A stretch of 64,000 nt of DNA from a virus, in IMG/VR virus record IMGVR_UViG_3300029267_004887, positions 62,001-126,000 of that record; one strand, written 5' to 3'. The notes below the pieces were generated by a model. It ran no database searches and was not told the DNA's origin. It worked only from the letters and a program-made list of their open reading frames with translations. The position numbers were made by a program, and so were the translations under genes. Each line of letters begins with the position of its first letter. The first letter of the stretch is position 1. Shown here in pieces: positions 1 through 64,000 of this stretch.

Positions 1-1
1 A

Positions 2-331
2 AAGAAATTCATCGGTGTGCCAACGTGGGAAGATTGCACCATGACCAGGGGGATACTCCTTGGGGACACAACGTTCTATGATTGGGCGGTGAACAAGTAT
101 CTGAACAAAAAGCCGTTCAGGACTGATTTCACGGTCAGTTTGTACAATCAAGAGGGCGATGGATGGGGCGATGCTGATAGTGAGGAACCAGCAAGGTCGA
201 TCATTATGAGGAACTGTATCCCGCAGAGTGTCAAGCTGATGGGTGACTTGGATGCCAGTGCTTCGGACATAAACGTCCAAGAGATCACATGTGCGGTTGA
301 GTCTGTAGAACTGGATGCTCCTAATCCCTAG
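2..331 (+). CDS. Tail tube protein (T4 gp19-like), 5' truncated by window edge
   Basis: The reading frame is open from base 2, so the true start lies upstream and only about the last 109 residues are visible. The visible start KKFIGVPTWEDCTMTRG, followed by a FYDW..NKY segment and a C-terminal VQEITCAVESVEL strand, fits the gp19/major tail tube family (family knowledge). These proteins polymerise into the inner tube through which DNA passes. The next gene looks like a second tube-type protein and the tail chaperone and tape measure follow, the usual order in contractile-tailed phages. The internal GTG at 17 is unlikely to be the start because family sequence continues upstream of it. Confidence 0.75.
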   Translation, partial: KKFIGVPTWEDCTMTRGILLGDTTFYDWAVNKYLNKKPFRTDFTVSLYNQEGDGWGDADSEEPARSIIMRNCIPQSVKLMGDLDASASDINVQEITCAVESVELDAPNP

Positions 332-345
332 CAGATAGGTAATTC

Positions 346-1056
346 ATGCCACGAGGTATGCTCAGTGACGAGCTGCGAGTTCACGAATTCCATTTACTTG
401 ACGTAGATTGGTCGTTCTCGGTACCTCCTTTTGTATTGTTTCCCACAGCTGGATTTTCTTCGATCACGATGCCCGAGATGTCGATAGAGAGTGAAGAGAT
501 TCGTGAGGGGACGAGTAATTTTATTCATCATGTATTGGGCAAGGCCAGTATGAATAGCATTACGTTGCAAAAGGGGGTTACTCCGTTCAATAGCGATTTT
601 TGGCGATGGACGGTGGCTTGTCTCAATGGGAACAATACAGATTCTTCTTATGGTGTGACGAGTTTTTTGGCAGATCTTGCTGGTGCGGTAGCGTTGCAGG
701 GGCTTCCTCCTGTGCCTGGTAAGCGCCGGAACATGCTGATCATGCATGGTACAGGGATCTCTCCAGAAGGCTTGGTAGAGAGCATGAACAAGGGCTCAGG
801 GGTGGATGCAGTGAAGGGTGCTGCGTTGCTTCCAGCGGCTGGTGTGGCAGCTCTTACTGATCAGTTAGCTGCTTGGACAAACGGCATGGTCGATGTGGGC
901 ATCACGTCGATTCCTGGCAAGGTGTATATGCTGTTTGATTGTTTACCAACTCGGTACAAGCCGGGGAGTGATTTTGACGCGAGTGCGACAGCAGTGAGCA
1001 TCGAAGAGTTGGAGATTGTGTTCAGTCATTTTGAGGAATTTTCCTTAGCTGGATAG
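346..1056 (+). CDS. Second tail tube-like (gp19-family) protein
   Basis: A 236-residue protein starting 14 bases after the tube gene with a short AGGT-type ribosome site. Residues 35-95 (SSITMPEMSIESEEIREGT, then MNSITLQKGVTPFNSDFWRW) follow the beta-strand pattern of gp19/conserved phage tail proteins, with the typical 'SITLQKG...FWRW' element. The middle (about 110-180) is Ala/Gly-rich and not recognisable. Contractile systems often encode a second tube paralogue that starts or ends the tube, and that is the likely role here (inference). It could instead be a specialised tube-terminator protein. Confidence 0.6.
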   Translation: MPRGMLSDELRVHEFHLLDVDWSFSVPPFVLFPTAGFSSITMPEMSIESEEIREGTSNFIHHVLGKASMNSITLQKGVTPFNSDFWRWTVACLNGNNTDSSYGVTSFLADLAGAVALQGLPPVPGKRRNMLIMHGTGISPEGLVESMNKGSGVDAVKGAALLPAAGVAALTDQLAAWTNGMVDVGITSIPGKVYMLFDCLPTRYKPGSDFDASATAVSIEELEIVFSHFEEFSLAG

Positions 1057-1066
1057 AGGTGTCGTC

Positions 1067-1261
1067 ATGGAAGATCATGAGCGGTTTGATGAAATCACGA
1101 CGAGTGCGGCTGTGCCACCTATTGTAAAACCTTTTGCGGTAGTTCGTAAGCGGTTTCCAGCAACGTTGTCTGGTGTGGTTGACATGTTGAGAAAGAAAAA
1201 GAAGCGGATAGCCAAGCGTTTTTCCAAAGAGTTCAGTCCTCCAAATCCTCCAAGAGTTTAA
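1067..1261 (+). CDS. Small basic hypothetical protein in the tail module
   Basis: A 64-residue protein with an AGAGGTG ribosome site 7 bases upstream. It has an acidic N-terminus and a strongly basic C-terminal half (RKKKKRIAKRFSK) ending in a proline-rich tail. I do not recognise a family. Small proteins in this position, between tube and chaperone genes, occur in contractile phages and injection systems, but function cannot be inferred from sequence. It ends 23 bases before a good sigma70-type promoter, so it is probably the last gene of the upstream transcript segment. Confidence 0.6.
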   Translation: MEDHERFDEITTSAAVPPIVKPFAVVRKRFPATLSGVVDMLRKKKKRIAKRFSKEFSPPNPPRV

Positions 1262-1284
1262 TCGAAAAAAAAACGAGTGATTCC

Positions 1285-1314
1285 TTGATTTGCCCATTGT
1301 GTGGCTAATATACT
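1285..1314 (+). promoter_or_regulatory. Sigma70-type promoter
   Basis: TTGATT at 1285-1290 and TATACT at 1309-1314 are separated by 18 bases, close to the consensus for both boxes. It sits in the 79-base gap before the ribbon-helix-helix gene at 1341, and transcription would start near 1321, just upstream of the AGGGAGGTG ribosome site. It would drive the RHH gene and, through it, the tail chaperone and tape measure genes. Confidence 0.6.
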
Positions 1315-1340
1315 CCTATCATACGTCAGGGAGGTGTACG

Positions 1341-1544
1341 ATGGGACAAGATGGATCGGATGAGGAAAAAGGATTTTCGTCGACTGGAAAGGTGCGTTTA
1401 AGCATGTGGTTGACGAAACGTCAGCATTCGGAGTTGAAGGAATTGGCTATGTATGATGGACGGACAGTGAGTGATATTATTCGACAACTTGTAGGTATGC
1501 ATCTAAGGGATGAACAAACGAGAAAGGTAGAAGAACATGGATAG
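1341..1544 (+). CDS. Ribbon-helix-helix (CopG/Arc-like) DNA-binding protein
   Basis: A 67-residue protein; ATG at 1341 is chosen because AGGGAGGTG lies just upstream, although the frame stays open further 5'. Residues 17-60 show the RHH pattern: a short strand (KVRLSMWLT), then helix A (KRQHSELKELAMYDGR), a turn, and helix B (TVSDIIRQLVGMHL). RHH proteins bind DNA as dimers and commonly repress their own promoter (family knowledge). Here the gene lies directly behind its own promoter, inside the tail assembly region, and overlaps the chaperone gene by 8 bases. It is therefore a candidate local regulator, which is inference. Confidence 0.6.
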   Translation: MGQDGSDEEKGFSSTGKVRLSMWLTKRQHSELKELAMYDGRTVSDIIRQLVGMHLRDEQTRKVEEHG

Positions 1545-2343
1545 GACGAATATTGAGGATGCGAAAGTTCCTGTTAAAGAGTTTACGTTGCCTCGTGGTT
1601 TTTTGTTAGCCGACGAAGGGGAGACTTTCGTGTTGAATCGTGCGGAAGTTAGAGAGATGACAGGCTACGAGGAGGATATTATTGCCAACGATAATGTGTC
1701 GTTCAGTAAACGGATGCATGATTTGGTGGGAAATTGCTTGGTGTCGTTATCTGATGGAGATGGTCATTCCATCATAGATTCAAAACGGTTGAAAAGAATA
1801 TCTGGGCAATTGCTTATGTCGGATTTGATGGTGGCAATTTTCCGGATCAGGGAAGCAACGGTAGGTAGTGAGATTAGGCAAAGAGTCAGATGTCCAGAGT
1901 GCACTAATGATGAGGGAAAACCGTATACCTGGACTGCCATTTTGAATCTCAGTGATTTTGTTGGATTGCCGGTAAAGGGTGATCCGCTTGCAAACGTGAG
2001 AGAGTTCACAACTAGCAGGCAGAACAAGGTTACATGGGAGATGATGACAGGTGAGATGGAATTACAGAGTGGCAAGATAAAGAATGCGAGAGAGCGAGCG
2101 ACAAATGCTTTGCTGATCAGAGTGAAAAGTTTCAACGAAGAGACTGACTATAAAAAGATCAAAGAATCGCTTAAACGTCTGTCGGCAGTAGAGCGGCAAG
2201 AGATACGAAGACAATTTGATTCAGAGGGCGGAATAGAGACAGATTTCGAGTGTGTGTGCAGGAATTGTGGTCATGAATTCATGACGACATTGGAGATAGG
2301 GGGTGCTCAGTTTTTCTCCCCTTTTGTCGAGTCGAGCGATTAG
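1537..2343 (+). CDS. Tail assembly chaperone / gp26-like baseplate protein, zero-frame product
   Basis: 268 residues. The central RIREATVGSEIRQRVRCPEC segment and two cysteine pairs (CPEC near residue 120, CRNC near 242) match the T4 gp26-type 'base plate protein' family, which occupies the tail-chaperone position before the tape measure gene. Its last codons contain a canonical slippery heptamer (CCCTTTT, 2319-2325), and the -1 frame beyond it remains open to 2468. The short product would be made most of the time and the extended one by frameshifting. Chaperones of this kind bind the tape measure protein during tail assembly (family knowledge). The cysteine pairs suggest a bound zinc. Confidence 0.7.
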   Translation: MDRTNIEDAKVPVKEFTLPRGFLLADEGETFVLNRAEVREMTGYEEDIIANDNVSFSKRMHDLVGNCLVSLSDGDGHSIIDSKRLKRISGQLLMSDLMVAIFRIREATVGSEIRQRVRCPECTNDEGKPYTWTAILNLSDFVGLPVKGDPLANVREFTTSRQNKVTWEMMTGEMELQSGKIKNARERATNALLIRVKSFNEETDYKKIKESLKRLSAVERQEIRRQFDSEGGIETDFECVCRNCGHEFMTTLEIGGAQFFSPFVESSD

Positions 2344-2468
2344 AAGACGAGGTATTTTATTTGATGAGCGAATTGCACTTACCTTATGAGAGCATCATGG
2401 CTATGCCGTCTTCTCGTCGTTATCGTGCGATCAAAGCGCATGAAGATTATATATTGCAAGCGAGTTAA
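1537..2468 (+). CDS. Tail assembly chaperone, -1 frameshift (GT-type) product
   Basis: Slipping -1 on CCCTTTT at 2319-2325 joins residue 263 of the upstream ORF to 47 further residues, for a total of about 310. The added part (CRVERLEDEVFYLMSELHL, then YESIMAMPSSRRYRAIK) has the sequence style of tail chaperone C-termini: a helix with 'FYL', then a 'MP..RR' motif. The junction falls just before the zero-frame stop. Without frameshifting, only a 34-codon ORF from ATG 2364 would remain, with no good ribosome site. The position between tube and tape measure genes is exactly where double-stranded DNA phages conserve such a shift. Confidence 0.7.
2319..2325 (+). promoter_or_regulatory. Programmed -1 ribosomal frameshift heptamer
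   Basis: C CCT TTT is read in the zero frame as CCT TTT and in the -1 frame as CCC TTT, satisfying the X XXY YYZ rule. It lies 15 bases before the zero-frame TAG. A T5 run at 2311-2315 is a weaker alternative. I did not find a strong downstream pseudoknot by eye. Confidence 0.65.
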
Positions 2469-2491
2469 TAAAAAAACAGGAGAGGTGCGAT

Positions 2492-2545
2492 ATGAGAAAA
2501 CGATGGATGTTACCGAGGGTTAGACATTGTAAAAAGGGTTGCTAA
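2492..2545 (+). CDS. Micro-ORF (17 codons), possible leader or tiny peptide
   Basis: An ATG at 2492 with an AGGAGAGGTG ribosome site 4-5 bases upstream opens a 17-codon frame encoding a basic peptide with two cysteines (RHCKKGC at the end). Its stop TAA overlaps the ATG of the next gene (TAATG at 2543-2547). Such an arrangement can couple translation of the downstream membrane-protein gene, which has no ribosome site of its own apart from this one. Whether the peptide itself has a role is unknown. Confidence 0.35.
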   Translation: MRKRWMLPRVRHCKKGC

Positions 2546-2937
2546 TGTCGCTTTTTTTATTTTTGCTCATAGGGTTTTCTGTGACCAATGCGTTGACTTT
2601 TCTTCATGTTTTTTTATGGTTTCGGACATTGGTTTCTGGTGTTTCTGACAAGAAGTTCGAACATATTGTTTCAAGAGACAATGACGATACTGTCCCTTAC
2701 AGTGTATTGAAACGTTTTACCCTGTTTCGATATGAGTATTTAGGAAGGCTTGTTCGGTGCCATGCGTGCATGGGGTTCTGGGTAGGCGTTTGTTTGTCAT
2801 TGCTACAGGGAGGGTTTATAACTGAGTATATGCAGTGTGCGTATGATTTGTTCTTTTTGTGGGATGGTTTCTTGCTTTCAGGTTCGAACTTTTTCATTTG
2901 GCTTATTGCTAGGAAACTAGGAGCTGAGGAGTTGTAA
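2545..2937 (+). CDS. Membrane protein with CxxCxGFWxG motif (DUF1360-like)
   Basis: 130 residues from ATG 2545, chosen over TTG 2539 because it overlaps the preceding micro-ORF stop. There is a strongly hydrophobic N-terminal segment (SLFLFLLIGFSVTNALTFLH), a polar loop, then CHACMGFWVGV leading into a second hydrophobic segment and a third near the C-terminus. The C-x2-C-x-GFW-x-G pattern resembles DUF1360-type integral membrane proteins (family knowledge, moderate match). It ends with TAATG overlapping the tape measure start. Its place between chaperone and tape measure is unusual, and its role is unknown. Confidence 0.55.
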   Translation: MSLFLFLLIGFSVTNALTFLHVFLWFRTLVSGVSDKKFEHIVSRDNDDTVPYSVLKRFTLFRYEYLGRLVRCHACMGFWVGVCLSLLQGGFITEYMQCAYDLFFLWDGFLLSGSNFFIWLIARKLGAEEL

Positions 2938-5900
2938 TGCCGCTGAATTTTGGTGGATTAGGGTTCGGTTTCGAGGTTTTCGACGATGGTGCTAAGAAAG
3001 CTGTCGAAGGCATCGGGAATGCTGTTTCTAGTTTATGGGATGATTTGAAGCGAGTTAGCGATGTGGGGCCTAAATTTGGTCGTACGTTAGCAGACGGATT
3101 GGGCAAGCTTGGTCAAAGGGGTGGCAAGGCGTTTGGTGCCATCTCCATGGCGATGGGCTCGATGATTGACAAAGCGATGAGTCCGGAATTGGATCATGCC
3201 TATTCGTCGATGTATACAGGGTTCAATAAATCCTTTTCGGCACTTACGGCTGGGATGAACATCACAGAGAAGGAGATGGCGAACGCCCGGAAAAAGATCG
3301 GTAGTGCTGCGTTTGGCATGGGCGAGGATATGGAGGGGGCAGCACGAGACTGGGTGGTCTTTCGCAAACAAGGTCTCGATCTGAATAAGGTATTGGGGAC
3401 GTCTGGGTTGACGGGGACGGTCAAGGGTTTGATCAAGGTCACCTCTGTTTACGATATTCAGGGGGAGCAGCTTGCTCAGGTAATGGGTAATCTGGTCAAG
3501 GGGTTTGGGTATACGGAAGAAGCTGTGGGGGGGTTGGCTGATAAGATTGTGGCATCGGGTAAAGTGTTCAACATGGGTAAGGATGCCATCCAATCATGGC
3601 CAGCTATTTTGGAATCTTTGAATGCGGAGTTGGCGGATTTTGGAAAGACTTTGAGTCCTGAAGAGATCGACAATATGACGTTGTCTATTGTTCAACTGGG
3701 TGGTGGGTTGAAGGAAGCTTTGGGGCTTGCGCCACAAGAGGCATTAGAACTTTCTCGCTCGATGTTTACGACGATTGCCGGAGAGCGAAAAAATATCATC
3801 AACATGTTTCGTGGGATGGGTGGTGAGTTTGGAGATATGGCCAAGGGGCTCATGGAAACAGGTGGTGATGTAAACAAGATGTTCGAGCTGATGTCGTCAG
3901 GTGATCCATTGAAATTCATGGATACTCTTCGTGCGATGTCTGCGGAAGCAGAGAAGCAAGGTGGGCAGACAGGGATTGCATTCCAGCGGTTGAGTGGAGT
4001 GATGAGTGAAGCGTTGGGTCCGGACGTCGCGTTTGCCATGAAGGGAAATTGGGATAAAGCGCAAGAGGCGATGGCGAAAATACCGGATGCGCTCAAGGGC
4101 TCGAAGGGGTTGTTTAAGAAGACAGCAGACGAACATTGGAAGTCTTCCATTACGGTTGGCGAGTCTTGGGATCGTATGATGGAATCGATGAAGGCCAAGT
4201 TGTTTGGGTTGAGTAGGAAAGAGGTAGGTACCTGGAAGAAGCAGATGCAATCTGGTTTCAAGGATACATTTCAGGTTGTTTCTACATTAGCTGGGGATGA
4301 CGGTCCTTTGGGTGAGCTGACGAGGAGGATGCTTGCTGTCAAGCGTGTGGGGCTCACAGCGCTCATACCTGGTCTCAGTGGCTTGGCTCCATTGCTTGGG
4401 GGTATTACGTCGTCAGCGATACCGATGCTCACAGCCATGGGCTCCATGGGGCTCACGTTTGGCAGTATTGGCAAGATGGCGCTGGGTGGTGGTCTATTGT
4501 TTGGCGTGTTCAAGCTTTTGACAGATGGTCCAGAAAAAGCTTGGGAGCAGATTTCTTCGTTTGGAGATAATTTTTCGAAGTTGTTTGATAAGTTGCCCAA
4601 GAAGACTCAAGAAAAGATCAACAAGATCAAAGAACAATTCAATGGGTTTTTGGATAACTTAAAAAGCGGCAAGGTGTTTGATAAGATTGGTAAGTTCTTC
4701 GACAAGATTCCTTTTGAGAAGATTTTTACTAAAGTTGGTGAGGTCTTTGTTGCTGTAGCAGGTGGACTTGGGAAACTTCTATCCAAGGTAGACTGGGAGT
4801 CGTTTGCCAAGATTACTTTTAAACTTATTGGCAAGGCAGTTGCGTCGGTTGGTGGTATTTTTACTGCGCTTTTCGGGGGTACAGATGGTGGGGTTGACGG
4901 GGCTCAAAAAGCTGGGATGAGCGATGCGTTTCTGGGTGTGGCCAAGATGTTGAAAGGTATCGTACTGGGTGCATTCAAGGGGATATGGGCTTCTGTTTTT
5001 GATGCGAAATCAATTGGCGAATCGATGAAAAAGCTTGCATCTATCGTAACGGTATCGTTGACGGGGTTGTTGGTTTTTTCTGGAAAGTTTCGAAAGGTGT
5101 TTACGGGTGGATTCCGTAATATGTTCAAAAGCATCAAAGGCATGGGGAAAATGATTGGCGGCGCTGGGATCTTTATGGGCGTCATGGAGGGGATGCAGCA
5201 AGTAGAAAAACGGATGAAGAGTATTGGCGATGTTATGGCAGATGATTTGATACCCGAATTTGCCAAGACTTCGATGGCTGGCAAAGAGGCGTTCAAGGGT
5301 GTCATGTCGACGATTGATGCAGCGTTGTTTGGATTACCAAGCATGATTGGGAAAGCGCTGGGCTTATCAGCTGACGGGTTTGATGAGTTTTATTTTGACA
5401 TGGTGGCAAGTGCTGAGAAGTTTTTTGCTCATGTTTTTCATGGCTTCAATTCATTGGTTGATGGCATGGGGATAAGTTGGGATACGTTTAAGAATATAGT
5501 AGCAGCTGGTTGGGAGTTTATAAAGGCTTCTGCTTCTTACGTTGGTAAATCACTAAAGAGTATGTGGGTTAATGTTGTCACTCATTTGGAGGGTACGTTT
5601 GATACATTTGTTACTGGTTTTCAGCGTATTTTTTTGAGAATGAGGCAGGGTATTGAGCTGGGTATGTTCAAAGTACGGGACGTTATTGCCAGGATCATAG
5701 AGAGTTTACCGCCAATAGCTCGCACGGAGTCGATGTCTGAATTTGCTTCTAGTTTTAAGAAGTTCAAAGAGGAGGTTGGTGGCGAAGAGGGGTTGAAGAA
5801 GCTTCAGAAGAAAGAAGCAAAGAGTTTTGAAAAACAGGCTGAAGAGCGAGAGGAATCACGAGCGACTGAGAGATTAGCAGCTCAGAAAGAGCAGACAGAA

Positions 5901-6377
5901 GCAGCGGCCAATGCAGTTGCTAAGGCGTTTTTGATCAAAGGTGCTTATACAGCTGGCGAGATGAAACAGAGAGAAAGTGTTCGAAAGAACATGGATGATT
6001 TAAATAGGGATTTGGCTGGCATAGATGAAGGTTTGGCTAAGACCAAAAAAGCGAATGAAGATGCCAAGAAGAGAGAAGCAGCGAAAACACAAGTAGAAGA
6101 GGAAGTGGCAGAGGTTGAAAAAGAATCGAAAAAAGGACGTGGGCGAAGGCGTAGAAAACAAGGTGGGGCAACAGAGGAAACCGTCAAAGACATGGTGGCA
6201 GTAGTAAAGAGTCAGCAAGCTGAGATGATTAAGAAGACGGAAATCTTACAATCAGCTGTAGAGGCGATGAAGAATAGTCCTATTGATTTGTATGTAACTG
6301 CGGAGTTAGACGGCAAGAAGGTTTCTAAAAACATACGCAAGCATGAAGTGAATGGAGCGATGGGAAGCGGGGTTTAG
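2937..6377 (+). CDS. Tail tape measure protein
   Basis: At 1146 residues this is the longest gene of the window, starting at ATG 2937 inside the previous stop. It has the tape measure profile: long helical stretches, an N-terminal chaperone-binding-type region, hydrophobic Gly/Ala-rich segments about residues 465-525 and 735-760 that could cross the host membrane at infection, and a Lys/Glu-rich coiled coil from about 935 to 1110. It directly follows the frameshifted chaperone gene, the conserved order. Its length sets tail length during tube polymerisation (family knowledge). No muralytic domain was recognised inside it. Confidence 0.85.
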   Translation: MPLNFGGLGFGFEVFDDGAKKAVEGIGNAVSSLWDDLKRVSDVGPKFGRTLADGLGKLGQRGGKAFGAISMAMGSMIDKAMSPELDHAYSSMYTGFNKSFSALTAGMNITEKEMANARKKIGSAAFGMGEDMEGAARDWVVFRKQGLDLNKVLGTSGLTGTVKGLIKVTSVYDIQGEQLAQVMGNLVKGFGYTEEAVGGLADKIVASGKVFNMGKDAIQSWPAILESLNAELADFGKTLSPEEIDNMTLSIVQLGGGLKEALGLAPQEALELSRSMFTTIAGERKNIINMFRGMGGEFGDMAKGLMETGGDVNKMFELMSSGDPLKFMDTLRAMSAEAEKQGGQTGIAFQRLSGVMSEALGPDVAFAMKGNWDKAQEAMAKIPDALKGSKGLFKKTADEHWKSSITVGESWDRMMESMKAKLFGLSRKEVGTWKKQMQSGFKDTFQVVSTLAGDDGPLGELTRRMLAVKRVGLTALIPGLSGLAPLLGGITSSAIPMLTAMGSMGLTFGSIGKMALGGGLLFGVFKLLTDGPEKAWEQISSFGDNFSKLFDKLPKKTQEKINKIKEQFNGFLDNLKSGKVFDKIGKFFDKIPFEKIFTKVGEVFVAVAGGLGKLLSKVDWESFAKITFKLIGKAVASVGGIFTALFGGTDGGVDGAQKAGMSDAFLGVAKMLKGIVLGAFKGIWASVFDAKSIGESMKKLASIVTVSLTGLLVFSGKFRKVFTGGFRNMFKSIKGMGKMIGGAGIFMGVMEGMQQVEKRMKSIGDVMADDLIPEFAKTSMAGKEAFKGVMSTIDAALFGLPSMIGKALGLSADGFDEFYFDMVASAEKFFAHVFHGFNSLVDGMGISWDTFKNIVAAGWEFIKASASYVGKSLKSMWVNVVTHLEGTFDTFVTGFQRIFLRMRQGIELGMFKVRDVIARIIESLPPIARTESMSEFASSFKKFKEEVGGEEGLKKLQKKEAKSFEKQAEEREESRATERLAAQKEQTEAAANAVAKAFLIKGAYTAGEMKQRESVRKNMDDLNRDLAGIDEGLAKTKKANEDAKKREAAKTQVEEEVAEVEKESKKGRGRRRRKQGGATEETVKDMVAVVKSQQAEMIKKTEILQSAVEAMKNSPIDLYVTAELDGKKVSKNIRKHEVNGAMGSGV

Positions 6378-6378
6378 T

Positions 6379-6681
6379 ATGCCAGTAGTGATAAGAAAAG
6401 GTAGTTCTCGGTTGGTTCATTCAGATTTGCTGGTAGTCGATGGTATCGAGTTTTGGACCCGACCTGATTTGCCGACGATAGAGCCGGATATTTCTGACGA
6501 ATATCATGTGATCGACGAATCAGATCGGTCGGATATAATTTCGAGAAAAAAATACAAACGTGATGATTGGTGGTGGGTATTGGCGCACAGGAACAACTAT
6601 CGATTGTTGCCGGATGATTTGGTTACTGGCCATACGGCGGTAGTACCGAGGGCGTCTTTGGTGAGAAAGAGTTTGTTCTAG
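6379..6681 (+). CDS. LysM-like tail/baseplate protein (gp53 or gpX type)
   Basis: 100 residues from ATG 6379, two bases after the tape measure stop. An in-frame ATG at 6352 would overlap the upstream gene and has no better ribosome site. Residues 45-95 (YHVIDESDRSDIISRKKYKR, then WWWVLAHRNN and LPDDLVTGHTAVVP) follow the LysM-like layout of small baseplate/tail proteins: start strand, 'D...I..K.Y', 'WW.LA..N' and a final 'L..G....P'. Such proteins sit at the tail-baseplate junction. The stop TAG overlaps the GTG start of the hub gene. Confidence 0.6.
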   Translation: MPVVIRKGSSRLVHSDLLVVDGIEFWTRPDLPTIEPDISDEYHVIDESDRSDIISRKKYKRDDWWWVLAHRNNYRLLPDDLVTGHTAVVPRASLVRKSLF

Positions 6682-8039
6682 TGTCTTTCAGGAGTTTATT
6701 TATCGATGGTCGGATTTCTAATCCAGCGACTGGCAGGTTTACAGATCTGAAAATAAAAGGTGAAGAGACCTTGCCTTATTTGGAGAGTGTATCGATTGAT
6801 TTGGAGAGAGGTGCGAATTTAAATATCAGCATAACACTTGCTCCTCCTTATGAAAAAGCGATTGAATTGATTTCGAAAGATAATGAATGGCTCAGGTTGG
6901 GCAACACGTTAGGGGTAAGGTGGGGTTATTCTGATATGCCTGGGGCCATATCTGATTGGTATTATGGTTTCATGCAAATGCCGGAAGTATCGTTTGGTGA
7001 GGAGATTTCGATAACGATTCCTGCAACGACATTGGCTTGGAATGCAGATCGGGTAGAGAGGGTCAGGAGTTGGGCATCTGAGGAGTCTCCTCGGACATTT
7101 CGAGAGGTAGCGACAGAGATAGCAGAGAGATATGGGCTGAAGGTTGAATTTGGAGAGTTGAGCAAAAACGTGAAGTCGATGGTTGATGAACCACAGACGT
7201 CCATGGTGCAAGGTGGACGGACTGATATGCAATTTTTGCTTCAGGAGTCTGAAAAATTTGGGATTCGGATGATTTCTCGCAATCAGTTTTTGTATTTTGT
7301 TGATGCAGCAGCTCCGTTACCTGGTTATCCGGATGTGAATGCAACGTTTCAAATGTATGGAAAGATTGACATTTGGAACAATATTTTTCCAATGACGTCT
7401 TTCGATCCCGAGTCGATGGGTGCTCTTTTTATTCGACAGTTTCAGGGGACGAATACATTGGCTTATGGTCCAAACGATGATCCTGAAGTGGAGAAGGATC
7501 CGAGTGTATCGACGGACAAGACAGCTCAAGTTGCTGCTTTTACGTCCAAGGAAACTGTTGCTGCACCGCCAGATGTCGACGGTAAGCCTCCTCAGAAGAT
7601 GGGGGATGTGAAGACTAAGGCAACAATCAAAGTCGATTCTGCTGGCGATGAGGGGGGTAGGATTATGTGTCTACCCTTGAACGGCAAGGAGACGAAAGGT
7701 TTTATCGATGGGATATTATCTGGGGTGAGAGAATCGACAGCGGAAGATCATGGTATTTCGGCTGGGTTTAGTTGTTTTGCTGTACCCAATTTGATTCCTG
7801 GCATGTTTGTCAGGCTTCAGGGAATAGGCGATTATTTTTCCGGAACGTACATGTTGAACAAAATCAGTATCAAGCTAGATAGCAGTGGGGGGGAGATGGA
7901 TTGCCAGGCATTTGGAAGAGGTTTTCCGAGTGTCAACAGAGATCTTGATCCTTTTGCTGCGACGGTTGAAAAACATGTAGAGCCTGTTGTGGACAAGTGG
8001 TTTGATGCATTGTTGACTGATACCAAGAAACCGGAATAA
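6681..8039 (+). CDS. Baseplate hub protein (gpD / gp27-like late control D)
   Basis: 452 residues with a GTG start overlapping the previous stop by one base. The N-terminal region (about 20-110) has the hub-type strand sequence ending in WYYGFM, followed by a gpD-like middle with FREVATEIAERYGL near 130 and 'TDMQFLLQESEKFGIRM' near 180, the signature of the phage late control D/VgrG N-half fold. The C-terminal part (350-430) has 'GVREST...GFSCFAVPNLIPGM...G.GDYFSGTYMLNKIS', typical of hub barrels that dock the tail tube. It forms the trimeric hub with the spike gene that follows. Confidence 0.75.
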   Translation: MSFRSLFIDGRISNPATGRFTDLKIKGEETLPYLESVSIDLERGANLNISITLAPPYEKAIELISKDNEWLRLGNTLGVRWGYSDMPGAISDWYYGFMQMPEVSFGEEISITIPATTLAWNADRVERVRSWASEESPRTFREVATEIAERYGLKVEFGELSKNVKSMVDEPQTSMVQGGRTDMQFLLQESEKFGIRMISRNQFLYFVDAAAPLPGYPDVNATFQMYGKIDIWNNIFPMTSFDPESMGALFIRQFQGTNTLAYGPNDDPEVEKDPSVSTDKTAQVAAFTSKETVAAPPDVDGKPPQKMGDVKTKATIKVDSAGDEGGRIMCLPLNGKETKGFIDGILSGVRESTAEDHGISAGFSCFAVPNLIPGMFVRLQGIGDYFSGTYMLNKISIKLDSSGGEMDCQAFGRGFPSVNRDLDPFAATVEKHVEPVVDKWFDALLTDTKKPE

Positions 8040-8041
8040 GC

Positions 8042-8980
8042 ATGAGTTATTTATTTCAAAGATTTTTTGGAAACATGCTCAAGTACGGCTTGGAATATTT
8101 TGGGTTGTACTATTCTGTTTACGATGGGACTTGCACGAACAACGAAGATCCCGAGGAGCAAGGACGTATCCAGGTGAGGGTGCCAAACGTAGCTGGGAAT
8201 GCTCCCATTGGTTCGTGGGCGTGGCCTAGTTTGCCCATGGGTGGTAGAGATAAGGGGACGTTTTGGGTACCTGATATTGGAGATCCCGTAAGTGTGACGT
8301 TTAGGAACGGCAATCCATCTTACCCTCGATATTCAGGTGGGTATTGGCCCAAGGTTGACGGTAGTGATAATTTTGTGCCCGAGGGAGCTTACACCGATGG
8401 GAAGCCTACTCGGCGTATTTTCAAAACAGCGGCTGGGCATGAGTTCACGTTAGACGACAATCCGGATGATCTGACGGTTAAGTTGATCTGGGTAGATAAG
8501 AGTGATCCAAACTCTCCAAAATACACGTTCTTAGCATTTACAAATGAAGGTGGAGTTCAGATTGCAACTCATGTTGGATCCTTTTTGGAATTGCGAACTA
8601 CCGAGGGGGAAGAGGCGAACATTCTAACAGACAAGCATGGCAATTCTTTTATCCAGGATGCTGACGGTGTGCAGATAGTGGATCAAAGTGGGAATGCTAT
8701 GACGTTGGCAGAGGGGGTTGTTCAAATAATTGGTACGGATTCGTTTATCGTAAATGCCCAAGGTATTAACTTAAAAACAGGAGGGGTTGAGATAGGAGAT
8801 GTAGCGACAGACAGTGCGGTAAAGGGGACGTCATTCATGGCATGGTGGAACAGTACGTTTGTTCCCTGGTTGAATACTCATACTCATCCAACAGGGGTTG
8901 GTCCTAGTGGTCCACCAGCTGCTCCTCATACTGCACCTTCTGATCAGGTAGTACTGACAGACAAGCTGAAGATGCAATGA
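8042..8980 (+). CDS. Baseplate spike protein (gp5/gpV/VgrG-type)
   Basis: 312 residues. Residues 25-115 form an OB-fold spike domain (YYSVYDGTCTNNEDPEEQGR, then WAWPSLPMGG and FWVPDIGDPVSVTFRNGNPS), followed by a beta-repeat region (about 140-255) of short 'D.....D..G..I.......' units that would build the triangular needle. The C-terminal part has 'TSFMAWWNSTFVPWLNTHTHP.G', a common end of phage spike proteins. The spike punctures the outer membrane. No lysozyme domain is inserted, unlike T4 gp5. The stop overlaps the next gene by ATGA. Confidence 0.75.
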   Translation: MSYLFQRFFGNMLKYGLEYFGLYYSVYDGTCTNNEDPEEQGRIQVRVPNVAGNAPIGSWAWPSLPMGGRDKGTFWVPDIGDPVSVTFRNGNPSYPRYSGGYWPKVDGSDNFVPEGAYTDGKPTRRIFKTAAGHEFTLDDNPDDLTVKLIWVDKSDPNSPKYTFLAFTNEGGVQIATHVGSFLELRTTEGEEANILTDKHGNSFIQDADGVQIVDQSGNAMTLAEGVVQIIGTDSFIVNAQGINLKTGGVEIGDVATDSAVKGTSFMAWWNSTFVPWLNTHTHPTGVGPSGPPAAPHTAPSDQVVLTDKLKMQ

Positions 8981-9348
8981 GCAAATGTGCATTTACAGAA
9001 ATAGAATTTCCATCAGTGAGTCTTCCTGGGTTACCGGCGTTGCCGAGCCCACCGAGCCCACCGAGCCCACCGAGTTTGCCGAGCCCACCGAGTTTTGCGG
9101 TACCAGGGGCAACAGTAGCTCCATCGTTTCCATCAGTGAGTTTACCTGGGTTACCGGCATTGCCGAGCGCTCCGAGTTTGCCAAGTGCTCCGAGTTTGCC
9201 GAGCCCACCGAGTTTTGCGATACCAGGGGCGACAGCGGCTCCATCGTTTCCATCAGTGAGTCTCCCTGGGTTACCGGCGTTGCCGAGCCCACCGAGCCTA
9301 CCGAGCCCACCGGAAGCACCTGCTCTTCCGACGTGCCCATTGGATTGA
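8977..9348 (+). CDS. Proline/serine-rich repeat protein next to the spike
   Basis: 123 residues, translationally coupled to the spike gene (ATGA). After a short head (MSKCAFTEIE) it consists of three imperfect copies of a unit of about 40 residues: FPSVSLPGLPALPS, then PSxPS runs, then 'SFAVPGATVAPS'. It ends in CPLD, with cysteines only near both termini. DNA is equally repetitive, which opens shadow ORFs in two other frames. The ATGA coupling and position support this frame. It might cap or extend the spike or coat the hub (inference from position only). Confidence 0.6.
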   Translation: MSKCAFTEIEFPSVSLPGLPALPSPPSPPSPPSLPSPPSFAVPGATVAPSFPSVSLPGLPALPSAPSLPSAPSLPSPPSFAIPGATAAPSFPSVSLPGLPALPSPPSLPSPPEAPALPTCPLD

Positions 9349-9352
9349 TGTC

Positions 9353-9853
9353 ATGCCATTGAATGTTGCAACATTGGCCAAGGGTTTGGCGGGGGTATTC
9401 AAGGATCAGCCGGACAATGGTGCGTTGGCAGCTTCCAAGATTGCTCAGGAGTACGATACGTATTGCAAAGAGGCAATGGCAGGGGCGGCATTGCCGATAT
9501 TTACCACGACAGAGAAGACGAGGATGGAGGGTATTTTGGCGGGGGCATTGTCATCGTCGAACGGCCAGGCTGCGATGGTAGCTCAAGCCTTTTCTGCGGC
9601 GATACAATCGTACTGGCTGATGCCTCCTGTACAGTTTTCTGGTGGTCCAATAATGGGTATGGTTACTGTGATGCCTGGGGCAGCGGCGGTAATACCTGCG
9701 ATCACAGCTGGTCTATCCAATGTTCAAAACATGGAGGACAGTATTGGGCAGATAATAGCTTCGGCTTTGGATGCAGCGACGAAGACGGTATTGGTGACAT
9801 TCACTACGCCTCCTCCTCCTGCTGGTCCACCACCACCTGCAAAGGTGACCTAG
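9353..9853 (+). CDS. Baseplate-associated virion protein, family not recognised
   Basis: 166 residues, mostly Ala-rich and helical up to about 150, with a Pro-rich C-terminal tail (TTPPPPAGPPPP). Residues 60-130 include 'ILAGALSS.......AFSAAIQSYW' and 'PPVQFSGG..MG.VTVMPGAAAV', the latter resembling small structural proteins encoded between spike and gp25 in large phages. It starts 4 bases after the proline-rich gene and is followed by the gp25 gene, so a hub or baseplate part is likely. No enzyme motif is visible. Confidence 0.6.
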   Translation: MPLNVATLAKGLAGVFKDQPDNGALAASKIAQEYDTYCKEAMAGAALPIFTTTEKTRMEGILAGALSSSNGQAAMVAQAFSAAIQSYWLMPPVQFSGGPIMGMVTVMPGAAAVIPAITAGLSNVQNMEDSIGQIIASALDAATKTVLVTFTTPPPPAGPPPPAKVT

Positions 9854-9862
9854 GAGGGAACG

Positions 9863-10228
9863 ATGTCGATTTCTGGAGTAGTAGGAGTTTCGTGGCCTTG
9901 GAAGGTTTTTCCAACGTTTATTGAGGGTTCTGATGTAATGGATCAGGCGATAACGGATATTATTTTCACTGCGCTTGGAGAGCGAAAGATGAATTTGTCT
10001 TTCGGAAGCGAGGTGATGAAGCTTGTTTTTGAGAATAAGGGTATTTTGTTGCAGTCATTGGCCAAGCGTGAAATATCGATTGCTTTGAAGCAACATTTAC
10101 CAGTTGTCAAGGTACTAAACATTGACGTCGAGGAAAGCGAAAAGGATACTGATCCTGTGACCATAACAGTGACATATGAATATAAAGGGGCGATTAGCTC
10201 GACGTCTATCTCGGCACCAGCGTTGTAA
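9863..10228 (+). CDS. Baseplate wedge protein gp25-like (GPW/gp25 family)
   Basis: 121 residues with a strong ribosome site (TAGGAGGGAACG). Residues 33-60 (IIFTALGERKMNLSFGSEVM) carry the 'l.T..GeR.m...fGs....lvFe' signature of gp25/gpW-type lysozyme-like wedge proteins. In contractile systems this small protein joins the wedge to the first sheath ring (family knowledge). The following large gene encodes the gp6/J wedge partner, the expected neighbour. Confidence 0.8.
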   Translation: MSISGVVGVSWPWKVFPTFIEGSDVMDQAITDIIFTALGERKMNLSFGSEVMKLVFENKGILLQSLAKREISIALKQHLPVVKVLNIDVEESEKDTDPVTITVTYEYKGAISSTSISAPAL

Positions 10229-10239
10229 AAGGATAGGAC

Positions 10240-12975
10240 ATGATATTAGCAGTACCAGAGTATACGACGGCACCGACAGGATCGGAGCAATGGGACAGGT
10301 ATTATGATCTCACCTTAGACAAGCTCTATATTCAGACTGTTGTTACGACAGATCCGTCTTATCCGAATTGGGTAGAGATGGCAGAAGGTGCGGCTGTTCG
10401 AGACGATATGAGGAGAGAGATAACGCTGACTCGGTCGTTGTATTCAGCCAAAGATTACCAGACGTTTTTAGACGAGATTGTTGCGTACATCAGGGAGCGA
10501 TGGGGGGATAGTTTTAACGATTTCATGTCGAGTGAACCGGCTATGATGATAGCTGAGTATGTTGCAGCGGCTTTTGACCAGTTGAGTTGGTACATGGATC
10601 GGGAGGTTGACGACTGGTACATGGAGTTGGCCAGGGTGAGTGGAAATATTGCTCGGCTGGCTCGATACCTTGGATACAAGCCACCACCTTCTGTTTCTGC
10701 ATCTGTGGATGTGGTTTTTACTTTGTCGAGTGCACCAACAGGGGGATATTCGTTTGATGTGCCTATCAAGGCTGAGCATCAAGTCAAGGGTCCGAACGAT
10801 CTGATTTTCGAGTTGGCTACAGAGCAGGTAATACCCGCTGGGGATACGACCAAAACGATAGGGATGTTTCAGGGGCAGACGTTCACGGAGGTCTTTGTTT
10901 CAGACGGTACGCCAAATCAGGTATACGAGTTATCGCTGGTTCCCGATGGTCAGTATCTTGCTCAGTTCAAGACGTATTTGACTGTGGATTTGGTTGAGTG
11001 GTCTGAGGTGGATTTTCTACCTTATTCCGATGACGAGTCGTATGAGATACTTTATTTGACATCTCCTCCTCAAATTCGGTTTGGCAACGGCGTGGTAGGC
11101 AAGATGCCTCCATCCGGGGTTGAAATCCGAGTGAGCTACGTTGCTACCAGGGGAAATGATGGAGCATTGGCGACATCTGGGACAGTAACAGAGAACATCA
11201 CGCCAGTGATCGTAAACTATCAACAGATACCTGTGACTGTAACCAATCCTGATCCAGCGTCTGGTGGAGCCCCACCGGCAACGGACGAAGAAATCAAGGC
11301 AGAGGCCCCAAGGTACTTCCTGGCGGCTGAGAGGCTGGTTACCGAGGGGGACTATCAAACCCTAGCTGGGCAGTTTACGTCTGTCTCCGGGGCTGTGGCT
11401 AAGGCCAACGCGTTGATTATCCGTGGTGTGAGCCAGGATTTGGAGATGCAGACGTTGATGGATGCCATTACGGCGGACAGAACGACGTTGAGCGGGTATC
11501 TTACCGGCATTCGGACAAACCAGGATGACATCAAGGCGATCACGGGCGATGTAGCGACAGCGGATACTATCCGGAATCAAACTGATGCGGCCAACACGGC
11601 AAACACCAACATCCGGACGACGACAGATCTCATAGATACAGAGGTGACAACGGTAGAGGGTAATATCGACGATTGTGATGATCATATAGATCAGGCAAAA
11701 ACCCAGCTGGAGTTCATGTCGTATCAGGAGATTGTTGGTCAGGGTGATGGAGTAACGGTTGGTCCTTTTACCAAGACGTTGGCGATGAAACCGATCAGGG
11801 AAGGTTCCTTGACGGTTTTTGCTTTGGATTTGAATGCGTCCAAATCTGCGACGGATGGAGACTGTGATACGACGCCTGGCAGGTTGATAGCTACAGCTGC
11901 TCCGGTATTTGCAAGTACCGATGTAGGTAAAATGATTCGGATTGGTGGAGAATATCGGCAGATTCTGAAGTATGTCAGTACCACCACTATTGAGTACAGT
12001 GGTCCACGGATTTACGGTACGTCGTTATTGGTAGATGTGTACGGAGCGGCTATCGTCGGTTATTCGGATACAGCGACACCGACTGGGGCGATTAGCGGAA
12101 CTGGAATAACGGGTTCGATCACCTGGGCAACGGGTGGAATTTCAGTGACATTCACCAATGCACCTGAAGGAATATCAGGCAAATATGGTGTCTCGATTAT
12201 TACGACATACCAGTATCAGGCAACGAGTATTCAAAGCATACTGGATGACGCTTTGGTTGATTCAGCAACTGCCAAGACAAACGTAGGTAATTTCTCTACA
12301 CATGGTGACACGATTGATGGTTACGCCACGGCTTCTGATGGATATATGACCAAGATTGATTCAGATTGTGACGACATAGACACCGAGGCTACATCGACCC
12401 AGACATTGTCTGACGATGCAGGTGGAGTACCTACCCAGATGCAGAATGATATAGATGAGTTGGAAACCTATATCGACACGATTTATTCTGGAGATTGCAA
12501 GGCGAATGTTGTGCGGGTGTCGTGTCTAGCGTTGGATGCCAACGGGTTTTATACAGCACCAACGTTGGCTTTGAAGCAAGATTTGAAAACCTACTTGGAC
12601 GAGCGGAAGATCCGGTCGGTTCAGAACAGTGTGGTGAGTGGAGATTATTACTTGGTAAAGGTTAAGCTCGACATCAAAATCAAGCTGGAGCCTTTGTTCA
12701 TTTTTCAAACGGTTAGAGCGTTGGTGTTGGCGGCTATCGATACGATGTTCAAGGGTCGGGATTACGAGCAGCCTTTGTTGAGGAGTGAGTATTATGATGC
12801 TGTCGATGGGATAGATGGGGTGGCATACAGCAACAATACGATTGAGGATACTGCTTATAATAACCCAGCGAACACAGGTACTCCTCCGAGTGTTGACAGC
12901 AATGGTAATCTGTTCGTTGGTGAGCATGAAGTTGTGACAAAATGGTCTGTAACTGTCACACAGATTGAGGAGTAA
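10240..12975 (+). CDS. Baseplate wedge protein gp6/J-like with large central insertion
   Basis: 911 residues, well above a typical gpJ. Residues 60-160 (SLYSAKDYQTFLDEIVAYIR ... YLGYKPP) and 280-390 (IRFGNGVVGKMPP, TEGDYQTLAGQFTSVSGAVA) are the J/gp6 core. The core resumes near residue 755 (ANVVRVSCLALDANG ... DLKTYLDERKIRSV). Between about 395 and 752 lies an insertion: one Thr/Asp-rich helical stretch (405-490), a beta domain (495-660) and a second similar helical stretch (665-745), as if a helical stalk carries a head. Wedges ring the hub and trigger sheath contraction. The insert may reach toward fibres (inference). Confidence 0.75.
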   Translation: MILAVPEYTTAPTGSEQWDRYYDLTLDKLYIQTVVTTDPSYPNWVEMAEGAAVRDDMRREITLTRSLYSAKDYQTFLDEIVAYIRERWGDSFNDFMSSEPAMMIAEYVAAAFDQLSWYMDREVDDWYMELARVSGNIARLARYLGYKPPPSVSASVDVVFTLSSAPTGGYSFDVPIKAEHQVKGPNDLIFELATEQVIPAGDTTKTIGMFQGQTFTEVFVSDGTPNQVYELSLVPDGQYLAQFKTYLTVDLVEWSEVDFLPYSDDESYEILYLTSPPQIRFGNGVVGKMPPSGVEIRVSYVATRGNDGALATSGTVTENITPVIVNYQQIPVTVTNPDPASGGAPPATDEEIKAEAPRYFLAAERLVTEGDYQTLAGQFTSVSGAVAKANALIIRGVSQDLEMQTLMDAITADRTTLSGYLTGIRTNQDDIKAITGDVATADTIRNQTDAANTANTNIRTTTDLIDTEVTTVEGNIDDCDDHIDQAKTQLEFMSYQEIVGQGDGVTVGPFTKTLAMKPIREGSLTVFALDLNASKSATDGDCDTTPGRLIATAAPVFASTDVGKMIRIGGEYRQILKYVSTTTIEYSGPRIYGTSLLVDVYGAAIVGYSDTATPTGAISGTGITGSITWATGGISVTFTNAPEGISGKYGVSIITTYQYQATSIQSILDDALVDSATAKTNVGNFSTHGDTIDGYATASDGYMTKIDSDCDDIDTEATSTQTLSDDAGGVPTQMQNDIDELETYIDTIYSGDCKANVVRVSCLALDANGFYTAPTLALKQDLKTYLDERKIRSVQNSVVSGDYYLVKVKLDIKIKLEPLFIFQTVRALVLAAIDTMFKGRDYEQPLLRSEYYDAVDGIDGVAYSNNTIEDTAYNNPANTGTPPSVDSNGNLFVGEHEVVTKWSVTVTQIEE

Positions 12976-12978
12976 AAA

Positions 12979-13782
12979 ATGCCGAGTACAAGCAGGATGC
13001 TTTGGGAATATCCGACAGAGGAACAAAAAGACTGGTGGGCTATTTTCGTAGCTTTGATAAATCAGCAGGATTCGGACGTATGGGCATCGATTGAGAATGC
13101 ATACCTTGTGCTGTCTGGAGGTGGGAGTGTTTCTTTGGATGCTTCTGCTAATACTTTGACGTGGACTGAGAATTTGTATGTGAAAAGCACACTTTCGGGT
13201 GGCAGGGTGAGGATTTTGGCGTCGAGTGTTACGTTGAATGATGGGGAGACGGCGTATATCGATATTACTCGTCCTCTGTCCAGCAATTACGATGCTGTCT
13301 TGCAAACCACTTCTACCCCCATGACGGGGACCAACCAACGGAACAGTGTATTGGTTGCGATCAGGGAGGGCTCTCAACTCATCATGCGTCCGTGGCAAGG
13401 TCCTCCGACGGGTATATTCGATGATACCCTGAGCACGGGTGTGGTGGCGTCTGGAGGGGGTGAGTGGGTCAGAGAGATAGATGTTCATACGATTTTGAAA
13501 GGCGAGGTGCAAGCGATAGAATTATCGAGTGCGGTACCGGCATCTGATGATACGGCTATTTATGTGTATGACGACGATCCATCGGGGACGGGGGAGTTGC
13601 TGTACAGCAGCACGGGGATCGATGTGACAACAGCTCCGTTTTACGAGCGCAGTGTGTTTTTTATCGAGCTTATCAACAGGGGGAGTTTGTGGGTCAAAGT
13701 TGTCAATTCGTCAGCATCGAGTGACACTTACAGTTTTCGGATTAGGGTGAGAGATAGTAACGAGGAAACATTCGGGGAGTGA
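12979..13782 (+). CDS. Baseplate/fibre-proximal virion protein
   Basis: 267 residues, 3 bases after the J-like gene. The N-terminus (EYPTEEQKDWWAIFVALINQ QDSDVW) is helical and resembles the start of proteins that attach to baseplate wedges. The rest is beta-rich, with 'GGGSVSLDASANTLTWTE' at about 50, a common phage fibre-base element. No catalytic motif is visible. Its place between the J-like and gpI-like genes supports a baseplate accessory or fibre-adaptor role. Confidence 0.55.
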   Translation: MPSTSRMLWEYPTEEQKDWWAIFVALINQQDSDVWASIENAYLVLSGGGSVSLDASANTLTWTENLYVKSTLSGGRVRILASSVTLNDGETAYIDITRPLSSNYDAVLQTTSTPMTGTNQRNSVLVAIREGSQLIMRPWQGPPTGIFDDTLSTGVVASGGGEWVREIDVHTILKGEVQAIELSSAVPASDDTAIYVYDDDPSGTGELLYSSTGIDVTTAPFYERSVFFIELINRGSLWVKVVNSSASSDTYSFRIRVRDSNEETFGE

Positions 13783-13787
13783 GATAA

Positions 13788-14264
13788 ATGAGTGGGTTTG
13801 GAAAAGATAAGTTTGGAGTAGATCCTTTTGGTCATGCTGATTGGGCTTATCAGGTATTGTGGGAGGAGTTGCCCGAAGAGAAGAAGCAGGAAGATCTGGA
13901 TGCAGGGGGATGGTACGAGAAGTTCGTAAAATGTATGATACCTCCTATAAATAGTCTGAAATTTTTGGTTTACAAGTCTCATGATTACGTCATCGATCCA
14001 AGGACAGCACGAAAAGATTTATTGCGTTATATTGCTGGCAACTTTGGAATAATCCCTGATCTGGACGAGCCGGAAGAATATCAGCGGATGAAGATTGAAA
14101 TTGCTGGACGATGGCGTTTAATAAAGGGCACGACGGATGCTTACAAGGTGTTGTGTGCTATTCACGGGTTTGATGTGGAGGTGTATGACATTTGGACGAA
14201 TGGAACAATTTACACAACATCTGAGCCAAATGTGAGCGAAGAAACAATCGCTACTATTCCGTAG
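13788..14264 (+). CDS. Tail protein I-like (P2 gpI family) baseplate protein
   Basis: 158 residues. A helical N-half is followed by 'ARKDLLRYIAGNFGIIPD' near 75 and 'GRWRLIKGTTDAYKVLCAIHG' near 120-140, matching the gpI family ending in which a 'kGT..a...l...G' helix precedes a strand. gpI links the wedge to the tail fibre. The following gene encodes the first repeat-bearing fibre protein, as expected. Confidence 0.65.
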   Translation: MSGFGKDKFGVDPFGHADWAYQVLWEELPEEKKQEDLDAGGWYEKFVKCMIPPINSLKFLVYKSHDYVIDPRTARKDLLRYIAGNFGIIPDLDEPEEYQRMKIEIAGRWRLIKGTTDAYKVLCAIHGFDVEVYDIWTNGTIYTTSEPNVSEETIATIP

Positions 14265-14273
14265 GAGAATAAT

Positions 14274-15917
14274 ATGTCAACTCTTTCAACTTTTCGTATC
14301 AACCAGCCTCCAGGTACTCCGTATGCAGAGTGGGATCGTGCGAGGCGAGACATTGATCTGTATTCGGTCGCGAGTGAAAAAGTTGAATGCGAAGCTTTGA
14401 ACAAGGCTGAGACGACCTACTTGTGGGAGATGGTCAGTATGCCGTTCGGTGCGTCTGTTACGATTAACAACGACACGACTCATACTTGCGATTTTGAGAT
14501 AAACACAAGAGGGAGTTATCTGATCAGGTTGACGGTGAATGAAGGGACTATTTCAGAGTCTAGGACGACATGGTTCTTTGGAGTACCTTTAGAAAAAACC
14601 GGATATTGTTTACCTGCATTGAACGAAGTAAAACATGATAATTCGCAATTTCCTTACGATGGTGCCAGGGGTAGCGAAGAGAAGATGAATGTTTTTTTTC
14701 AGAAAGTTGATGACGTCTCTACTGGCACAGATGAAGATGCGATTCACGACAATGTGAATGGTGAGATAAATGCGATTACTGAAAAGGCGACACCCGTCAG
14801 TGCAGATCTGGTTTTAATCGAAGACAGCGCAGCGGCAAATGCCAAGAAGAAGGTACAGGTTGGAAATCTTTTAGGTACAGATGCAGATGCTATCCACGAC
14901 AACGTTGATGGTGAGATAAACGCAGTTGCAGAAAAAGCAATACCCGTCAGTGCAGATCTGGTTTTAATCGAGGATAGTGCTGCTTCGAATGCCAAGAAGA
15001 AGGTACAGGTTGGAAACCTTCCGAGTACAGACACAGATGCTATCCACGACAACGTTGATGGTGAGATAAACGCAGTTGCAGAAAAAGCAATACCCGTCAG
15101 TGCAGATCTGGTTTTAATCGAGGATAGTGCTGCTTCGAATGCCAAGAAGAAGGTACAGGTTGGAAACCTTTTAGGTACAGACGCAGATGCGATTCATGAC
15201 AACGTCGCTGGTGAAATAAATGCGATAGCGGCGAAAGCGACACCTGTAAACGCAGACTTGATGATTATCGAAGATAGTGCGGATTCGAACAATAAGAAGA
15301 AAATAGAGTTGGGGAATCTTCCTGAGCAATTTGTTAATGCTGGTAAGACTGTTTTTGGCGGAAATATAGATGTTTCTGCGGTGACGCTTCAGGCAGTGCT
15401 CGACGAATACGATAGGGAAGCTACCACGAAAACATGGCCTGGTGTTTTCGTTAACAGTTTAAAAAAGATCGATAACGTCAGAGGCCAAGCTCAGGATATT
15501 TTCAGTTGCACTCTTTTTGGAATAGTTCCGAATAGTTCTTCGTCAACTCATCTTTCTCCCGAGGGGACGCAATATGATGGTGGTTTTGTGATGCCACGGG
15601 GTTGTCTTTTGTCGGGGACAGCGAGAATAAATGCGATTCAGTCTGGTGAGACATATAGTGAGCCCAAAATAAAGGTGTGGGATATTAGTTTCACATTCTA
15701 TAACGATCAGGGGCACATAGTGATGCTGGAAACAAAGGTCACAACTGTTTGTCAAGAAGGGGAGACTCTTACAAAGGATTGGCATATTCTTTTTGAAACA
15801 GATGACGATTATGAAACGTTCACGATTATAGGAAGAACGCATACATTAGCCGCCGATAAGGTAGTAGGTTTCCAGGGTGCTTTTCGTGCTCAATTGTTAA
15901 ATGCGTCCTATCTGTAA
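14274..15917 (+). CDS. Tail fibre protein with four 50-residue repeats
   Basis: 547 residues. After an Ig-like N-terminal domain (about 30-110, 'YLWEMVSMP.G' to 'SYLIRLTVNEG') come four repeats starting with DAIHDNV and containing a 'PVSADLVLIEDS' core and 'KKKVQVGNL', placed exactly 150 bases apart (14736, 14886, 15036, 15186). The C-terminal 180 residues form a separate beta domain with 'GTQYDGGFVMPRGCLLSG'. The same repeat builds the larger fibre at 17978. Such repeats form trimeric shafts (inference). The tip domain probably contacts another fibre or a receptor. Confidence 0.7.
   Translation: MSTLSTFRINQPPGTPYAEWDRARRDIDLYSVASEKVECEALNKAETTYLWEMVSMPFGASVTINNDTTHTCDFEINTRGSYLIRLTVNEGTISESRTTWFFGVPLEKTGYCLPALNEVKHDNSQFPYDGARGSEEKMNVFFQKVDDVSTGTDEDAIHDNVNGEINAITEKATPVSADLVLIEDSAAANAKKKVQVGNLLGTDADAIHDNVDGEINAVAEKAIPVSADLVLIEDSAASNAKKKVQVGNLPSTDTDAIHDNVDGEINAVAEKAIPVSADLVLIEDSAASNAKKKVQVGNLLGTDADAIHDNVAGEINAIAAKATPVNADLMIIEDSADSNNKKKIELGNLPEQFVNAGKTVFGGNIDVSAVTLQAVLDEYDREATTKTWPGVFVNSLKKIDNVRGQAQDIFSCTLFGIVPNSSSSTHLSPEGTQYDGGFVMPRGCLLSGTARINAIQSGETYSEPKIKVWDISFTFYNDQGHIVMLETKVTTVCQEGETLTKDWHILFETDDDYETFTIIGRTHTLAADKVVGFQGAFRAQLLNASYL
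14736..15322 (+). repeat. Four tandem 150-bp coding repeats in fibre gene
   Basis: Units begin at 14736, 14886, 15036 and 15186. The second and third are identical at the DNA level over roughly their first 135 bases and diverge only in the last few codons, which points to a recent duplication or gene conversion. The first and fourth are more diverged. Confidence 0.85.
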
Positions 15918-15928
15918 GGAGACTTCTG

Positions 15929-16831
15929 ATGCAGGATAAAAGCGTTTTTGAATATGTAACAACCAGGGCTATTCAAACTACTAATGGTTTTTCACAAAGT
16001 TCAAAGTTAGACATGGACGTGTGGGGAGATCCGCTCAGTGGGTTGTTCAGTCCAGGAGTTGTCAGGGCATCGGTTCGTGTTTTGGCCAACAACCCAGACG
16101 ATTTGGATGATTCATATTGTTGGCAATTGGAGTCAGTATATGATTGGGGCAAACCAAAAGAGGATTGGACAGCTCGAAATAATTTCGATCAAATAGGAGC
16201 AACAAACGTTACCCTGATCTCAGGACCAGCTACTCCGGTGTGCGAAGCTTCGTTCAAGCAGGGCGTTGGTAATAATGATTTGTATTTGGAGTACAGGGGG
16301 GAAACAGGTAAAACTTACGATTGGCATTGGGAAATCAGGCTGACGATGTTCTGTTCGATTAAAGAAGGTAGAGGCTATCCACCTCGTTTGACAGTGCAAA
16401 TTAGTTCAGGGATGGAACCTGCTGAATCGTGGTGCGGCATGACAGAGGGTATTCACACGGTGGTACCATCTGGTTATGAGATTAACAATTATTCGCCTTT
16501 GTATAGTACATATAGGAAGAACAAAGAGCATTTTTCAATTTATGATACGACTAATACAAGCTATCTTTATCTTGATGCGATTGCGAGATATGCTACTTCA
16601 GCTAACTATACTTATTCTAGTAAATTTCAATTTTATTGGGGGATGAGAAGCACCTCGACCGCAGTTACGACGACTACCGCTTCTTCGGGTGCTCCTCCAA
16701 CGGGAATAAATGGATTACTTCGTGATACCATGTTGGATAGAACGGTTGTGATAGGCTCCGGTCCCACTGAAGTAACATTTCAATGGGAAAGGTTCAGCGG
16801 TGATCCAGCAGGTTTGTGGGGAAACTACTAA
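15929..16831 (+). CDS. Fibre-region virion protein, unknown
   Basis: 300 residues with an AAGGAGAC ribosome site. It is beta-rich and aromatic (YCWQLESVYDWGKPKEDW, TYDWHWEIRLTMFC) with scattered cysteines and a Thr/Ser-rich linker near 240 (STAVTTTTASSGAPP). No repeats and no catalytic pattern are visible. Tryptophan- and tyrosine-rich beta proteins in fibre clusters often bind sugars, but no known carbohydrate-binding family is identified. It ends 11 bases before the sulfotransferase-like gene. Confidence 0.55.
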   Translation: MQDKSVFEYVTTRAIQTTNGFSQSSKLDMDVWGDPLSGLFSPGVVRASVRVLANNPDDLDDSYCWQLESVYDWGKPKEDWTARNNFDQIGATNVTLISGPATPVCEASFKQGVGNNDLYLEYRGETGKTYDWHWEIRLTMFCSIKEGRGYPPRLTVQISSGMEPAESWCGMTEGIHTVVPSGYEINNYSPLYSTYRKNKEHFSIYDTTNTSYLYLDAIARYATSANYTYSSKFQFYWGMRSTSTAVTTTTASSGAPPTGINGLLRDTMLDRTVVIGSGPTEVTFQWERFSGDPAGLWGNY

Positions 16832-16842
16832 GGAGAGAAAAG

Positions 16843-17967
16843 ATGTCAGATAAAACAAATGGTGGAGTCATAGCGGTTAGTGGGTGTCCTAGGAGTGGAA
16901 CTAGTTTAATGATGTTGTTGTTACGTGAGGCACTTGGAAAGGAGCGGATATTTGGAGAGAAATTTCCACAGCAAAAAAGACGTGAAATATTGAATGCAAA
17001 ACCTGAAGATGCACGTCATGCGTGGAGATTATATACTGTCAAGTCGAATGAGCAGGAAGATTTCGAATGGCTTGAGCAGACAAAAGACATGAATCCTAAT
17101 GGGTTTTGGGAATGTATGTATACGACTCAAGGAATTCGCTGGGCTCGTGGAAGGGCCAAGGTTTTGGATGAATTGTTGCGCAAGAAGAAGTCTCCGGTGT
17201 GTAAGATTGTTTCACAGGGGCTAGCTCGCTCTGATGCAAGATATATTAAGAAGGTTGTTTTTATGTTGAGAGATCCTGGCAGTGTGGCCAAAAGTCAGGA
17301 GAGGCTTAAGAGAAAACTTGATGTGATTGATTTAAAAAACAAACAAAAGCAAGATTTGTTCAAGGGGATAATTGTAAACAACACGCAGATGTTTTTACAA
17401 GTGACGTTAGCAGCTGCTCAATGGATGAAAGATCACCCGAGTGTTCCTGTGCATTTTGTGAGGTACAACGAATTATTGGATGATCCCAAGAAGGTTTTAG
17501 ATGAGGTAAATTATTTTCTTGAAGAAGGCGATTTCAAGAAAGCGGTTAAGTTGATAAATCCAAAGTTGAAACGTAGCAGTCCGGAATGGGATGATGGGTT
17601 GAGAGAGAATGCTGAGTATGTATACAGCAAGTTGAAAGAACAAGATTTTGGTGCGTTGGAAAGTTTTGCCAAAGATCCAGAGACTGTGTTGGCGGAGAGG
17701 TTGACGGCATGGGTTTGTGTTCGAACAGGTTTGCAAGTTGCCAAGAGATTTTGTGAGGATTGTCAGGACGGTAAGAAGTATCGTCAGGATGCAATTGCTC
17801 ATGCGGTAATGTATGGTATAGACTGGAAGAACCTTCCTTGTGCGTATGACGTCTCTTATCGCAAAGACAATTTTGTTGATACTTTTGTAGAAGGTGGGGA
17901 TACGATTGAGACAGCTTTTGAAAAGGCGACAGCTCAAAGTATCAAAGAAAATTTTTGGACTGAGTAA
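16843..17967 (+). CDS. Sulfotransferase-like protein (PAPS-type P-loop)
   Basis: 374 residues from ATG 16843, preceded by AAGGAGAG. Residues 8-27 contain the 5'-phosphosulfate loop (VIAVSGCPRSGTSLMMLLLR), with the PRSGTS hallmark of sulfotransferases, and 'KKVVFMLRDPGSVAKSQ' near 140 fits the 3'-phosphate-binding motif, with conserved Arg and Ser. The spacing between them agrees with the family. Such enzymes move sulfate from PAPS to a sugar, lipid or protein hydroxyl in the cytoplasm. The gene lies between two fibre genes and shares their gene spacing, so a fibre or host-glycan substrate is possible (inference). An unrelated P-loop kinase is less likely because the PRSGT loop is specific. 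Confidence 0.7.
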   Translation: MSDKTNGGVIAVSGCPRSGTSLMMLLLREALGKERIFGEKFPQQKRREILNAKPEDARHAWRLYTVKSNEQEDFEWLEQTKDMNPNGFWECMYTTQGIRWARGRAKVLDELLRKKKSPVCKIVSQGLARSDARYIKKVVFMLRDPGSVAKSQERLKRKLDVIDLKNKQKQDLFKGIIVNNTQMFLQVTLAAAQWMKDHPSVPVHFVRYNELLDDPKKVLDEVNYFLEEGDFKKAVKLINPKLKRSSPEWDDGLRENAEYVYSKLKEQDFGALESFAKDPETVLAERLTAWVCVRTGLQVAKRFCEDCQDGKKYRQDAIAHAVMYGIDWKNLPCAYDVSYRKDNFVDTFVEGGDTIETAFEKATAQSIKENFWTE

Positions 17968-17977
17968 GGAGTGAAAA

Positions 17978-20680
17978 ATGCCGCCTCTTTCAACAGCAAG
18001 AAATCAGATCAATTGGAAGTCTGGCACTTTTGATTTTATCAGTGCTTCAATCAAGTTTCGGCCAGATGCATCGGTAACAGCTGATTATGTTTGTACGGTG
18101 CACCCTGATTCACTGGAGTTGTTGTTGGTTTCTAGTCCGCCCTCGACCACTACTGGCAAGCTTTATAATCACAGTGGCAAAATCAAATGGGATGGCGAAG
18201 GGTTGGCATATGATTCAGAGGTTATTCATAACAATGTTGCATCTGAGATTTCAGCTGTTACCGAGAAAGCGACACCTGTAAGTGGTGATCTTCTTTTGAT
18301 TGAGGATAGTGCTGACTCGAACAATAAGAAGCGGGTTCAAGTAGGCAATCTTCCTGGTGGAAGTGGGACAGATCCGGATGCTATTCATGATAATGTTGCA
18401 TCTGAGATTTCAGCTGTTACTGAGAAAGCGACACCTGTAAGTGGTGATCTTCTTTTGATTGAGGACAGTGCTGACTCGAACAACAAGAAGCGGGTTCAAG
18501 TAGGTAATCTTCCAACAGGATCAGATACTGATGCCATTCATGACAACGTCGCATCTGAGATTTCAGCTGTTACTGAGAAGGCGACACCTGTAAGTGGTGA
18601 TCTTCTTTTGATTGAGGACAGTGCTGATTCCAACAACAAGAAGCGGGTTCAGGTAGGCAACTTGCCTGGTGATGCAGATGCCATTCATGACAATGTCGCA
18701 GCGGAGATTTCAGCAATTACTGAGAAAGCAACGCCTGTAAGTGCTGATATGCTTCTGATTGAGGATAGTGCTGCTGGCAATGCTAAGAAGATGGTCGAAA
18801 TTGGTAATTTGCCAACAGGGGCAGACGTGGATGCCATTCACGACAACGTTGCAGCTGAGATTTCAGCGATTACTGAGAAGCCAGCACCCGTCAGTGCTGA
18901 TTTGGTTTTGATTGAGGACAGTGCCGATTCGAATAACAAAAAGCGAGCACAAATTGGAAATCTTCCGGTTTCAGATTCAGATGCGATTCATGACAACGTC
19001 GCTGGTGAGATTTTAGCTGTAAGCGCAAAGCCAGTACCTGTAAGTGCAGATTTGGTTTTGGTTGAAGACAGTGAAGCGTCTCATGTAAAAAAGCGTGTTC
19101 AAGTAGGCAATCTTCCAAGCACGGATTCAGATGCGATTCACGATAACGTCGCATCTGAAATTTCAGCAATAAGCGCAAAGCCAGTACCCGTTAGTGCAGA
19201 CATGCTGTTGATAGAAGACAGCGCTGATTCAAACAACAAGAAGCGAGTAACCATTGGAACATTACCGACAGGATCAGATGCTGATGCTATTCACGACAAC
19301 GTGGCATCTGAAATAAGTGCAGTCACTGAGAAAGCGACACCTGTAAGTGGTGATCTTCTTTTGATTGAGGACAGTGCCGATTCGAATAACAAGAAGAGAG
19401 TTCAGGTAGGCAACCTCCCAACGGGATCAGATGCTGATGCTATTCATGATAATGTTGCATCTGAGATTTCAGCTGTTACTGAGAAAGCGACACCTGTAAG
19501 TGGTGATCTTCTTTTGATTGAGGACAGTGCTGATTCCAACAACAAGAAGCGGGTTCAAGTAGGCAACCTCCCAACGGGATCAGATGCTGATGCGATTCAT
19601 GACAATATTGCGGCTGAGATAAATGCGATCACTGAGAAAACGACTCCTGTTAGTGGCGATTTGGTTTTAATAGAGGATAGTGCCGATTCGAATAACAAGA
19701 AAAAAGTACAGCTTGGCAATTTGCCAGCAGGCGGGTCGAATAAGCTTTTCGAAACTGAAATATCATCTGCTACGAATAGTATTAGTGTTACTGGGTTGGC
19801 TGGTGTGACACGAGCGGTGATGTATCTCGATCATATTAATGGAAGTGCATCTTTTGCGGACATTAGAATATATGTGAACAGCGATACTACTGATTCAAAT
19901 TACAGAGCTACGTATTTATGGGGTAATGGGTCGACAGCGTCGTCTAATACTGCATCGAATTCGTTGATGTGCAACACGAAAGCCAGCGAAAAGGCTCATC
20001 TCAAAGTAGAGTTGGCTGTTATAGATGGTGAGTTTTGGGCGAGAACGACGCATACTTTGCAAGCTACAGCAGGTACACCTGAAGTTACGGCAAGATCAAT
20101 AATAAAAGTCAGTGGTTCTGTTACTGACTTGAGCGGAATGAGTTTGAGTTCCGTTGCGAATGGTTTTGGTGTTGGGACAAAGGTTGTTGTAATCGACCCA
20201 ATGGCAGCAGTAGTTGAAGAGCGAAAAGTAGCTATATTCGAGGATCAGAAAGCAGCTGGTACACACGGTGGCACGTTCACTTCTGGATCGTGGCAAGATC
20301 GGACGTTGAATACAACAGTTGTTTCAGCTACAGGTATTACGTTAAGTTCGAATCAGGTAACGTTGTCACCGGGGTATAAATATCTAGTGTCATATTGTTG
20401 TCCAGGGTATTTGACGTCCAGGCACAAGGCGAAGTTGTACAATGTGACAGATACAGCAGATGAACACATAGGTGAATCAGCGTATTCAAATACCACTAGT
20501 CCAAAGTCATCAACTACTAGTAAGGGCGACTACGTTGTAGATTTGACAGCTGAGTCATCCAGTAAGACTTACAAGCTTCAACATCGATGTGAAGTAACAA
20601 TGGCAGATGTTGGGATGGGGCTTGCATCAGATTGGTCAGTGGTTGAGGTATATTCTCGAATGAAAGTAGAGAGGTTGTAG
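17978..20680 (+). CDS. Long tail fibre with ten 50-residue repeats
   Basis: 900 residues. Residues about 80-585 consist of ten copies of the unit found in the 14274 gene (IHDNVASEISAVTEK, then PVSGDLLLIEDSADSNNKKR and VQVGNLP). Copies 1-3 and 8-9 are almost identical, and copies 4-7 are diverged. The C-terminal 300 residues hold two beta domains, the second with a 'GTHGGTFTSGSWQDRTLNT' element common at phage fibre tips. This is probably the main host-contact fibre. Repeat number can vary by recombination, changing fibre length (inference). Confidence 0.7.
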   Translation: MPPLSTARNQINWKSGTFDFISASIKFRPDASVTADYVCTVHPDSLELLLVSSPPSTTTGKLYNHSGKIKWDGEGLAYDSEVIHNNVASEISAVTEKATPVSGDLLLIEDSADSNNKKRVQVGNLPGGSGTDPDAIHDNVASEISAVTEKATPVSGDLLLIEDSADSNNKKRVQVGNLPTGSDTDAIHDNVASEISAVTEKATPVSGDLLLIEDSADSNNKKRVQVGNLPGDADAIHDNVAAEISAITEKATPVSADMLLIEDSAAGNAKKMVEIGNLPTGADVDAIHDNVAAEISAITEKPAPVSADLVLIEDSADSNNKKRAQIGNLPVSDSDAIHDNVAGEILAVSAKPVPVSADLVLVEDSEASHVKKRVQVGNLPSTDSDAIHDNVASEISAISAKPVPVSADMLLIEDSADSNNKKRVTIGTLPTGSDADAIHDNVASEISAVTEKATPVSGDLLLIEDSADSNNKKRVQVGNLPTGSDADAIHDNVASEISAVTEKATPVSGDLLLIEDSADSNNKKRVQVGNLPTGSDADAIHDNIAAEINAITEKTTPVSGDLVLIEDSADSNNKKKVQLGNLPAGGSNKLFETEISSATNSISVTGLAGVTRAVMYLDHINGSASFADIRIYVNSDTTDSNYRATYLWGNGSTASSNTASNSLMCNTKASEKAHLKVELAVIDGEFWARTTHTLQATAGTPEVTARSIIKVSGSVTDLSGMSLSSVANGFGVGTKVVVIDPMAAVVEERKVAIFEDQKAAGTHGGTFTSGSWQDRTLNTTVVSATGITLSSNQVTLSPGYKYLVSYCCPGYLTSRHKAKLYNVTDTADEHIGESAYSNTTSPKSSTTSKGDYVVDLTAESSSKTYKLQHRCEVTMADVGMGLASDWSVVEVYSRMKVERL
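18218..19737 (+). repeat. Ten tandem coding repeats of about 147-165 bp
   Basis: The units each encode the DAIHDNV...VGNLP module, with length differences confined to the linker (for example PGGSGTDP against PGDA). Several pairs share long stretches of identical DNA, including the segment coding TPVSGDLLLIEDSADSN. They are homologous to the four repeats at 14736, so recombination between the two fibre genes is possible. Confidence 0.85.
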
Positions 20681-20682
20681 TC

Positions 20683-21117
20683 ATGGGTGGAGGTTTCGGG
20701 TGTGTAGGTTTTGGACGATATGCTTATGGACAGGCAATATCGGAATACGAGCCTCGGTTTTTTGAATCTACACCTTCTGATGGAGCTACTGGCATATTGA
20801 TTTATGAAGTAGTTATCCGTTTTTCTCTTTATTGTTTTTCGAGTGCTGTGCAGTGGGAAAGCGGTTCTGGTTTGTTGATAGAAGTTAGCGAGGACAGCGG
20901 GGTGTTGTATGCGGATGCTTTTGCCAATGGAGTTTTTGTAGCTCCGTATAATGGGTCATACAGTAAGATCGATCCACAGCAAGGCGATCCTCAAGAGTTC
21001 GGGGTGTGCATCCACAAAACTAGCAACTGGCCAGCGGAGCAAGAGATCAGGGTGAGGGTAACTGCGTATGACGAATACGGTGAGGAAGCGACGAAGGAAA
21101 CTGTCATTGAATGGTGA
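20683..21117 (+). CDS. Fibre-associated Ig-like virion protein
   Basis: 144 residues, 2 bases after the long fibre gene. It opens with a Gly-rich segment (GGGFGCVGFGRYAYGQ), followed by 'PRFFESTPSDGATGI', which resembles the start of bacterial Ig-like domains in which a loop proline-x-(D/N)-G-A precedes the first strand. It ends in '.RVTAYDEYGEEATKE', an Ig-type last strand. It is likely a connector between fibre and baseplate. The function is inferred from fold style and position only. Confidence 0.5.
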   Translation: MGGGFGCVGFGRYAYGQAISEYEPRFFESTPSDGATGILIYEVVIRFSLYCFSSAVQWESGSGLLIEVSEDSGVLYADAFANGVFVAPYNGSYSKIDPQQGDPQEFGVCIHKTSNWPAEQEIRVRVTAYDEYGEEATKETVIEW

Positions 21118-21127
21118 GGACAAATAG

Positions 21128-21676
21128 ATGTCTTTTTATTGGAGTTTTGGAGTCACATCTTATTCGATACAAGGACGTCTGGCATGTTGGCCAGTCAAGC
21201 CAGGGTCTGTGATTATCACAGCTTTGGATGGGATAAATGACAAGACTCTTGTTGACGATGGTGCAGGGTTGTTAACAGGTGATGGTGCGGGGAGAGTTGA
21301 TTACGATTATGGACATGTGAGTTTTGATTTTTCTGGGACGTTGCCTACCAGTGGTACTCCGGTAAAAGCTGATTACACTCCGGTAGAGGGTGGATGTGCG
21401 GATGATTGTGGTGCGTGCAAGACTCATTACATTCGGTTGGATATTACTCCTGCCAGCATTTCTGGGTCGAGCGAATACACGATTGCAGATGCCTGGAGTC
21501 GTTTGTTTGAGAAGATCAGAAGAGACATCTTACCGATCCATGTAGAGATAAAGAGCATTTTGATTTCTGAATCTTTCACGATGTCCATAGGGTATCGTTT
21601 TGACTTAAATGCTGCTGATGCATATCCGGTTGACAGTGTTGGACTTCGGCCATTATTGGATGACACGTCATGGTAG
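21128..21676 (+). CDS. Fibre-region virion protein with beta module
   Basis: 182 residues. Residues 22-90 carry a module (PVKPGSVIITALDG, 'LVDDGAGLLTGDGAGRVDYD', 'GHVSFDFSG') that recurs in phage structural proteins and reappears in diverged form in the next gene ('GTGALTGDGSGTINY'). A CADDCGAC cysteine cluster at about 95-102 could bind a metal or form disulfides. The C-terminal half is helical then beta. No enzymatic motif is visible. Confidence 0.55.
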   Translation: MSFYWSFGVTSYSIQGRLACWPVKPGSVIITALDGINDKTLVDDGAGLLTGDGAGRVDYDYGHVSFDFSGTLPTSGTPVKADYTPVEGGCADDCGACKTHYIRLDITPASISGSSEYTIADAWSRLFEKIRRDILPIHVEIKSILISESFTMSIGYRFDLNAADAYPVDSVGLRPLLDDTSW

Positions 21677-21692
21677 ATAAGGAGATTAGCAA

Positions 21693-22904
21693 ATGAGCGG
21701 GAGTGTGGTGTTCACAACTGTTGGTCGAGACGAGATGGTAGAAATACTTCGGGCTCGGATTTCGTATTTCAAGTTGGGTGAGGGTGGTTTCCTTCTGTCT
21801 GGTGAGACGACAGAGGTTATTGATGCAAGTGCAGCTGGAGGTGTGAAGTCATATCCCTGGACAATATCTGGTGATGATTTTTCTATCATTGTTGTTGATT
21901 TGGGTTCCAATTATTTTCAGATAGCAGGGGAGCACGCGAGTTTCTTTCCTGATTATGCGAGGATCAAAGTAGAGGGTTCCACTTCGAATGATGGCATATA
22001 CACGATTGCAGTTGGTGGTGCAACGGAAGTTGGTGGTAACACCAGGCTGGTAGTCGAGGAGACGATACCGAGTGCTGCGGCTGATGGAGAGTTGTATGTT
22101 GATCATCGCCCTGTAGCAGCTGGACCGACGTCTGATGCGATGCATTTTCCTCTTGTTGTGGAGGAGGTCACGCCAGCGTTTGTGGTCGTACAGTCGCTCA
22201 CAGACACCACAGGGACGGGTGCACTGACAGGTGATGGTTCGGGTACGATTAACTATAAGTCGGGTGAGCTGACGGCTGAGTTCACCTCAAACGTATTAGC
22301 GGGGAACATTGTTAGGGTACGTTTTAAATATCGTGATCGGGCAAAGAGCGCAGCTGGTGGGTTGGCGTATACTGATTTGGAGTCTTCGAAAGAACATGCT
22401 GTCACAGGGGTAGATCAGGGGAGCAAAGAATTCTACGTAGCCGGACTATTTGCTGCTTCATTTGCCGGTGTACCAAAGATAAAGATCGACGGTTCGACAG
22501 GGAACGATGGGTTGTACACTTTTGTGGCTGCGACAGAGGTGGGTGGCAATACTTATATCGAGGTCAGTGAGCCGATACCGGATGCCACGGTAGACGGGAC
22601 GTTGTCTGGTGTGGCAGCGGATGGCAATCCAGAGTTTTATACGTTTACCAAGTTGTTTGGGGCGGATGCAGATAATTATATAGAATTCCGAGGTACTGGT
22701 TACGGAACGATTCGTTGTCATATCAAGTTGCAGTTGGTTGAGGGAATAGATGACGGAAGGGCTTTGACTTATGGCGGCACTCCTTTCTATTTCGAGGGGG
22801 GTGTTTTTGATGATAACGACGTATTGATAGCTTATTTCACTTTTGACAAAGAGCGAAAGACAGGTTCGGTAGAGATCGAGCATACTGTTGATATGGTAAT
22901 CTAA
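21693..22904 (+). CDS. Virion protein with duplicated GSTxNDGxYT modules
   Basis: 403 residues. A module with 'F...FPDYARIKVEGSTSNDG' (about 85-105) is repeated as 'FAGVPKIKIDGSTGNDG' (about 250-270); each is followed by 'TEVGGNT...V.E.IP'. Between them is the 'TGDGSGTINYKSGEL' beta module shared with the preceding gene. These are common phage baseplate/fibre building blocks that form beta-rich domains. A structural role at the fibre base is likely, and no enzyme motif is seen. Confidence 0.55.
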   Translation: MSGSVVFTTVGRDEMVEILRARISYFKLGEGGFLLSGETTEVIDASAAGGVKSYPWTISGDDFSIIVVDLGSNYFQIAGEHASFFPDYARIKVEGSTSNDGIYTIAVGGATEVGGNTRLVVEETIPSAAADGELYVDHRPVAAGPTSDAMHFPLVVEEVTPAFVVVQSLTDTTGTGALTGDGSGTINYKSGELTAEFTSNVLAGNIVRVRFKYRDRAKSAAGGLAYTDLESSKEHAVTGVDQGSKEFYVAGLFAASFAGVPKIKIDGSTGNDGLYTFVAATEVGGNTYIEVSEPIPDATVDGTLSGVAADGNPEFYTFTKLFGADADNYIEFRGTGYGTIRCHIKLQLVEGIDDGRALTYGGTPFYFEGGVFDDNDVLIAYFTFDKERKTGSVEIEHTVDMVI

Positions 22905-22914
22905 GGAGTAGGAC

Positions 22915-25398
22915 ATGGCAGATCTACAGAGTGCGAGTATCAGTCTGAGCAAGATGAAAGTTCGGTGGGAGGAGCCTTACGTCAGTGAGGCGGTAAACAC
23001 TGCACATTCTACAATTCCTCGTGGTGTGTATCGAGGGTTTATCGCTCGTGCTTCAGCGACTCCGAACAAGTATTTCGCTTTAGAAATAGATCCGATTTTA
23101 GCGGGCAAGGATCCAGACAGTACTTTGGTGTACTGGGATCGGGCGGATGGATTTGCGGTAGTGGTGCGGGAAAACACTGAGCCGAGTTTCAATATGGCTG
23201 GTCGATTTACAGCCAACGGCAATACGGAGATACCAGCTGGTGGAGAGATTTGGAATGTTTGGGCGGATGTTTCATACAGCGTGAGTTCTGCAACGTCTGG
23301 GACTTACCATGTAACGTTGAGTGGAGATCCCGTACCAGACGATGCGATCATGTTGGCTCAAATAACGATGCCTGCTGGTGCTACCACTATCATAAATTCG
23401 TATATCTCTACAGATGTGATGACCCTACCTTTTCCGACCAAGCGTGAGGACGGAGCTTACGTTGCTGACGATCAGTATTTTGGTTTTTTGACAGGGGAAG
23501 AGGCATGGAATGTCCCGTCTAGTGATCACAAGAGAGCGATGAATGCGGCTTCTCCGGTTGCTACAGCAACGAATCCTTTTTTGACCAAAGATTCTTTGCC
23601 TGTATTGGACAGGGATCTCATCCCAGTCACGCCTGATATTTATGATCTTGGAGATGCAGTCAACAGGTGGCAGAGTCTTTATCTTTCAACGAGTCTGACT
23701 ACTGGTATAGCGAATGTTTTAAATTATTTGGATGTAGTAGCTTCGGGGGATGCTGGAAAAGGTTGTGCTCATTTATATCCGATAATAGATGATTTTTGTG
23801 ATTTTGGTAGCGATGCTTCTTCAAAGCGATGGAGAACGATATATGTGAATTCCATTGATTTGAGTGATGCAGCAGGGAAGGGTTTTCGGACTAATTTGGT
23901 ACCGTATAGCAATGGTACGTTGGATCTTGGTAACTCTAGTTATCGTTGGAAGGATTTGTACATAGCTAACATTGTTATTGGAGGAGAAATCACAGGGGGT
24001 TTAACTCCAAGTACTGACGATACTTATGATTTGGGTGCAGAAGGCCAAGGTTGGGATCTTCTTTACGCGAGAAGGACGCGAGGGGATCAGCTTCAATGTT
24101 CTTCTATTTCTGGTGGGACTGCTCCCAAAGAGATGACAAAGGTGGAAATATCTCAAAACGCATGGCGTGTTCCGGCGGTTGACTCACATGGTAAAGCTTG
24201 TGCTTGGTCAACAGGTAACAAACGAGAAATAACAGCGGGTTCAAATCATGAACTTCTTGTTGATATGGCTTACATGTGTGTGGAAGGCAGAGATCGAATT
24301 TTTGCCGTTGGTATAGATGACGGCATGTACGGCACGATTTATTATGGAGACTCTCTTGAGACTGGGCTCACAGCAAGTATAAGTGGCTCTCTTATAACAG
24401 CTGGAGATTGGCGGTTTGATTCTATCTGTGCAGATGGTAATGGTGCGCTGTTTGTTCAAGCTACAAAAATGGATGTTACTGATCAGTACGAACATCGAGT
24501 TTTTGCATTTCAATGTGGCGGGGCTAACAAGACCATAACGGGTTTGAAATCAGGTTGGGGTTCGGCTGGTATCCAAATTGGAGCAGCAGCAGCAGATGCA
24601 GATTTCGATTCAGGTGTCCTGGATCGGTGTCATCCTTTTAGGATTATTATGGCGACTCCGACGAGAGTTGCTTGTGTTAATTCATGGATAACGACGACAT
24701 ACGATGAATCAGATCCGTTGCTTTCGGTGTTTGATGCTGCGGATGGTGGAAATCTTTTAGAGAGATCAGGTCAGACGACGATTACGACATTGGGTGAACA
24801 TTACATTGGTGCCTTGGAGTCGGATGGTACAAATTTGTATTTTGCGTCGATGGATGACACGTCAGATTTTACAATTCATAGGATAGATATTGCTACATTG
24901 AATACTGCTTATGTGAAAATTGCACAACCTGCCTCCGATGAATATACGAATGATTTAATTTGGACAGGTGATATGTTGTATTGGTCAGTGTATAACACAG
25001 TCTATGGAGCGCATTTAGGTGGGACAGCAAATCAGGGTAAAATATTTGAAACTACTTTTAAGGACGGCATAATACACATGGGCTATGACGGAAAGCGGAT
25101 TTGGGTCAATGGTATTGAAGATTTAGATCCAGGAACTGGTTATGCTTATCATGTTTTGGCTCGAAGTTTCCCTGTTGGTAGTTCATATATTGTACCTTCT
25201 GGTACAAACCCTTCATGCACGCATATGGAAGTCATAAGTGCTCCTACGGAAGCTCAAGGACTCAGTCCATCATTGGTACAAGTGGGAAAATTTTTATTTG
25301 ACGGATTTAATATGCTTATGATTCCGGTGGAAGACGACGATGGTGGTAGTATGGGTAGTCAGATAAGGGTGATTTCTCAAGTAGGTTTTAGACCATAG
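22915..25398 (+). CDS. Tail fibre/tailspike-like protein with DLG-RW-LY repeats
   Basis: 827 residues. Residues about 235-395 contain four copies of a short unit of the form 'P..D..YDLG....RW..LY' (ITPDIYDLGDAVNRWQSLY; LVPYSNGTLDLGNSSYRWKD; two diverged ones), a module seen in many phage fibres and neck appendages. From about 425 to the end, beta strands with repeated short Asp-rich turns and a WTGDMLYW-type segment suggest a propeller-like domain. It is probably a receptor-binding or decoration fibre. The repeat pattern is clear; the exact role is inferred. Confidence 0.6.
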   Translation: MADLQSASISLSKMKVRWEEPYVSEAVNTAHSTIPRGVYRGFIARASATPNKYFALEIDPILAGKDPDSTLVYWDRADGFAVVVRENTEPSFNMAGRFTANGNTEIPAGGEIWNVWADVSYSVSSATSGTYHVTLSGDPVPDDAIMLAQITMPAGATTIINSYISTDVMTLPFPTKREDGAYVADDQYFGFLTGEEAWNVPSSDHKRAMNAASPVATATNPFLTKDSLPVLDRDLIPVTPDIYDLGDAVNRWQSLYLSTSLTTGIANVLNYLDVVASGDAGKGCAHLYPIIDDFCDFGSDASSKRWRTIYVNSIDLSDAAGKGFRTNLVPYSNGTLDLGNSSYRWKDLYIANIVIGGEITGGLTPSTDDTYDLGAEGQGWDLLYARRTRGDQLQCSSISGGTAPKEMTKVEISQNAWRVPAVDSHGKACAWSTGNKREITAGSNHELLVDMAYMCVEGRDRIFAVGIDDGMYGTIYYGDSLETGLTASISGSLITAGDWRFDSICADGNGALFVQATKMDVTDQYEHRVFAFQCGGANKTITGLKSGWGSAGIQIGAAAADADFDSGVLDRCHPFRIIMATPTRVACVNSWITTTYDESDPLLSVFDAADGGNLLERSGQTTITTLGEHYIGALESDGTNLYFASMDDTSDFTIHRIDIATLNTAYVKIAQPASDEYTNDLIWTGDMLYWSVYNTVYGAHLGGTANQGKIFETTFKDGIIHMGYDGKRIWVNGIEDLDPGTGYAYHVLARSFPVGSSYIVPSGTNPSCTHMEVISAPTEAQGLSPSLVQVGKFLFDGFNMLMIPVEDDDGGSMGSQIRVISQVGFRP

Positions 25399-25410
25399 AA
25401 GGAGGATAGG

Positions 25411-25680
25411 ATGAACGACAAAGAGATACGTGATTATTTGAAAACGATTGCAGAGAGTGAGATTGAATTGACAGGTGTAGAGGAGAATGTTGCAAAAAAA
25501 TTCCGAGAGACGGGTAACAAGTTTAAGACTCTGGTTGAAGATATGCAAAAGCATGGGGAGAATTTTAATAAAGCTAAGGAGGAGTTGGCAAAAGCAACTG
25601 CACAGATGGACGTCTATACCGATGTTTTAGTATCGGCGGAGAGAAAACGTCGAGATGCAGTGTTGAACAAAACCGGGTAG
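25411..25680 (+). CDS. Small coiled-coil protein after the fibre gene
   Basis: 89 residues with a GAAGGAGGATAGG ribosome site. It is almost entirely charged helix (KEIRDYLKTIAESEIELTGV, later ENFNKAKEELAKATAQMDVY), consistent with a coiled coil. It could be a fibre chaperone or a virion assembly factor, since small helical proteins behind fibre genes often assist folding (inference). No domain is identified. Confidence 0.55.
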   Translation: MNDKEIRDYLKTIAESEIELTGVEENVAKKFRETGNKFKTLVEDMQKHGENFNKAKEELAKATAQMDVYTDVLVSAERKRRDAVLNKTG

Positions 25681-25693
25681 GGAGGATGGCGAG

Positions 25694-26368
25694 ATGGCAG
25701 GACCGCTTTCAGCGTTTTCAGGCGACTTTAAGTTACACAAAAAAGTAGCTGAGTTGATAATTGCTCCGTTGGACGACGAAGGTAAGATTGACGAAGATTT
25801 GGGTGGAGCGAGGGTACTTCAGTTTTATCCCGACAGCATAGAGGATTCCAAGAGTGCAGAATGGCAAAGCCGGAGTATACCTGGGGCTCCGTTACCGATG
25901 TATCAGTGGGTTAGTGGTAGTGAGCGGTCGTTTAGTTTGACAGCGGTTTTTACTCGGGACATGAATGGGGAGATTGGGAAGGATGTTGAGGAAGACAAGT
26001 ACAACGTCGACATCGATGCTGCGATTGCATGGTTGAGGATGCTTGCTTCGAACGATTATGTAGAGATAGGCGATGCTGGGTTAACAGCGGTAGCTCCTCC
26101 TATCTTGTGGTTACACGCTGTAGGGACGAAGATGGGGTATAACCTGGTAGCTTCTCAGCCACAGAATACAGAGGGTGGTGGAGTACATTGCATCTTGACT
26201 GAGGTGGGTGTTACTCGGTCAAACTGGTTTCAGGATGGAACAGTTAGAAAAGCCAGTGTGTCCTTGGCTTTCAACGAGGTGATGCAGATTGGCCAGGGTA
26301 TCTATCCTTATGGTCGGAGTGATTTTTTGGACATGGCGAGTGCATATACCAGGAAGCCCTCAAAATGA
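25694..26368 (+). CDS. Contractile injection system tube-initiator-like protein (CIS_tube / gp54 type)
   Basis: 224 residues. Residues 18-60 (VAELIIAPLDD, 'ARVLQFYPDSIEDSKSAEW', 'PLPMYQWVSGSE') match the start of CIS tube proteins (Afp7/Pvc7-like), where 'F.P.si..s.sa.w' precedes a strand ending in Q..s. The N-terminal barrel sits on the hub and seeds the tube. The LysM-like part usual in that family is not evident, so this may be a short form. It overlaps the next gene by ATGA. Confidence 0.6.
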   Translation: MAGPLSAFSGDFKLHKKVAELIIAPLDDEGKIDEDLGGARVLQFYPDSIEDSKSAEWQSRSIPGAPLPMYQWVSGSERSFSLTAVFTRDMNGEIGKDVEEDKYNVDIDAAIAWLRMLASNDYVEIGDAGLTAVAPPILWLHAVGTKMGYNLVASQPQNTEGGGVHCILTEVGVTRSNWFQDGTVRKASVSLAFNEVMQIGQGIYPYGRSDFLDMASAYTRKPSK

Positions 26369-26571
26369 GTGTACGAGAAATAATTTCTGGCAATGATCAA
26401 GACGTCAAGTTTGTTTCCATGGTATTGCATGGACGTTTGATGGATATTTTGGAAAAGGCAGGTGAGAAGAGAAGGAAGACGGTACAACAGCTTATTTCAG
26501 AGGCGATAATTGAAAAAGCTGAGACGATGTACGAGGAGGATTTTCCGCAAAAGAATGGAGAAAAGAGATGA
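26365..26571 (+). CDS. Small helical protein, possible ribbon-helix-helix fold
   Basis: 68 residues overlapping the preceding stop by 4 bases (ATGA) and the following gene by ATGA. The core (VSMVLHGRLMDILEKAGEKR, then KTVQQLISEAIIEKAE) has a strand-helix-helix layout reminiscent of RHH proteins. The match is weak, with no clear polar strand. The tight coupling to the tube-initiator-like gene and the membrane protein gene suggests that it is a co-expressed accessory. Confidence 0.45.
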   Translation: MSVREIISGNDQDVKFVSMVLHGRLMDILEKAGEKRRKTVQQLISEAIIEKAETMYEEDFPQKNGEKR

Positions 26572-26927
26572 GCGTTTACGAAGCGATTGTCAATGTGAAC
26601 ACGGTATTGATTTTGTTGGGGACTGGATTGATTATCTGGATCATTCGTCAGGCTGTTCCGGATGAGATAGAGGCGAAGAAGGTATGGCGGATCATCTTGC
26701 GGTTTTTGCCGATAGCTGTGGGAGCGGGGCTGGCGTTGATTCCTGGGATAAAGCCGATGGAAAACATTTCTCAGTCAGTTATTATTGGTGCTGTCACTGG
26801 TTCGTTATCGTCGAGTACTTATGAGATCGTTAGAGAGTTGATGGGTGAAAAAATCAAGGTGCTTATGGGGAGCCCTCAACAGAGGAAGCGACAGTCTATT
26901 GTTCCATCGATTCGCAAGGGGGGGTGA
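26568..26927 (+). CDS. Small membrane protein, holin candidate
   Basis: 119 residues with three hydrophobic segments, about 10-27 (VNTVLILLGTGLIIWIIRQ), 44-62 (RFLPIAVGAGLALIPGI) and 70-85 (SVIIGAVTGSLSS), and a positively charged C-terminus (QQRKRQSIVPSIRKGG). Size, three-segment topology and basic tail fit class I-type holins, but sequence alone does not prove it and no endolysin gene is adjacent. It could equally be a virion membrane protein. Confidence 0.45.
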   Translation: MSVYEAIVNVNTVLILLGTGLIIWIIRQAVPDEIEAKKVWRIILRFLPIAVGAGLALIPGIKPMENISQSVIIGAVTGSLSSSTYEIVRELMGEKIKVLMGSPQQRKRQSIVPSIRKGG

Positions 26928-26929
26928 AT

Positions 26930-27259
26930 ATGCCAATTATCAAGATGGCATGGCATATATTGAGGACATTTTGGTGGGTAATTATCCTTGTTGTCGTCGC
27001 GATTTTAGTGGGTGGTATTTACATTTTGAATCGTAAAAAACGTGTAAAGATAGAGCATTCACCAGGGGAGAACGCACCGTCTTTGGTGGTTGAGGCGACA
27101 AGGCATGTGCAGGAAGCGGTAACAGATTTCCGAATTGAGAAGGCAATAATTGGTACAAGGATGGACACCAAACGACGGATGTTAGAAGATATTCGTCGTG
27201 ATCCAAGCGGCGAAAGGCGGAGAGAGAGACTAGCTAATCTTCTCAATACTGGCTTCTGA
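26930..27259 (+). CDS. Single-pass membrane protein with cytoplasmic/periplasmic helix
   Basis: 109 residues from ATG 26930; a GTG at 26924 is also possible. The polyG ribosome site just upstream favours the ATG. It has one hydrophobic segment (about 14-32, TFWWVIILVVVAILVGGIYI) followed by KKRVK and a charged, helix-prone C-terminal domain. The topology (N-in single pass plus soluble helix) resembles inner-membrane spanin subunits or anti-holins, and it is adjacent to the holin candidate. There is no firm family match. Confidence 0.4.
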   Translation: MPIIKMAWHILRTFWWVIILVVVAILVGGIYILNRKKRVKIEHSPGENAPSLVVEATRHVQEAVTDFRIEKAIIGTRMDTKRRMLEDIRRDPSGERRRERLANLLNTGF

Positions 27260-27271
27260 ACTGGAGAATGC

Positions 27272-27700
27272 ATGGAATTGCTAAACCCTCTTACGATTGC
27301 CAGGGGGGACAATCGTTACCTACTTAAAAAGATTGAGGTAGCATGTCTTGCTGGTGATGCCGTGGGAAATTGTATGTGTATCAGGGGTGTACGAGTAAAT
27401 GGCAAGTGGAGGGTTGAAACAGCTGATCCGTCGGAACGAGCGAAGATGCCAGCCGTTGGTATATTAATTTCAAAATCGACACCTACCGTTGGTGTTATGC
27501 AGATGTTTGGAGTATGTGATTTATTTACAGCAATGACGCCAGGACAGTTGGTTCTGGTTGGCAAGGATGGAGATGTATTGGATGAAGTACCGGTGATATT
27601 GCCAGGGGATTATTTCTGGGCACAACAAATAGGGATAGCAGTAGCTGAAGATCTGTTGATGTTGTCCGGAGTGGCCTCGATGACTCGGTACTCAGGCTAG
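27272..27700 (+). CDS. Virion/decoration-like beta protein
   Basis: 142 residues with a GGAGAATGC ribosome context. The middle (AVGILISKSTPTVGVMQMFG, 'TPGQLVLVGKDGDV', 'QIGIAVAEDLLML') follows the pattern of DUF2190-like/decoration beta proteins, in which a G..v.V...G..... element is followed by a Q.iG.A strand. A similar C-terminal element occurs in the gene at 28449. It is probably part of a capsid or fibre decoration. Family assignment is tentative. Confidence 0.5.
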   Translation: MELLNPLTIARGDNRYLLKKIEVACLAGDAVGNCMCIRGVRVNGKWRVETADPSERAKMPAVGILISKSTPTVGVMQMFGVCDLFTAMTPGQLVLVGKDGDVLDEVPVILPGDYFWAQQIGIAVAEDLLMLSGVASMTRYSG

Positions 27701-27713
27701 AAGGAGCAGAACG

Positions 27714-28394
27714 ATGGTCATGAAAAAGAAACACATAACGAAAGCGAAGAAGAACAAGATGAAGGATGTGAAAGCGGAAAAGAAAAAGGGAAAGACTTTG
27801 GAGCTTGTGAAGTCTACAGATGCCGCCTTAGATTTTGAGCAGCCTGTGGATGAGAAATCTGTGGATGAGAAACCCGTGGATGAGAAATCTATGAGTGAGG
27901 GTTTGGTGAACGTAGCTGAGGAAAGAGAGAAAGAGAGAAAAGCAAAAGAGGAAGAGGAAAAAGCAAAAGCGGAAGAGGAAGCTCTCAAAGAGAAGAAGAG
28001 ATTAGAACGATTGGCCGAGGCAGCAACAGGTGTTATCCAGGATGCTCGGGTTTTCAAATTGATGTATCTGGAGAAGTGCGCCATAGAGGCGACATTGCAA
28101 ATACAGGTACGAAGGTCGGCGTATGAAGCTCGTATCATCGCACTCAGGCAAGAGATGGCAGGGGTTGTTCAGCAATGGGAAGCGACACAAAGCAAATCTG
28201 TGCGAAAGATCTCTAATGTTAGAAGAGAGATCGAAGAAGATTATGGAATTTATATGAACCATTGGGGCTATGACGACGAAACAGGCGTTTTGCAACAACT
28301 TCCGCAGGAAATAGTAGACGAAAATACAACAAAGCCGGAAAAAGATAGTAAACTTAATACTGAAGCTGACAAAAACACTACTGGAGGTAAATAA
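27714..28394 (+). CDS. Lys/Glu-rich coiled-coil protein
   Basis: 226 residues with an AAGGAG ribosome site. A basic N-terminal tail (KKKHITKAKKNKMKDVKAEK) is followed by an acidic repeat region in which the (D/E)EK(S/P) motif occurs several times (VDEKSVDEKPVDEKS), a long K/E-rich coiled coil (about 68-105) and a helical domain 105-180. It ends in a charged tail. The composition suggests a scaffold, tail-collar or DNA-associated virion protein; the function is not recognised. A 54-base gap follows before the fibre-like gene. Confidence 0.45.
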   Translation: MVMKKKHITKAKKNKMKDVKAEKKKGKTLELVKSTDAALDFEQPVDEKSVDEKPVDEKSMSEGLVNVAEEREKERKAKEEEEKAKAEEEALKEKKRLERLAEAATGVIQDARVFKLMYLEKCAIEATLQIQVRRSAYEARIIALRQEMAGVVQQWEATQSKSVRKISNVRREIEEDYGIYMNHWGYDDETGVLQQLPQEIVDENTTKPEKDSKLNTEADKNTTGGK

Positions 28395-28448
28395 GAACAG
28401 TAGAATTTCTGGTATGCGAGAAGCATATTTAGAGAAGGAGAAAGAAGC

Positions 28449-30311
28449 ATGGCCACGAGGAAATTTTTGTATGGTGATAGTAACGGTTATCATCGAGAGC
28501 AAGATCCCGCTGATGACATAGCTCTTGGTGGGCTCGCGATGAGCGGGAACATTACCATGGGGACGAATCAAATAACTGGTTTGACTGGTGGTGATGCTTC
28601 TGGAGAAGCTTTGGCCTATGGTCAGAGTGGCGCGTCTCTAGCTGGCTTGAGTATCGACACCAGCGAACTAGATATGAACAACCAGCAGATAACCAACGTA
28701 GCAGACGGCACGGTGTCGCATCACGCTGTGAATCTGTCACAGCTTGAGCAGGCGGTTATCACAGGTGGGACAATCAAGGAGCTGTTGCTCCATGAAGATC
28801 AGGTTGACGATACGGAAGGTGTGTTGGCATCTTCGGCATTGACCATCGCAACGAATCCAGCCTCGGGCGATACGATTACGTTGACAGATGGCACGACCAC
28901 CAGGACGTACGGTGCTGGCACAGGTGGCGATGTACAGTACACCATCGGTGCTACCGTAGCAGACACCATGCAGAACCTGGCTACTGCGATTGACGGCGAC
29001 GGTTCTGGTGCTTGGGGTGCGACATTCACGACGGATCTGGACTCGATTGATGCTGACGGTGTTGTGGTTATCACAGAGGAAGACAACGACGGTGCAGCTT
29101 CTGAGATTTACGGTACCTGGACAACTCAGGCGAATTGTCAGATCGTCGATTACACTGAAGAAACGCAGTACAGCAAGAAGACGACGACAGCACTTCCTAC
29201 TTCCGATCCAGCGGCTACCAACTTTGGTATTCGCAGGACTCAGGCTTCCTTGTCACCTGGTGAGCTTCACTATGTTGAAGACAATGACACCATTTACGGA
29301 TGGGACGATGATGCTGAGCAATGGAACGTGATGTCCGGTTCTGCATCTCTTCCGGACGCGACGTCTGCATCGGGTGGTGGAGTCAAGGGTAAGGTCACCT
29401 TCGACAGAGACTTTGGTCTTTTGGTCAACACTGGTATCGCGAAGATTTCAGTAGCGGCCAACACAGGGCTAGGGTTTGACGGAAATGGCGATCTTCAGGG
29501 TGTTGCCGACACCACAGCGGGTATGGAGCTTGGCGCGAATGGTTTCGGAATCGATATTGCTGCGTCTAATCCTGGTGTTGGTTTCGACGGCAGCGGCGAT
29601 CTCGAAGCGAAGGCGGATACCACGGCTGGTATTGAGATAACGGCAAATGGTATCGCGATTGACATTGGCGCTACCAATCCAGGCGTTGGTTTCGACGGGT
29701 CTGGAGATCTCGAAGCCAAGGTTGTGGCAGCTGGTGGTGTTGAGAAGGCGGCGACTGGTCTTCAGATCAAGATCGACGACACTCCCGATACCTTGGATGT
29801 TGACGCAGACGGGCTCAAAGTCGTCGGTCTTCCTTCTACATTCAAGATCAACGACACAGCAGTTGGCGCGACGGTAACAGCGGCCAATCTCGACACGGTA
29901 ACCGATGGGTCGAATGCAGATGCGATGCATACTCACGCAGGTGTCGACGAGGCGAAAGCGATTGAGAATTCGCTGACGGCAACTGAGAATGTAACCATTG
30001 GCGACCCGGTATACGTTGATACCAATGGTAACGCTGTGTCCAAGGCAGATGCCAGTAACGACAGCAAGTACGAAACAATTGGTGTAGCCAAGGCGACAAT
30101 CACGGCCACCAATCCTGTAGACGTCGTTTCATTTGGCCCTTGCGATGTTATTACTGGCGCGACAGCTGGAGACAGGTATTACATGGCAGCGGGCGGTGGA
30201 TTGACTACTACGGTTCCGGCAGCTGGAAACTGGGTTGTCGTCATGGGGTTTGCGCTGGATGCAAATACTTTGTTCGTCATGCCGAGGATTCTGCACAAAC
30301 GGTTCGCATAG
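28449..30311 (+). CDS. Large fibre-like virion protein with triplicated beta repeats, C-rich coding
   Basis: 620 residues. Its N-terminus (LGGLAMSGNITMGTNQITGL ... LDMNNQQITNVADGT) is a phage fibre entry motif, and 130-225 is a 'DTITLTDGTTTRTYG ... ATVADTMQNLATAIDG' module. At about 340-430 the unit 'GFDGSGDLEAKADTTAGIE.TANGIAIDI' occurs three times. The C-terminus (about 520-620) has 'IGDPVYVDTNGNAVSKADAS' and 'YYMAAGGGLTTTVPAAG', resembling DUF2190-like decoration proteins. Codon use is visibly richer in C and G than neighbours, and the gene is followed by the strong hairpin at 30328, suggesting high expression. Confidence 0.6.
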   Translation: MATRKFLYGDSNGYHREQDPADDIALGGLAMSGNITMGTNQITGLTGGDASGEALAYGQSGASLAGLSIDTSELDMNNQQITNVADGTVSHHAVNLSQLEQAVITGGTIKELLLHEDQVDDTEGVLASSALTIATNPASGDTITLTDGTTTRTYGAGTGGDVQYTIGATVADTMQNLATAIDGDGSGAWGATFTTDLDSIDADGVVVITEEDNDGAASEIYGTWTTQANCQIVDYTEETQYSKKTTTALPTSDPAATNFGIRRTQASLSPGELHYVEDNDTIYGWDDDAEQWNVMSGSASLPDATSASGGGVKGKVTFDRDFGLLVNTGIAKISVAANTGLGFDGNGDLQGVADTTAGMELGANGFGIDIAASNPGVGFDGSGDLEAKADTTAGIEITANGIAIDIGATNPGVGFDGSGDLEAKVVAAGGVEKAATGLQIKIDDTPDTLDVDADGLKVVGLPSTFKINDTAVGATVTAANLDTVTDGSNADAMHTHAGVDEAKAIENSLTATENVTIGDPVYVDTNGNAVSKADASNDSKYETIGVAKATITATNPVDVVSFGPCDVITGATAGDRYYMAAGGGLTTTVPAAGNWVVVMGFALDANTLFVMPRILHKRFA

Positions 30312-30327
30312 TAACTTAGGAGGACAG

Positions 30328-30360
30328 GCTCCGGAGAATTCTCTCCGGGGCTTCGTCTTT
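30328..30360 (+). terminator. Rho-independent terminator-like hairpin
   Basis: Arms GCTCCGGAGA (30328-30337) and TCTCCGGGGC (30342-30351) pair with one mismatch around an ATTC loop, followed by the T-rich TTCGTCTTT. The T-run is imperfect, but the GC-rich 10-bp stem directly behind the large fibre-like gene makes a terminator or mRNA-stabilising structure likely. Confidence 0.6.
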
Positions 30361-30367
30361 GAGGTCT

Positions 30368-30931
30368 ATGGATAGAATTCGTCCACTAAAGATAGAGAGT
30401 ATTTCTGGGGGTGGTTCTCAGGATAATGTCTATCCGCATGACATGAATCCTAACGAAGATGGGGTAGAGGTTCGTGGTGTCTTGTTGCAAAATGATACTT
30501 CGGACGATGAGGTAGTGGTTGTTTCCAGGGATGCTTCGAACAACATGACGTTTGAGGACGGTGTTGTAAGCGGCACGAAAACACTGACTGAGTTATTGAG
30601 CGGCAGTGGTGGGTTGACTGAAAACTCTCACCGGATATTGAGACAGTTGATTCATTTCATCGACGATGGTCCGGCTGAGGGGTTTACCAGTGGGGCGTAC
30701 AGAGAAGTTACGGGGACAGTCTTTCCGACTTCGATCATTTGGTATACAGATAGTGGGAAAACTGAAAAAATAGTTGAGAAGAATATTACATGGTCTGGTG
30801 TGACTCCGACGACGATTGAGTGGAAAATGTACGACGAAGACGGCAGTACTTTATTAGTGACGGTATCAGATGCGATTACTTATTCGGGTATTTTCGAGAC
30901 AAGCAGAACGAGAACGATAACGATTGAGTAG
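30368..30931 (+). CDS. Virion protein behind the terminator, unknown
   Basis: 187 residues from ATG 30368, preferred over TTG 30359, which would lie in the hairpin T-tract. Residues 1-60 carry beta-type sequence with 'NVYPHDMNPNEDGVEVRGVL', and 55-150 has the phage motif 'LTENSHRILRQLIHFIDDGP', a 'QLIHF...GP' start of a fibre/neck module, followed by Ig-like strands (VEKNITWSGVTPTTIEWKM). No enzyme motif is visible. It starts a run of accessory virion genes. Confidence 0.5.
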   Translation: MDRIRPLKIESISGGGSQDNVYPHDMNPNEDGVEVRGVLLQNDTSDDEVVVVSRDASNNMTFEDGVVSGTKTLTELLSGSGGLTENSHRILRQLIHFIDDGPAEGFTSGAYREVTGTVFPTSIIWYTDSGKTEKIVEKNITWSGVTPTTIEWKMYDEDGSTLLVTVSDAITYSGIFETSRTRTITIE

Positions 30932-30939
30932 GTGAGGAA

Positions 30940-31335
30940 ATGTCTGTGAGAATCTGTGGCGAATGCACTGCGTGCTGCAAGTCAGTTGCTTTGCCAGAGT
31001 TTAACAAGGCAACGAATGAGCCGTGCGAGCATCTCCGGGAGGGCTGCGGGATACATGAAACTCGTCCAGAAAGTTGCCGTGCTTTTCAGTGTGCTTGGCT
31101 GTCGAAAATGACGGGATTCAAAGATGAGAGTATGCGTCCAGATCGATGCGGTGTGGTAGCGGCAGTTGGTCCGACGGAGCACGGCAGGGGCGTGTATTTT
31201 TATTCAGTCTGGAAAGGCGCAACGGACGAGGATAGAATCCAATCGATTATGAGAATATACAATCTCAGGTTCCCTATTTTGCTAGTTTCTCACACGGGGA
31301 ACAGGGGCGGACTGCTCAAGGCTGGAGAAGCGTAA
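30940..31335 (+). CDS. YkgJ-like cysteine-cluster protein, copy 1
   Basis: 131 residues. Cysteines at 6, 9, 12, 13, 29, 36, 46 and 51 form the C-x2-C-x2-CC ... C ... C ... C pattern with 'GCGIHETRPESCRAFQCAWL', the signature of YkgJ-type zinc/iron-chelating proteins. This family probably binds Zn or Fe-S (family knowledge) and is linked to metal- or modification-related functions. A clear paralogue lies at 34351, and both share the second half with 'SMRPDRCGVVAA.GPT.HG'. The gene stop overlaps the next start by TAATG, and both copies lie between virion genes. Confidence 0.65.
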   Translation: MSVRICGECTACCKSVALPEFNKATNEPCEHLREGCGIHETRPESCRAFQCAWLSKMTGFKDESMRPDRCGVVAAVGPTEHGRGVYFYSVWKGATDEDRIQSIMRIYNLRFPILLVSHTGNRGGLLKAGEA

Positions 31336-31547
31336 TGGTAGATGGAATTGCACGGGTTTTATACACGGCTGACGGCGAAGAGATAACCGTTTACGAAAAG
31401 GCTGGAGTTCAGTCTATCGCTATTCAGTCAGTTGATATGATTCGTTTATTGAGAGACATAAAACAAGAATTGCGTAAGATGAATTTCCAGTTGAAAATTA
31501 TCACTGGATTGAACGTGAGCGAAAACGACTTGGAGGGACAAGAATGA
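31335..31547 (+). CDS. Small phage protein, helical C-terminus
   Basis: 70 residues, starting inside the preceding TAATG and overlapping the next gene by ATGA. It has an N-terminal beta part (ARVLYTADGEEITVYEKAG), then helix 'SVDMIRLLRDIKQELRKMNF' and a 'ITGLNVSENDLEG' tail. This small protein type recurs next to fibre genes in other phages, in my recollection. No function is known. It is probably an accessory to the adjacent virion proteins. Confidence 0.5.
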   Translation: MVDGIARVLYTADGEEITVYEKAGVQSIAIQSVDMIRLLRDIKQELRKMNFQLKIITGLNVSENDLEGQE

Positions 31548-32143
31548 GCGGTATTATTATAGACGGTTCGGGGAAAGGTTTTAACGCCAAGGTCAACCAA
31601 CGTCAAGAGCTTCAGGTGCAATCCAGGGCGATTCCTCATGCAGCATTGAAATGCGTTAGGGGAGAAGTTTTTTTGGTCTCTACACCGTGGAGAAATATAG
31701 ATTCCACTGGTGGTAGGCTTATTTGGATGTTGTTTTCAGATCCTGTCAAATATTTGGTAATAGAACAACTGATGATTGCTTGGGATGGTGGAAGTACCAA
31801 CTATAATAAACCTTTGGAAGTTGAATATATACTTGGTGACAGTGCGCCGACAACAGGTACTGCTGCTTGGGCAGCAGCAAATACAAACTCCTTGAGCACT
31901 AACGAATTAGATGCGACGTTGTTAGTTTGGGACGGTACAACAGGAAGCGGTATGACTGGGCATACGCCAGGTGCAGCAGCAGGAAGATTACAGGCAGCTC
32001 CTGGTTATACGTCATCTCTAGTTGAGGGGAAGATGATCGTTGGGTCAGGGATGACATTATCAGTTAACGTCAAAGCGCCAGAAACAGGCCGGATGTCTTT
32101 TTCTGGGTATTTATATTTGTTTGATCCAGAAGTAGACGGTTAG
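31544..32143 (+). CDS. Accessory virion protein with DGSGKG N-terminal motif, first copy
   Basis: 199 residues overlapping the previous gene by ATGA. It begins 'IIIDGSGKGFNAKVNQRQEL', a leading motif shared in diverged form by the next two genes (DGTGRG, DGAGSG). The remaining sequence is beta-rich with 'WDGGSTNYNKPLEVEYILGDS' and 'VEGKMIVGSGMTLSVNVKAP', typical of a jelly-roll-like virion domain. The shared start suggests a common attachment element for a set of appendage proteins (inference). Confidence 0.55.
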   Translation: MSGIIIDGSGKGFNAKVNQRQELQVQSRAIPHAALKCVRGEVFLVSTPWRNIDSTGGRLIWMLFSDPVKYLVIEQLMIAWDGGSTNYNKPLEVEYILGDSAPTTGTAAWAAANTNSLSTNELDATLLVWDGTTGSGMTGHTPGAAAGRLQAAPGYTSSLVEGKMIVGSGMTLSVNVKAPETGRMSFSGYLYLFDPEVDG

Positions 32144-32152
32144 GAGGAACAA

Positions 32153-32731
32153 ATGGGGTTTCGTATTGAAGATGGCACTGGTCGTGGTCGGACTGCGAAA
32201 GTAAACGAGTTGAATCGTCTTGAGGTTTCGGCTGTTACGCTCACGGAGATTTCAGACATAGCACGTAGCGGAGGTGCCTTTTCTGTTGTCGCAAGGCATA
32301 CGATCCAAGCCGATTCCACTGAAGAAAATTTGTTGTATATCAAGAACAACAATGACGCCAAGTGTATACACTTGCACAGCATCCGTCTTGCGGCAAAGGT
32401 CACAGCGGCTGGTCTCTTAGTTATTAGTTATTTCGATCCTGTTCGAGTCAGCGGGGGGACTGAAAAAGAGGCGGTGCAATTGAATCGGCAAAAAGCGAAG
32501 GCGGCAGATGCCGATTTGTATGATAATTCATCAAATGATCTTTCGTTGACGTTGACAGCGGCGAAGGAATTCGCAGAATTTCGTCTTGGTGCCACTGGCA
32601 CGGCGTTTTTTGAGTCAGATGGTGCGTTGGTTTTGGGGCCTGGAGATACATTTGGCATGACGGCAGAGGGGATAGATGGGGATTTGGTTACTGCTTCGAT
32701 TTTCTTTTTTGAGGCTGAGGAGTCGAAATAA
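32153..32731 (+). CDS. Accessory virion protein with DGTGRG motif, second copy
   Basis: 192 residues with an AGGAGG ribosome site. It starts 'RIEDGTGRGRTAKVNELNRL', the same opening unit as the previous gene. The rest has beta-type sequence ('HTIQADSTEENLLYIKNNND', 'RLAAKVTAAGLLVISYFDPV') resembling phage appendage modules. It lacks any repeats or catalytic motif. It is one of a set of three consecutive genes built on the same N-terminal unit. Confidence 0.55.
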   Translation: MGFRIEDGTGRGRTAKVNELNRLEVSAVTLTEISDIARSGGAFSVVARHTIQADSTEENLLYIKNNNDAKCIHLHSIRLAAKVTAAGLLVISYFDPVRVSGGTEKEAVQLNRQKAKAADADLYDNSSNDLSLTLTAAKEFAEFRLGATGTAFFESDGALVLGPGDTFGMTAEGIDGDLVTASIFFFEAEESK

Positions 32732-32734
32732 AAA

Positions 32735-34354
32735 ATGCCTGTTGATGTGCACATAAAAGACGGGGCTGGAAGCGGATGCACTGCCAGCGTGACTCCGGTA
32801 GGTGGAGGTAGGCCAGAACTTGCTGTGTCCATCGAAGGGCCTTGGGATCGTAGTAAATCTGGAGATATAAAGAAGATTTCTGCAATTGAGTTATCGACAA
32901 ACGGGAAGAGTGTTGCGGGTTTTCAAATTACTGGCGAATGGGTTGGCAATATTGTTTTTGAGAGCACGATAAATGGGTATGATTGGACGGATTTGATCTG
33001 TTTCCCGACAGCTCCTGGTTCTACATTGGTTATCAGCACGTTGGTGAACGGATCATTCCGGGCGGCTTGTGGAGCATTTCAGTCTGTCCGCGTGCGTGCC
33101 GAATCGTGGACTAGTGGTACGGCCCGTGTATTGCTTCGTGCCTCGCCATCACCGGCAGAGCTTGTTCCGTTGTCGATCAATAGTGCTGGACGTTTGCTGG
33201 TAGATGTAGAGCCTTTGTCTGATCGAGGATTTCGCGCAGTAAAAGCTAATTCAGCTGGGCTTCCAGCGGTGTTGACGTCAGAAGGCACGGCACCTTTTGC
33301 TGTTGGCGGTGAAACGTTAAATATCGACATCAACGGAGATTCTCAGACTTGTAATTTCCCAACTTCAGCAGAATCAGCTGGTACGTCGACGTCTGGTGCT
33401 GATCCATCGGTTGATCTTGGTGGTAGCCGTAAAATGAAAGTCAGTATCGATGGTGGTGCATCAACAGAAATTGATATTGGGAAAGATCGAGTTGGTGGGC
33501 CTGATATTGCGTCAAGGATTGAAGATGAAATTCAATCCGACGTTCCGAACGGGAGCAGTGCTACTTGCGATTACAATGATACGACTCCAGGGCGATATGT
33601 TGTCACTAGTGGCTCGACAGGCAGCAGTTCGTCGGTGGTCATTGTTAATTCTGGCAAAGACAATATGGCTGATAACTTGAAGCTTGGTGTCGCTAATGGT
33701 GGTACTGAGGTATCGGGTGAGTCGGGGGATGATTATTCGGCAGATGACGTAGTGGTCGAATTGAATGCGCAGCTTACCGATATTTATGCGTATGTGGACA
33801 ATGGAGACGTCGTAATAGAGACACAAGACATCGGTGATTCTGCAACGTTAGAAGTGACAGGTGGCGCAGCAAATACTGATTTAGATTTTCCAACTGACGA
33901 GGTGACGGGCTCGCCAGCCACAGGTGCTGTCAATTTGGCAGTAGATGGATCGACGACTGAGCAAGTATTTCGGATTGAACAACATGCCTCGCGAGTGTTT
34001 ACGGTCACACGGCTGATCTATTCCATACGAGATTCTGATATGGCGTTGAACAAGTTCGGTGGGATTACCGCGTTGACAAATGGAGTGATTGTCAAGGTTG
34101 AGAATTCAGGTGAACCCTTGAGAGAGTGGTTTACGTTTAAGACCAACTCGGAATTATTGGCGAGAGCGCGTGATGGTGGCCAGCTGATTGTCGATGCTTA
34201 CACAGGTGGCGAAGATTTGATTCATGCTGATTTTTTGTTAGAGCCTGGGATACCGTTACGACCTGGGAGTGTGGACAAGATTCAGATTATTGTAAGGGAT
34301 GATCTGTCCTCGCTTACGAATTTTGATGTTTTGGCAGAGGGTTATCTCACATGA
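32735..34354 (+). CDS. Large accessory virion protein with DGAGSG start and two-domain body
   Basis: 539 residues. It starts 'HIKDGAGSGCTASVTPVGGG', related to the previous two genes. A beta domain at 30-150 is followed by a Gly/Asp-rich module at 185-400 with 'GDSQTCNFPTSAESAGTSTS' and 'NLKLGVANGGTEVSGESGDD', which resembles flagellin/hook-like inserts. The C-terminal 130 residues ('FGGITALTNGVIVKVENSGE' ... 'IIVRDDLSSLTNF') are paralogous to the C-terminus of the gene at 34743. It overlaps the second cysteine-cluster gene by 4 bases (ATGA). Confidence 0.55.
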   Translation: MPVDVHIKDGAGSGCTASVTPVGGGRPELAVSIEGPWDRSKSGDIKKISAIELSTNGKSVAGFQITGEWVGNIVFESTINGYDWTDLICFPTAPGSTLVISTLVNGSFRAACGAFQSVRVRAESWTSGTARVLLRASPSPAELVPLSINSAGRLLVDVEPLSDRGFRAVKANSAGLPAVLTSEGTAPFAVGGETLNIDINGDSQTCNFPTSAESAGTSTSGADPSVDLGGSRKMKVSIDGGASTEIDIGKDRVGGPDIASRIEDEIQSDVPNGSSATCDYNDTTPGRYVVTSGSTGSSSSVVIVNSGKDNMADNLKLGVANGGTEVSGESGDDYSADDVVVELNAQLTDIYAYVDNGDVVIETQDIGDSATLEVTGGAANTDLDFPTDEVTGSPATGAVNLAVDGSTTEQVFRIEQHASRVFTVTRLIYSIRDSDMALNKFGGITALTNGVIVKVENSGEPLREWFTFKTNSELLARARDGGQLIVDAYTGGEDLIHADFLLEPGIPLRPGSVDKIQIIVRDDLSSLTNFDVLAEGYLT

Positions 34355-34752
34355 GAAATTGTGATGGGTGCACGGCGTGTTGTACGTCGTTGGCAGTACC
34401 TGAATACGATAAAAAGACTAACGATGCGTGTGAGCATATTTGCATTGGGTGCAATATATACGCAGAGCGTCCCGAGAGTTGTCGTACTTTTCGTTGCACT
34501 TGGTTGAGTGAGGGCACTGGGTTTAAGGAATTGAGTATGCGTCCAGATCGGTGTGGTGTGGTAGCTGCGGGGGGGCCGACAGATCACGGTATTGGGATGT
34601 ATTTTTACGAGGTGTGGGAAGGTGCGATTGAAGAGGAGCGTATTCAGTTGATTATCGAGAAATACAATGTGAAATTTCCTGTTTTACTGATTCCTCATAA
34701 GGGGAACAAGGGACGATTATTTGCTGTTGGGGAGACCGGGCAATGCAATTAA
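34351..34752 (+). CDS. YkgJ-like cysteine-cluster protein, copy 2
   Basis: 133 residues overlapping the preceding stop. Cysteines at 4, 7, 10, 11, 27, 31, 34, 44 and 49 follow the same layout as the 30940 protein, with GCNIYAERPESCRTFRCTWL. The second half (SMRPDRCGVVAAGGPTDHG ... IIEKYNVKFPVLLIP) is parallel to copy 1. The two copies therefore come from a duplication that also copied the neighbouring virion C-terminal domain. No catalytic residue beyond the metal-binding cysteines is apparent. Confidence 0.65.
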   Translation: MRNCDGCTACCTSLAVPEYDKKTNDACEHICIGCNIYAERPESCRTFRCTWLSEGTGFKELSMRPDRCGVVAAGGPTDHGIGMYFYEVWEGAIEEERIQLIIEKYNVKFPVLLIPHKGNKGRLFAVGETGQCN

Positions 34753-35753
34753 CAGAACCAAAAATTACTCGTGCTCTAGATAACACTCCGCTTACGGCTG
34801 ATCGTCTTTTAAGGCTTGGGCAACAATCATTCAAGCGTACCGATAACGGTACTGAACCCATGAACGTAAACGGCATTCCTGTTGGGACAGTGACGAATAT
34901 TTGGGATGGTGATGGGAGTTACTGGACGGTAAGCGGTACAGGTTCTGCGACGACAGGATCAGCACATGCTGGCACGTATGGTTGGGATTCTGGAGTTGCG
35001 GGTAAAGACGTCACTACGGTGTTTGATAACGGGTCCATGATCGACGTTGGTGGAAGTTATAACAGCTTGAAATTTTGGTTGAATACAAAAGCGTTTCCAA
35101 GTGGTTCAAAGTTGTTGGTTACTTGGCTGAATGCGAGTGATAGTAGGGTGGGCAGCGAGCTTGATGTCGATGCTTACATTACGAGTTATGATATTGATAT
35201 TTGGCAGCAGGTGGTGATTCCGATTTCTGATTTTGGGCTTAGTGGTAACATTCAAAAGTTGGAGTTAAAGTACAAAAAGGAAGCAGGGCAACAATTTTGG
35301 TTTGACGAATTTGGTTTGTATCCGGCTGGTGGTGGAGGGCCTTACATATTTCAAGTTGTGGCACCTGATGCGAGCACGGTTTATCATATTTCGATGTTGG
35401 TGTTGATGATCTCAGAGGTAGAGACCGGGTGGGATGACGATACGTTTACAAATATCACAGCGTTGACAAATGGTTTATTGTTACGACAGCGGGATACCGA
35501 GTTGGAAGAAGACAATATCTTGTGGAGTTTCAATTCTAGAGACAACATCGATTTATTTGGAAGGTATCATCCGCAGGAGAATTTCATTTTCAATAACGGC
35601 AAAATGATGGTTGGTTTCATGGTCAAGCCTGGTAAGGCGTCTATAGAGATCACCGATACGCAGGTTTTGGAATTTGTTGTGCGGGATGATTTGTCGAGCA
35701 TTGACAACATTCGGGCGTATGCTCATTACGGGGTGGAGGTGATAGGTGGTTGA
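34743..35753 (+). CDS. Virion protein with jelly-roll-like domain and shared C-terminal domain
   Basis: 336 residues overlapping the previous gene by 10 bases. Residues 55-200 ('YNSLKFWLNTKAFPSGSKLL', 'DIWQQVVIPISDFGLSGNIQ', 'QQFWFDEFGLYP') look like a carbohydrate-binding jelly-roll module (fold style, not proven). Residues 205-336 are homologous to the C-terminal domain of the 32735 protein ('ITALTNGLLLRQRD' ... 'VVRDDLSSIDNI'). It could be an appendage that recognises a glycan (inference). Confidence 0.55.
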   Translation: MQLTEPKITRALDNTPLTADRLLRLGQQSFKRTDNGTEPMNVNGIPVGTVTNIWDGDGSYWTVSGTGSATTGSAHAGTYGWDSGVAGKDVTTVFDNGSMIDVGGSYNSLKFWLNTKAFPSGSKLLVTWLNASDSRVGSELDVDAYITSYDIDIWQQVVIPISDFGLSGNIQKLELKYKKEAGQQFWFDEFGLYPAGGGGPYIFQVVAPDASTVYHISMLVLMISEVETGWDDDTFTNITALTNGLLLRQRDTELEEDNILWSFNSRDNIDLFGRYHPQENFIFNNGKMMVGFMVKPGKASIEITDTQVLEFVVRDDLSSIDNIRAYAHYGVEVIGG

Positions 35754-36471
35754 TTTACGTAGAGCGCCGGTAGGAGAAGACAACAGACCGTATTATGCGC
35801 CAAACATGTTTCCGTCGGGGCACCTGACACAGTTTACTGGGATATATGACGACGTGGAAAACGGTGTAGAGAGCGGCGGTGATTTGATCGGTATTTCGTC
35901 ATCGGAAACAGAGGAAGCGTCTCAGACGATCAGGTTTATTAGGCAATTTTACCTCGGTGGTGGGGCTGCTGTTTGGAAAGGGGCGGTGTTTGGTGATTGG
36001 GTTAGCTTGGCTCTTTTTGGTCCTGCTACGGCTGGTACGAGTAATGAAGGTGCGGGTGTTTATGACAAATATCCTATTGGTGCTGGCATGAACATGTACA
36101 TCCCAAATGCTACTCAGACTGGCGATTGGGACTTGAATTTATCGGAAAAGCTGAACGAGAATGTGAGTTTTACCAAGGTTGTACCGATACCGGCTACTGC
36201 TCAGGATGGTTTTTTCAATTACGACAAAAGCACAGGTGTTGTTACGTTGAATCCGACACAGACTGGTAAGTACAATCTGTTTGACTTCAAGGTGCCACTT
36301 CATGTTTTTGTAAATAAGGTGGTTCTTGTTGGAGACAGTGTAGAGTTGTTTACAGTACCAGCAATCAAGCCATATTTATGTTTGCCGCACTGGGAAATAA
36401 AGCTGACTGTTTACAATTCTACGGCGAAAAGTTTGGAATTGGGAGCTACGCTTTACAGGGGGGTGGGATGA
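35746..36471 (+). CDS. Virion protein, beta-rich, partner of the preceding genes
   Basis: 241 residues with a GTG start inside the preceding gene (8-base overlap). The N-terminus (RRAPVGEDNRPYYAPNMFPS GHLTQFTG) is a proline/tyrosine-rich linker. The body is beta-rich, with a late 'TGKYNLFDFKVPLHVFVNKV' element reminiscent of the accessory modules upstream. It overlaps the permuted NlpC/P60-like gene by ATGA. No enzyme motif is visible. Confidence 0.5.
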   Translation: MVDLRRAPVGEDNRPYYAPNMFPSGHLTQFTGIYDDVENGVESGGDLIGISSSETEEASQTIRFIRQFYLGGGAAVWKGAVFGDWVSLALFGPATAGTSNEGAGVYDKYPIGAGMNMYIPNATQTGDWDLNLSEKLNENVSFTKVVPIPATAQDGFFNYDKSTGVVTLNPTQTGKYNLFDFKVPLHVFVNKVVLVGDSVELFTVPAIKPYLCLPHWEIKLTVYNSTAKSLELGATLYRGVG

Positions 36472-36986
36472 TACGGGACGTCCGCATTGTGTTCACAGCT
36501 CCCACCAAGTTGTCGAGTCGTATAGTTCAATACGTCACACGTTCACATGTGAGTCATGTGTATATCGAGTATCCCTCTGATTTATGGGGAGGGCGTTGGG
36601 CGGCTGAGGCAACGAGAGAGAACGGTGTGAGGAAGGTCGTGGCCAGGAAGGCTCGGCATGATGTCTGTGCTGAATTTTATTGTAAGTTCGACACACAAGC
36701 CGGTCTGGCGGCTGTGTCTAAATACCTGGGGGAAGATTACGATTATTTTGGTGTAGGTTTTTTTGGGCTGGTTATTTACGTCAAGCGGTGGTTTTCGGCT
36801 AAATTGAAACATCCTTTGCGGTCGTCAAAATCTCAATTTTGTTCTGAGTTTGTGGCCCGATTTTTCAAAGGATCGCACCTGGCCGGTGCAGAGGGCTGGG
36901 ATCCGGAGTTGTCGTCACCGGAGAGGTTGTATCGATTTTGCGAGAAGGATACAGGTAACTTTCAACGAGTTTGGAGTAGTCCATGA
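36468..36986 (+). CDS. Permuted NlpC/P60-like (papain-fold) protein
   Basis: 172 residues from ATG 36468, which overlaps the preceding TGA; longer alternatives run inside the previous gene. His27/His30 in 'TRSHVSHVYIEYP', a downstream Glu47 ('AAEATRENGV') and Cys125 in SKSQFCSEFVARFF form the His-first, Cys-last order of circularly permuted NlpC/P60 proteins (YiiX type). Such enzymes act on peptides, amides or acyl chains. A peptidoglycan or lipid substrate is possible for this phage, and the following VanZ-like membrane gene may be functionally linked. The fold is an inference from motif order. Confidence 0.6.
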   Translation: MIRDVRIVFTAPTKLSSRIVQYVTRSHVSHVYIEYPSDLWGGRWAAEATRENGVRKVVARKARHDVCAEFYCKFDTQAGLAAVSKYLGEDYDYFGVGFFGLVIYVKRWFSAKLKHPLRSSKSQFCSEFVARFFKGSHLAGAEGWDPELSSPERLYRFCEKDTGNFQRVWSSP

Positions 36987-37324
36987 GTTACAAGGGGTTC
37001 AGGTGGGAGAACGATATTTGGTGGTGGGAGATGATCCGTTGTGACGAGTGGGGGTTGCCAGCTCGTTTGAATTTTGTCGTACCTGATAAGCTGGCGCATT
37101 TTCTTTGTGTATTCGGTTTATGTTGGTTGTTTTCAAATTGGCTTAACCGACATTGGGCCTTAGCCATCTCGTGGTCGCTTATGATGATACCGTGGGAGAT
37201 TGTATGGGATGGCATGTTTCGAGGAGGAGCGTCATGGAGAGACATGGTAGCCAACACTTTGGGAGGGTTACTCTGTTGGTGGTGGTTGGGGAGTGAAAAG
37301 ATTGGTCAGTTGCCGAATGTCTAA
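36983..37324 (+). CDS. VanZ/YfiM-like small membrane protein
   Basis: 113 residues starting with an ATGA overlap. Hydrophobic stretches lie at about 37-52 and 55-75, with 'VPDKLAHFLCVFGLCWLFSN' and 'MIPWEIVWDG' near 75 and 'ASWRDMVANTLGGLLCWWWL' at 88-107. The D-K-x-x-H-F, W-E, D-x-x-x-N-x-x-G positions resemble VanZ/YfiM-type membrane proteins. The function of such proteins is unclear. The gene is unusually tryptophan-rich. The stop overlaps the first AATGTCTA repeat block. Confidence 0.5.
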   Translation: MSYKGFRWENDIWWWEMIRCDEWGLPARLNFVVPDKLAHFLCVFGLCWLFSNWLNRHWALAISWSLMMIPWEIVWDGMFRGGASWRDMVANTLGGLLCWWWLGSEKIGQLPNV

Positions 37325-37352
37325 TGTCTAAAAAAATGTCTAAAAATGTCTA
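37316..37352 (+). repeat. Four short AATGTCTA repeats at the gene end
   Basis: Copies at 37316-37323, 37323-37330, 37335-37342 and 37345-37352 with A-rich spacers. They overlap the end of the VanZ-like gene and lead into a gene-free gap of about 150 bases. They also create a 9-codon frame of no obvious meaning. They may be a simple slippage repeat or a protein-binding cluster. Confidence 0.5.
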
Positions 37353-37475
37353 AGTTTTGGCATCGTGTTGGTGCTATTTCGTCCTAAAAACTAGCGATAG
37401 CTTTAGTCAGAGTGTTGTCTTGTGATACCGTGGTGTTATGGATCACGAACAACTTAGATAAGGAGAATAGGGTCG
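37353..37475 (+). other. Gene-free gap after the VanZ-like gene
   Basis: The gap (about 120 bases plus the repeat block) holds a few TTG..T/TATGG-type boxes but no convincing promoter, RNA gene or hairpin. A TAAGGAGAATAG ribosome site before ATG 37476 is the only clear signal. Confidence 0.4.
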
Positions 37476-37997
37476 ATGACTGGCAAGCGAAGGAGGGGGG
37501 AGGAAAATCGTGTTACAAATCGTATTGCGGGTATCAGTGAGTCGATAGATGTCAATAAGCTCGTGTGGGATGAGTTGACAAAAAAAGCGAATATCGAGTG
37601 GGTCAAATCGGAACTCCACAGCATAAGAGAAATTCAGCGTGCTTCTATCAAGGCTCAAGACGAGACGAAGAGGAAGGTTAGTAACGTGCCTAAACCAGCT
37701 CAGGTAGGCTCGATCAAAGAGCAGCAACGCGAATTGCGAGAAGAATTGAGCGCCATTCGAAAGTCTGTCCAAGGGTGGTCGAGTTCTTTCCGTAGGATAG
37801 TGATAGAAGTTTTCATTTTTGTCATAGCGGTAGGAGGAGCGGCTATTTGGCAGTATTCGTCGATAAACGAAAGAGCTGTAGCTGCTCACAAATCAATCGA
37901 AGAAATATCAGAGATTATAAAAGACATACAATTGACACAATCTCACTTGGAGAAGAAATTTGAACTGATTTTATTGGCAAAAACAAAGAAAGAATAA
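37476..37997 (+). CDS. Coiled-coil membrane protein
   Basis: 173 residues with an AAGGAG ribosome site. The first 100 residues are charged helix (VTNRIAGISESIDVNKLVWD, SIKEQQRELREELSAIRKSV), followed by one membrane segment (about 107-126, RIVIEVFIFVIAVGGAAIWQ) and a helical C-terminal tail. The topology is a single pass with coiled coils on both sides. It could belong to the lysis set or to a virion membrane-anchoring complex; nothing decides this. Confidence 0.5.
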   Translation: MTGKRRRGEENRVTNRIAGISESIDVNKLVWDELTKKANIEWVKSELHSIREIQRASIKAQDETKRKVSNVPKPAQVGSIKEQQRELREELSAIRKSVQGWSSSFRRIVIEVFIFVIAVGGAAIWQYSSINERAVAAHKSIEEISEIIKDIQLTQSHLEKKFELILLAKTKKE

Positions 37998-38048
37998 TTT
38001 TGGGGCTGGAGGTTTGATGTTGAATTCTGGGGACAGCGAGGCGAAAGT

Positions 38049-38285
38049 GTGGAACATTCAAATAGTTATTACCGTGCCTGCAACTTTCTCATTACGGCAC
38101 TTGGAGAAGTTGATATGTGGGTAGAGTCGATGGAAGCTGTTATAGTAAAATTGGATGAGGTAGACGAGGAGGAGAGAGAACTTTTGGTGGAATACATCAA
38201 GGATGAGATAAAGAGGTTGGATAATCGTTTTGGCAAGGTGAAGAAAGATTTTCTGTCTCGGCTAAACGGGAAATCTGATATTTAA
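38049..38285 (+). CDS. Small acidic helical protein
   Basis: 78 residues from GTG 38049 with an upstream GCGAGGCG site. It is strongly helical with an acidic middle (LDEVDEEERELLVEYIKDEI) and basic C-terminus (RLDNRFGKVKKDFLSRLNGK). No family is recognised. Placed between the coiled-coil membrane protein and a virion protein, it may be an assembly factor. Start is uncertain. Confidence 0.45.
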   Translation: MEHSNSYYRACNFLITALGEVDMWVESMEAVIVKLDEVDEEERELLVEYIKDEIKRLDNRFGKVKKDFLSRLNGKSDI

Positions 38286-38297
38286 CAGGGGAGCCAA

Positions 38298-38828
38298 ATG
38301 AGCAGAGTAGTTACATCAGGTGCGGTGATCAAAGATTTGTTTCCATTGTTTGACATGGATGGATATTCCTTGAAAAGTGGCGAGACAACTTTTACTACGA
38401 GATTATGGAAAGACGCCGTGGCTTCGGCTGTTTCTGTCACTGTTACAGAGATAGGTACATCGGGTGTTTACGAGGTATCTTTCACGCCGGATGACGTTGG
38501 TGTTTGGAATGTGCAAGTATTGGCTGATTACAACAAGGAAACATGGGGCAACGAGTATGTTGCTTCGACATCTGATACTCAGGGAATGGTAGAGAAACTT
38601 AATCGGCTGTTGGGGCTCAGTCATGAGAACATATTTATCGACAACACTAGTTACGATGCAGATTTGCAACTTGTCTCAGCTCGTGTCCGGTTGTTTGATT
38701 CTAAGGTGAATTGTGATGCAGCAACCGATGGTGGCAGCGAGACGACAGGTTTGATTGCGACTTATCAGCTGACGACGACTTGGGAAGGTTTGAATCAGTT
38801 TGGTGTGTACAAGCAAACGCGGGAGTAA
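38298..38828 (+). CDS. Virion protein with Ig-like fold
   Basis: 176 residues with an AGGGGAGCC ribosome site. An Ig-type sequence dominates residues 10-100: 'TFTTRLWKDAVASAVSVTVT', 'GVYEVSFTPDDVGVWNVQVL'. The 'GVYEVSFTP' element is typical of phage-tail Ig modules. The C-terminal 70 residues are a second small domain. It is probably displayed on the virion surface (inference). Confidence 0.5.
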   Translation: MSRVVTSGAVIKDLFPLFDMDGYSLKSGETTFTTRLWKDAVASAVSVTVTEIGTSGVYEVSFTPDDVGVWNVQVLADYNKETWGNEYVASTSDTQGMVEKLNRLLGLSHENIFIDNTSYDADLQLVSARVRLFDSKVNCDAATDGGSETTGLIATYQLTTTWEGLNQFGVYKQTRE

Positions 38829-38830
38829 AT

Positions 38831-39085
38831 ATGTCCATTGCGTTGGCGACAAAAGGTCGATTATGGCCAGCAGGTGGTACCATAATCATACGAGAGCAGT
38901 TTGTAGACATCACGGCAAGCATTGTAGATCCTTTGGAGGTGACAGTCGACATGGAGGAATCCGTGTCAGTGGTGTCCGAGGTGGAGGAGAGCCCATTAAT
39001 TTCTGCCACGGTTGAGGTGGAAGATACTGTTTCTGATGATGTTGAAATAGACACGGACATCAATGGTACAGTAGAGGAGTGTTGA
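38831..39085 (+). CDS. Small acidic virion-type protein
   Basis: 84 residues from ATG 38831, two bases after the preceding stop. Residues 25-80 contain a run of alternating Val/Glu/Ser/Asp (TVDMEESVSVVSEVEE) suggesting a repetitive beta strand. The only cysteine is the last residue, and it is followed immediately by the next gene. A short tail-appendage part is possible. Confidence 0.45.
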   Translation: MSIALATKGRLWPAGGTIIIREQFVDITASIVDPLEVTVDMEESVSVVSEVEESPLISATVEVEDTVSDDVEIDTDINGTVEEC

Positions 39086-39086
39086 T

Positions 39087-39473
39087 ATGGTTGATTGTAC
39101 GGCATGTAGTCAGGATATAGACGTTGAGAAAAAGAGGGACAAGACTGTCCGAGTAACGCTGACAACAAACAGTGCTGCGTTGGATATAACAGGTGCTTCT
39201 ATTTGGTTTTCTGTAAAAAGTCATCTTGATGACGACGATACAGATGCTTTGATTACGAAGAAGAATTTGGCAGCTGGAGGCGATGATTCTCAAGCTAGGG
39301 TTATTGATGGGGCAGGTGGTATTTTGGAGATTTACATTTTACCAGCGGATACGGAGAGTTTTGATGCTGGTGATTACTGGTACGATGTTGTTGTTGAGAC
39401 GACAGTACCTCGTAAACTCCAAGCAGTAGCTCCTTCAAGGTTCAGTGTTCGTCAGCCGGTTACGCTGACGTAG
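39087..39473 (+). CDS. BppU N-terminal-like virion protein
   Basis: 128 residues. 'VRVTLTTNSAALDITGASIWFSVK' near 25-48 and 'YWYDVVVETTVPRKLQ' near 95-110 follow the pattern of the phage baseplate upper-protein (BppU) N-terminal Ig-like domain, where a 'l.ltGatv.f.vk' strand precedes a D.Y.V.v strand. It is likely a fibre/baseplate adaptor. A pair of cysteines at 4 and 7 (DCTACSQ) is distinctive. Confidence 0.5.
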   Translation: MVDCTACSQDIDVEKKRDKTVRVTLTTNSAALDITGASIWFSVKSHLDDDDTDALITKKNLAAGGDDSQARVIDGAGGILEIYILPADTESFDAGDYWYDVVVETTVPRKLQAVAPSRFSVRQPVTLT

Positions 39474-39481
39474 GAGGTGAG

Positions 39482-39976
39482 ATGCGATATTTGATGGTGG
39501 CAATGTTTTTGATGATCGGATGTACCAAGGATTCTAAACCAGAAATAGTTTATCCAGATCGGTTGCCCATATCGGAGCAAGCCAAGGAGTTGACTGCTTT
39601 ACCGTCGTATAGCAATCCGGAGAGCAAGGGGCTAGCTGCTCCGTTGTCGAAGGATGAGGTAGCTCCGTTTGATGGGGTGATATTGGACGAAGAGAAAGCC
39701 ATGGCTGTGATGGATTTGAGAGCGGCGTATGACGAAGTATATTCGCTGGCTTCATCTGATAGAAAATATTTATTATCGGTGATAGAAATCCAAGAGAGAG
39801 AGTTGCACAGGGGGGATCAGGTAATAAGGCAGCGCGAAGAACAGTTGTGGGAGATTCAGAATAGTTGGTGGGAGAGAAACAAGATCACGGCAAGTGTAAT
39901 GCTGGGATTGGTGCTAGGGGTTGGGCTTGCCGTGGCAACTGGTAAGGTCTGGGCTCTAGTGGATGAGAAGGAGTGA
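39482..39976 (+). CDS. Candidate unimolecular spanin (lipoprotein with C-terminal membrane segment)
   Basis: 164 residues with an AGGAGGTGAG ribosome site. The N-terminal 'MVAMFLMIGCTKDS' has a lipobox-like 'LMIGC' with Cys14 as the lipidation site. The middle is acidic with a helical stretch from about 70 to 130. Residues 136-156 (SVMLGLVLGVGLAVATGKVW) form a membrane segment followed by a short charged tail. N-terminal lipid anchor plus C-terminal inner-membrane anchor is the topology of u-spanins, which fuse the two membranes in the last step of lysis (family knowledge). T1 gp11, the best-known u-spanin, is of similar size. There is no sequence similarity claim. Confidence 0.45.
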   Translation: MRYLMVAMFLMIGCTKDSKPEIVYPDRLPISEQAKELTALPSYSNPESKGLAAPLSKDEVAPFDGVILDEEKAMAVMDLRAAYDEVYSLASSDRKYLLSVIEIQERELHRGDQVIRQREEQLWEIQNSWWERNKITASVMLGLVLGVGLAVATGKVWALVDEKE

Positions 39977-39980
39977 AAAG

Positions 39981-40553
39981 ATGTCATTTGATGAACCTGT
40001 AAATTTTGGAAAGATTTCGGCCAGTAAGGTAACAGCTATCATCGGTGCTCTTGCAGCGTTTATGGCAGCGGCTATGCCGGGTGTTATTGCCATGGTGGAT
40101 AAGACTGGCGACATCGCTCAGGAGAAGGCTCAGAAGTCTGAGGAGAAGACGGTGTTGGCTTACGAGTTGTTGAGATCTCGTTTGGATAATATTCAGATAC
40201 AGTTGAACGATTTGAAAGATCGGGACATAGCTCAGAACAATTTACTTTCTCAAATGTTGTTAGAGCGAGCGGCACAGTTGAAGTCAGAAACTAGTCAGCA
40301 AAGACGACGTAGGGAGAGAGCCAGGGCTGCTAGATCTACGCTTTCGTCGACGAGGGGCTTTGCAGGCTCAGGAGGGGGAGGTGGCGCTCCTGCGAACAGT
40401 GCCCTAGATGTGAGCCTTGACGAGCCAGAGAAGGCGGCTGGTAAGCTGCAACAGCAAATCCAAGAACAGGCTCAGGAGCCGGATTACTTACAACAGGCTC
40501 AATTACCTAAAGATTTGGAAAGAGAATGGGTCAAAAGCAAGAGCAAAAAATGA
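39981..40553 (+). CDS. Membrane-anchored coiled-coil protein, possibly lysis-associated
   Basis: 190 residues from ATG 39981 with AAGGAG; an ATG at 39963 would overlap the preceding gene. One membrane segment (about 16-35, VTAIIGALAAFMAAAMPGVI) is followed by a coiled coil (40-105) and a Gln/Gly-rich tail (QQQIQEQAQEPDYLQQAQ) ending in basic residues. It is adjacent to the u-spanin candidate, so it may be an anti-holin or membrane-linked accessory, but there is no firm assignment. Confidence 0.4.
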   Translation: MSFDEPVNFGKISASKVTAIIGALAAFMAAAMPGVIAMVDKTGDIAQEKAQKSEEKTVLAYELLRSRLDNIQIQLNDLKDRDIAQNNLLSQMLLERAAQLKSETSQQRRRRERARAARSTLSSTRGFAGSGGGGGAPANSALDVSLDEPEKAAGKLQQQIQEQAQEPDYLQQAQLPKDLEREWVKSKSKK

Positions 40554-41131
40554 GTTTGAGACGACGTCAGTATCTGGCTGAAGGCGATTATTACTCTTTG
40601 AAGTCAGGGATGAAGATCAAGGAAATTGCCAAGCGCTGGCAGGATAGCTGGGAAAAAGCGTATGACGACAGTATGCCGGTGTTGTTTCCAGCCAAGGAAG
40701 TATGGCCGTATCGAGAGTATACTTGGACACGAGTGTCATCTCGTCCGGGGTTTGCGTGTGTTAAAAATAAATCTGTACAGTTGAGTGGTGAGTTGAAGTG
40801 GGATGCGATCAAGGAAGATATGCAGAAGTATGGTTGGAACAAGAGAGAGCCGTTGATATTGAACATTGGTCAAAAAGGTGGGATCAAGGTTGGGGAAGGT
40901 AATCATCGGCTGGCTATTGCCAGGGAGCTGAGTATCAAAAGTATTCCAGTTACTGTCATTTTCCAAGCGGGCAATGTAGTAAAGAGTAAACAGCCGGGGA
41001 AGTCCACGGTGAGCATCACCTCTCAAGCTGTAAAAAAAGTGACAAATCAGTATTCAAAATCTTCTAAAAAGATTTCTAAAAAAGAGCAAAAACAGATAGA
41101 CGACATCATAGATTTGCTTTTCACACGCTAG
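40550..41131 (+). CDS. ParB/Srx-fold protein
   Basis: 193 residues from ATG 40550 (ATGA overlap); an in-frame ATG at 40526 is possible. Residues 80-130 (ELKWDAIKEDMQKYGWNKRE, PLILNIG, 'GIKVGEGNHRLAIARELSIK') contain the 'G.GNHR..iA' motif of ParB/sulfiredoxin-fold proteins, in which the loop binds a nucleotide. Phage members are annotated as ParB-like nucleases; nuclease activity here is not evident from sequence. The C-terminal tail is basic and lysine-rich. It closes the second half of the structural region, before a promoter candidate. Confidence 0.65.
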   Translation: MSLRRRQYLAEGDYYSLKSGMKIKEIAKRWQDSWEKAYDDSMPVLFPAKEVWPYREYTWTRVSSRPGFACVKNKSVQLSGELKWDAIKEDMQKYGWNKREPLILNIGQKGGIKVGEGNHRLAIARELSIKSIPVTVIFQAGNVVKSKQPGKSTVSITSQAVKKVTNQYSKSSKKISKKEQKQIDDIIDLLFTR

Positions 41132-41157
41132 TGTAGTTTCTTGAATCAACTGAAATT

Positions 41158-41186
41158 TTGTTCATTTTTTGTTAAAAATATGTTAT
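41158..41186 (+). promoter_or_regulatory. Candidate promoter with TTGTTCATTTTTT element
   Basis: TTGTTC at 41158-41163 and TGTTAT at 41181-41186 are spaced by 17 bases, in the 139-base gap before the gene at 41271. The 15-base element TTTTGTTCATTTTTT at the -35 recurs at 50744-50758 in front of the replication genes. It would express the genes from 41271 up to the dTMP kinase. Confidence 0.4.
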
Positions 41187-41270
41187 CGACTTATGTGGTG
41201 AATTCCTTGCAAGAGCAAGAGGAAAAGTTTGTCGATTGAATACAAAGTTGAAGAAAAATAGGAGGCAAAT

Positions 41271-41540
41271 ATGATTCCTAAATTGGTTAAGGATATTATC
41301 GACAAATATGTTCAAGACGGTACAGATGGTGGTGATTTTATAACAGCAATATTGGAGAACAATCTTAAGGAAACCTTTATCCGTGGGGATGATTTCAATT
41401 TGATGCATTTGAAAGATATTATGTCTTATGTCTACTGGGAGACACCTGCGAACTCGTGGGGATCCAGGGAACGGGTGAGGGAATGGCAAAGAAAAGGTGG
41501 GCTGATTGGTATCCAAGCAAAAGCAAACGATGTGACTTAG
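41271..41540 (+). CDS. Small phage protein of unknown function
   Basis: 89 residues with a strong AGGAGGCAAAT ribosome site. The middle (GTDGGDFITAILENNLKETF, 'LKDIMSYVYWETPANSWGS') follows a pattern seen in small proteins of many phages: D(G)..FL.AvLeN.l......, then a Y..vP...WGS motif. The role is unknown. It is the first gene behind the candidate promoter at 41158. Confidence 0.55.
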   Translation: MIPKLVKDIIDKYVQDGTDGGDFITAILENNLKETFIRGDDFNLMHLKDIMSYVYWETPANSWGSRERVREWQRKGGLIGIQAKANDVT

Positions 41541-41704
41541 TCATGAGCTGGAAAGAATACTTTTGTTTTTTCGTAATTGTTCTTCTCACAGTGTTGTTTT
41601 GGTCTGGTTGTATGTTTTTCCTGGAAAGGGCTGCTGAAGAAAACAAAGTTGTAAAAGTGAAAATCGGGGGAGTTTTGCTGGTTGGTGAATTCAAAAAACA
41701 ATAA
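41483..41704 (+). CDS. Small single-pass membrane protein
   Basis: 73 residues from ATG 41483, overlapping the previous gene by 58 bases; ATG 41543 (53 residues) is equally plausible and lies just after the preceding stop. A hydrophobic segment 'YFCFFVIVLLTVLFWSGCMF' is followed by a charged tail. The single pass plus short tail could be a small membrane-disrupting or lysis-regulating peptide, but nothing in sequence decides this. Confidence 0.4.
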   Translation: MAKKRWADWYPSKSKRCDLVMSWKEYFCFFVIVLLTVLFWSGCMFFLERAAEENKVVKVKIGGVLLVGEFKKQ

Positions 41705-41712
41705 AAGGAGAA

Positions 41713-42372
41713 ATGATGAATCGACATAAAGGTAAGCTTATTGTGTTCGAAGGAGCAGATGGTTCTGGCACGACGACACAGTCATACCGGATGACCAATA
41801 GGTTAGTTAATGAATACGGAGACAATAACGTATTGTTTACACGAGAACCCACTAATGGATCGATTGGAGAATTACTAAGGAGATGTCTGAGTAAGAAATG
41901 TACAGACGTCAGCGGGAGAGCTATAGAAATGTTATTCAGAGCTGACAGAATCAGTCATGTAGAAAGAGTTGTCAGACCAGCTTTGGAAGAAGGAATGTTC
42001 GTTGTCTGTGACAGGTATTATCCGTCAACGTTGGTTTATCAAAGTGTTAAAAATACTTTGCAAGAATCGATAGAATCTATGTTCGACATTTATCATAGGA
42101 TGTGTTCAGAGGACATGCTTTTATCGCCAGATATGGTGCTGTATTTGAGTACTGAGTTGTCAACCATGGTCAAGCGACGTCGTGAGCGTGGAACCGAGGA
42201 AGAGTTGTTCGAGAAGGAAGACTACCAGGAGAAGGTTGCCGAGTTGTATGAATACTGGGTAAAGAGTGGGGTTTTTGCTGAATGTAAACGTGTGAGAGTA
42301 GATGGCAACCAGGGTATGGATAAAGTAGAGAAGGATTGCTGGGATCACGTCTGTGGAATTCTGTCCAAATAA
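41713..42372 (+). CDS. tmk: Thymidylate kinase with altered Walker A
   Basis: 219 residues with an AAAGGAG ribosome site. FEGADGSGTTTQ (12-23) aligns with the Walker A of dTMP kinases, followed by 'LFTREPTNGSIGELLRR', 'DRYYPSTLVYQSV' (the DRY motif near residue 99) and a lid region 'RRRERGTEEELFEKEDYQEK'. The enzyme phosphorylates dTMP to dTDP for DNA synthesis. The invariant Walker A lysine is replaced by Thr20 (GSGTTT instead of GxGKTT), so activity may be altered. The other catalytic landmarks are retained, so I do not call it a pseudogene. Confidence 0.8.
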   Translation: MMNRHKGKLIVFEGADGSGTTTQSYRMTNRLVNEYGDNNVLFTREPTNGSIGELLRRCLSKKCTDVSGRAIEMLFRADRISHVERVVRPALEEGMFVVCDRYYPSTLVYQSVKNTLQESIESMFDIYHRMCSEDMLLSPDMVLYLSTELSTMVKRRRERGTEEELFEKEDYQEKVAELYEYWVKSGVFAECKRVRVDGNQGMDKVEKDCWDHVCGILSK

Positions 42373-42406
42373 TCAAATCTGATTGAGATCAACTAGTCGA
42401 TTTTGT

Positions 42407-42525
42407 AGGTGTAAAATTGAACCAAAAGTACTGCATGTGGGATCACAGGTGTAAAATTGAACCAAAAGTACTGCATGTGGGATCACAGGTGTAAAATTAA
42501 ACCAAAAGTACTGCATGTGGGATCA
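42407..42525 (+). repeat. Three tandem 40-bp direct repeats (iteron-like)
   Basis: Units at 42407-42446, 42447-42486 and 42487-42525 begin AGGTGTAAAATTGAACCAAA and end TGTGGGATCA, nearly identical in all three. The third has one A-for-G change. They are directly adjacent, so they are not CRISPR repeats. Confidence 0.9.
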
Positions 42526-42708
42526 TGGGTTTGCTGTAAGTATTATTAATTATTACATTGTTTAGTTGGCGGATTGTTGTAGATTTGCAGGTTTTTTTTG
42601 TTATTTCTGTGCAAATTGGGGGTGCATCAGGGTGCACACATAAGAAGATCCACTAAGGTAGTCATGTTGTATTTAAATTATAAGACTGTTTCGGATCGTG
42701 CTTCGCAC

Positions 42709-42745
42709 TCGCGACGTCTAACCGACGTCGTTTTTTGTTTTTGTG
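42709..42745 (+). repeat. Left arm of long inverted repeat
   Basis: The 37-base left arm begins CTCGCGACGTCTAACCGACG and continues into the T-rich TTTTTTGTTTTTGTG. The arm at 42882-42918 is its reverse complement with about one internal base change. Confidence 0.85.
42712..42736 (+). terminator. Rho-independent terminator hairpin within the left arm
   Basis: CGACGTC (42712-42718) pairs with GACGTCG (42724-42730) around a TAACC loop, directly followed by TTTTTT at 42731-42736, a strong terminator signature for rightward transcription from the tmk gene. Confidence 0.7.
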
Positions 42746-42881
42746 TATACTAATACTTCTTTCAATTTCTTTTTTATTTTTGTGTAAAACAAATTGACTT
42801 TTTGAATATCAAATTTCAAAAATTGTTTTTGCATTTTACGTTACGTACACGTATTTTAAATATCGAATAGAATTTTAATAT

Positions 42882-42918
42882 ACAAAAAACAAAAAACGAC
42901 GTCGATTAGACGTCGCGA
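42882..42918 (-). repeat. Right arm of long inverted repeat
   Basis: Starts with an A-rich stretch (ACAAAAAACAAAAAACGACG) and continues GTCGATTAGACGTCGCGAG. It is the reverse complement of the left arm and so mirrors the terminator hairpin, giving a minus-strand terminator facing the left one. Confidence 0.85.
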
Positions 42919-42940
42919 GACATTGACGTTAGTCAATGTC
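42919..42940 (+). other. Perfect 9-bp hairpin next to the right arm
   Basis: GACATTGAC (42919-42927), GTTA loop, GTCAATGTC (42932-42940). It is not followed by a T-run, so it is more likely a protein- or RNA-structural element than a terminator. Confidence 0.6.
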
Positions 42941-43162
42941 GATCTGGTTCCGGATCTAACTCTAAGAACAATTTGAAAAAATGTTTAAAGTGTTGCGCCC
43001 GAATGAAAAACAAATTGAAAAACAAATTTGACAAATACAAAGACAAATATTAAAAAAACAAATATCGAAAAGACAAAGATAAAAGTTAAAAAACAAACAA
43101 GATTCCCCCTTGGCTAGAAAAAAAGAAAAAGAAAGACGAATTTTGGTAAGGCGAGTGTGTGA

Positions 43163-43176
43163 TGAACTAAAGTTCA
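43163..43176 (+). promoter_or_regulatory. Palindromic operator candidate
   Basis: TGAACT AA AGTTCA is a perfect 6-bp inverted repeat just upstream of the -35 box at 43180. Its position suits activation or repression of the promoter for the genes from 43302. Confidence 0.4.
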
Positions 43177-43179
43177 TTT

Positions 43180-43208
43180 TTGTGTGTTTTTTCTCAGAAA
43201 TGTGATAC
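43180..43208 (+). promoter_or_regulatory. Promoter candidate for the 43302 operon
   Basis: TTGTGT at 43180-43185 and TGATAC at 43203-43208 are spaced by 17 bases. Transcription would start near 43215, giving an 87-base leader before ATG 43302, which is preceded by AGGAGG. It follows the palindrome. Confidence 0.5.
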
Positions 43209-43301
43209 ACTTAACACTGGTTTAGTTGCCTCGCTAGTAGCGGGAGGGAGGAGAATCGATGAAACAACCTATCAGATTAATGGTCAGCAGGAGGATGAGA
43301 T

Positions 43302-43889
43302 ATGGCTAAGAGTGTGGATGAAATACTTTCTGATGTGCAACCTTCGCGATCTGAGAAGCAGTGGAAGATCATCAAAGAAGTTGATGATCGCAAAAAAAGT
43401 GCTCTCAGACGGATTGCAGAGGCCGCTGTTGTTCACGGGCTTGGTAACTCGCGTGATCTGGAAACACAGCTCAGGAGGCGGCTGAGGGCCGCTCAGGAGG
43501 CTCGTGTGTCAGAGGCAGAGGCTTTGGCAACAATGGCAGAGCGGCTTGGGGATTTTTCTACCAGCATTGAATGGGTAGAGCTTAGGATTGCGAAGGCCGT
43601 TGTGTATAAGGGGTATTGCCGGAACAATGTAGCGCTGACTTTCTTTGATTATGTCTCACAGGATGGGAGGATCCGAGACCGGAGTGGTGTGCGCGTGTCT
43701 GTGCATGTGAGGAGAGGTGTGACAGGGGTGTATGTAGCTGCTTTGTATCACGGTAAATCGTTGAAAGCGGTTGGAAGATCAGAGGAATCTGCTGGTATGG
43801 CTGCTAATACAGCGTACCTGGCCTACTATGGATTAGAGGAGGAGGATTTGCCCACGGGATTATGGGGGGTTGACAAAACTGACAGATAG
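43302..43889 (+). CDS. Hypothetical protein, first gene after the control region
   Basis: 195 residues with AGGAGG 8-10 bases upstream of ATG. The first 95 residues are charged helix (SRSEKQWKIIKEVDDRKKSA ... AEAVVHGLGNSRDLETQLRR-like). The C-terminal 75 residues have three short strands and a final helix ('VSVHVRRGVTGVYVAALYHG', 'SEESAGMAANTAYLAYYGLE'), a beta-beta-beta-alpha layout distantly reminiscent of dsRNA-binding domains; this resemblance is weak. No known family is identified. It starts a new transcript, so an early or regulatory role is plausible. Confidence 0.55.
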   Translation: MAKSVDEILSDVQPSRSEKQWKIIKEVDDRKKSALRRIAEAAVVHGLGNSRDLETQLRRRLRAAQEARVSEAEALATMAERLGDFSTSIEWVELRIAKAVVYKGYCRNNVALTFFDYVSQDGRIRDRSGVRVSVHVRRGVTGVYVAALYHGKSLKAVGRSEESAGMAANTAYLAYYGLEEEDLPTGLWGVDKTDR

Positions 43890-43948
43890 CGGATATTTTC
43901 ATCCGCATGGAAAAACCTGGCAAGATGCCGGAAGGAAGGAATTTGAAA

Positions 43949-45157
43949 ATGACTCAGACTCAAAATTACGAAGGTGTTATCAGTAAAAACGAAATGGCTG
44001 ATAACAGGGCTGCGAAACTGGCTGGATGGATAGATCGTGGAAGACAGGATGCTCAGAAGGTTTTTGTAGGATTGGCTGAGAATAGACCTCGCGATTTTTT
44101 GGTTGATAGCGATTCGCTGGATTTCGATATTCGTGGTCGGGGTATCTATGTCAAAACAGCAAACAATGAATTTTTGCTTCACCGTCATGCGATCAACCAG
44201 ATGGTCACGAAAACGAACATTCTTACTTCTGGTGTTGCGAACAAGATGATCGATGCGGCAACAAAAGGAGAGAGTTGGGGCAAGGATTTGTTGTTGCATA
44301 ATTTGCACACCATTTTTAGTAAGAGCGAAAGGAAACGCGTGTTGATGCGGGCTGTACCTACTACCAACGGGTTGGAGGTGCGAGGATTTTTGTCTGACAG
44401 ATACAAGAGGATGGATTGTAGTCCGATTTTTGAGCAGTTTGCAAAAGCTGCTCAAAAGTTTGGTGCGGTACCGGTTTCGATGGGGGTGAAGGGCGGTGGG
44501 GCCAATTATCATCATGATATAAAAGTTGGGTTTTCTATGTTTCTCCCTCATGTTTTTCGGCCTGTAGAGGCGTTGCGTGATGAGGTGATGATTATTGGTG
44601 TGACTATTCAGAATTCTGACTTTGGTGGAGCGGCATTGACGGTGCGACAGGTGGTGGCGAGGATCTGGTGTAGCAATCTGATGGTCACACAGGATGCTTT
44701 ACGCAAGATGCATCTTGGCAGTAGACTAAGCCAGAAAAATGAGCTGGTTGATGGTATACATTTTTCGACGGAGTTTGCGGAAGACACATATGAGGCGGAC
44801 ACTAAGGCCATGAGCCTGGTCACGAGGGACATTGTGGATAATTTGCTTTCTGAGAGCACGGTTAATGCCTATACGGGACGGATTCGGAAGGCAGCAGAGC
44901 AGGAGGTGGATGCGGATAAGCTGATTAATACATTGCGGACAGGTGGGCAGCTACTGAAGGGCGAGGCGAACAGGGTCAAGGATTTGTACAAGTCGGCGGA
45001 TGTGGAATTGATGCCCCCTGGCAACACGGCCTGGCGGGCTTCTAATGCGATTGCGTTGTTTGCGAATGAAATGGATGGTGAGGGCAATTCGGAGCGGGCT
45101 GTCGAGCTGAGGCAGGCAGCAGGGGTAGTTCTAGATGATCATGTGGATGCTAATTAA
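43949..45157 (+). CDS. DUF932-like phage/plasmid protein
   Basis: 402 residues from ATG 43949, preferred over 43907 and 43925 because AAGGAAGG lies upstream. Features include 'EFLLHRHAINQMVTKTNILT' near 75, 'RGFLSDRYKRMDCSPIFEQF' near 145 (the S-D-R-Y motif), and 'IIGVTIQNSDFGGAALTVRQ' plus 'CSNLMVTQDALRKMHLG' near 215-255. These match DUF932-type proteins, found in phages and plasmids and linked to replication or DNA metabolism without a proven reaction. It ends just before the strong terminator at 45174, so it is the last gene of its transcript. Confidence 0.65.
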   Translation: MTQTQNYEGVISKNEMADNRAAKLAGWIDRGRQDAQKVFVGLAENRPRDFLVDSDSLDFDIRGRGIYVKTANNEFLLHRHAINQMVTKTNILTSGVANKMIDAATKGESWGKDLLLHNLHTIFSKSERKRVLMRAVPTTNGLEVRGFLSDRYKRMDCSPIFEQFAKAAQKFGAVPVSMGVKGGGANYHHDIKVGFSMFLPHVFRPVEALRDEVMIIGVTIQNSDFGGAALTVRQVVARIWCSNLMVTQDALRKMHLGSRLSQKNELVDGIHFSTEFAEDTYEADTKAMSLVTRDIVDNLLSESTVNAYTGRIRKAAEQEVDADKLINTLRTGGQLLKGEANRVKDLYKSADVELMPPGNTAWRASNAIALFANEMDGEGNSERAVELRQAAGVVLDDHVDAN

Positions 45158-45173
45158 CAGTAACCCCCTCGCA

Positions 45174-45222
45174 GGTCTCGATCAGGACTGTCCAGGTTTT
45201 GATCGAGACCAGCTTCTTTTTT
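45174..45222 (+). terminator. Rho-independent terminator
   Basis: GGTCTCGATCA (45174-45184) pairs with TGATCGAGACC (45200-45210), an 11-bp stem, with a loop containing a small GGAC/GTCC hairpin and followed by the T-rich AGCTTCTTTTTTC. It closes the 43302-45157 transcript. Confidence 0.75.
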
Positions 45223-45237
45223 CTAGGTATTTTCACC

Positions 45238-45717
45238 ATGCTTGAGTCGCTGGATAGGATTGTGCGAGGTCAGCTACCTGGCTTCGAGCGTAGAGGGTGT
45301 ATCGCTCAAGAGGTATATGGTGAGTTGGTGACAGTGACTTTGCATACTACTTGTGTTGATGTTGAGCATCTCAACGGGGTAGCAGCTGAGGTGCCCGAGG
45401 ATAAGCGTAAATTGCATCCGGGGGTGTCGGATACGATTTTACTTGGGAGCGTTCAGAACGAGGGTAGGGTGCATTTGTTGGACATTTTAATGCATTCCCA
45501 GCATTCGTGCCGAGGATATGGGTGGAAATATCGTTTAGAATTATTGTCGGATCTGTATTCACAGCTGTCTGATGATTTTTGCGAACAATATTGTTTGGCT
45601 GTGGTGCACGAGCGGGCGTTGATGCGTGTTTTTGACAGGGTGGTAGAGGACGGGGGAGCAGGGTTGCTGGTACGAACAAGTGGTTACGCAATAGGGGTAT
45701 TGTGTGACGGGAGGTAA
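45238..45717 (+). CDS. Hypothetical protein, cysteine-containing
   Basis: 159 residues from ATG 45238; longer starts lie within the terminator. 'HLLDILMHSQHSCRGYGWKY' near 75-95 and 'RALMRVFDRVVEDGGAGLLV' near 125-145 superficially recall the end of nucleotidyltransferase ligase domains (EGG-x-GLVV), but the catalytic lysine motif is not present, so ligase activity is not supported. No family is assigned. It lies between the terminator and the small zinc-protein cluster. Confidence 0.45.
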   Translation: MLESLDRIVRGQLPGFERRGCIAQEVYGELVTVTLHTTCVDVEHLNGVAAEVPEDKRKLHPGVSDTILLGSVQNEGRVHLLDILMHSQHSCRGYGWKYRLELLSDLYSQLSDDFCEQYCLAVVHERALMRVFDRVVEDGGAGLLVRTSGYAIGVLCDGR

Positions 45718-45720
45718 GTC

Positions 45721-46038
45721 ATGGAATGGTCAGATAAATTGAAACAAAAAAACAGAAATCTCACAGAGTCGAGTTTGCCTGGTTTTATCTTGGCAGCAGT
45801 GGTGCTGGTAATTTTGTTGATCCTTTTTATCCTGGATTCCAGTGTGTATGCTGGTGAGTTGGAAGATTTGGCTCCCTACAAAGAAGATTCGTGTCGGGCA
45901 AAATGTGGACAGGTTGGTGTCTATGAATATCAAATGGATATGTTGGATGCTCAGAGATCTCAGGCAAAGTCATTGAAGAAAATTGCTGAGGAGTTGAGGA
46001 GTATTCGGATAGAGATGAAGAGGAGTAGAAAAAAGTGA
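45721..46038 (+). CDS. Small membrane protein with charged tail
   Basis: 105 residues. A hydrophobic segment at about 20-39 (PGFILAAVVLVILLILFILD) is followed by an acidic loop with one CxxxC-type pair (CRAKC), a helical tail and basic end (MKRSRKK). It overlaps the next gene by 4 bases (GTGA-type). Function is unknown. Confidence 0.45.
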   Translation: MEWSDKLKQKNRNLTESSLPGFILAAVVLVILLILFILDSSVYAGELEDLAPYKEDSCRAKCGQVGVYEYQMDMLDAQRSQAKSLKKIAEELRSIRIEMKRSRKK

Positions 46039-47114
46039 AAAAAGGTAAAGGTCGAAACAGGCAAAAGCGTAAGCAGAAAAAGGGAGTGCGAGAAGCCGCT
46101 CGAAAGATGTTGTACAAAAAAGCCAAGGCGTCTGTCAGGGATTATATGAGGGGTAGTAGACGTCAGGCTATGGTGGATATAGATAAGGAGAAAGTTGCAG
46201 GGCAGGTTGCAGATCAAGTTTTGGATCAAAGGCAGGATGATGACATTGTATCAATCGATAATGAAGCAACGTTTGCCAGGTGTGACGGTGTGGGAGAGTG
46301 TTGCAAGAATCGAGCGATTTTTGTTGAGCCGTCAGATGTTTTCAGGATTTTTCATAATGAGCGGGCGAGGAAGAAATTTGGGATAGAGACGACTATGGAT
46401 TTGTATCCGAGTGAGAGCACGAGCGCACCGTTGTCTGTTTACTTGGATAAGAAAACGTTGACGCCTTTTTGTTCGGTTTTTAGAGTGAATTTACATGAAT
46501 TACTGAAGACGAAAGAGCAGTGCAAGCATGTTCAATCCATAGCGTTCAACCCTGGTTCTGACGACCAAGCAGCAGATCAGGTTTGTCCTTTCTTTGAGGT
46601 TGGTGACGATGGTAAACCGGAATGCATATTGGGAGAGGACAGGCTTTCTCAGTGTTTGTCTGATCCTGTCGTCAGGATGAATCGGTTGAATACTGGTAGG
46701 AGATTGCATTCATTTAATCATGCGATTAACGCTGAGCCGTGTACTGGTTGCAGAAGTGCAGACGACAAGAGTGACAGAACGGTGGTTGTGAAAGACTGGT
46801 TGATAGAAAAGGGTGCAGAGGATAGAGCGGTTGACGCTGATTGGTTTCATGGTTTTATTGCCTGGTTTAGATCTTGTTCGAGCGTGTTGGGTGAAGAAGC
46901 TAAAGAGGCAGTTTGGGGGATTGCCACGACGTTGATTTTCAATTGGCACAGCTTTGTCATGAAAGATTTAAAACAAAGTAAGACAATGGCTTTAGAAAAC
47001 AGTCCAGAGACTCCTTCTCAAATATATGCAGGAGCTAGGATGGTTTTGGAGGGAATTGTTGCGAGTGAACAACAAAAGAAGGATGACGATAAAGGGACGT
47101 CCGAAAGTGATTAA
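46035..47114 (+). CDS. YkgJ-like cysteine-rich protein with basic N-terminus, long form
   Basis: 359 residues with a GTG start overlapping the preceding gene. The first 50 residues are extremely basic (KKGKGRNRQKRKQKKGVREA). From residue 78 cysteines occur in a 'CDGVGECCKNRAIFVEPSDV' type cluster, then further single cysteines (FCSVF, QCKHV, VCPFF, QCLSD, PCTGC) that resemble the YkgJ-type metal-binding protein at a distance. The C-terminal 100 residues are helical. It might be a nucleic-acid-associated metal-binding protein because of the basic head (inference). Confidence 0.5.
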   Translation: MKKGKGRNRQKRKQKKGVREAARKMLYKKAKASVRDYMRGSRRQAMVDIDKEKVAGQVADQVLDQRQDDDIVSIDNEATFARCDGVGECCKNRAIFVEPSDVFRIFHNERARKKFGIETTMDLYPSESTSAPLSVYLDKKTLTPFCSVFRVNLHELLKTKEQCKHVQSIAFNPGSDDQAADQVCPFFEVGDDGKPECILGEDRLSQCLSDPVVRMNRLNTGRRLHSFNHAINAEPCTGCRSADDKSDRTVVVKDWLIEKGAEDRAVDADWFHGFIAWFRSCSSVLGEEAKEAVWGIATTLIFNWHSFVMKDLKQSKTMALENSPETPSQIYAGARMVLEGIVASEQQKKDDDKGTSESD

Positions 47115-47622
47115 TGGCGACGGATGGTTAGAGGGTGCACAAAGATTAGCGGCTGTAGAAAAAGATGGTTTTTTATTGTTCGAGATGAAGGTTACCAGTG
47201 CGATGGAACCGGAATCGTTCAAGTCATTGATGTCGTTGGGAGTTGACACCTGTGAAGGGATGAGGTTTGAAATAGAGCAGGATGGCGATTCGGTTCGCCT
47301 ATGGTTTCGTCATGTTATACGTGACGACATGTATGACATGGGTATTGTGCCGAAAGAGTTTTCGTCGGTTTTGATAAGAGGTGATAACTGGTTTCTCTTT
47401 GGTGAACATGCAGAGTTGATAGAGTTTGGAGTTGACAAGTCTGTTGCCGGGTTAGAAATAGATAGGCACAGGGTGATGAGTTTGGCAGATTTTGACATGT
47501 TGGAGGAGTTTACAGACGATGAATTCTCGCAATTAATATCATCCATGAAGGGGGTGATGAGCGCGGGTGTGTGTGTCACAAAGTTGCGATTTATTATGTC
47601 GAAATTTTACATGGTTTGTTGA
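47083..47622 (+). CDS. Hypothetical acidic protein
   Basis: 179 residues from ATG 47083; the frame opens further upstream inside the preceding gene, and GTG 47107 is also possible. Residues 20-100 are beta-rich ('FLLFEMKVTSAMEPESFKSL', 'MRFEIEQDGDSVRLWFRHVI'), then a helical acidic stretch ('LADFDMLEEFTDDEFSQLIS'). No family is recognised. Start position is uncertain. Confidence 0.4.
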   Translation: MTIKGRPKVINGDGWLEGAQRLAAVEKDGFLLFEMKVTSAMEPESFKSLMSLGVDTCEGMRFEIEQDGDSVRLWFRHVIRDDMYDMGIVPKEFSSVLIRGDNWFLFGEHAELIEFGVDKSVAGLEIDRHRVMSLADFDMLEEFTDDEFSQLISSMKGVMSAGVCVTKLRFIMSKFYMVC

Positions 47623-47640
47623 TCGGATTGGAGGGATTGA

Positions 47641-48012
47641 ATGTCTGATGCTGAGACAAAAAATAAAGTCAGAGATGTTCTCTTTGGTGCTTGTCCGTTA
47701 CGTACTGTGTTGACGAAGAAGCCGTGTCCTTATTTTGGTTATTCGTCTACGTGTAGAGATTGTACTTACGATTGGTTGACGATAGCTGCTGCTGTGCGAA
47801 AGGTTGTCGATAATCGTCGAGCGGCATATGAGTTAGAGCATGAGAAAAATAAAAAAGTAGTAAAAGAGTTGAAGTTTTTGAAAAACATTGTTGCTGAATT
47901 AAGCAGGGGAGCAGCGGCGATTAAGAGCGTAATAGAGTATACGTCGAAGTCAGAGGAGGTTCACGATGAGTCAACTAAAAGTAAGATTGAGAAGGGTAAA
48001 GATGTTGGATGA
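47641..48012 (+). CDS. Cysteine-containing small protein
   Basis: 123 residues, start supported by GGAGGG. Four to five cysteines in the first half (GACPLR, PCPYFGYSSTCRDCTYDW) suggest a zinc-binding knuckle. The second half is helical and charged (AAYELEHEKNKKVVKELKFL). Overlaps the next gene by 47 bases. Confidence 0.45.
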   Translation: MSDAETKNKVRDVLFGACPLRTVLTKKPCPYFGYSSTCRDCTYDWLTIAAAVRKVVDNRRAAYELEHEKNKKVVKELKFLKNIVAELSRGAAAIKSVIEYTSKSEEVHDESTKSKIEKGKDVG

Positions 48013-48211
48013 AGAGTCTAAAGCGATACATCCGGACGGCTTTGTTCATGGGGTAATTCCCGATGATGGTTTTATTGTTTTTTTTGATGGATCAACTTCT
48101 GTGCCGTTGTATGTACGAGACAAGGATTTACTTAAGGCCAAGGAGATGAGGGATAGGAAAAATAAGCCCATATCTGTACTGGCTGATTCGTGGGAAGGAG
48201 GTGTGGTGTGA
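47966..48211 (+). CDS. Small hypothetical protein with OB/SH3-like strands
   Basis: 81 residues with a perfect GAGGAGG ribosome site 7 bases upstream. Sequence (KVRLRRVKMLDEESKAIHPD, 'HGVIPDDGFIVFFDGSTSVP') is beta-rich with a 'G.V..D.......D....P.Y' pattern like a small DNA- or peptide-binding barrel; no firm family. It overlaps the preceding gene and is followed by a GTGA-coupled zinc-ribbon gene. Confidence 0.45.
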   Translation: MSQLKVRLRRVKMLDEESKAIHPDGFVHGVIPDDGFIVFFDGSTSVPLYVRDKDLLKAKEMRDRKNKPISVLADSWEGGVV

Positions 48212-48393
48212 GCCAAAATCTTGAAACAGAAAATGTAGTGTGTATAAAATGTGGCATTGTGAACAAGGTGCCCAAAGGTCATTTAACAGAGGCTGGGAAG
48301 AAGGAACATCTTTGCAGGGTGTGTTGCGAGGTGGTTGTTGAACGGCAAGTTGAGGAACGGAGAAAGGGTGATCGGAAGTTACTTGTCGATTAG
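48208..48393 (+). CDS. Small zinc-ribbon protein
   Basis: 61 residues from GTG 48208, chosen because GGAAGGAGG lies 6 bases upstream, rather than GTG 48190. CIKC (11-14) and CRVC (near 37-41) form a two-knuckle zinc ribbon with the spacing of small phage zinc fingers. The tail is helical and charged. These ribbons often bind DNA or act as regulators (family knowledge). Confidence 0.55.
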   Translation: MSQNLETENVVCIKCGIVNKVPKGHLTEAGKKEHLCRVCCEVVVERQVEERRKGDRKLLVD

Positions 48394-48398
48394 TAGAT

Positions 48399-48737
48399 AT
48401 GTATAAGCCACGAGCGAAAAAGGTATGCAAGTTGTGTAAATTGGATTTGACTCCATGGGGCGAGGATCGGAGGACGTTGTGTCCGGATTGTGTTAGATCG
48501 ATAAATGAGACGATGGTGAAGTGTGCTGGAAAGTGTAAAAAAGAAAGACCGATAAAATTAATGGAGAGAGTGTCTTTGTATTTTGAACCGGGAAAAAAAG
48601 GAGGGAAAAAGTTTTCTGTTTATTATTGTCAGCAGTGTTTTTTATCAGCTAAGTCACGAGCGAGGCAGATAGAAGAATTGCAACTTTTAGCAGTGAAGAA
48701 GACAGAGAGCAGACGGTCCAGGGCAAGTACAAAGTAG
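48399..48737 (+). CDS. Cysteine-rich zinc-ribbon protein
   Basis: 112 residues. C-x2-C pairs at CKLC, CPDC, CAGKC and CQQC give up to two zinc knuckles ('VCKLCKLDLTPWG' ... 'LCPDCVRSIN' and 'KCAGKCKKERP' ... 'YYCQQCFLSAKSR'). The remainder is basic. A nucleic-acid-binding or transcription role is likely (inference). Confidence 0.55.
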   Translation: MYKPRAKKVCKLCKLDLTPWGEDRRTLCPDCVRSINETMVKCAGKCKKERPIKLMERVSLYFEPGKKGGKKFSVYYCQQCFLSAKSRARQIEELQLLAVKKTESRRSRASTK

Positions 48738-48750
48738 AAAAAGGAGAGGT

Positions 48751-49713
48751 ATGATGGTGAAGTGTTTTTTTATGACAGCAGTGGGTGTTTTAATTTTTAT
48801 TAGTGGTTCGATTTTGGCAGAGGTGGACAGTGGAGAGCAGGCAATAAAAGAGACGATTTTGGAGTTGCACACTAGTCAGGGTCCGAGGAAAAAATATATT
48901 GTTTGGCATGAGTGTCGAAAGCGTCTTCGAAAAGAAAAGGCGATACAGAGGGCGGGGGAGTATGCGAGGGCTATTAAGAGTTCTGCCGATTTAGTTTATG
49001 AGCGGACGGGTAAGCGCGTTAACATAGATCATATGGTTGCTATTCTGTACAGGGAGTCGTCGTATGATGAGTGTGTGATTGGTAGGCAGGAGACACGTAA
49101 GTTGTCAAAGAAACTTGGACGTGAACCAAACAAACCAGAGTTGATAAAATATGTGAGATTGTGGAGAAAGAATTTTGGTGAAGCGAAAAAGGTGTGTGAA
49201 AAAAGAGGGCAGAGAGAGGGTGTTGATTGTGTCGATGGTGTAATGCGAAAGAAGTATCCAGAGTATCTTGGTATTCGAGGGTGGGATATTGGTGTAGCGC
49301 AATACAGGTGGCCAGGGGTATCTGTGAGGCGACGTATGGTTAGGTTACCGTCTGGTCGGGTGATTAAGAAGGTTGGGCTTGACGACATGTTTGATTATGA
49401 GGTGAGTGTGCAGATGCTTGCTGAGGATATGGTTTTGTACAAAAATGTTTGTAAACATGGCAACGGGTATCACCGGAAAAGCAAGGGGCACGAACATTGG
49501 TTGCATTCGAGGTGGAAGCATAAAGTGAGAAAGTTAACAGCGGACGAAGCGTATTTTGCTCACCATCACACAGGTACTACTTCTTGGTCTGAACGTTACT
49601 GGAGGGCTGTTACAAGGCATTTGACGGACATAAAGAGAAACAGGGCAGATAGATTTTTGGCAAGAGCAACATTGGGATCGAGGATTAGAAATTTTTTGGG
49701 TAAGCAGGGTTGA
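48751..49713 (+). CDS. Secreted SLT-type transglycosylase/endolysin candidate
   Basis: 320 residues with a GGAGAGG ribosome site. The N-terminus is a signal sequence (VKCFFMTAVGVLIFISGSIL AEV) leading to helix-rich sequence. 'DHMVAILYRESSYDECVIGR' near 93-112 places a catalytic-type Glu102, and 'GWDIGVAQYRWPG' near 180 resembles the SLT 'G..GlmQ' loop; 'YFAHHHTGTTSWSERYWRAV' is near 270. A lytic transglycosylase-like enzyme exported through its signal is a plausible endolysin or host-wall remodeler. Six-plus cysteines are present. No holin sits next to it. Confidence 0.6.
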   Translation: MMVKCFFMTAVGVLIFISGSILAEVDSGEQAIKETILELHTSQGPRKKYIVWHECRKRLRKEKAIQRAGEYARAIKSSADLVYERTGKRVNIDHMVAILYRESSYDECVIGRQETRKLSKKLGREPNKPELIKYVRLWRKNFGEAKKVCEKRGQREGVDCVDGVMRKKYPEYLGIRGWDIGVAQYRWPGVSVRRRMVRLPSGRVIKKVGLDDMFDYEVSVQMLAEDMVLYKNVCKHGNGYHRKSKGHEHWLHSRWKHKVRKLTADEAYFAHHHTGTTSWSERYWRAVTRHLTDIKRNRADRFLARATLGSRIRNFLGKQG

Positions 49714-49775
49714 TCTTTTTTAAAAAATTGTGGTAGCGGATCTTTCTACAAAAAAAATGTGGAAACAGAAAAAGG

Positions 49776-50354
49776 ATGAATCGGATGGGTAAGAGGAATG
49801 ATGCAGGATCTTTGAGTAAGAAAAATAAAAATAGTAAGACTAAGAACAGTAAGACTAAGAACAATAAATCAAGAGACAAAGAGGAACGGATTGGCTTTTC
49901 CATGGGGGGCGAGATCGGAGGTCTTGGTGAGGTGGAGATGGCTTTGCCAATATTTCTTGACGACCGTTTGAGTCCTAAATGCAAGTTGTTGATGTGTGCT
50001 TTGATTTGTTATGTTGGTGAGCACAGAGTGCTTCGTCCTGAATATCAAAAGATGGTGAGAGCTTTTGGTATACCTGATTCAGAGTATAGTGATTTATTTG
50101 GTCAATTGTTAAAAGTCGGGCTGGTTAGAATAGCCAAAAATGCAGCCGGGGAGATTTGTCATTTTATGATAATGCCTGTAGCTAGAGCGTATGCTGATGA
50201 AGATGGTGTTTTGAAAGATCATACAGTTAAGTTTTTTCGTGATGCGGGGTATACGCATAGAATGGATCGGTTGATGCAGTGGAGGAAGTTTTCGGAGAGT
50301 GAGGAGGGGCCAGGGGAGCCGGATTGGTCGTTGATGCCGGAGCCTTTGGAGTAA
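49776..50354 (+). CDS. Winged-helix protein, paralogue 1 (replication initiator-like)
   Basis: 192 residues with a Lys/Asn/Ser-rich N-terminal tail (NKNSKTKNSKTKNNKSRDKE). 'VEMALPIFLDDRLSPKCKLL' (about 50-70) aligns with the opening of the two following genes, then 'MVRAFGIPDSEYSDLFGQLL KVGLVRI' is a helix-turn-helix ending. The C-terminal 60 residues resemble those of the 50791 gene ('DEDGVLKDHTVKFFRDAGYT HRMDRL'). The three genes are tandem paralogues. They precede the helicase loader, so an origin-binding/initiation role is likely (inference). Confidence 0.55.
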   Translation: MNRMGKRNDAGSLSKKNKNSKTKNSKTKNNKSRDKEERIGFSMGGEIGGLGEVEMALPIFLDDRLSPKCKLLMCALICYVGEHRVLRPEYQKMVRAFGIPDSEYSDLFGQLLKVGLVRIAKNAAGEICHFMIMPVARAYADEDGVLKDHTVKFFRDAGYTHRMDRLMQWRKFSESEEGPGEPDWSLMPEPLE

Positions 50355-50385
50355 TTTGATCATTTTTAGGGATTTGGATGATGTC

Positions 50386-50706
50386 ATGAGAAGTAATCAT
50401 TTTGGGATAAAAAGTCATTTGCGTTCATTGGAAGATAGTGAAAATACAAGACTTGATTTTGTGGTTTTTCCGTTGTCGATACTCGCAAATAAACGATTGA
50501 GTGTTAATGCTAGGTTGCTGTGGTGTGTGTTGAGTAAATTTTGTATTAGAAAGTCAGAGTGTACACCTACTGTTGAGATGCTGTCTGAGGAAATGGGTAT
50601 AGGCAGAAGAACAGTTTTTAAGAGCTTAGGACAACTGGTGCAAGCTGGTTTGGTTGTTAGAAAACAACGGTTTCGCAGAAGTACTATATACAAGTTGCGA
50701 ACATGA
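50386..50706 (+). CDS. Winged-helix protein, paralogue 2 (short form)
   Basis: 106 residues from ATG 50386. The compact HTH_36-type winged helix comprises 'VVFPLSILANKRLSVNARLL', 'CTPTVEMLSEEMGIGRRTVF' and 'LGQLVQAGLVVRKQRFRRST'. There is no C-terminal extension, unlike the neighbours. A candidate DNA-binding regulator or a competitor of the long paralogues. Confidence 0.6.
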   Translation: MRSNHFGIKSHLRSLEDSENTRLDFVVFPLSILANKRLSVNARLLWCVLSKFCIRKSECTPTVEMLSEEMGIGRRTVFKSLGQLVQAGLVVRKQRFRRSTIYKLRT

Positions 50707-50743
50707 TTATCTTGGTCGCATGGATACATTGAACGTGTGAACG

Positions 50744-50758
50744 TTTTGTTCATTTTTT
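50744..50758 (+). promoter_or_regulatory. TTTTGTTCATTTTTT element, promoter or terminator
   Basis: The 15-base element, also at 41156-41170, includes TTGTTC (50746-50751), with a poor GGCAAT box 17 bases on. TGAAC/GTTCA arms at 50738-50752 followed by T6 alternatively form a weak terminator. It lies in the 84-base gap before the 50791 gene. Confidence 0.3.
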
Positions 50759-50790
50759 ATTGGGTGATGGCAATCTAGGGAGAAAGTAAA

Positions 50791-52038
50791 ATGGCAATTG
50801 ATCATGATACAAAAAAAGATGAATCTTTTTTGAATTATAGCGAAGCTGAAAGTCTTGGTTTTATAAAATTTCCATTGCCAATATTGCTCGATGAACGGTT
50901 GGATTTTGTTGATAAAATATTGTGGTGTTTATTGTGTAGGTTTTGTGATGCTGAGGGGAAGTGTTACCCGAGTGTTGAACGGTTATCTGAAGGGTTGGGT
51001 TTAGAGAGACGATCAGTTTTTAGTCATTTGTTAAAACTGGAATCGGTTGGATTGCTTACTAGACAGAAACGGCAAGGCCGTTCGACTGTGTATGTCTTAC
51101 GAGCGTTGGGTCTTGTGTATGATGATCAACGTGGTTTTTTGAAAGATGAGGCGTTTGGGTCATTGTGTAATGTTGGAGAGTCTAACCGGATGAAGACGTT
51201 GTTACAGGACAGGGAGGTTCGGGTAAGAGAAAAGGTTTCAGGTGTGGCTGAATATGTGGGGGGTCGATTGACTACCGAGACAATTGTAAATGTGGCTACG
51301 GAAATGGGTGCTGACGTAACCATGGTGGATACAGACAAGGTCAAAAGGATGGCTACAGAGATGGCTACAGAGGTGGTCACAGGGGAAGTTCTTGGGGAGG
51401 TTAGGGGGATGTGTCAGAAGACGTTCAGGAAAGATTCAGAAGAAGAGTTCGAGGATGAGGATTTCGAGGATGAGGATTTCGAGGATGAGGATTCTGAGGA
51501 TGAGGATTCTGAGGAAAAATTTGAGCGGTTAATGGGTGCTGTTAATGATAATTTGAGGAGTTCGAAAAAAGCTGCAAAAAAACGTGTGGAATCGCGGATA
51601 AAAAGACAATCCGATGCTGAGTTTCAGGAGTCGGTTCGAAGATATAAACAGAAAAAGAAAATGGAAAAACCTTTAAATGTAAGGGATGTAGAGACTGCTT
51701 GGATGATCGAGGTTCGGAAAATATGGCCAAATAATATTTCCCTGACTGCTCCATGGACATTGGCGAACAAAGGTATTGCAAAAAGGTTTATCAGGCTATA
51801 TGGTGCTGAGTGTACCATCGATACTTTAACGGGTATCATTCAAAACTGGGATGAATATGTTGAGCGATACGGAATAACCGGGTATCCTAATCTTAGGGTT
51901 ATTTCGGGTTATTCTGAGACATGGTTCTCAGAATTTGAGCTGGGTAACAAGCAGCCAATGACACCGAAGGAGAAAGCCCTGTCAGAGAGGGAATATGATG
52001 AAAAGAACAGTGCAAAACAAAAAGAGGTCATATTCTGA
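50791..52038 (+). CDS. Winged-helix replication initiator-like protein, paralogue 3 (long form)
   Basis: 415 residues with an AGGGAGAAAG ribosome site. Residues 22-110 are the same winged helix ('IKFPLPILLDERLDFVDKIL', 'CYPSVERLSEGLGLERRSVF'). A linker at 210-250 contains five near-identical acidic pentapeptide repeats (FEDED/SEDED type). Residues 290-395 form a separate helical domain ('WTLANKGIAKRFIRLYGAEC TIDTLTGIIQNWDEYVERYG'). It overlaps the helicase loader gene and probably recruits it to the origin (inference). Initiators with acidic linkers are known in phages and plasmids. Confidence 0.6.
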   Translation: MAIDHDTKKDESFLNYSEAESLGFIKFPLPILLDERLDFVDKILWCLLCRFCDAEGKCYPSVERLSEGLGLERRSVFSHLLKLESVGLLTRQKRQGRSTVYVLRALGLVYDDQRGFLKDEAFGSLCNVGESNRMKTLLQDREVRVREKVSGVAEYVGGRLTTETIVNVATEMGADVTMVDTDKVKRMATEMATEVVTGEVLGEVRGMCQKTFRKDSEEEFEDEDFEDEDFEDEDSEDEDSEEKFERLMGAVNDNLRSSKKAAKKRVESRIKRQSDAEFQESVRRYKQKKKMEKPLNVRDVETAWMIEVRKIWPNNISLTAPWTLANKGIAKRFIRLYGAECTIDTLTGIIQNWDEYVERYGITGYPNLRVISGYSETWFSEFELGNKQPMTPKEKALSEREYDEKNSAKQKEVIF

Positions 52039-52651
52039 TGGTGAGCGGAGAAGGCTTACACAAGGCTCACTGGAAAGAATGCATTTGCCGTCTAGGTTTT
52101 GGAATGTAATGTTTGATCGGATCACGAATGAAGGTGAATGTAGAAAAATGATAGAAACCTATGTGCGCAAAATAGGAAAAGCGATGCTCAAGGGGTATGG
52201 TATGGTGTTGTGGGGGGCTAATGGTGTGGGTAAAACAGCTGCTGCTGCGTATATTTTGAAAGAGGCTAGAAGAAGGGGAAAAACTGGTTTATTCATAACG
52301 GTGAGTCAATACATACGAGATAGTATGGAAAAGTCGCGATTTGATGAGAGCTTTACAATGGATCAACGGGCTAGGTCAGTAAATATGCTAGTGTTAGATG
52401 ATCTTGGAAAGGAATTTCGTAATTCGACGGTGCCCAAGCATACTATTGAAGGGATGCTGGAGGATTTACTTAGAGAGAGATCTTCAAATTTGAGATCAAC
52501 GATAATTACATCAAATTTGAGTCCAAAACAGCTTACTGAGGCTTATGGTTGTTCGTTTTATGAAGTGATTCGAGAAACGAGTCCCCTGGTGCAGATGCTT
52601 GGCCTGTCCCACAGGGACACGGGAAAAGATGATTTGGTTCAGTTTTTTTAA
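51995..52651 (+). CDS. DnaC/IstB-type AAA+ helicase loader
   Basis: 218 residues, overlapping the previous gene by 44 bases, with an AGAGAGGG ribosome site. GANGVGKT at 74-81 is the Walker A and 'VNMLVLDDLGKEF' near 130 the Walker B with its DD pair. 'STIITSNLSPKQL' near 170 is the sensor 1 region, followed by a C-terminal 'ETSPLVQMLGLSHRDTG' region. These are the features of DnaC-type loaders, which place the replicative helicase on DNA. The N-terminal part binds the helicase in this family. It precedes the DnaB-type gene at 53023. Confidence 0.75.
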   Translation: MMKRTVQNKKRSYSDGERRRLTQGSLERMHLPSRFWNVMFDRITNEGECRKMIETYVRKIGKAMLKGYGMVLWGANGVGKTAAAAYILKEARRRGKTGLFITVSQYIRDSMEKSRFDESFTMDQRARSVNMLVLDDLGKEFRNSTVPKHTIEGMLEDLLRERSSNLRSTIITSNLSPKQLTEAYGCSFYEVIRETSPLVQMLGLSHRDTGKDDLVQFF

Positions 52652-52687
52652 TTGGCAACAGAAGATTACACAACGGGAGAAGTTTAG

Positions 52688-52999
52688 GTGATCAAATGTC
52701 ATATTTGTCAAAAGAAATTTACTCAAAAAGATGTTGCAGTACGGATGATTTTAGAAGTGGTGTCCCGGAAGGATCATGATGGTACGGATCCTGCTTACTG
52801 GGAAGATGTTCACGATTGGGGTCTTCTTCATATTGTGCATTTGAAGTGTGCAGTGAATGCACTGGAGAAGGGGGAACCTTTCGAGTATGGCGATGAGCTG
52901 AGCGAGCTACCACTAGAGGATATGGAACGGGATTTGCGAGATATGGTTGATCCGATTCCCTTCCAGCCTCTGTTGCGAATAGTACACGGCGGCAAATAA
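52688..52999 (+). CDS. Zinc-finger small protein
   Basis: 103 residues with a GTG start and GGGAGAAG ribosome site. 'IKCHICQKKFTQKD' at 2-15 is a C-x2-C knuckle that may pair with a later His/Cys ('HIVHLKCAVNALEKG'). The C-terminal part is acidic ('GDELSELPLEDMERDLRDMV'). Function is unknown; the position between loader and helicase suggests a replication accessory. Confidence 0.5.
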   Translation: MIKCHICQKKFTQKDVAVRMILEVVSRKDHDGTDPAYWEDVHDWGLLHIVHLKCAVNALEKGEPFEYGDELSELPLEDMERDLRDMVDPIPFQPLLRIVHGGK

Positions 53000-53022
53000 A
53001 ATAGAATATCTGAGGCGTAAAA

Positions 53023-54309
53023 ATGGACTTGGATTTGAGTTTGTTGAGTGCCGTTGTTCGTAATGAGGGGGATTACTTTCTAGCCAAACGGGATGGTATC
53101 ATTACGACGATGTTGGAGGGGGTTGCCATTGGGGGATGGGAATTCATCGAGGATCATGTACTCCAATATGGCAAGGTTCCGTCTGAAGAATTTTTTTCGG
53201 CTAAGACCGGTATTGAGCTGGATGATCCCCCCGAAGATACGGCAATTCTTATTAACGATCTCAAGGATCGGGTGTTATGGAATAAGCTGAAAGCAGCACA
53301 TGAGAGCAGTAGTGAATTTCTGGGGGACAACTGTCCAAAGAAAGCATTGGACGTTTTGCAGAAAGCGGTCCAGCTTGCTTATTCAGAGGGTATCGCGGGT
53401 GGCAAGATTGGAAACCTGTTGTCACTGGGTGATGAGGTTGTAGAGTATTATGATCGAATAAAAAATGGTGAGAGGGGTATATCGTCACCATGGCAAGCGA
53501 TGTCGGATATGACACAGGGATGGTGGGGTGGAGATTTTGTTGTTTTTGTTGCGAGGATGTCTGTAGGCAAAACTTTTGCGATGTTGATGCTGGCGTTGAC
53601 GGCGTGGCTAGAGGGGAAGAAGGTCTTGTTCGTCGGTACAGAGATGACACGTATGAAGCTGGCTTTTCGTTTTTATGCGTTGCATTTGAAGTTGCCGTAC
53701 AACGAATTTCGTAAGGGGCAGCTGGGCACGCTTCAAGAAAGCAAGATGCGAGAGTCTATTGAGAATCTTTCAAAGGAAGATGGAATCGATGTTGTTGGGG
53801 ATGATTTTAATGCGGAGATAAAAGAAATTGAGTTGGCTGTTGAACAAGTTCGGCCAGATATATTGTTTGTTGATGGTCTTTACCTCGTAAAGAATTTGGG
53901 CAAAAGTCGTCACGAGAGGGTGTCTAACACGGCGGATGATTTGACGAGATTGGCCAAGCGTCACGATATACCAGTGATTGCCAGCACTCAGTTCAACCGG
54001 GATGTGGCTAGTAATAGCAGGACATCTGTGGATGCTGCGAATGTTGGGATTACGGATGTCATCGGGTGGAATTGCTCTGTGATGTTTGCGTTATTTCAAA
54101 CAGAAGATATGAAGGAAGATAAAATCATGGGTTTTCGTCCTTTGAAATTACGGGAGGGGGAGGGACATGATTTTTTCTCTAAATGGGATTTTGGTACTAT
54201 GGATTTTTCGCAAGATGACATAGATACGACGGGGGATTTCCAGGATGGTGATTATGATTATGTTCCTGAGTCAGAGGATGGAGAGGACGACGACGACACG
54301 TTGTTCTAG
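53023..54309 (+). CDS. DnaB-type replicative helicase
   Basis: 428 residues. Walker A ARMSVGKTF at 177-185, 'LFVGTEMTRMKLAFRFYALH' near 205 and 'RPDILFVDGLYLVKNLGKSR' near 275 (Walker B with FVDG) are DnaB/RecA-type helicase motifs; 'PVIASTQFNRDV' near 320 is a DnaB-type motif H3/H4 region. The N-terminal 150 residues are helical and may bind primase or loader. It unwinds the fork 5'-3' (family knowledge). The C-terminal tail is highly acidic (DGDYDYVPESEDGEDDDDTL). Confidence 0.8.
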   Translation: MDLDLSLLSAVVRNEGDYFLAKRDGIITTMLEGVAIGGWEFIEDHVLQYGKVPSEEFFSAKTGIELDDPPEDTAILINDLKDRVLWNKLKAAHESSSEFLGDNCPKKALDVLQKAVQLAYSEGIAGGKIGNLLSLGDEVVEYYDRIKNGERGISSPWQAMSDMTQGWWGGDFVVFVARMSVGKTFAMLMLALTAWLEGKKVLFVGTEMTRMKLAFRFYALHLKLPYNEFRKGQLGTLQESKMRESIENLSKEDGIDVVGDDFNAEIKEIELAVEQVRPDILFVDGLYLVKNLGKSRHERVSNTADDLTRLAKRHDIPVIASTQFNRDVASNSRTSVDAANVGITDVIGWNCSVMFALFQTEDMKEDKIMGFRPLKLREGEGHDFFSKWDFGTMDFSQDDIDTTGDFQDGDYDYVPESEDGEDDDDTLF

Positions 54310-54315
54310 GGTTGG

Positions 54316-55353
54316 TTGAATTCGGCGGATGCCAGAGAGCTGTTAGAGAGGCTAGGGTGTCGTAGGATACGTGTTTCCGGTGGTGAGATCATGTGTTCGT
54401 GTCCCTTTCCTGAAAGCCATTCACGAGGGGATCGTCGCCCATCTTTTTCTTCGGCTATAAACAGTGAAGGGGGTAGTCCGTATTTCTGTTTTGCGTGTCA
54501 TGCGTCTGGTACATTAGAGGGGTTGGCCGTGGGAAATGGCCATGTTGATCTTGTGCCGGATTGGAAGCCCAAAAGGGTGCAGAATAGATCGTGGTTGAGT
54601 GTACCGTCTACGAATGCTGGTAAATTTCGCCATTTGTACAAGCAGAAGCGAAAACCTGTTTTGTTCAAGGATGACTATCTGGAGCCGTTTACAGGCGTTC
54701 TGTCGGGTTATTTTAAGAGGCGAGGTATATTACTAGAAACTGCGAGAGCGTGGGAGCTGGGGCTCGACAAGTGGAATCAGAGGGCGATTATACCAGTTAG
54801 GGATTATGAGGGCAGGCTGGCCTTGGTGATTGGTAGAGATGTCACGGGTAAGTCTTATGTGAAATACAGCAATTATGTGCTCGACCGAAAAAATAAGCGG
54901 ATGGTGCCGTTTATCGATCACAGTAGGGAAGATGATTTCATTTCACCATTGAAGAGTTATGTCCTGTACGGCGAGCACAAGGCGTGGAGGGTGGCTCACG
55001 GTGAGTCTGATAGGTGTAGTGACGATTTGGTAGTGGTTGAGGGTGCGCTTGATACTCTTATGTTGTGGCAGTATGGCTGGAATGCTGTGGCTATTCTCGG
55101 ATCAAAGCCCAGTGATGTTCAGATTGAAAAGTTGATTACTTTGGTGCCACGAAAGAAGAAGCTTATCGTCATGGGGGATGGCGATAAGGCGGGTAGAATG
55201 ATGACCGAGGAGTTGGGAAGGAAAATCGGAGGCAGGATACCTGTTTTCGACGCAAAGATGGGTGATGGAAAAGATCCTGGAGAGTCAACCAAAGACGAAA
55301 TAGCTGACTTAATCAGCAGGTGTTGTTTTGTTGGGTTGACGGTTTCTGGGTGA
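54316..55353 (+). CDS. DnaG-type primase with zinc finger and Toprim
   Basis: 345 residues from TTG 54316, 6 bases after the helicase stop; the start has only a weak ribosome site. CxCPFPESH at 27-35 and 'FCFACHASG' at 57-65 form the CHC2 zinc finger; 'DDLVVVEGALDTLMLWQYGW' near 240 and 'LIVMGDGDKAGRMM' near 280 are Toprim motifs I-III. It makes RNA primers for the helicase-coupled fork. The core has all expected zinc and Toprim acidic residues, so an active primase is likely. Confidence 0.8.
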   Translation: MNSADARELLERLGCRRIRVSGGEIMCSCPFPESHSRGDRRPSFSSAINSEGGSPYFCFACHASGTLEGLAVGNGHVDLVPDWKPKRVQNRSWLSVPSTNAGKFRHLYKQKRKPVLFKDDYLEPFTGVLSGYFKRRGILLETARAWELGLDKWNQRAIIPVRDYEGRLALVIGRDVTGKSYVKYSNYVLDRKNKRMVPFIDHSREDDFISPLKSYVLYGEHKAWRVAHGESDRCSDDLVVVEGALDTLMLWQYGWNAVAILGSKPSDVQIEKLITLVPRKKKLIVMGDGDKAGRMMTEELGRKIGGRIPVFDAKMGDGKDPGESTKDEIADLISRCCFVGLTVSG

Positions 55354-55447
55354 TCGATTAGGTTTGATTCAACGTCCCAGCAAAAAGGGATAAACATAGT
55401 GGCCTAAATGGGTCCAAAATGAGTGCGAGTAGCACGAGGAGGAAATC

Positions 55448-56143
55448 ATGGCTGAATGGTACAAGAGAAATCCCGATCAAGGTGATATTGACAGTGCAAA
55501 GAAGGAGAGTCAGTCAAAGTCTGCTCGACGTTTCTATCTAAAGGAAAAAGAGTCGAAGCATGTTGTGTTTTTGGATGACGAAGTTTTTTCGGTCTGGGAG
55601 CATAATCCGGTTATTAATGGTAGTGAGTTTTGGCATTTTTTCACTTGTCGAAAAGGGGTTGATCCGTCGGATCCAGTGTGTCCTATGTGTGCGGCTGGAA
55701 TAGCTAGGACGTATACAGGGTATTTGACGATTTTGGACAACACAGGATGGAAAAACAAAAAAGGCGATATTATAAAAAACAATCGTCAATTGTTTCCGAT
55801 GACGCTTAAGAGCTTAGAGCGATACAATGTCATCAAAGCAAAGAAGACAAGTTTGGTTGGTGCACGTTTTGAGTTAACGAGAACATCAAAGGATGCATTG
55901 AAACTTGGAGACATGTGGGATTTTGAAACTTACGTCAAACCGTTTGAGGATGAACAATTCTGGTTTGACAGTAAAATTCAGAACAAGAAACTTCCGCCAG
56001 AGCCGTTCGATTACATGGAGGTACTGAAGCCTCTTTCGTCTGAAGAAATGAGGATGGTATTAGATGGTGTGGTGCTAAGAGGCAAAAAGGGCGAGGATGA
56101 CACAGGAACCGAGGGTGGTGGAGACGAGGACGAGTTGTATTGA
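55448..56143 (+). CDS. Single-stranded DNA-binding protein (gp32-like candidate)
   Basis: 231 residues with a GAGGAGG ribosome site. 'RFYLKEKESKHVVFLDDEVF' near 28-48 is a typical opening of phage ssDNA-binding proteins; 'EFWHFFTCRKG...CPMCAAG' near 60-85 places His and three Cys as in the zinc site of T4 gp32. The C-terminus is acidic (GEDDTGTEGGGDEDELY), as expected for protein-partner contacts. It protects ssDNA during replication and recombination. The gap before it (95 bases) may hold its own promoter. Confidence 0.65.
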   Translation: MAEWYKRNPDQGDIDSAKKESQSKSARRFYLKEKESKHVVFLDDEVFSVWEHNPVINGSEFWHFFTCRKGVDPSDPVCPMCAAGIARTYTGYLTILDNTGWKNKKGDIIKNNRQLFPMTLKSLERYNVIKAKKTSLVGARFELTRTSKDALKLGDMWDFETYVKPFEDEQFWFDSKIQNKKLPPEPFDYMEVLKPLSSEEMRMVLDGVVLRGKKGEDDTGTEGGGDEDELY

Positions 56144-56178
56144 TTGTGGTGTAGGATCTAAGAGAAAGAAGATTAAGG

Positions 56179-57531
56179 ATGCATGTCAAGATTGCGGATT
56201 GGGCGTGGTTTTCATTAAGCGAATTTCCAGCCAGTAAGCTTTCAATGTTAAAGCGAGAATTAACCGTCAAACCACGGCGCACGAGTGTTCATCAAAAAGT
56301 AGATCCTGAGCCAATAAAATTGTATCGAGAGAGCAGGGGGCACATAGGTGTGCCCCGCTCTTTCTTTACTCAACAGGTGGCATTATCAGGAAGGAAACAT
56401 CACATAGATGATCAGACGTCAGTCGGGCGGGAGCTGGATATAAAGTTTAATGGTGAGTTGAAGGAAGATCAAAAGAGAGGAATGGCAAAGGTTATCGAGG
56501 ACAGGGATAGTGGCAGTTATGGTGGTATTATTCAGGCAGCTCCAGGATGGGGAAAAACTGTAGCGGCGTTAGGTGTATGGAGTGCATTCAACACTACGGC
56601 TGTGGTGTTGGTACAAAAAGAATTTTTATTAAATCAGTGGGTGAAGCGGATTGAGCAGTTCATGCCAGATGCTTGTATTGGTATAATTCAAAAAGACAAG
56701 TGTGAATACGGGGAGGATTTTGACATAACTGTGGCGATGCTTCAGACGTTGTCAAGGCGTATGGCAGAATATCCTGATGACATGTGGAGTAGCTTTGGTT
56801 TGTTGATAAGTGATGAGTGCCATCGTGTTTCAGCTCCAAGCTGGGTGAGTATAGCTCCTAATTTTAGAGCACGTTATCGTTTGGGTTTGTCAGCAACCCC
56901 ACGTCGAAAAGATGGAACAGAGGATGTGTTCCTCTTGCATTTGGGGAATATTATTTATCGGTCCAGGGCAAGGCGGGTAGTGCCTAGATTGAGAAGGATT
57001 TTCACTTCATTCAAGCCAACAAAAACAAGAACTTTTGATTTGGATAGAATGAGTAGAGAGATTCAGTTGAGGCACATTTGCAAGAGCCCAGTCAGAAATG
57101 ATCTGATAATATCAGAGGCGTTGAAGGCGATTGGGGCGGGACGGAAGATTATGGTGTTGAGTGAGAGAAGAAATCATTTGGAGATTTTGAAAGAGAAATT
57201 TGATGGTTTGAAAATGGAGAAAATTACGTCTGATTTCTATGTTGGTGGGATGAAACAATCGGCTTTGGATGAGGCGGAAAAAGCTGACATACTGTTTTGT
57301 ACTTATCAGATGACGAAAGAGGCTTTGGATATTCCAGCTCTTGATACTGTTTTTCTTACGACTCCAGTTGGCGATGTGGAGCAGGCGGTGGGCCGTATTA
57401 TGCGGGAATATGAGGGCAAGAAGAATCCGATAATAACGGATTTCATTGATGAGCATGTATCCAGGTTTGCACAGGCGTGGAACACGAGAAAAAGGTTCTA
57501 CATCAAAGAGGGTATGTTCAAAGACAAATAG
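56179..57531 (+). CDS. SF2 DEAD/DEAH-type helicase (UvsW/XPB-like)
   Basis: 450 residues. Walker A APGWGKT at 121-127, DECH at 213-216, 'LGLSATPRRKDGTED' near 235 (motif III) and 'FLTTPVGDVEQAVGRIMRE' near 395 (motif VI) define an SF2 helicase with both RecA-like lobes. The composition of motif Ia-Ib and the XPB-like 'QKEFLLNQW' suggest the UvsW/XPB class. It likely remodels recombination intermediates alongside the recombinase. Next gene starts 22 bases after. Confidence 0.8.
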   Translation: MHVKIADWAWFSLSEFPASKLSMLKRELTVKPRRTSVHQKVDPEPIKLYRESRGHIGVPRSFFTQQVALSGRKHHIDDQTSVGRELDIKFNGELKEDQKRGMAKVIEDRDSGSYGGIIQAAPGWGKTVAALGVWSAFNTTAVVLVQKEFLLNQWVKRIEQFMPDACIGIIQKDKCEYGEDFDITVAMLQTLSRRMAEYPDDMWSSFGLLISDECHRVSAPSWVSIAPNFRARYRLGLSATPRRKDGTEDVFLLHLGNIIYRSRARRVVPRLRRIFTSFKPTKTRTFDLDRMSREIQLRHICKSPVRNDLIISEALKAIGAGRKIMVLSERRNHLEILKEKFDGLKMEKITSDFYVGGMKQSALDEAEKADILFCTYQMTKEALDIPALDTVFLTTPVGDVEQAVGRIMREYEGKKNPIITDFIDEHVSRFAQAWNTRKRFYIKEGMFKDK

Positions 57532-57553
57532 TCCAGAAAGGATTGGATCGAAA

Positions 57554-58285
57554 ATGGTTGAAAAAAGGGAGTTTTATAAGTGGATACGTGAACAGCAATA
57601 CAGAGATGATGCTGTTGGATGGTTTGGTCGATGGTGTAAGAGAATTTTTTTGAAGACAGAGTCTTTTGAGCCTTTTGCGGATAAAATCAATGCATGGCTT
57701 TCTTTTATTAAAGATCATGCGAAGAAAAACAAGGCCATGGTGTCTTCTGTTTTTTTAACTGCTTGGAAGGAGTTTGAGAGTGAGGAGTTGGTTGTTGATT
57801 CCACAGAGCCAGAGTCTTCTGATGTCATGGTGGTTAGATCTACGATTGCGAATTTGAATAAAGTCATAAAAGGCAATCATGAGAGTGGGGAATTTGAAAA
57901 AGAAGAAGAGATTTCTGTTACAAAATTCAAAGGTCCTACGGCGACGGTAGGTGTTCGTCAGAGGATAACCATATCTCATCGTAGCGATTGGTTTCAGCTG
58001 GGTGTGATGTTGTCGGTACCTTGCTATCCCGAGGAGATAGAGAAAGCTTTTGAGTTTGCTGACAAGTGGGTGACAGAGCGGATTCGACGAGAGGAGCAGG
58101 GTATTCGGGGTAATGGTGTGCCGGAAAAGCTGGAAGAGGAGTATGAGGAGGTTCAGAAGTCAGATACAGTAATAGGGCAGGTTGAAGGTGATGGCAAGGG
58201 GGATGAAAAGGTAGAAACAGAAATTGAGGAGTCGTCTGATTTCAAGCTGGAATCTCCAGGTGAGTCGGAAGATTTTGGTATATAG
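57554..58285 (+). CDS. YozE/SAM-like N-terminal phage protein
   Basis: 243 residues from ATG 57554; longer frames would overlap the helicase. Residues 5-45 ('FYKWIREQQYRDDAVGWFGR', 'WLSFIKDHAKKN') resemble the YozE SAM-like fold ('sFy.Wl..Q..RdD..G.'). Residues 130-200 ('ATVGVRQRITISHRSDWFQL GVMLSVPCYPEEI') form a compact beta-alpha module frequent in phage proteins of unknown role. The acidic C-terminal 45 residues end the protein. It may assist recombination or replication, given its neighbours. Confidence 0.55.
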   Translation: MVEKREFYKWIREQQYRDDAVGWFGRWCKRIFLKTESFEPFADKINAWLSFIKDHAKKNKAMVSSVFLTAWKEFESEELVVDSTEPESSDVMVVRSTIANLNKVIKGNHESGEFEKEEEISVTKFKGPTATVGVRQRITISHRSDWFQLGVMLSVPCYPEEIEKAFEFADKWVTERIRREEQGIRGNGVPEKLEEEYEEVQKSDTVIGQVEGDGKGDEKVETEIEESSDFKLESPGESEDFGI

Positions 58286-58303
58286 AAAACAGGAGACGAC
58301 GAG

Positions 58304-59506
58304 ATGGCAGACAAGAAGAAACAGAAAAAGAAATTATTATCGCACGGGATAAAGGGTTCGAGGGCGGAAAAGCTATCGTCTGTTGTGGCGAACGTGAACA
58401 AGGAGTACAAAACTCCGGTTATGCAAATGTCTCATGATGATAGTTTTGTTGTGCCACGGGTAACGACGTCTGTATGGGGACTTGATGCAAAGACAAACGG
58501 GGGGTTTCCTTTTGGCAGAGTGGTTTCTTTGTATGGACCTAAAAGTGGTGGCAAGACAACGATGTATTTGCGGGCCGTGGGAGAAGCGCAAAAGCTTTGT
58601 GCAAACTGTTATCAACCTGGAGAGTTTAAACCAGGCAAATTGGAGATGCCTAATTTAGAGACGGGTGAAGTAAAGAAAATATCAACAGATGTGATTGTCA
58701 GTTGTCCATGTGGGAAACCGAGAGACATGGTTGTGTTGTGGGTGGATGCCGAGGGTGTTTGGTTGACGGAATGGGCAAAGAAGATGGGTGTGAGAGTAGA
58801 GAAAACGATTGTGTTACGTCCGTCTTTTGGCGAGCAAGCGTACGATATTGTTACTGCGTTTGTTGCGGTGAAAGAAGTTGATGTGATTGTGATCGATTCG
58901 TTGGCAGCTTTGGTGCCGGTTGTAGAGCGAGATGAGGGGATGCAAGTGATACAACAGGGTGCAGCGGCAAGGATGAACAACAAGTTCATTCGTAAGATTG
59001 TTTCTGGCATGAATGAAGCTCATCAAAGTGGTCGTCCAATTTCATTGTGGTTGATTAACCAGTATCGAGAGAAAATAGGGGTATTATTCGGCAGTCCCGA
59101 TTGCGTTCCGGGAGGAAAGGGCCAGGGTTTTGCCACGTCTTTGGAAGTTGAAATGCGACCAGGTCAGATAAAGGTGGACAAGGATACAGGTGAGGTGATG
59201 CTTGGTGAGTTTAGGTATGTGGTAAAGAAAAACAAGCTGGGTGTACCGGGGGGCAGGGGAACATTTTTACAGACTATGATGGACACTGATTTGTTTAAAA
59301 TCGGTGATTTGATGGAGCATGAGGAGGTGATTGCTGAGGCTGAGACCATGGGTTTTGTTGCTCGTCCGACAAAAGTCACATATGAATATGAAGGAGTGAA
59401 GTATCGTGGTGTTTCTCAGTTGATGCGATTTTTTGGTGAGAATCCTGAGAAGTATGAGGAGCTGAGAAGGAATATGCTTGCAGAACGGTTAGGTCTTGAT
59501 CGGTGA
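58304..59506 (+). CDS. RecA/UvsX-type recombinase with zinc-cluster insertion
   Basis: 400 residues. Walker A GPKSGGKTT at 78-86, 'VVLWVDAEG' near 143 and Walker B VIVIDS at 194-199 define a RecA-fold recombinase; 'SGRPISLWLINQYREKIG' near 250 is the L2-side region. Between Walker A and the VDAEG segment (about 99-136) is an insertion with C99-x2-C102 and C134-x-C136, which could bind zinc. The phage protein likely drives strand exchange with SSB and the SF2 helicase. Stop overlaps the next start by GTGA. Confidence 0.8.
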   Translation: MADKKKQKKKLLSHGIKGSRAEKLSSVVANVNKEYKTPVMQMSHDDSFVVPRVTTSVWGLDAKTNGGFPFGRVVSLYGPKSGGKTTMYLRAVGEAQKLCANCYQPGEFKPGKLEMPNLETGEVKKISTDVIVSCPCGKPRDMVVLWVDAEGVWLTEWAKKMGVRVEKTIVLRPSFGEQAYDIVTAFVAVKEVDVIVIDSLAALVPVVERDEGMQVIQQGAAARMNNKFIRKIVSGMNEAHQSGRPISLWLINQYREKIGVLFGSPDCVPGGKGQGFATSLEVEMRPGQIKVDKDTGEVMLGEFRYVVKKNKLGVPGGRGTFLQTMMDTDLFKIGDLMEHEEVIAEAETMGFVARPTKVTYEYEGVKYRGVSQLMRFFGENPEKYEELRRNMLAERLGLDR

Positions 59507-60123
59507 AAAAATACAAAAAAGTTGCTTCGCTTATTCGTCAAATATTAGAGGTGGGCAAGGGTGTCGAGAGTGTGTTTTACGACAGGGTACAGAGACAGCT
59601 TTTGGTAAGGTTTGTTTCGGCGCATGACTGGGTAACTTTTATCGAAGACACTGATTTGCCTATAATTTTTAAACAGTCTTATACGATTACCGATATGGAA
59701 AGTGCGGAGTCGAGCGATAGGTATGCGGTTAACTGGGATTGTGATCAGATAGACAAGGGGAAAAGAGAGCGAAAACAGTTTGATTTTTCCCAAGGCGTTG
59801 AGAAGAGGGCTAGGGGGCGCGTGACGGAGCAGGAGGAGGAAGGGGCTGGTATGATAGGGGGAGAGCGTCATGTGGGTTCTGGAGCCATCTCCGGGCTCAA
59901 GTCGGATGCCTCTAGCAAGGTGTGGCAGCAGGAAGCGAAGCAAACTGCGAGCAAGTCTTTTCGGGTGACGCTTAATATGTTGGCAAAGATTTCTGAGGAG
60001 GCTCGTTTACAGGGGAAGCGGGCGATGGTTTTTTTGAGATTTACCGAAGTGCCTGATGTTATGAATATGGAAGAGGATTGGATTTTGATTCCAAGATCGG
60101 CTTTTGAGGCCAAAGTAAAATAG
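59503..60123 (+). CDS. PD-(D/E)XK nuclease, Holliday-junction-resolvase-like
   Basis: 206 residues with GTG start overlapping the recombinase. 'ERHVGSGAISGLKSDASSKV' near 121-140 then 'WQQEAKQTASKSFRVTLNML' near 141-160 fit the PD-(D/E)XK layout: D135 ... E144-x-K146. 'KISEEARLQGKRAMVFLRFT' and 'DWILIPRSAFE' complete the fold. The pattern 'EaKqT..KS..v' is shared by archaeal- and phage-type resolvases. It likely resolves or trims recombination intermediates. Neighbours RecA and helicase support this (inference). Confidence 0.6.
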   Translation: MKKYKKVASLIRQILEVGKGVESVFYDRVQRQLLVRFVSAHDWVTFIEDTDLPIIFKQSYTITDMESAESSDRYAVNWDCDQIDKGKRERKQFDFSQGVEKRARGRVTEQEEEGAGMIGGERHVGSGAISGLKSDASSKVWQQEAKQTASKSFRVTLNMLAKISEEARLQGKRAMVFLRFTEVPDVMNMEEDWILIPRSAFEAKVK

Positions 60124-60136
60124 AAAGCAGTATAGA

Positions 60137-60967
60137 GTGCTTGTTACGAAACACATATGGGATAGATATGGTGAGATCTATAAAGATCTATCTGATTTTC
60201 AGAAGGAAAGTTTGGATAAGGAGGTTGGTTCGATAGCGACGTGGGCGGAGCGGCGCAGTGTTTATATCGTTGGTGCAGAGCGGGAAAAGAGAGATGTTCA
60301 TAGGGTGTATGAGATAGATGGAGAAGTGCGAGAGCGGTTGACAGAGGAGATGGTTCGTCCGTTGGAGAAAGCCAATATTGATGGGTTGAAGTTCGTAGAT
60401 AGACGTATTGTGGATGGGTATAGAATTCTTAAAAAGTTGGATATAGAGAGACCGTCTATCGTTTTGTTTTGTACGTATTTTTTGTGCATTCATAGGCATA
60501 GTAAGAGGGAAGAGAAGTACAGATCTAATATAGATGCATGGTGGAGCACATTGTTGGTGTCACAACGGATGGAAAGTACTTGTCGAATTGCTGTCAGATA
60601 TGAACATCCGGATAGGTTTGGGCCGGGAATCAAAAAGCATAAGGATCACACGTCAATACTCTACGGGAAAAGTACATGGCGGGCTGAGTTGGTGCGTAGG
60701 GGAGTGATTGGCAGAAAGGCAGGAGGAAAGGATGGCAACAGAGGAAGTTCAAATAGTAGAGGAACGATGCGACAGGTGTCGTATACTGTTGATGACAACG
60801 AAAAAAGTAAACGGAAAAACGGCGACGATGGTTCACGCAACAGCGACGGGACCGTTGATTCTAAAACACGAGGAAGAGTTGATCATAAATTACGATCAGA
60901 TTTGCGAACAATGTCTCTCCCATATCCTGAACCTAACAAAGAGGATGGGGTGCGTCGACAGGACTAG
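60137..60967 (+). CDS. Hypothetical protein, C-terminal part overlapping the next gene
   Basis: 276 residues from GTG 60137. Residues 1-195 look like a real protein, with 'IDGLKFVDRRIVDGYRILKK', 'RPSIVLFCTYFLCIHRHSKR' and 'RYEHPDRFGPGIKKHKDHTS'. From about residue 198 the composition changes to Arg/Gly/Ser-rich and the frame runs 236 bases into the zinc-ribbon gene at 60732, where the latter is the convincing frame. The real end may have been closer to 60730 before loss of a stop or a frameshift. No function is recognised. Confidence 0.45.
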   Translation: MLVTKHIWDRYGEIYKDLSDFQKESLDKEVGSIATWAERRSVYIVGAEREKRDVHRVYEIDGEVRERLTEEMVRPLEKANIDGLKFVDRRIVDGYRILKKLDIERPSIVLFCTYFLCIHRHSKREEKYRSNIDAWWSTLLVSQRMESTCRIAVRYEHPDRFGPGIKKHKDHTSILYGKSTWRAELVRRGVIGRKAGGKDGNRGSSNSRGTMRQVSYTVDDNEKSKRKNGDDGSRNSDGTVDSKTRGRVDHKLRSDLRTMSLPYPEPNKEDGVRRQD

Positions 60968-61007
60968 GGGTGGTAGACCAAGAAAGAAGAGGAAGAAACA
61001 ATGCTGA
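60732..61007 (+). CDS. Small zinc-ribbon protein overlapping the upstream ORF
   Basis: 91 residues from ATG 60732 with an ideal AGGAGGAAAGG ribosome site. CDRC at 13-16 and CEQC near 59-62 form a zinc ribbon; the C-terminus is very basic (RTRGGRPRKKRKKQC). It overlaps the next gene by 7 bases. A DNA-binding accessory is plausible. Confidence 0.55.
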   Translation: MATEEVQIVEERCDRCRILLMTTKKVNGKTATMVHATATGPLILKHEEELIINYDQICEQCLSHILNLTKRMGCVDRTRGGRPRKKRKKQC

Positions 61008-61711
61008 CTTTGGATATGACGGATGATCAGCTTTTTGGCACGTTGCAGGCAGTGATAAAGAAGCGAGTTCCGAAGTTCAAAATCAAGTACAAGGATGAGA
61101 GTAAGTGGCAAAAATTTATTGGGAAGATCGCTTTTTTCAATAAAGGGTACATGACGGATTACACGACAACGCTTGGCAGTACTGTGTATTTTCCATCGAG
61201 AGAATTTGTACGTGAGTCTAATATGCGGGCGTTTAAGATCTTGGCGCATGAGTATGTGCATATTTTGGACAGGCAGAAGTTGCCTATTGTTTTTGAGTTG
61301 TTGTATGTTTTTCCTCAGTTTTTATCTATGTTTTCATTGTTGGCTATTTTGTCTTTCTTTTTTGGTATGTGGTGGCTGTTGTCGTTGGTTGCATTGCTTG
61401 CGTTGTTGCCGTGGCCAGCGGTTGGGAGGACGTCTATAGAGATGAGAGGCTATGCGATGAACATAGCTATCAACATTTGGAGACATGGACACTTGTCAGC
61501 TAATACAAAAAAATGGCTTACGGAGACATTTACTGGGTCTAATTATTATTACATGTGGCCTTACGAAGATGCTGTGAGGCTTATGATAGAAGATGAGGAG
61601 GCATTGGTTTACAACGTTGATTCGACGATGGATGCGAATTCTATTTTGCAACATTCGGATGCGTATCAGGATGTTTATGAGTTATTGACAGGTATTGAGT
61701 ACGACGGATAG
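61001..61711 (+). CDS. HExxH membrane metalloprotease-like protein
   Basis: 236 residues starting within the zinc-ribbon gene. HEYVH at 83-87 in 'FKILAHEYVHILDRQKL' is the HExxH zinc motif of metalloproteases. A hydrophobic region from about 95 to 138 contains two or three membrane segments, so the protein is probably membrane-bound with its catalytic helix near the membrane. Target and role are unknown. A host-protein cleavage or late-maturation role is possible. No third zinc ligand was identified with confidence. Confidence 0.55.
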   Translation: MLTLDMTDDQLFGTLQAVIKKRVPKFKIKYKDESKWQKFIGKIAFFNKGYMTDYTTTLGSTVYFPSREFVRESNMRAFKILAHEYVHILDRQKLPIVFELLYVFPQFLSMFSLLAILSFFFGMWWLLSLVALLALLPWPAVGRTSIEMRGYAMNIAINIWRHGHLSANTKKWLTETFTGSNYYYMWPYEDAVRLMIEDEEALVYNVDSTMDANSILQHSDAYQDVYELLTGIEYDG

Positions 61712-61724
61712 GAAGGATCGGAAA

Positions 61725-62744
61725 ATGGGTAATATAAGAAGTAGATGGGTTCGTTATCGAGACATGGGTGGTCCGAGATATTTGGGTAAAAAGGAGAATG
61801 GTAAGTTTTTGCATGTGTATAATCCTGCAAAACCTTGGGGGGTGTGGTCTCAGGTTCTGGGCGTGATAGCAAGGTGTGAAGGTCGACATGATACGGTTGT
61901 GATGTATGACGAGACAGGGGTGACTGCTGGGGCTTTCCAGTGGACGTTTAAGTCTGGTCGTTTACAGAGGTTGTTGCAATTCTTCAAAAGTGTACCGCAT
62001 ATTAATTTTGAGTCAGATCTGGAGACTTCTTTGTTTGAAGATTTTTTCATGACTGACGACGGAGGTCAGGTTTTTGAGTCGTTTGGTTTTCGGATCGAAG
62101 GTGGAAAATTTGTCAGGGTAGAGTCGGGGAAGGCTATGCATCCTGGTGTGCCACACCAACAGAAAACTATAGTTGATACTTGTATGGGACGTCGTTCTTT
62201 ACTGGGGTACAACGACGAAAGGAAATTTGCCCTTTCGCTTTGCACACTTTTTGCTACTTTGTTTCAGGAGCCGTTGGTTCAGGCTGCGATGGTGGAGTAT
62301 GCGAAGATTGAGTTGAAGCAAGCGTTGGACGTTCGCCGGAAGCCTTTAAAGTCGGTAGGTGGAACGATAAATCATCTCATTCCATCGGAGACTTGGGGAT
62401 CTCCTATTCCTGCAATTTTTTTCAATCTCAATCATAATTCGCCAGCGGGTTCGTATCTTTTGTACAAGAGGGCTATGGAGGAGGCGGCTAAAAAAGGTGT
62501 TGTCCTCATGACGAATGATGGGTACGAGTTGGCAGGAGATGGCTACGTGGATGAAACGACTGAGGATCTTTTGGAGATTATTTGGAGGCGATTATGTAAG
62601 AGTAGGTATGCGGATTGGGGGTTCAAGAGTAAACAGTATTTGGCGAGCAAAGGTAAAAATCCACCGCGTATTTTGAACATAGGCTCTGCTATCAAGGAGT
62701 TTTATGGTCCCGGAAGTGTACCGCCCTACATTGGGAGACTTTAG
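61725..62744 (+). CDS. Lysozyme-like muralytic/peptidoglycan-active candidate
   Basis: 339 residues from ATG 61725, supported by AGGAAGG. 'LGVIARCEGRHDTVVMYDET' near 46-64 then 'GVTAGAFQWTFKSGRLQRLL' near 65-84 resemble the catalytic N-lobe of lysozyme-like enzymes: Glu52, then an Asp and the 'taGafQ' loop. The remaining domain is helical and not recognised. It could be an endolysin, but it is not in a lysis operon and sits next to replication genes. Another reading is a DUF with only fold similarity. Confidence 0.45.
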   Translation: MGNIRSRWVRYRDMGGPRYLGKKENGKFLHVYNPAKPWGVWSQVLGVIARCEGRHDTVVMYDETGVTAGAFQWTFKSGRLQRLLQFFKSVPHINFESDLETSLFEDFFMTDDGGQVFESFGFRIEGGKFVRVESGKAMHPGVPHQQKTIVDTCMGRRSLLGYNDERKFALSLCTLFATLFQEPLVQAAMVEYAKIELKQALDVRRKPLKSVGGTINHLIPSETWGSPIPAIFFNLNHNSPAGSYLLYKRAMEEAAKKGVVLMTNDGYELAGDGYVDETTEDLLEIIWRRLCKSRYADWGFKSKQYLASKGKNPPRILNIGSAIKEFYGPGSVPPYIGRL

Positions 62745-62763
62745 CCGCAAGGGATTGGTTGTC

Positions 62764-63363
62764 ATGGAAGCTGAAGTTGAAGATTTGGAATTAGTTGAGT
62801 TAGCTTTTTCAGGATTTTTGGACAGTGAAGAGGTCGAGCAAGCTGAGTTGGTTTTTTCAGGTTTTTTGGAGACTGAAAAGGAATCTGTGTCTACTGTTCC
62901 GACGCGGGTTAAATTGCCTGATGATCGAAAATCAATCACACACAAATTTGTTATTCCGGGAGGGCTTGAGACGTTTGATGAGGTGAAAGTTGGAGGTCGG
63001 ATTCTGTATGAGAAGAAGGTTGCTGATTTTGTGGGATATGTCACGGTGGGGATATATGACGATGGGAAGCCGGGTGAAGTTTTCTTAACTGTTGGTAAAG
63101 CTGGTGATATTTGGAAAGCTTATGACGTCTCGATGGTGGCGATTTCTATCGCTTTGCAGCACGGTGTTCCGGTTGATGTTTTTGCAGAGAAGTTCACTGG
63201 GATGAGGTATGAGCCGAGAGGAGTCACGATGTCTCCAGATATTCCTATCGCGAAGTCAGTAGCGGATTATTTGGGTAGATGGTTGGGGATGAAATTTCCT
63301 AAGAAGGAGACGGATGATGGGAATGGCGGAAATAGCGAAGGAGTTACGGATTCAGCGGAATGA
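62764..63363 (+). CDS. Class II ribonucleotide reductase C-terminal (TSCPD) stand-alone protein
   Basis: 199 residues from ATG 62764; an in-frame ATG 62704 would overlap the previous gene. Residues 45-190 match the C-terminal region of B12-dependent NrdJ: RVKLPDDRKSITHKFVIPG, 'GYVTVGIYDDGKPGEVFLTV', 'SIALQHGVPVDVFAEKFTGM RYEP' and 'DIPIAKSVADYLGRWLGM'. The main catalytic subunit gene is not in the window, so this protein is probably a split partner. The N-terminus contains two copies of a 17-residue unit (LAFSGFLDSEEVEQAE/LVFSGFLETEKESVST). It supports dNTP supply together with tmk. Confidence 0.7.
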   Translation: MEAEVEDLELVELAFSGFLDSEEVEQAELVFSGFLETEKESVSTVPTRVKLPDDRKSITHKFVIPGGLETFDEVKVGGRILYEKKVADFVGYVTVGIYDDGKPGEVFLTVGKAGDIWKAYDVSMVAISIALQHGVPVDVFAEKFTGMRYEPRGVTMSPDIPIAKSVADYLGRWLGMKFPKKETDDGNGGNSEGVTDSAE

Positions 63364-64000
63364 GAAGGCAGGACGTAGATTATTCCAGTACATCCAAGAG
63401 ACACAGGAGATAAAGGAGAAACCACCATTGAAGGTGGGCGATAGTTTTCGAGCCAGTAGTTTGCCTTATTTGTGTCCACGAGAAGAGGTTTTGGCGAGCA
63501 AATATGATGTCATTCGGGCAGAGATCATACCTCCTTCGTTGCATATTACGTATCAGATTGGACATCTTTTTCATGATCTTTATCGTGATTTTTATTTTGG
63601 GCCAGGGCAAGAGTGGGTTGGCGCGTGGGAGTGTGTGAGGTGTGGTTGGAATACTGATAAGGCTGGGTTATCGAAGTGTCCAGGCAAGAGGAGAAAGGGG
63701 AAGCTGGCGACGATGCCAAGCGAATGTGGGGGGTGTGGAGCACCGTTTATCAGACAGAAAGGAATGTCAGAGCAGACACGGCTTTGTGGCACGTTTATGG
63801 AGTGGCTTGTTCATGACGACAAGTTGGGGCTCCATGGGCATCCGGATGGGTGGAGCAGGAGGGTTGATGTACCTCGTGTGTTGGTTGATTTGAAAAGCCA
63901 TGGTTTTACAGGGTTCTTGACACGTAAGGCAATCAGGGATGGACATGATTTGCAGGTGTGGGCATATCAGTACATGTGTGGAGACAGGAATGGTGAGGTG
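63314..64000 (+). CDS. Cas4/RecB-like PD-(D/E)XK exonuclease, 3' truncated
   Basis: Starts at ATG 63314 with AAGGAG 5 bases upstream and runs to the window edge without a stop (229 codons). 'FRASSLPYLCPREEVLA' near 45-61, 'GHLFHDLYRDFYFG' near 83-96, a cysteine cluster (C107-x2-C110, C122, C138-x2-C141), 'GHPDGWSRR' near 175 and 'VLVDLKSHGFTGF' near 189-201 (D192-x-K194) fit the RecB/Cas4-like nuclease fold. The cysteines may hold Zn or Fe-S. It overlaps the previous gene by 50 bases. It likely processes DNA ends during recombination or replication. Confidence 0.7.
   Translation, partial: MMGMAEIAKELRIQRNEKAGRRLFQYIQETQEIKEKPPLKVGDSFRASSLPYLCPREEVLASKYDVIRAEIIPPSLHITYQIGHLFHDLYRDFYFGPGQEWVGAWECVRCGWNTDKAGLSKCPGKRRKGKLATMPSECGGCGAPFIRQKGMSEQTRLCGTFMEWLVHDDKLGLHGHPDGWSRRVDVPRVLVDLKSHGFTGFLTRKAIRDGHDLQVWAYQYMCGDRNGEV

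Follow-up and report, generated by a model that had tools for sequence, protein, structure and literature searches.

YkgJ-like proteins occur widely among bacteria, and no function is known for them except in FliB, a protein with a similar cysteine motif. FliB of Salmonella is described as carrying a [4Fe-4S] cluster on a CX4CX3CC motif with eight conserved cysteines and as methylating surface lysines of flagellin; the same paper compares the motif with that of the CxxCxxCC/YkgJ-like family PF03692 (PMC8598068). We analysed two YkgJ-like genes, ykgJ1 and ykgJ2, in a window of 64,000 nucleotides taken from a virus record of 142,254 bases, in which these two genes are the only YkgJ matches. FliB and the phage proteins share a cysteine-rich motif and eight conserved cysteines, and the substrate of FliB is an appendage protein, but the spacing differs, being CX4CX3CC in FliB and CX2CX2CC in the phage protein (PMC8598068). 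Lysine methylation is an activity of FliB; for the phage protein it would be conjectural. FliB is also larger than the phage YkgJ-like protein.

Another system to which the locus can be compared is that of cyanophage S-SRM01 and its freshwater relatives, in which a YkgJ-like protein (QPX48308.1) with a matching predicted fold is encoded immediately upstream of an RCC1-repeat protein. These phages differ from the window in that RCC1 repeats stand in place of the DGxGxG/C-domain module described below, in that YkgJ is present as a single copy, and in the rich cluster of glycosyl- and sulfotransferase genes that surrounds it. The 122-aa S-SRM01 protein was the best viral fold match of the window YkgJ (E 7e-9, TM 0.64), as obtained with a model of mediocre quality (pLDDT 71.6). 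The same model gave no fold match in the PDB at E 0.001, and a sequence search of the PDB likewise gave nothing useful.

The CxxCxxCC motif and the eight conserved cysteines are common to PF03692 and the window pair, but the pair scores 17.1 and 16.5 bits against a curated cut-off of 23. Ten of 21 aligned members, the window pair included, match PF03692 at E values up to 0.1, the best being 2.8e-5. PHROG 9155, a family with no known function, matches the two copies over the cysteine core (3.5e-9 and 8.4e-5) and leaves the C-terminal half uncovered. No NCBIfam match was found for either copy, and domain and family searches recognised no SAM-binding or catalytic domain in the 131-aa YkgJ1. Because the copies fall below the Pfam cut-off and do not have the FliB spacing, we term them YkgJ-like and file them in neither PF03692 nor the FliB family.

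The earlier note had pointed to two YkgJ-like proteins with a parallel cysteine layout, and this is what the alignment bears out. The protein encoded by ykgJ1 (30940..31335, + strand; 131 aa) carries the motif as C6xxC9xxC12C13, followed by C29, C36, C46, C51 and R66-P67-D68. Its sister copy ykgJ2 (34351..34752, + strand; 133 aa) also contains the CxxCxxCC motif, and the two proteins are 60-61% identical (61% for ykgJ2 against ykgJ1), and the eight cluster cysteines of one align with those of the other. Every one of the 50 aligned YkgJ-like sequences has the eight cysteines together with P43 and R66-P67-D68; as judged from sequence, a cysteine set of this kind is suitable for a metal or Fe-S site. 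In the YkgJ tree the two copies are mutual nearest relatives with 98% SH-aLRT support, and since they form sister branches the gene has been duplicated. Identity at codon positions 1, 2 and 3 is 75, 80 and 41%, respectively, with dN at 0.27 and dS saturated. Differences that lie mostly at third positions are as expected if the genes are kept for their protein. By these sequence measures the duplication is old and the copies are constrained.

Both genes lie within a run of ten same-strand genes (28449-36471) situated between tail and replication genes. The first 26 kb of the window encode a gp19-like tail tube, a T4-type baseplate protein, a baseplate wedge, Tail_P2_I and tail-fibre matches, and replication genes (DnaB-like, Toprim and RecA-like) are found past 53 kb. 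The run, all on the + strand, begins with v0 (28449..30311), a fibre-like protein of 620 aa whose YadA stalk match exceeds the cut-off, and vm1 (30359..30931), an appendage-module protein of 190 aa as called that has homologues in the virion modules of loci L157 and L247. After ykgJ1 come s70 (31335..31547), which encodes 70 aa, and the two DGxGxG virion-module proteins v1 (31544..32143; 199 aa) and v2 (32153..32731; 192 aa), which can be aligned with each other over their full length. These are followed by v3 (32735..34354; 539 aa), made up of a DGxGxG unit, a middle domain, a further region and a C-terminal domain (33920..34351; FGGITALTNG...VRDDLSS). Downstream of ykgJ2 lie v4 (34743..35753; 336 aa), which has a different N-terminal part without DGxGxG and ends in its own C domain (35337..35750; FTNITALTNG...VRDDLSS), and v5 (35746..36471; 241 aa), an appendage-module protein with a homologue in L069 (score 232, equalled by 0 of 500 shuffles). 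Neighbouring coding sequences share 1 nt at ykgJ1/s70, 4 nt at s70/v1, 4 nt (ATGA) at v3/ykgJ2, 10 nt at ykgJ2/v4 and 8 nt at v4/v5.

The DGxGxG start had been proposed to be common to v1, v2 and v3, and comparison of the first 45 aa supports this: local scores were 55 for v1/v2, 41 for v2/v3 and 33 for v1/v3 against shuffles near 19, and were equalled by 0, 0 and 3 of 1000 shuffles, respectively. The claim that the C-terminal domain of v3 is repeated in v4, the gene that follows ykgJ2, also held, with a score of 92 against 29 +/- 4.9 for shuffles (0 of 1000 equally high) at approximately 30% identity. A profile of the C domain detected 12 viral loci and the Vibrio phage PS25B.1. In L157, L160 and L165 a pair of DGxGxG proteins, each about 190 aa long, precedes a C-domain protein of about 210 aa, which is the order of v1-v2-v3; one DGxGxG protein plus a C-domain protein occurs in L162, and diverged forms of the module in L156, L158 and L166. 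Both belong to widespread phage families, the DGxGxG run as well as the C domain. The C-domain proteins of the module loci (L156-L162, L165 and L166) are about 210 aa long and most carry HxHPP, which v3 does not have. The run in L157 consists of a vm1-like protein (131 against 37 +/- 6.5 for shuffles, 0 of 500), v1-like and v2-like proteins and a C-domain protein, and the same locus encodes a 351-aa protein resembling the v3 middle domain (96 against 43 +/- 7.1, 0 of 500). With its vm1-like and v3-middle-like proteins, this run indicates that vm1...v1-v2-v3 is an old virion module. Neither v3 nor the baseplate wedge has close relatives in viral_contigs, and v4 and v1 were without tblastn hits in the phage collection. 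For v4, the predicted structure was of poor quality (pLDDT 44.9), and searching the PDB by sequence gave nothing useful.

A duplicated cassette had been read from this gene order. That the two YkgJ copies bracket v1-v3 is correct, except that s70, missing from the earlier list, intervenes after ykgJ1. The s70 protein has weak relatives at best (two candidates, with 4 of 500 shuffles equally high), and a motif search found no s70-like protein in the C-domain loci. Of the duplication itself, the part concerning ykgJ stands, and the copying of a metal-binding protein together with an appendage module as one block is unsupported. The sole long DNA repeat (197 nt, 72%) falls within ykgJ, v1 is not clearly v4-like (23 of 300 shuffles equally high), and a tree of 13 C domains, with support of 64/88 and long branches, does not decide whether v3C and v4C arose by duplication within this genome. 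Block duplication was rejected as unproven on these three grounds.

The suggested linkage of the YkgJ and DGxGxG/C-domain families in other genomes did not hold, which for these two families is the outcome that the earlier note had named as refuting it. None of 14 comparison records, searched whole although many are fragments, matched the YkgJ profile. Thirteen of these contain the C domain, with L158, L159 and L161 mutually similar, and one (L154) has a v3-like match and no C domain. The L157 run is syntenic with the window and has no YkgJ, and the other module loci likewise differ from the window in having none. Because YkgJ is missing from the L157 run and from 14 of 14 module or v3-like records, its pairing with the DGxGxG/C-domain module is not conserved. 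In G010, vm1-like and v5-like genes belong to a single run that is not interrupted by YkgJ, and a YkgJ gene lies approximately 8.5 kb off on the opposite strand.

We then considered YkgJ-like genes wherever they occur. They were found in 80 viral loci as 48 distinct proteins, in differing contexts. In S-SRM01-like freshwater phages YkgJ is mostly located just upstream of an RCC1-repeat protein, in clusters that also hold sulfotransferase, 2OG-Fe(II) oxygenase and glycosyltransferase genes; in S-SRM01 itself, YkgJ, the RCC1-repeat protein and a sulfotransferase are consecutive in that order, downstream of a tail fibre. YkgJ abuts or overlaps large virion-like genes in L015, L032, L040, L081, L169 and L170, the neighbour in L081 being a collagen-repeat tail fibre (as a search query, L081 matched itself only). 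In L005, YkgJ sits between a sulfotransferase and a small gene, with a 1786-aa protein next. In marine cyanophages YkgJ lies beside replication genes or beside DNA-methylase and helicase genes, and in a Rhizobium phage within a region of hypothetical genes. The remaining viral contexts are prophage-like contigs and uncharacterised regions, and the bacterial relatives are mostly solitary genes. Among the literature found on YkgJ, phage fibres and cyanophage sulfotransferases, no association of YkgJ with fibre genes is in print.

The frequency of fibre-like neighbours was determined over 97 loci, with genes called by a simple longest-ORF script and expected counts drawn from other genes of the same loci; L001, L002, L086-L148, L167, L168 and L171-L178 were dropped as repeats of contigs or of the window. 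With sequences clustered at 60% identity, a fibre-like gene adjoined YkgJ on the same strand in 5 of 24 clusters, where 2.05 were expected (P 0.033); start and stop codons often overlapped at these joints. The threshold used missed the window itself, and a looser one, set after that was seen, gave 7 of 24 against 2.44 expected; its P of 0.003 is optimistic because the threshold was chosen after the first result. The signal is modest, depends on the composition rule for 'fibre-like', and leaves 17 to 19 of the 24 clusters without such a neighbour. An earlier clustering at 45% with single representatives had given fibre-like genes at +/-1 in 2 of 13 clusters, against a background of 16 of 257 genes. 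The test was redone at 60% with repeats dropped because one 45% cluster lumped 137 sequences, repeats among them, under a representative (L013) that has no adjacent fibre. When the appendage label was mapped on the YkgJ tree, six changes were counted, at least two of them forced by well-supported branches. Labels were assigned by hand: L005, L010, L021 and L152 were taken as appendage though their fibre gene does not directly adjoin YkgJ, and L183 as other although it has a sulfotransferase and an RCC1 gene several kilobases off. Gene order and sequence relationships thus suggest a link of YkgJ to appendages beyond the present module that is real enough to test, but modest.

A sulfotransferase gene is also found in the window (16816..17967, + strand, alternative ATG at 16843), with scores of 31.1 and 31.7 bits against cut-offs of 22 and 27. 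It is flanked by two appendage genes, an appendage-like one (15929-16831) and a tail fibre (17978-20680), and is located 13 kb upstream of ykgJ1. This enzyme is a candidate partner for YkgJ. Matches to PF13469 were present in 7 of 28 searched YkgJ records (6 over cut-off), hand-chosen from the 97 loci, and in 0 of the 14 comparison records; given the few comparison records and their varying length, this co-occurrence is suggestive only. A sulfotransferase gene directly precedes YkgJ in L005 and L015. No match to the window and L005 sulfotransferases was found among 50,697 phage records.

We tentatively favour the possibility that YkgJ1 and YkgJ2 are non-structural metal or Fe-S factors that are made along with the appendages and mature or covalently modify them. 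They would be small proteins, most likely with the eight invariant cysteines holding an iron-sulphur cluster, translated together with the distal-tail appendage genes and acting on the appendages before or during assembly. By analogy to FliB, the most likely action would be covalent modification, with help in metal insertion a close second. What we observed is the invariance of the cysteines, the duplication, the interleaving and overlaps with appendage genes, the recurrence near fibre-like genes and the sulfotransferases, both in several of those loci and between fibre genes of the window. The metal binding, the non-structural role, the appendage substrate and the chemistry of YkgJ are the parts that we infer. 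Counted for this reading were the invariant cysteines with P43 and R66-P67-D68, the third-position bias of the differences between the two copies, the overlaps of ykgJ2 with v3 (by ATGA) and with v4 (by 10 nt), the recurrence by fibre-like genes, the changes on the tree, the co-occurrence with PF13469, the S-SRM01 gene row and fold match, and the chemistry of FliB. Counted against it were the same appendage families without YkgJ, the distance and strand of the G010 gene, the majority of YkgJ clusters without a fibre-like neighbour, the marine cyanophage contexts, the lack of a catalytic domain, the differing FliB spacing, the mediocre model without a PDB match, and the modest statistics. A broader version, which we consider unlikely, is that some phages carry beside their fibre genes a virion-finishing kit, which would covalently decorate the fibres and so alter adsorption or escape from defence. 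The kit would consist of an Fe-S cysteine protein with a sulfotransferase, joined in cyanophages by 2OG-Fe(II) oxygenases and glycosyltransferases.

The main rival, which we judge somewhat unlikely, is that YkgJ is a passenger in a hotspot: fibre loci would gather accessory genes (YkgJ, sulfotransferases, glycosyltransferases and oxygenases) whose target is the host, for instance the host surface or metal metabolism, rather than the virion. This would account for the virion module that elsewhere lacks YkgJ, for the YkgJ clusters that mostly stand in non-appendage places and for the solitary bacterial relatives, but it fits less well with a ykgJ2 that overlaps appendage genes on both sides, with similar overlaps in several other phages, with the retention of two copies in one module, and with an association that is repeated on the tree. 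Location beside fibres with overlapping coding sequences would also suit an assembly chaperone that, like the tail-fibre assembly proteins T4 gp38 and Tfa, aids folding or trimerisation of the adjacent fibres, the metal site merely holding the YkgJ fold. However, YkgJ is found both upstream and downstream of fibres, partners unrelated fibre types, also occurs far from fibres, and has no similarity to known chaperones in PHROGs, so that we consider this decidedly unlikely.

Two further explanations place the metal or the protein itself in the virion. The cysteine cluster of YkgJ is suited to metal, and a YkgJ that loads the appendages with iron or zinc would connect to the Ferrojan horse idea and to tail fibres that bear iron; HxH iron sites have been reported for T4 gp37 and are inferred for fibres of marine phages (PMC11705849). 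The window appendages have few candidate ligands, however, with one HxH each in v0 and v2 only and neither cysteine nor HxH in v4, and the conserved HxHPP of the C-domain module occurs in phages without YkgJ; we regard such a loader as quite improbable. Very improbable, in our view, is that YkgJ is a structural component, for example a disulphide- or metal-pinned joint of appendage pieces: its position inside a virion gene run agrees with this, but YkgJ is also found among replication genes, in prophage-like surroundings and, in bacteria, as a solitary gene.

If the tie between YkgJ, fibres and sulfotransferases proves recurrent, it gives the YkgJ family a concrete and testable substrate class, the phage fibres. 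With S-SRM01, which is in culture, the idea can already be tested. If it is true, phage-encoded modification of receptor-binding proteins would enter the biology of host range.

The virion-module protein v4 (34743-35753), which shares its C domain with v3, was examined by eye across its middle part. This region, at about residues 60-195, looks like a carbohydrate-binding beta-sandwich; it is without a Pfam match, and the structure model of v4 was poor.

The small gene at 31335-31547 of the window encodes a 70-aa protein, s70, and is coupled through gene overlaps to both ykgJ1, the first of the two YkgJ-like genes, and v1, a virion-module gene with a DGxGxG start. The only similarity of s70 was weak, to the ends of proteins encoded upstream of DGxGxG genes in the phage loci L162 and L165. 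The window also has a sulfotransferase gene (16816-17967), with an appendage-like gene on one side and a tail fibre gene on the other. At 36378-36986, directly after the appendage-module gene v5, there is a weak match, below the cut-off, to YaeF/YiiX, a family of permuted papain-like amidases.

YkgJ-like proteins of two other phage loci have in common an N-terminal extension of about 75 aa; that of L032 adjoins a 913-aa glycine-rich protein and that of L081 a collagen-repeat fibre. The 190-kb phage G010 carries, in addition to its YkgJ-like gene, two more-distant cysteine-cluster genes (L248, 2907-3545 and 7134-7583). A tandem pair of YkgJ-like genes is found on a Halieaceae contig (L187, 1822-2496 and 2583-3071), one of which exhibits 55% identity to ykgJ1 over residues 2-73, the highest among the bacterial matches listed.

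The C-domain proteins of phages without YkgJ (L156, L158, L160, L162, L165, and L166) contain a conserved HxHPP-like motif after the DGxGxG unit, its form being xHPP with the second His present in most; this motif is missing from v3 of the window. In T4 gp37, according to a statement in PMC11705849, iron is bound by HxH pairs.

Follow-up and report, generated by a model that had tools for sequence, protein, structure and literature searches.

The gene-free gap of 929 bases at positions 42373-43301 of the window (the whole analysed stretch of 64,000 nucleotides, which covers bases 62001-126000 of an uncultivated virus record of 142,254 bp) heads the DNA-copying genes of a contractile-tailed phage, and it is tentatively read here, with almost an even chance of being right, as the main bidirectional (theta) replication origin of the phage, fused to a transcription-unit boundary. 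An origin at or near the gap is partly supported, as it would fit the minimum of the GC skew, the genome-wide low in GC content, the location of the gap directly ahead of the replication operon and the presence, at the corresponding place in a diverged relative, of a conserved element that is not coding. Among the points against it are that the mirrored arm of the gap is missing in the relative, that approximately 215 bp lie between the candidate iterons and the AT-rich core, and that the initiator gene is 7.5 kb off. Replication origins have seldom been located in large uncultivated phages, and the gap offers a bounded candidate whose initiator is named, together with a conserved 41-nt signal and a second phage for comparison.

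The same G-rich 28-bp tandem repeat (AGGGGGGGAACACTAGGGGGAAAATACC) is present at both ends of the record, at 1-106 (L006:1-106) and at 142225-142254 (the end of L010), and for this reason the record is probably a nearly complete circular map; the neighbourhood of these G-rich ends is gene-poor. The contractile-tailed phage has a T4-like major head protein, a T4-like portal, a tail sheath and baseplate proteins. Nearly all genes of the record lie on the + strand, and leftward genes are almost absent. The gap sits between the thymidylate kinase gene (41713-42372), its left neighbour, and the replication operon, and it is probably non-coding, since the longest stop-free run in any of its frames is only 82 codons. 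Upstream of it, a ParB-like match (40526-41131) was considered as part of a partition system and rejected, the matching stretch being short and weak.

The operon encodes a phrog_1362 protein, the winged-helix initiator, a DnaC/IstB-like helicase loader (51995-52651, + strand), a DnaB-like replicative helicase (53023-54309, + strand), a primase, a second helicase and a UvsX-like recombinase. Its first gene (43302-43889, + strand) specifies 195 aa, has no function assigned to it and has a homologue in the relative; the structure model of its product was too poor for use. For the 43907 protein, a suspected DUF932-like identity was abandoned because no Pfam or NCBIfam model fits, and phrog_1362 alone is claimed. 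The initiator gene (50791-52038, + strand) lies approximately 7.5-8 kb downstream of the gap, and its product is the candidate binder of the gap. An iteron origin is expected to have its initiator encoded, and here such a protein is recognized by matches to phrog_270 and HTH_36 and by an initiator-like fold, its cognate role being that of a candidate. The model of this protein has low confidence overall (mean pLDDT 57), with the winged-helix domain as its best part, and its top structural matches are the plasmid replication initiators 4pql, 4pt7 and 5kbj, entries that describe initiator or Rep-DNA structures; searches of Pfam and NCBIfam gave no match to the RepA_N family. The proteins encoded just upstream, at 49776-50354 and 50356-50706, resemble the DNA-binding domain of the initiator and could compete for its sites. 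Three consecutive genes (49776-52038) thus share a related winged-helix DNA-binding domain where the relative has one, and the set therefore probably arose by duplication.

The left part of the gap contains three tandem direct repeats with a period of 40 (42407-42526, + strand), present as the first-pass annotation had described them and unique in the genome. Copies 1 and 2 are identical, and copy 3 agrees at 93% when compared in a 44-nt frame. Exact direct matches in the gap reach 52 nt, compared with a maximum of 14 in 300 dinucleotide shuffles, and the repeats are not a chance product of composition. They are tandem direct repeats in the non-coding DNA of a replication region, as is expected of iterons, and at 40 bp they exceed the usual iteron size. 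The approximately 215 bp that separate their end from the AT-rich core contain the terminator-like hairpin of the left arm.

The first-pass annotation had also reported two mirrored 37-base arms, each with a terminator-type hairpin, facing each other across about 135 very AT-rich bases. The inverted arms are real and face each other, with both T-tracts aimed into the core, but they measure 35 nt each, are 97% complementary and are spaced by 142 nt. The left arm (42708-42742, + strand) is a rightward terminator-like hairpin with a T-tract, and the right arm (42885-42919, - strand) is its leftward mirror image; each contains a hairpin of 8 pairs with a loop of 5, followed by TTTTTTGTTTTT, so that both have the GC-rich hairpin and run of T that mark an intrinsic terminator. 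A scan of the whole genome for hairpins with a T-rich tail placed the left arm among the top four rightward sites and ranked the right arm first of the leftward ones. The longest exact inverted match in the gap is 20 nt, compared with a maximum of 18 in 300 dinucleotide shuffles. The arms are not a product of chance and composition, and they occur once in the genome, with no further copies. Between them lies the candidate unwinding element, an AT-rich core of 142 bp (42743-42884, no strand assigned) with 20% GC. Of all 142-bp windows in the record, the one lowest in GC (19%) begins at 42748 and falls nearly all within this core; the next lowest site has 26%.

The layout of the arms continues outwards. 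The 9-bp hairpin of the earlier description (ACATTGACGTTAGTCAATGT, 42920-42939, no strand assigned) lies outside the right arm and is mirrored by a small hairpin outside the left arm (GTGCTTCGCAC, 42698-42708, + strand) which that description had missed. Beyond each of these outer hairpins there is a GATC-containing stretch, and the mirror layout is thus somewhat longer than was first said. Further to the right, the A-rich tract that had been pointed out, with its repeated ACAAAT, is present at approximately 42990-43130 (+ strand). Within it, a possible Lys-rich mini-ORF (43003-43053) and the spacing of the ACAAAT repeats by multiples of three are probably due to chance in A-rich DNA. A possible extended -10 promoter element for the replication operon (TGATACACT, 43203-43211, + strand) was picked out by eye; a sigma-70 scan of the leader found no clear promoter and did not list this element. 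An enrichment of GACGTC in the arms was dismissed, as its genome-wide count is near the Markov expectation. A protelomerase target or hairpin telomere was likewise rejected, the record having no PF16684 match and the centre of the arms not being a perfect palindrome. An exact-pattern search for the arms gave no match, and no Rfam family was matched.

Cumulative GC skew had been suggested as a check on the origin. Raw GC skew is positive over the entire record because nearly every gene has the same orientation, and only the detrended curve is informative. The detrended cumulative curve reaches its lowest point at 105,473 of the record (43,473 of the window) and its highest at 37,966 of the record; block bootstrap places the minimum at 100-113 kb (38-51 kb of the window) and the maximum at 31-43 kb. 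The arcs from 105 kb to 38 kb measure approximately 75 and 67 kb, near half a circle each, and these near-equal arcs match the expectation for two-way replication from the gap, which is support and not proof. At 4-fold sites there is a two-level skew structure (p=0.005, gene-order permutation), and the G fraction rises from 0.69 (98.4-104.4 kb) to 0.77 (105.3-112 kb), a step that brackets the gap (p=0.04). The detrended minimum is thus consistent with the suggestion, but the best skew boundary at 4-fold sites is at 96.5 kb, and 105.5 kb trails it by 1.4 log units. Furthermore, most structural genes are in the low-skew arc, and the class of the genes may therefore account for part of the step, although the portal block is in the high-skew arc.

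No relatives at the DNA level were found among cultured phages. Alignment-based searches with the phrog_1362 protein identified one diverged relative, represented by two near-identical contigs (L098/L181, 19.2 kb; L182, 38.0 kb), of which L182 keeps the gene order that begins at 43302 over approximately 34 kb, mostly at 25-65% protein identity. Over this collinear stretch the sole non-coding DNA match between the two phages is a 41-nt block in the gap, which the earlier description does not mention and which is a useful new lead. The block (GGGGGTGCATCAGGGTGCACACATAAGAAGATCCACTAAGG, 42618-42658, + strand) aligns with L182:101-141 and reads GGGGGTGCAATTCATTGCACCCATAAGAAGATCCACTTAAG in the gene-free leader of the relative, with a score reached in 0 of 500 shuffles. 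It carries a small dyad, GTGCA-N6-TGCAC (42622-42637), whose arms are kept in the relative, whereas the spacer differs at constant length. Downstream of its block, the relative has a rightward terminator-like hairpin (L098:49-68) and then the lowest-GC 100-bp window of its contig. The mirrored leftward arm is absent, and the facing terminators are therefore not a conserved design. Neither contig reaches far enough upstream to cover the place of the 40-bp repeats, as one starts within the block and the other only 100 bp upstream of it, in sequence that is poly-G-like; these approximately 100 bases just upstream of the block (L182:1-117) are either real G-rich DNA or an assembly artefact. Short blast matches to the 40-bp repeats elsewhere were put down to chance. 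Exact-pattern searches with the block yielded no true further relative, the matches in L183 and L184 being located in unrelated sequence. Other phages with a phrog_1362 protein (L099-L112) have that gene in common with this one, plus some scattered further genes, but lack the setting of the gap, and were set aside.

Based on this anatomy, the following sequence of events may be proposed for an origin in the gap. The winged-helix initiator would bind the 40-bp repeats, the conserved block or both, and the AT-rich core, located just past the left terminator, would melt; the DnaC-like loader would then place the DnaB-like helicase on the core, and primase would start both forks. The left hairpin would terminate the transcript that comes in past the thymidylate kinase gene, and any leftward transcript would end at the right hairpin, so that, as proposed, the core would be kept free of RNA polymerase. 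The replication operon would have a promoter of its own, perhaps near 43200. Insulation of the core by facing terminators is a weaker claim than the origin itself, since the relative keeps the rightward terminator only. Of the insulated origin put forward in the first-pass annotation, the origin is partly supported, as it would be in accordance with skew, GC content, operon and block; the insulation is less so, given the missing mirrored arm, and the insulated origin stays a minority case because the facing terminators are not conserved in the one relative. It is accordingly rated as unlikely that facing, near-identical terminators isolate an unwinding element on both strands, together with a new conserved 41-nt cis signal for an initiator encoded 8 kb away. 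If it were true that facing terminators shield an unwinding element, the gap would provide a clean natural test of the effect of transcription on origin firing.

The main rival to an origin is that the gap serves transcription control only, separating the upstream unit from the replication operon, an explanation that is somewhat less probable; a boundary between transcription units, with an early promoter, could have the anatomy of the gap too. According to this explanation, transcription from upstream stops at the left hairpin, the AT- and A-rich DNA serves as promoter, an antisense RNA terminates at the right hairpin, and the repeats or the block hairpin regulate the promoter or terminator read-through (attenuation or antitermination). 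The terminator-like form of both arms, with their T-tracts, speaks for it, and so does the order of block, terminator, AT-rich leader and operon that the relative keeps. In both phages the block can fold into an RNA hairpin of 6 bp whose innermost pair has changed on both sides, which also favours transcription control. However, transcription control leaves unexplained both the skew minimum and the fact that the lowest GC of the genome falls exactly at the gap, and the leader lacks a clear promoter in the sigma-70 scan.

A further explanation, rated as improbable, is that the gap is a packaging start (pac) or a genome end, with the terminase cutting at or near the block. The fact that both contigs of the relative stop at the block or just upstream of it would agree with such a site, as would the location of the experimentally mapped pac site of phage ICP1 in a gene-free stretch of 1.3 kb (PMC7145576). 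Nevertheless, the record reads through the site uninterrupted, it is ordinary for contigs to break at repeats or poly-G, the structural genes lie a long way off, and the second gene-poor, G-rich stretch, at the record ends, is an equal candidate. Least probable of all is a true origin inside the initiator gene, as in lambda, with the gap as a mere regulatory leader: lambdoid origins do sit in the middle of gene O (PMC7466680), and 50791-52038 contains four 15-bp repeats (51439-51515) and two 12-bp repeats (51348-51371), but the 15-bp repeats encode an acidic FEDED run, are not AT-rich and have no counterpart in the initiator of the relative.

Returning to an origin in the gap, the analogy with known systems suggests that its mode of action would resemble that of the iteron origins known from lambdoid phages and from the RepA_N satellite PLE, as a candidate member of that class. 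The lambdoid origin, served by the O initiator (PMC7466680), resembles the gap in having direct repeats and an AT-rich tract in a replication cluster whose genes include those for a helicase loader and for an initiator that has a DNA-binding N-domain. Unlike it, the phage has its 40-bp repeats 8 kb upstream of the initiator gene and not within it, its AT tract is framed by terminator-like hairpins at approximately 215 bp from the repeats, and it encodes its own DnaB-like helicase and primase. In PLE, the iterons are in a non-coding region outside repA (PMC7145576). The RepA_N-type initiators of staphylococcal plasmids and PLE have winged-helix N-domains, and the best matches of the phage initiator model are in line with these, although the likeness rests on a low-confidence model and no RepA_N sequence family was matched. 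The genome of ICP1 is, like that of this phage, of myovirus size, and it has one two-way origin and a separate gene-free pac region; its theta origin was deduced from read depth, the mapping being based on sequencing in the course of infection (PMC7145576), whereas the candidate described here comes from sequence analysis. With regard to the arms, paired intrinsic terminators between transcription units also consist of a GC-rich hairpin followed by a T-tract, but the pair in the gap differs from ordinary ones in being an inverted duplication whose T-tracts face an AT-rich core, and the genome that carries it has hardly any leftward genes.

Other observations concern the remainder of the record. 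The strongest rightward terminator-like hairpin of the genome is at 140696 of the record (L010:15196-15230), between a transposase-like gene (phrog_506) and the G-rich end. Intein-splicing domains are present in both of two genes at 26498-30247 and 31337-35734 of the record (L007:10998-14747 and L008:2-4231), the T4-like portal gene and the gene of 1249 aa that precedes it, and the latter occupies the place expected of the large terminase, an identification that was not obtained. A contig of 25.5 kb (L179, L180), related by its head protein (68% identical), matches the intein-bearing genes too. Finally, the tail-region genes at 14727-15289 and 18224-19701 contain long in-frame tandem repeats of approximately 150 bp.
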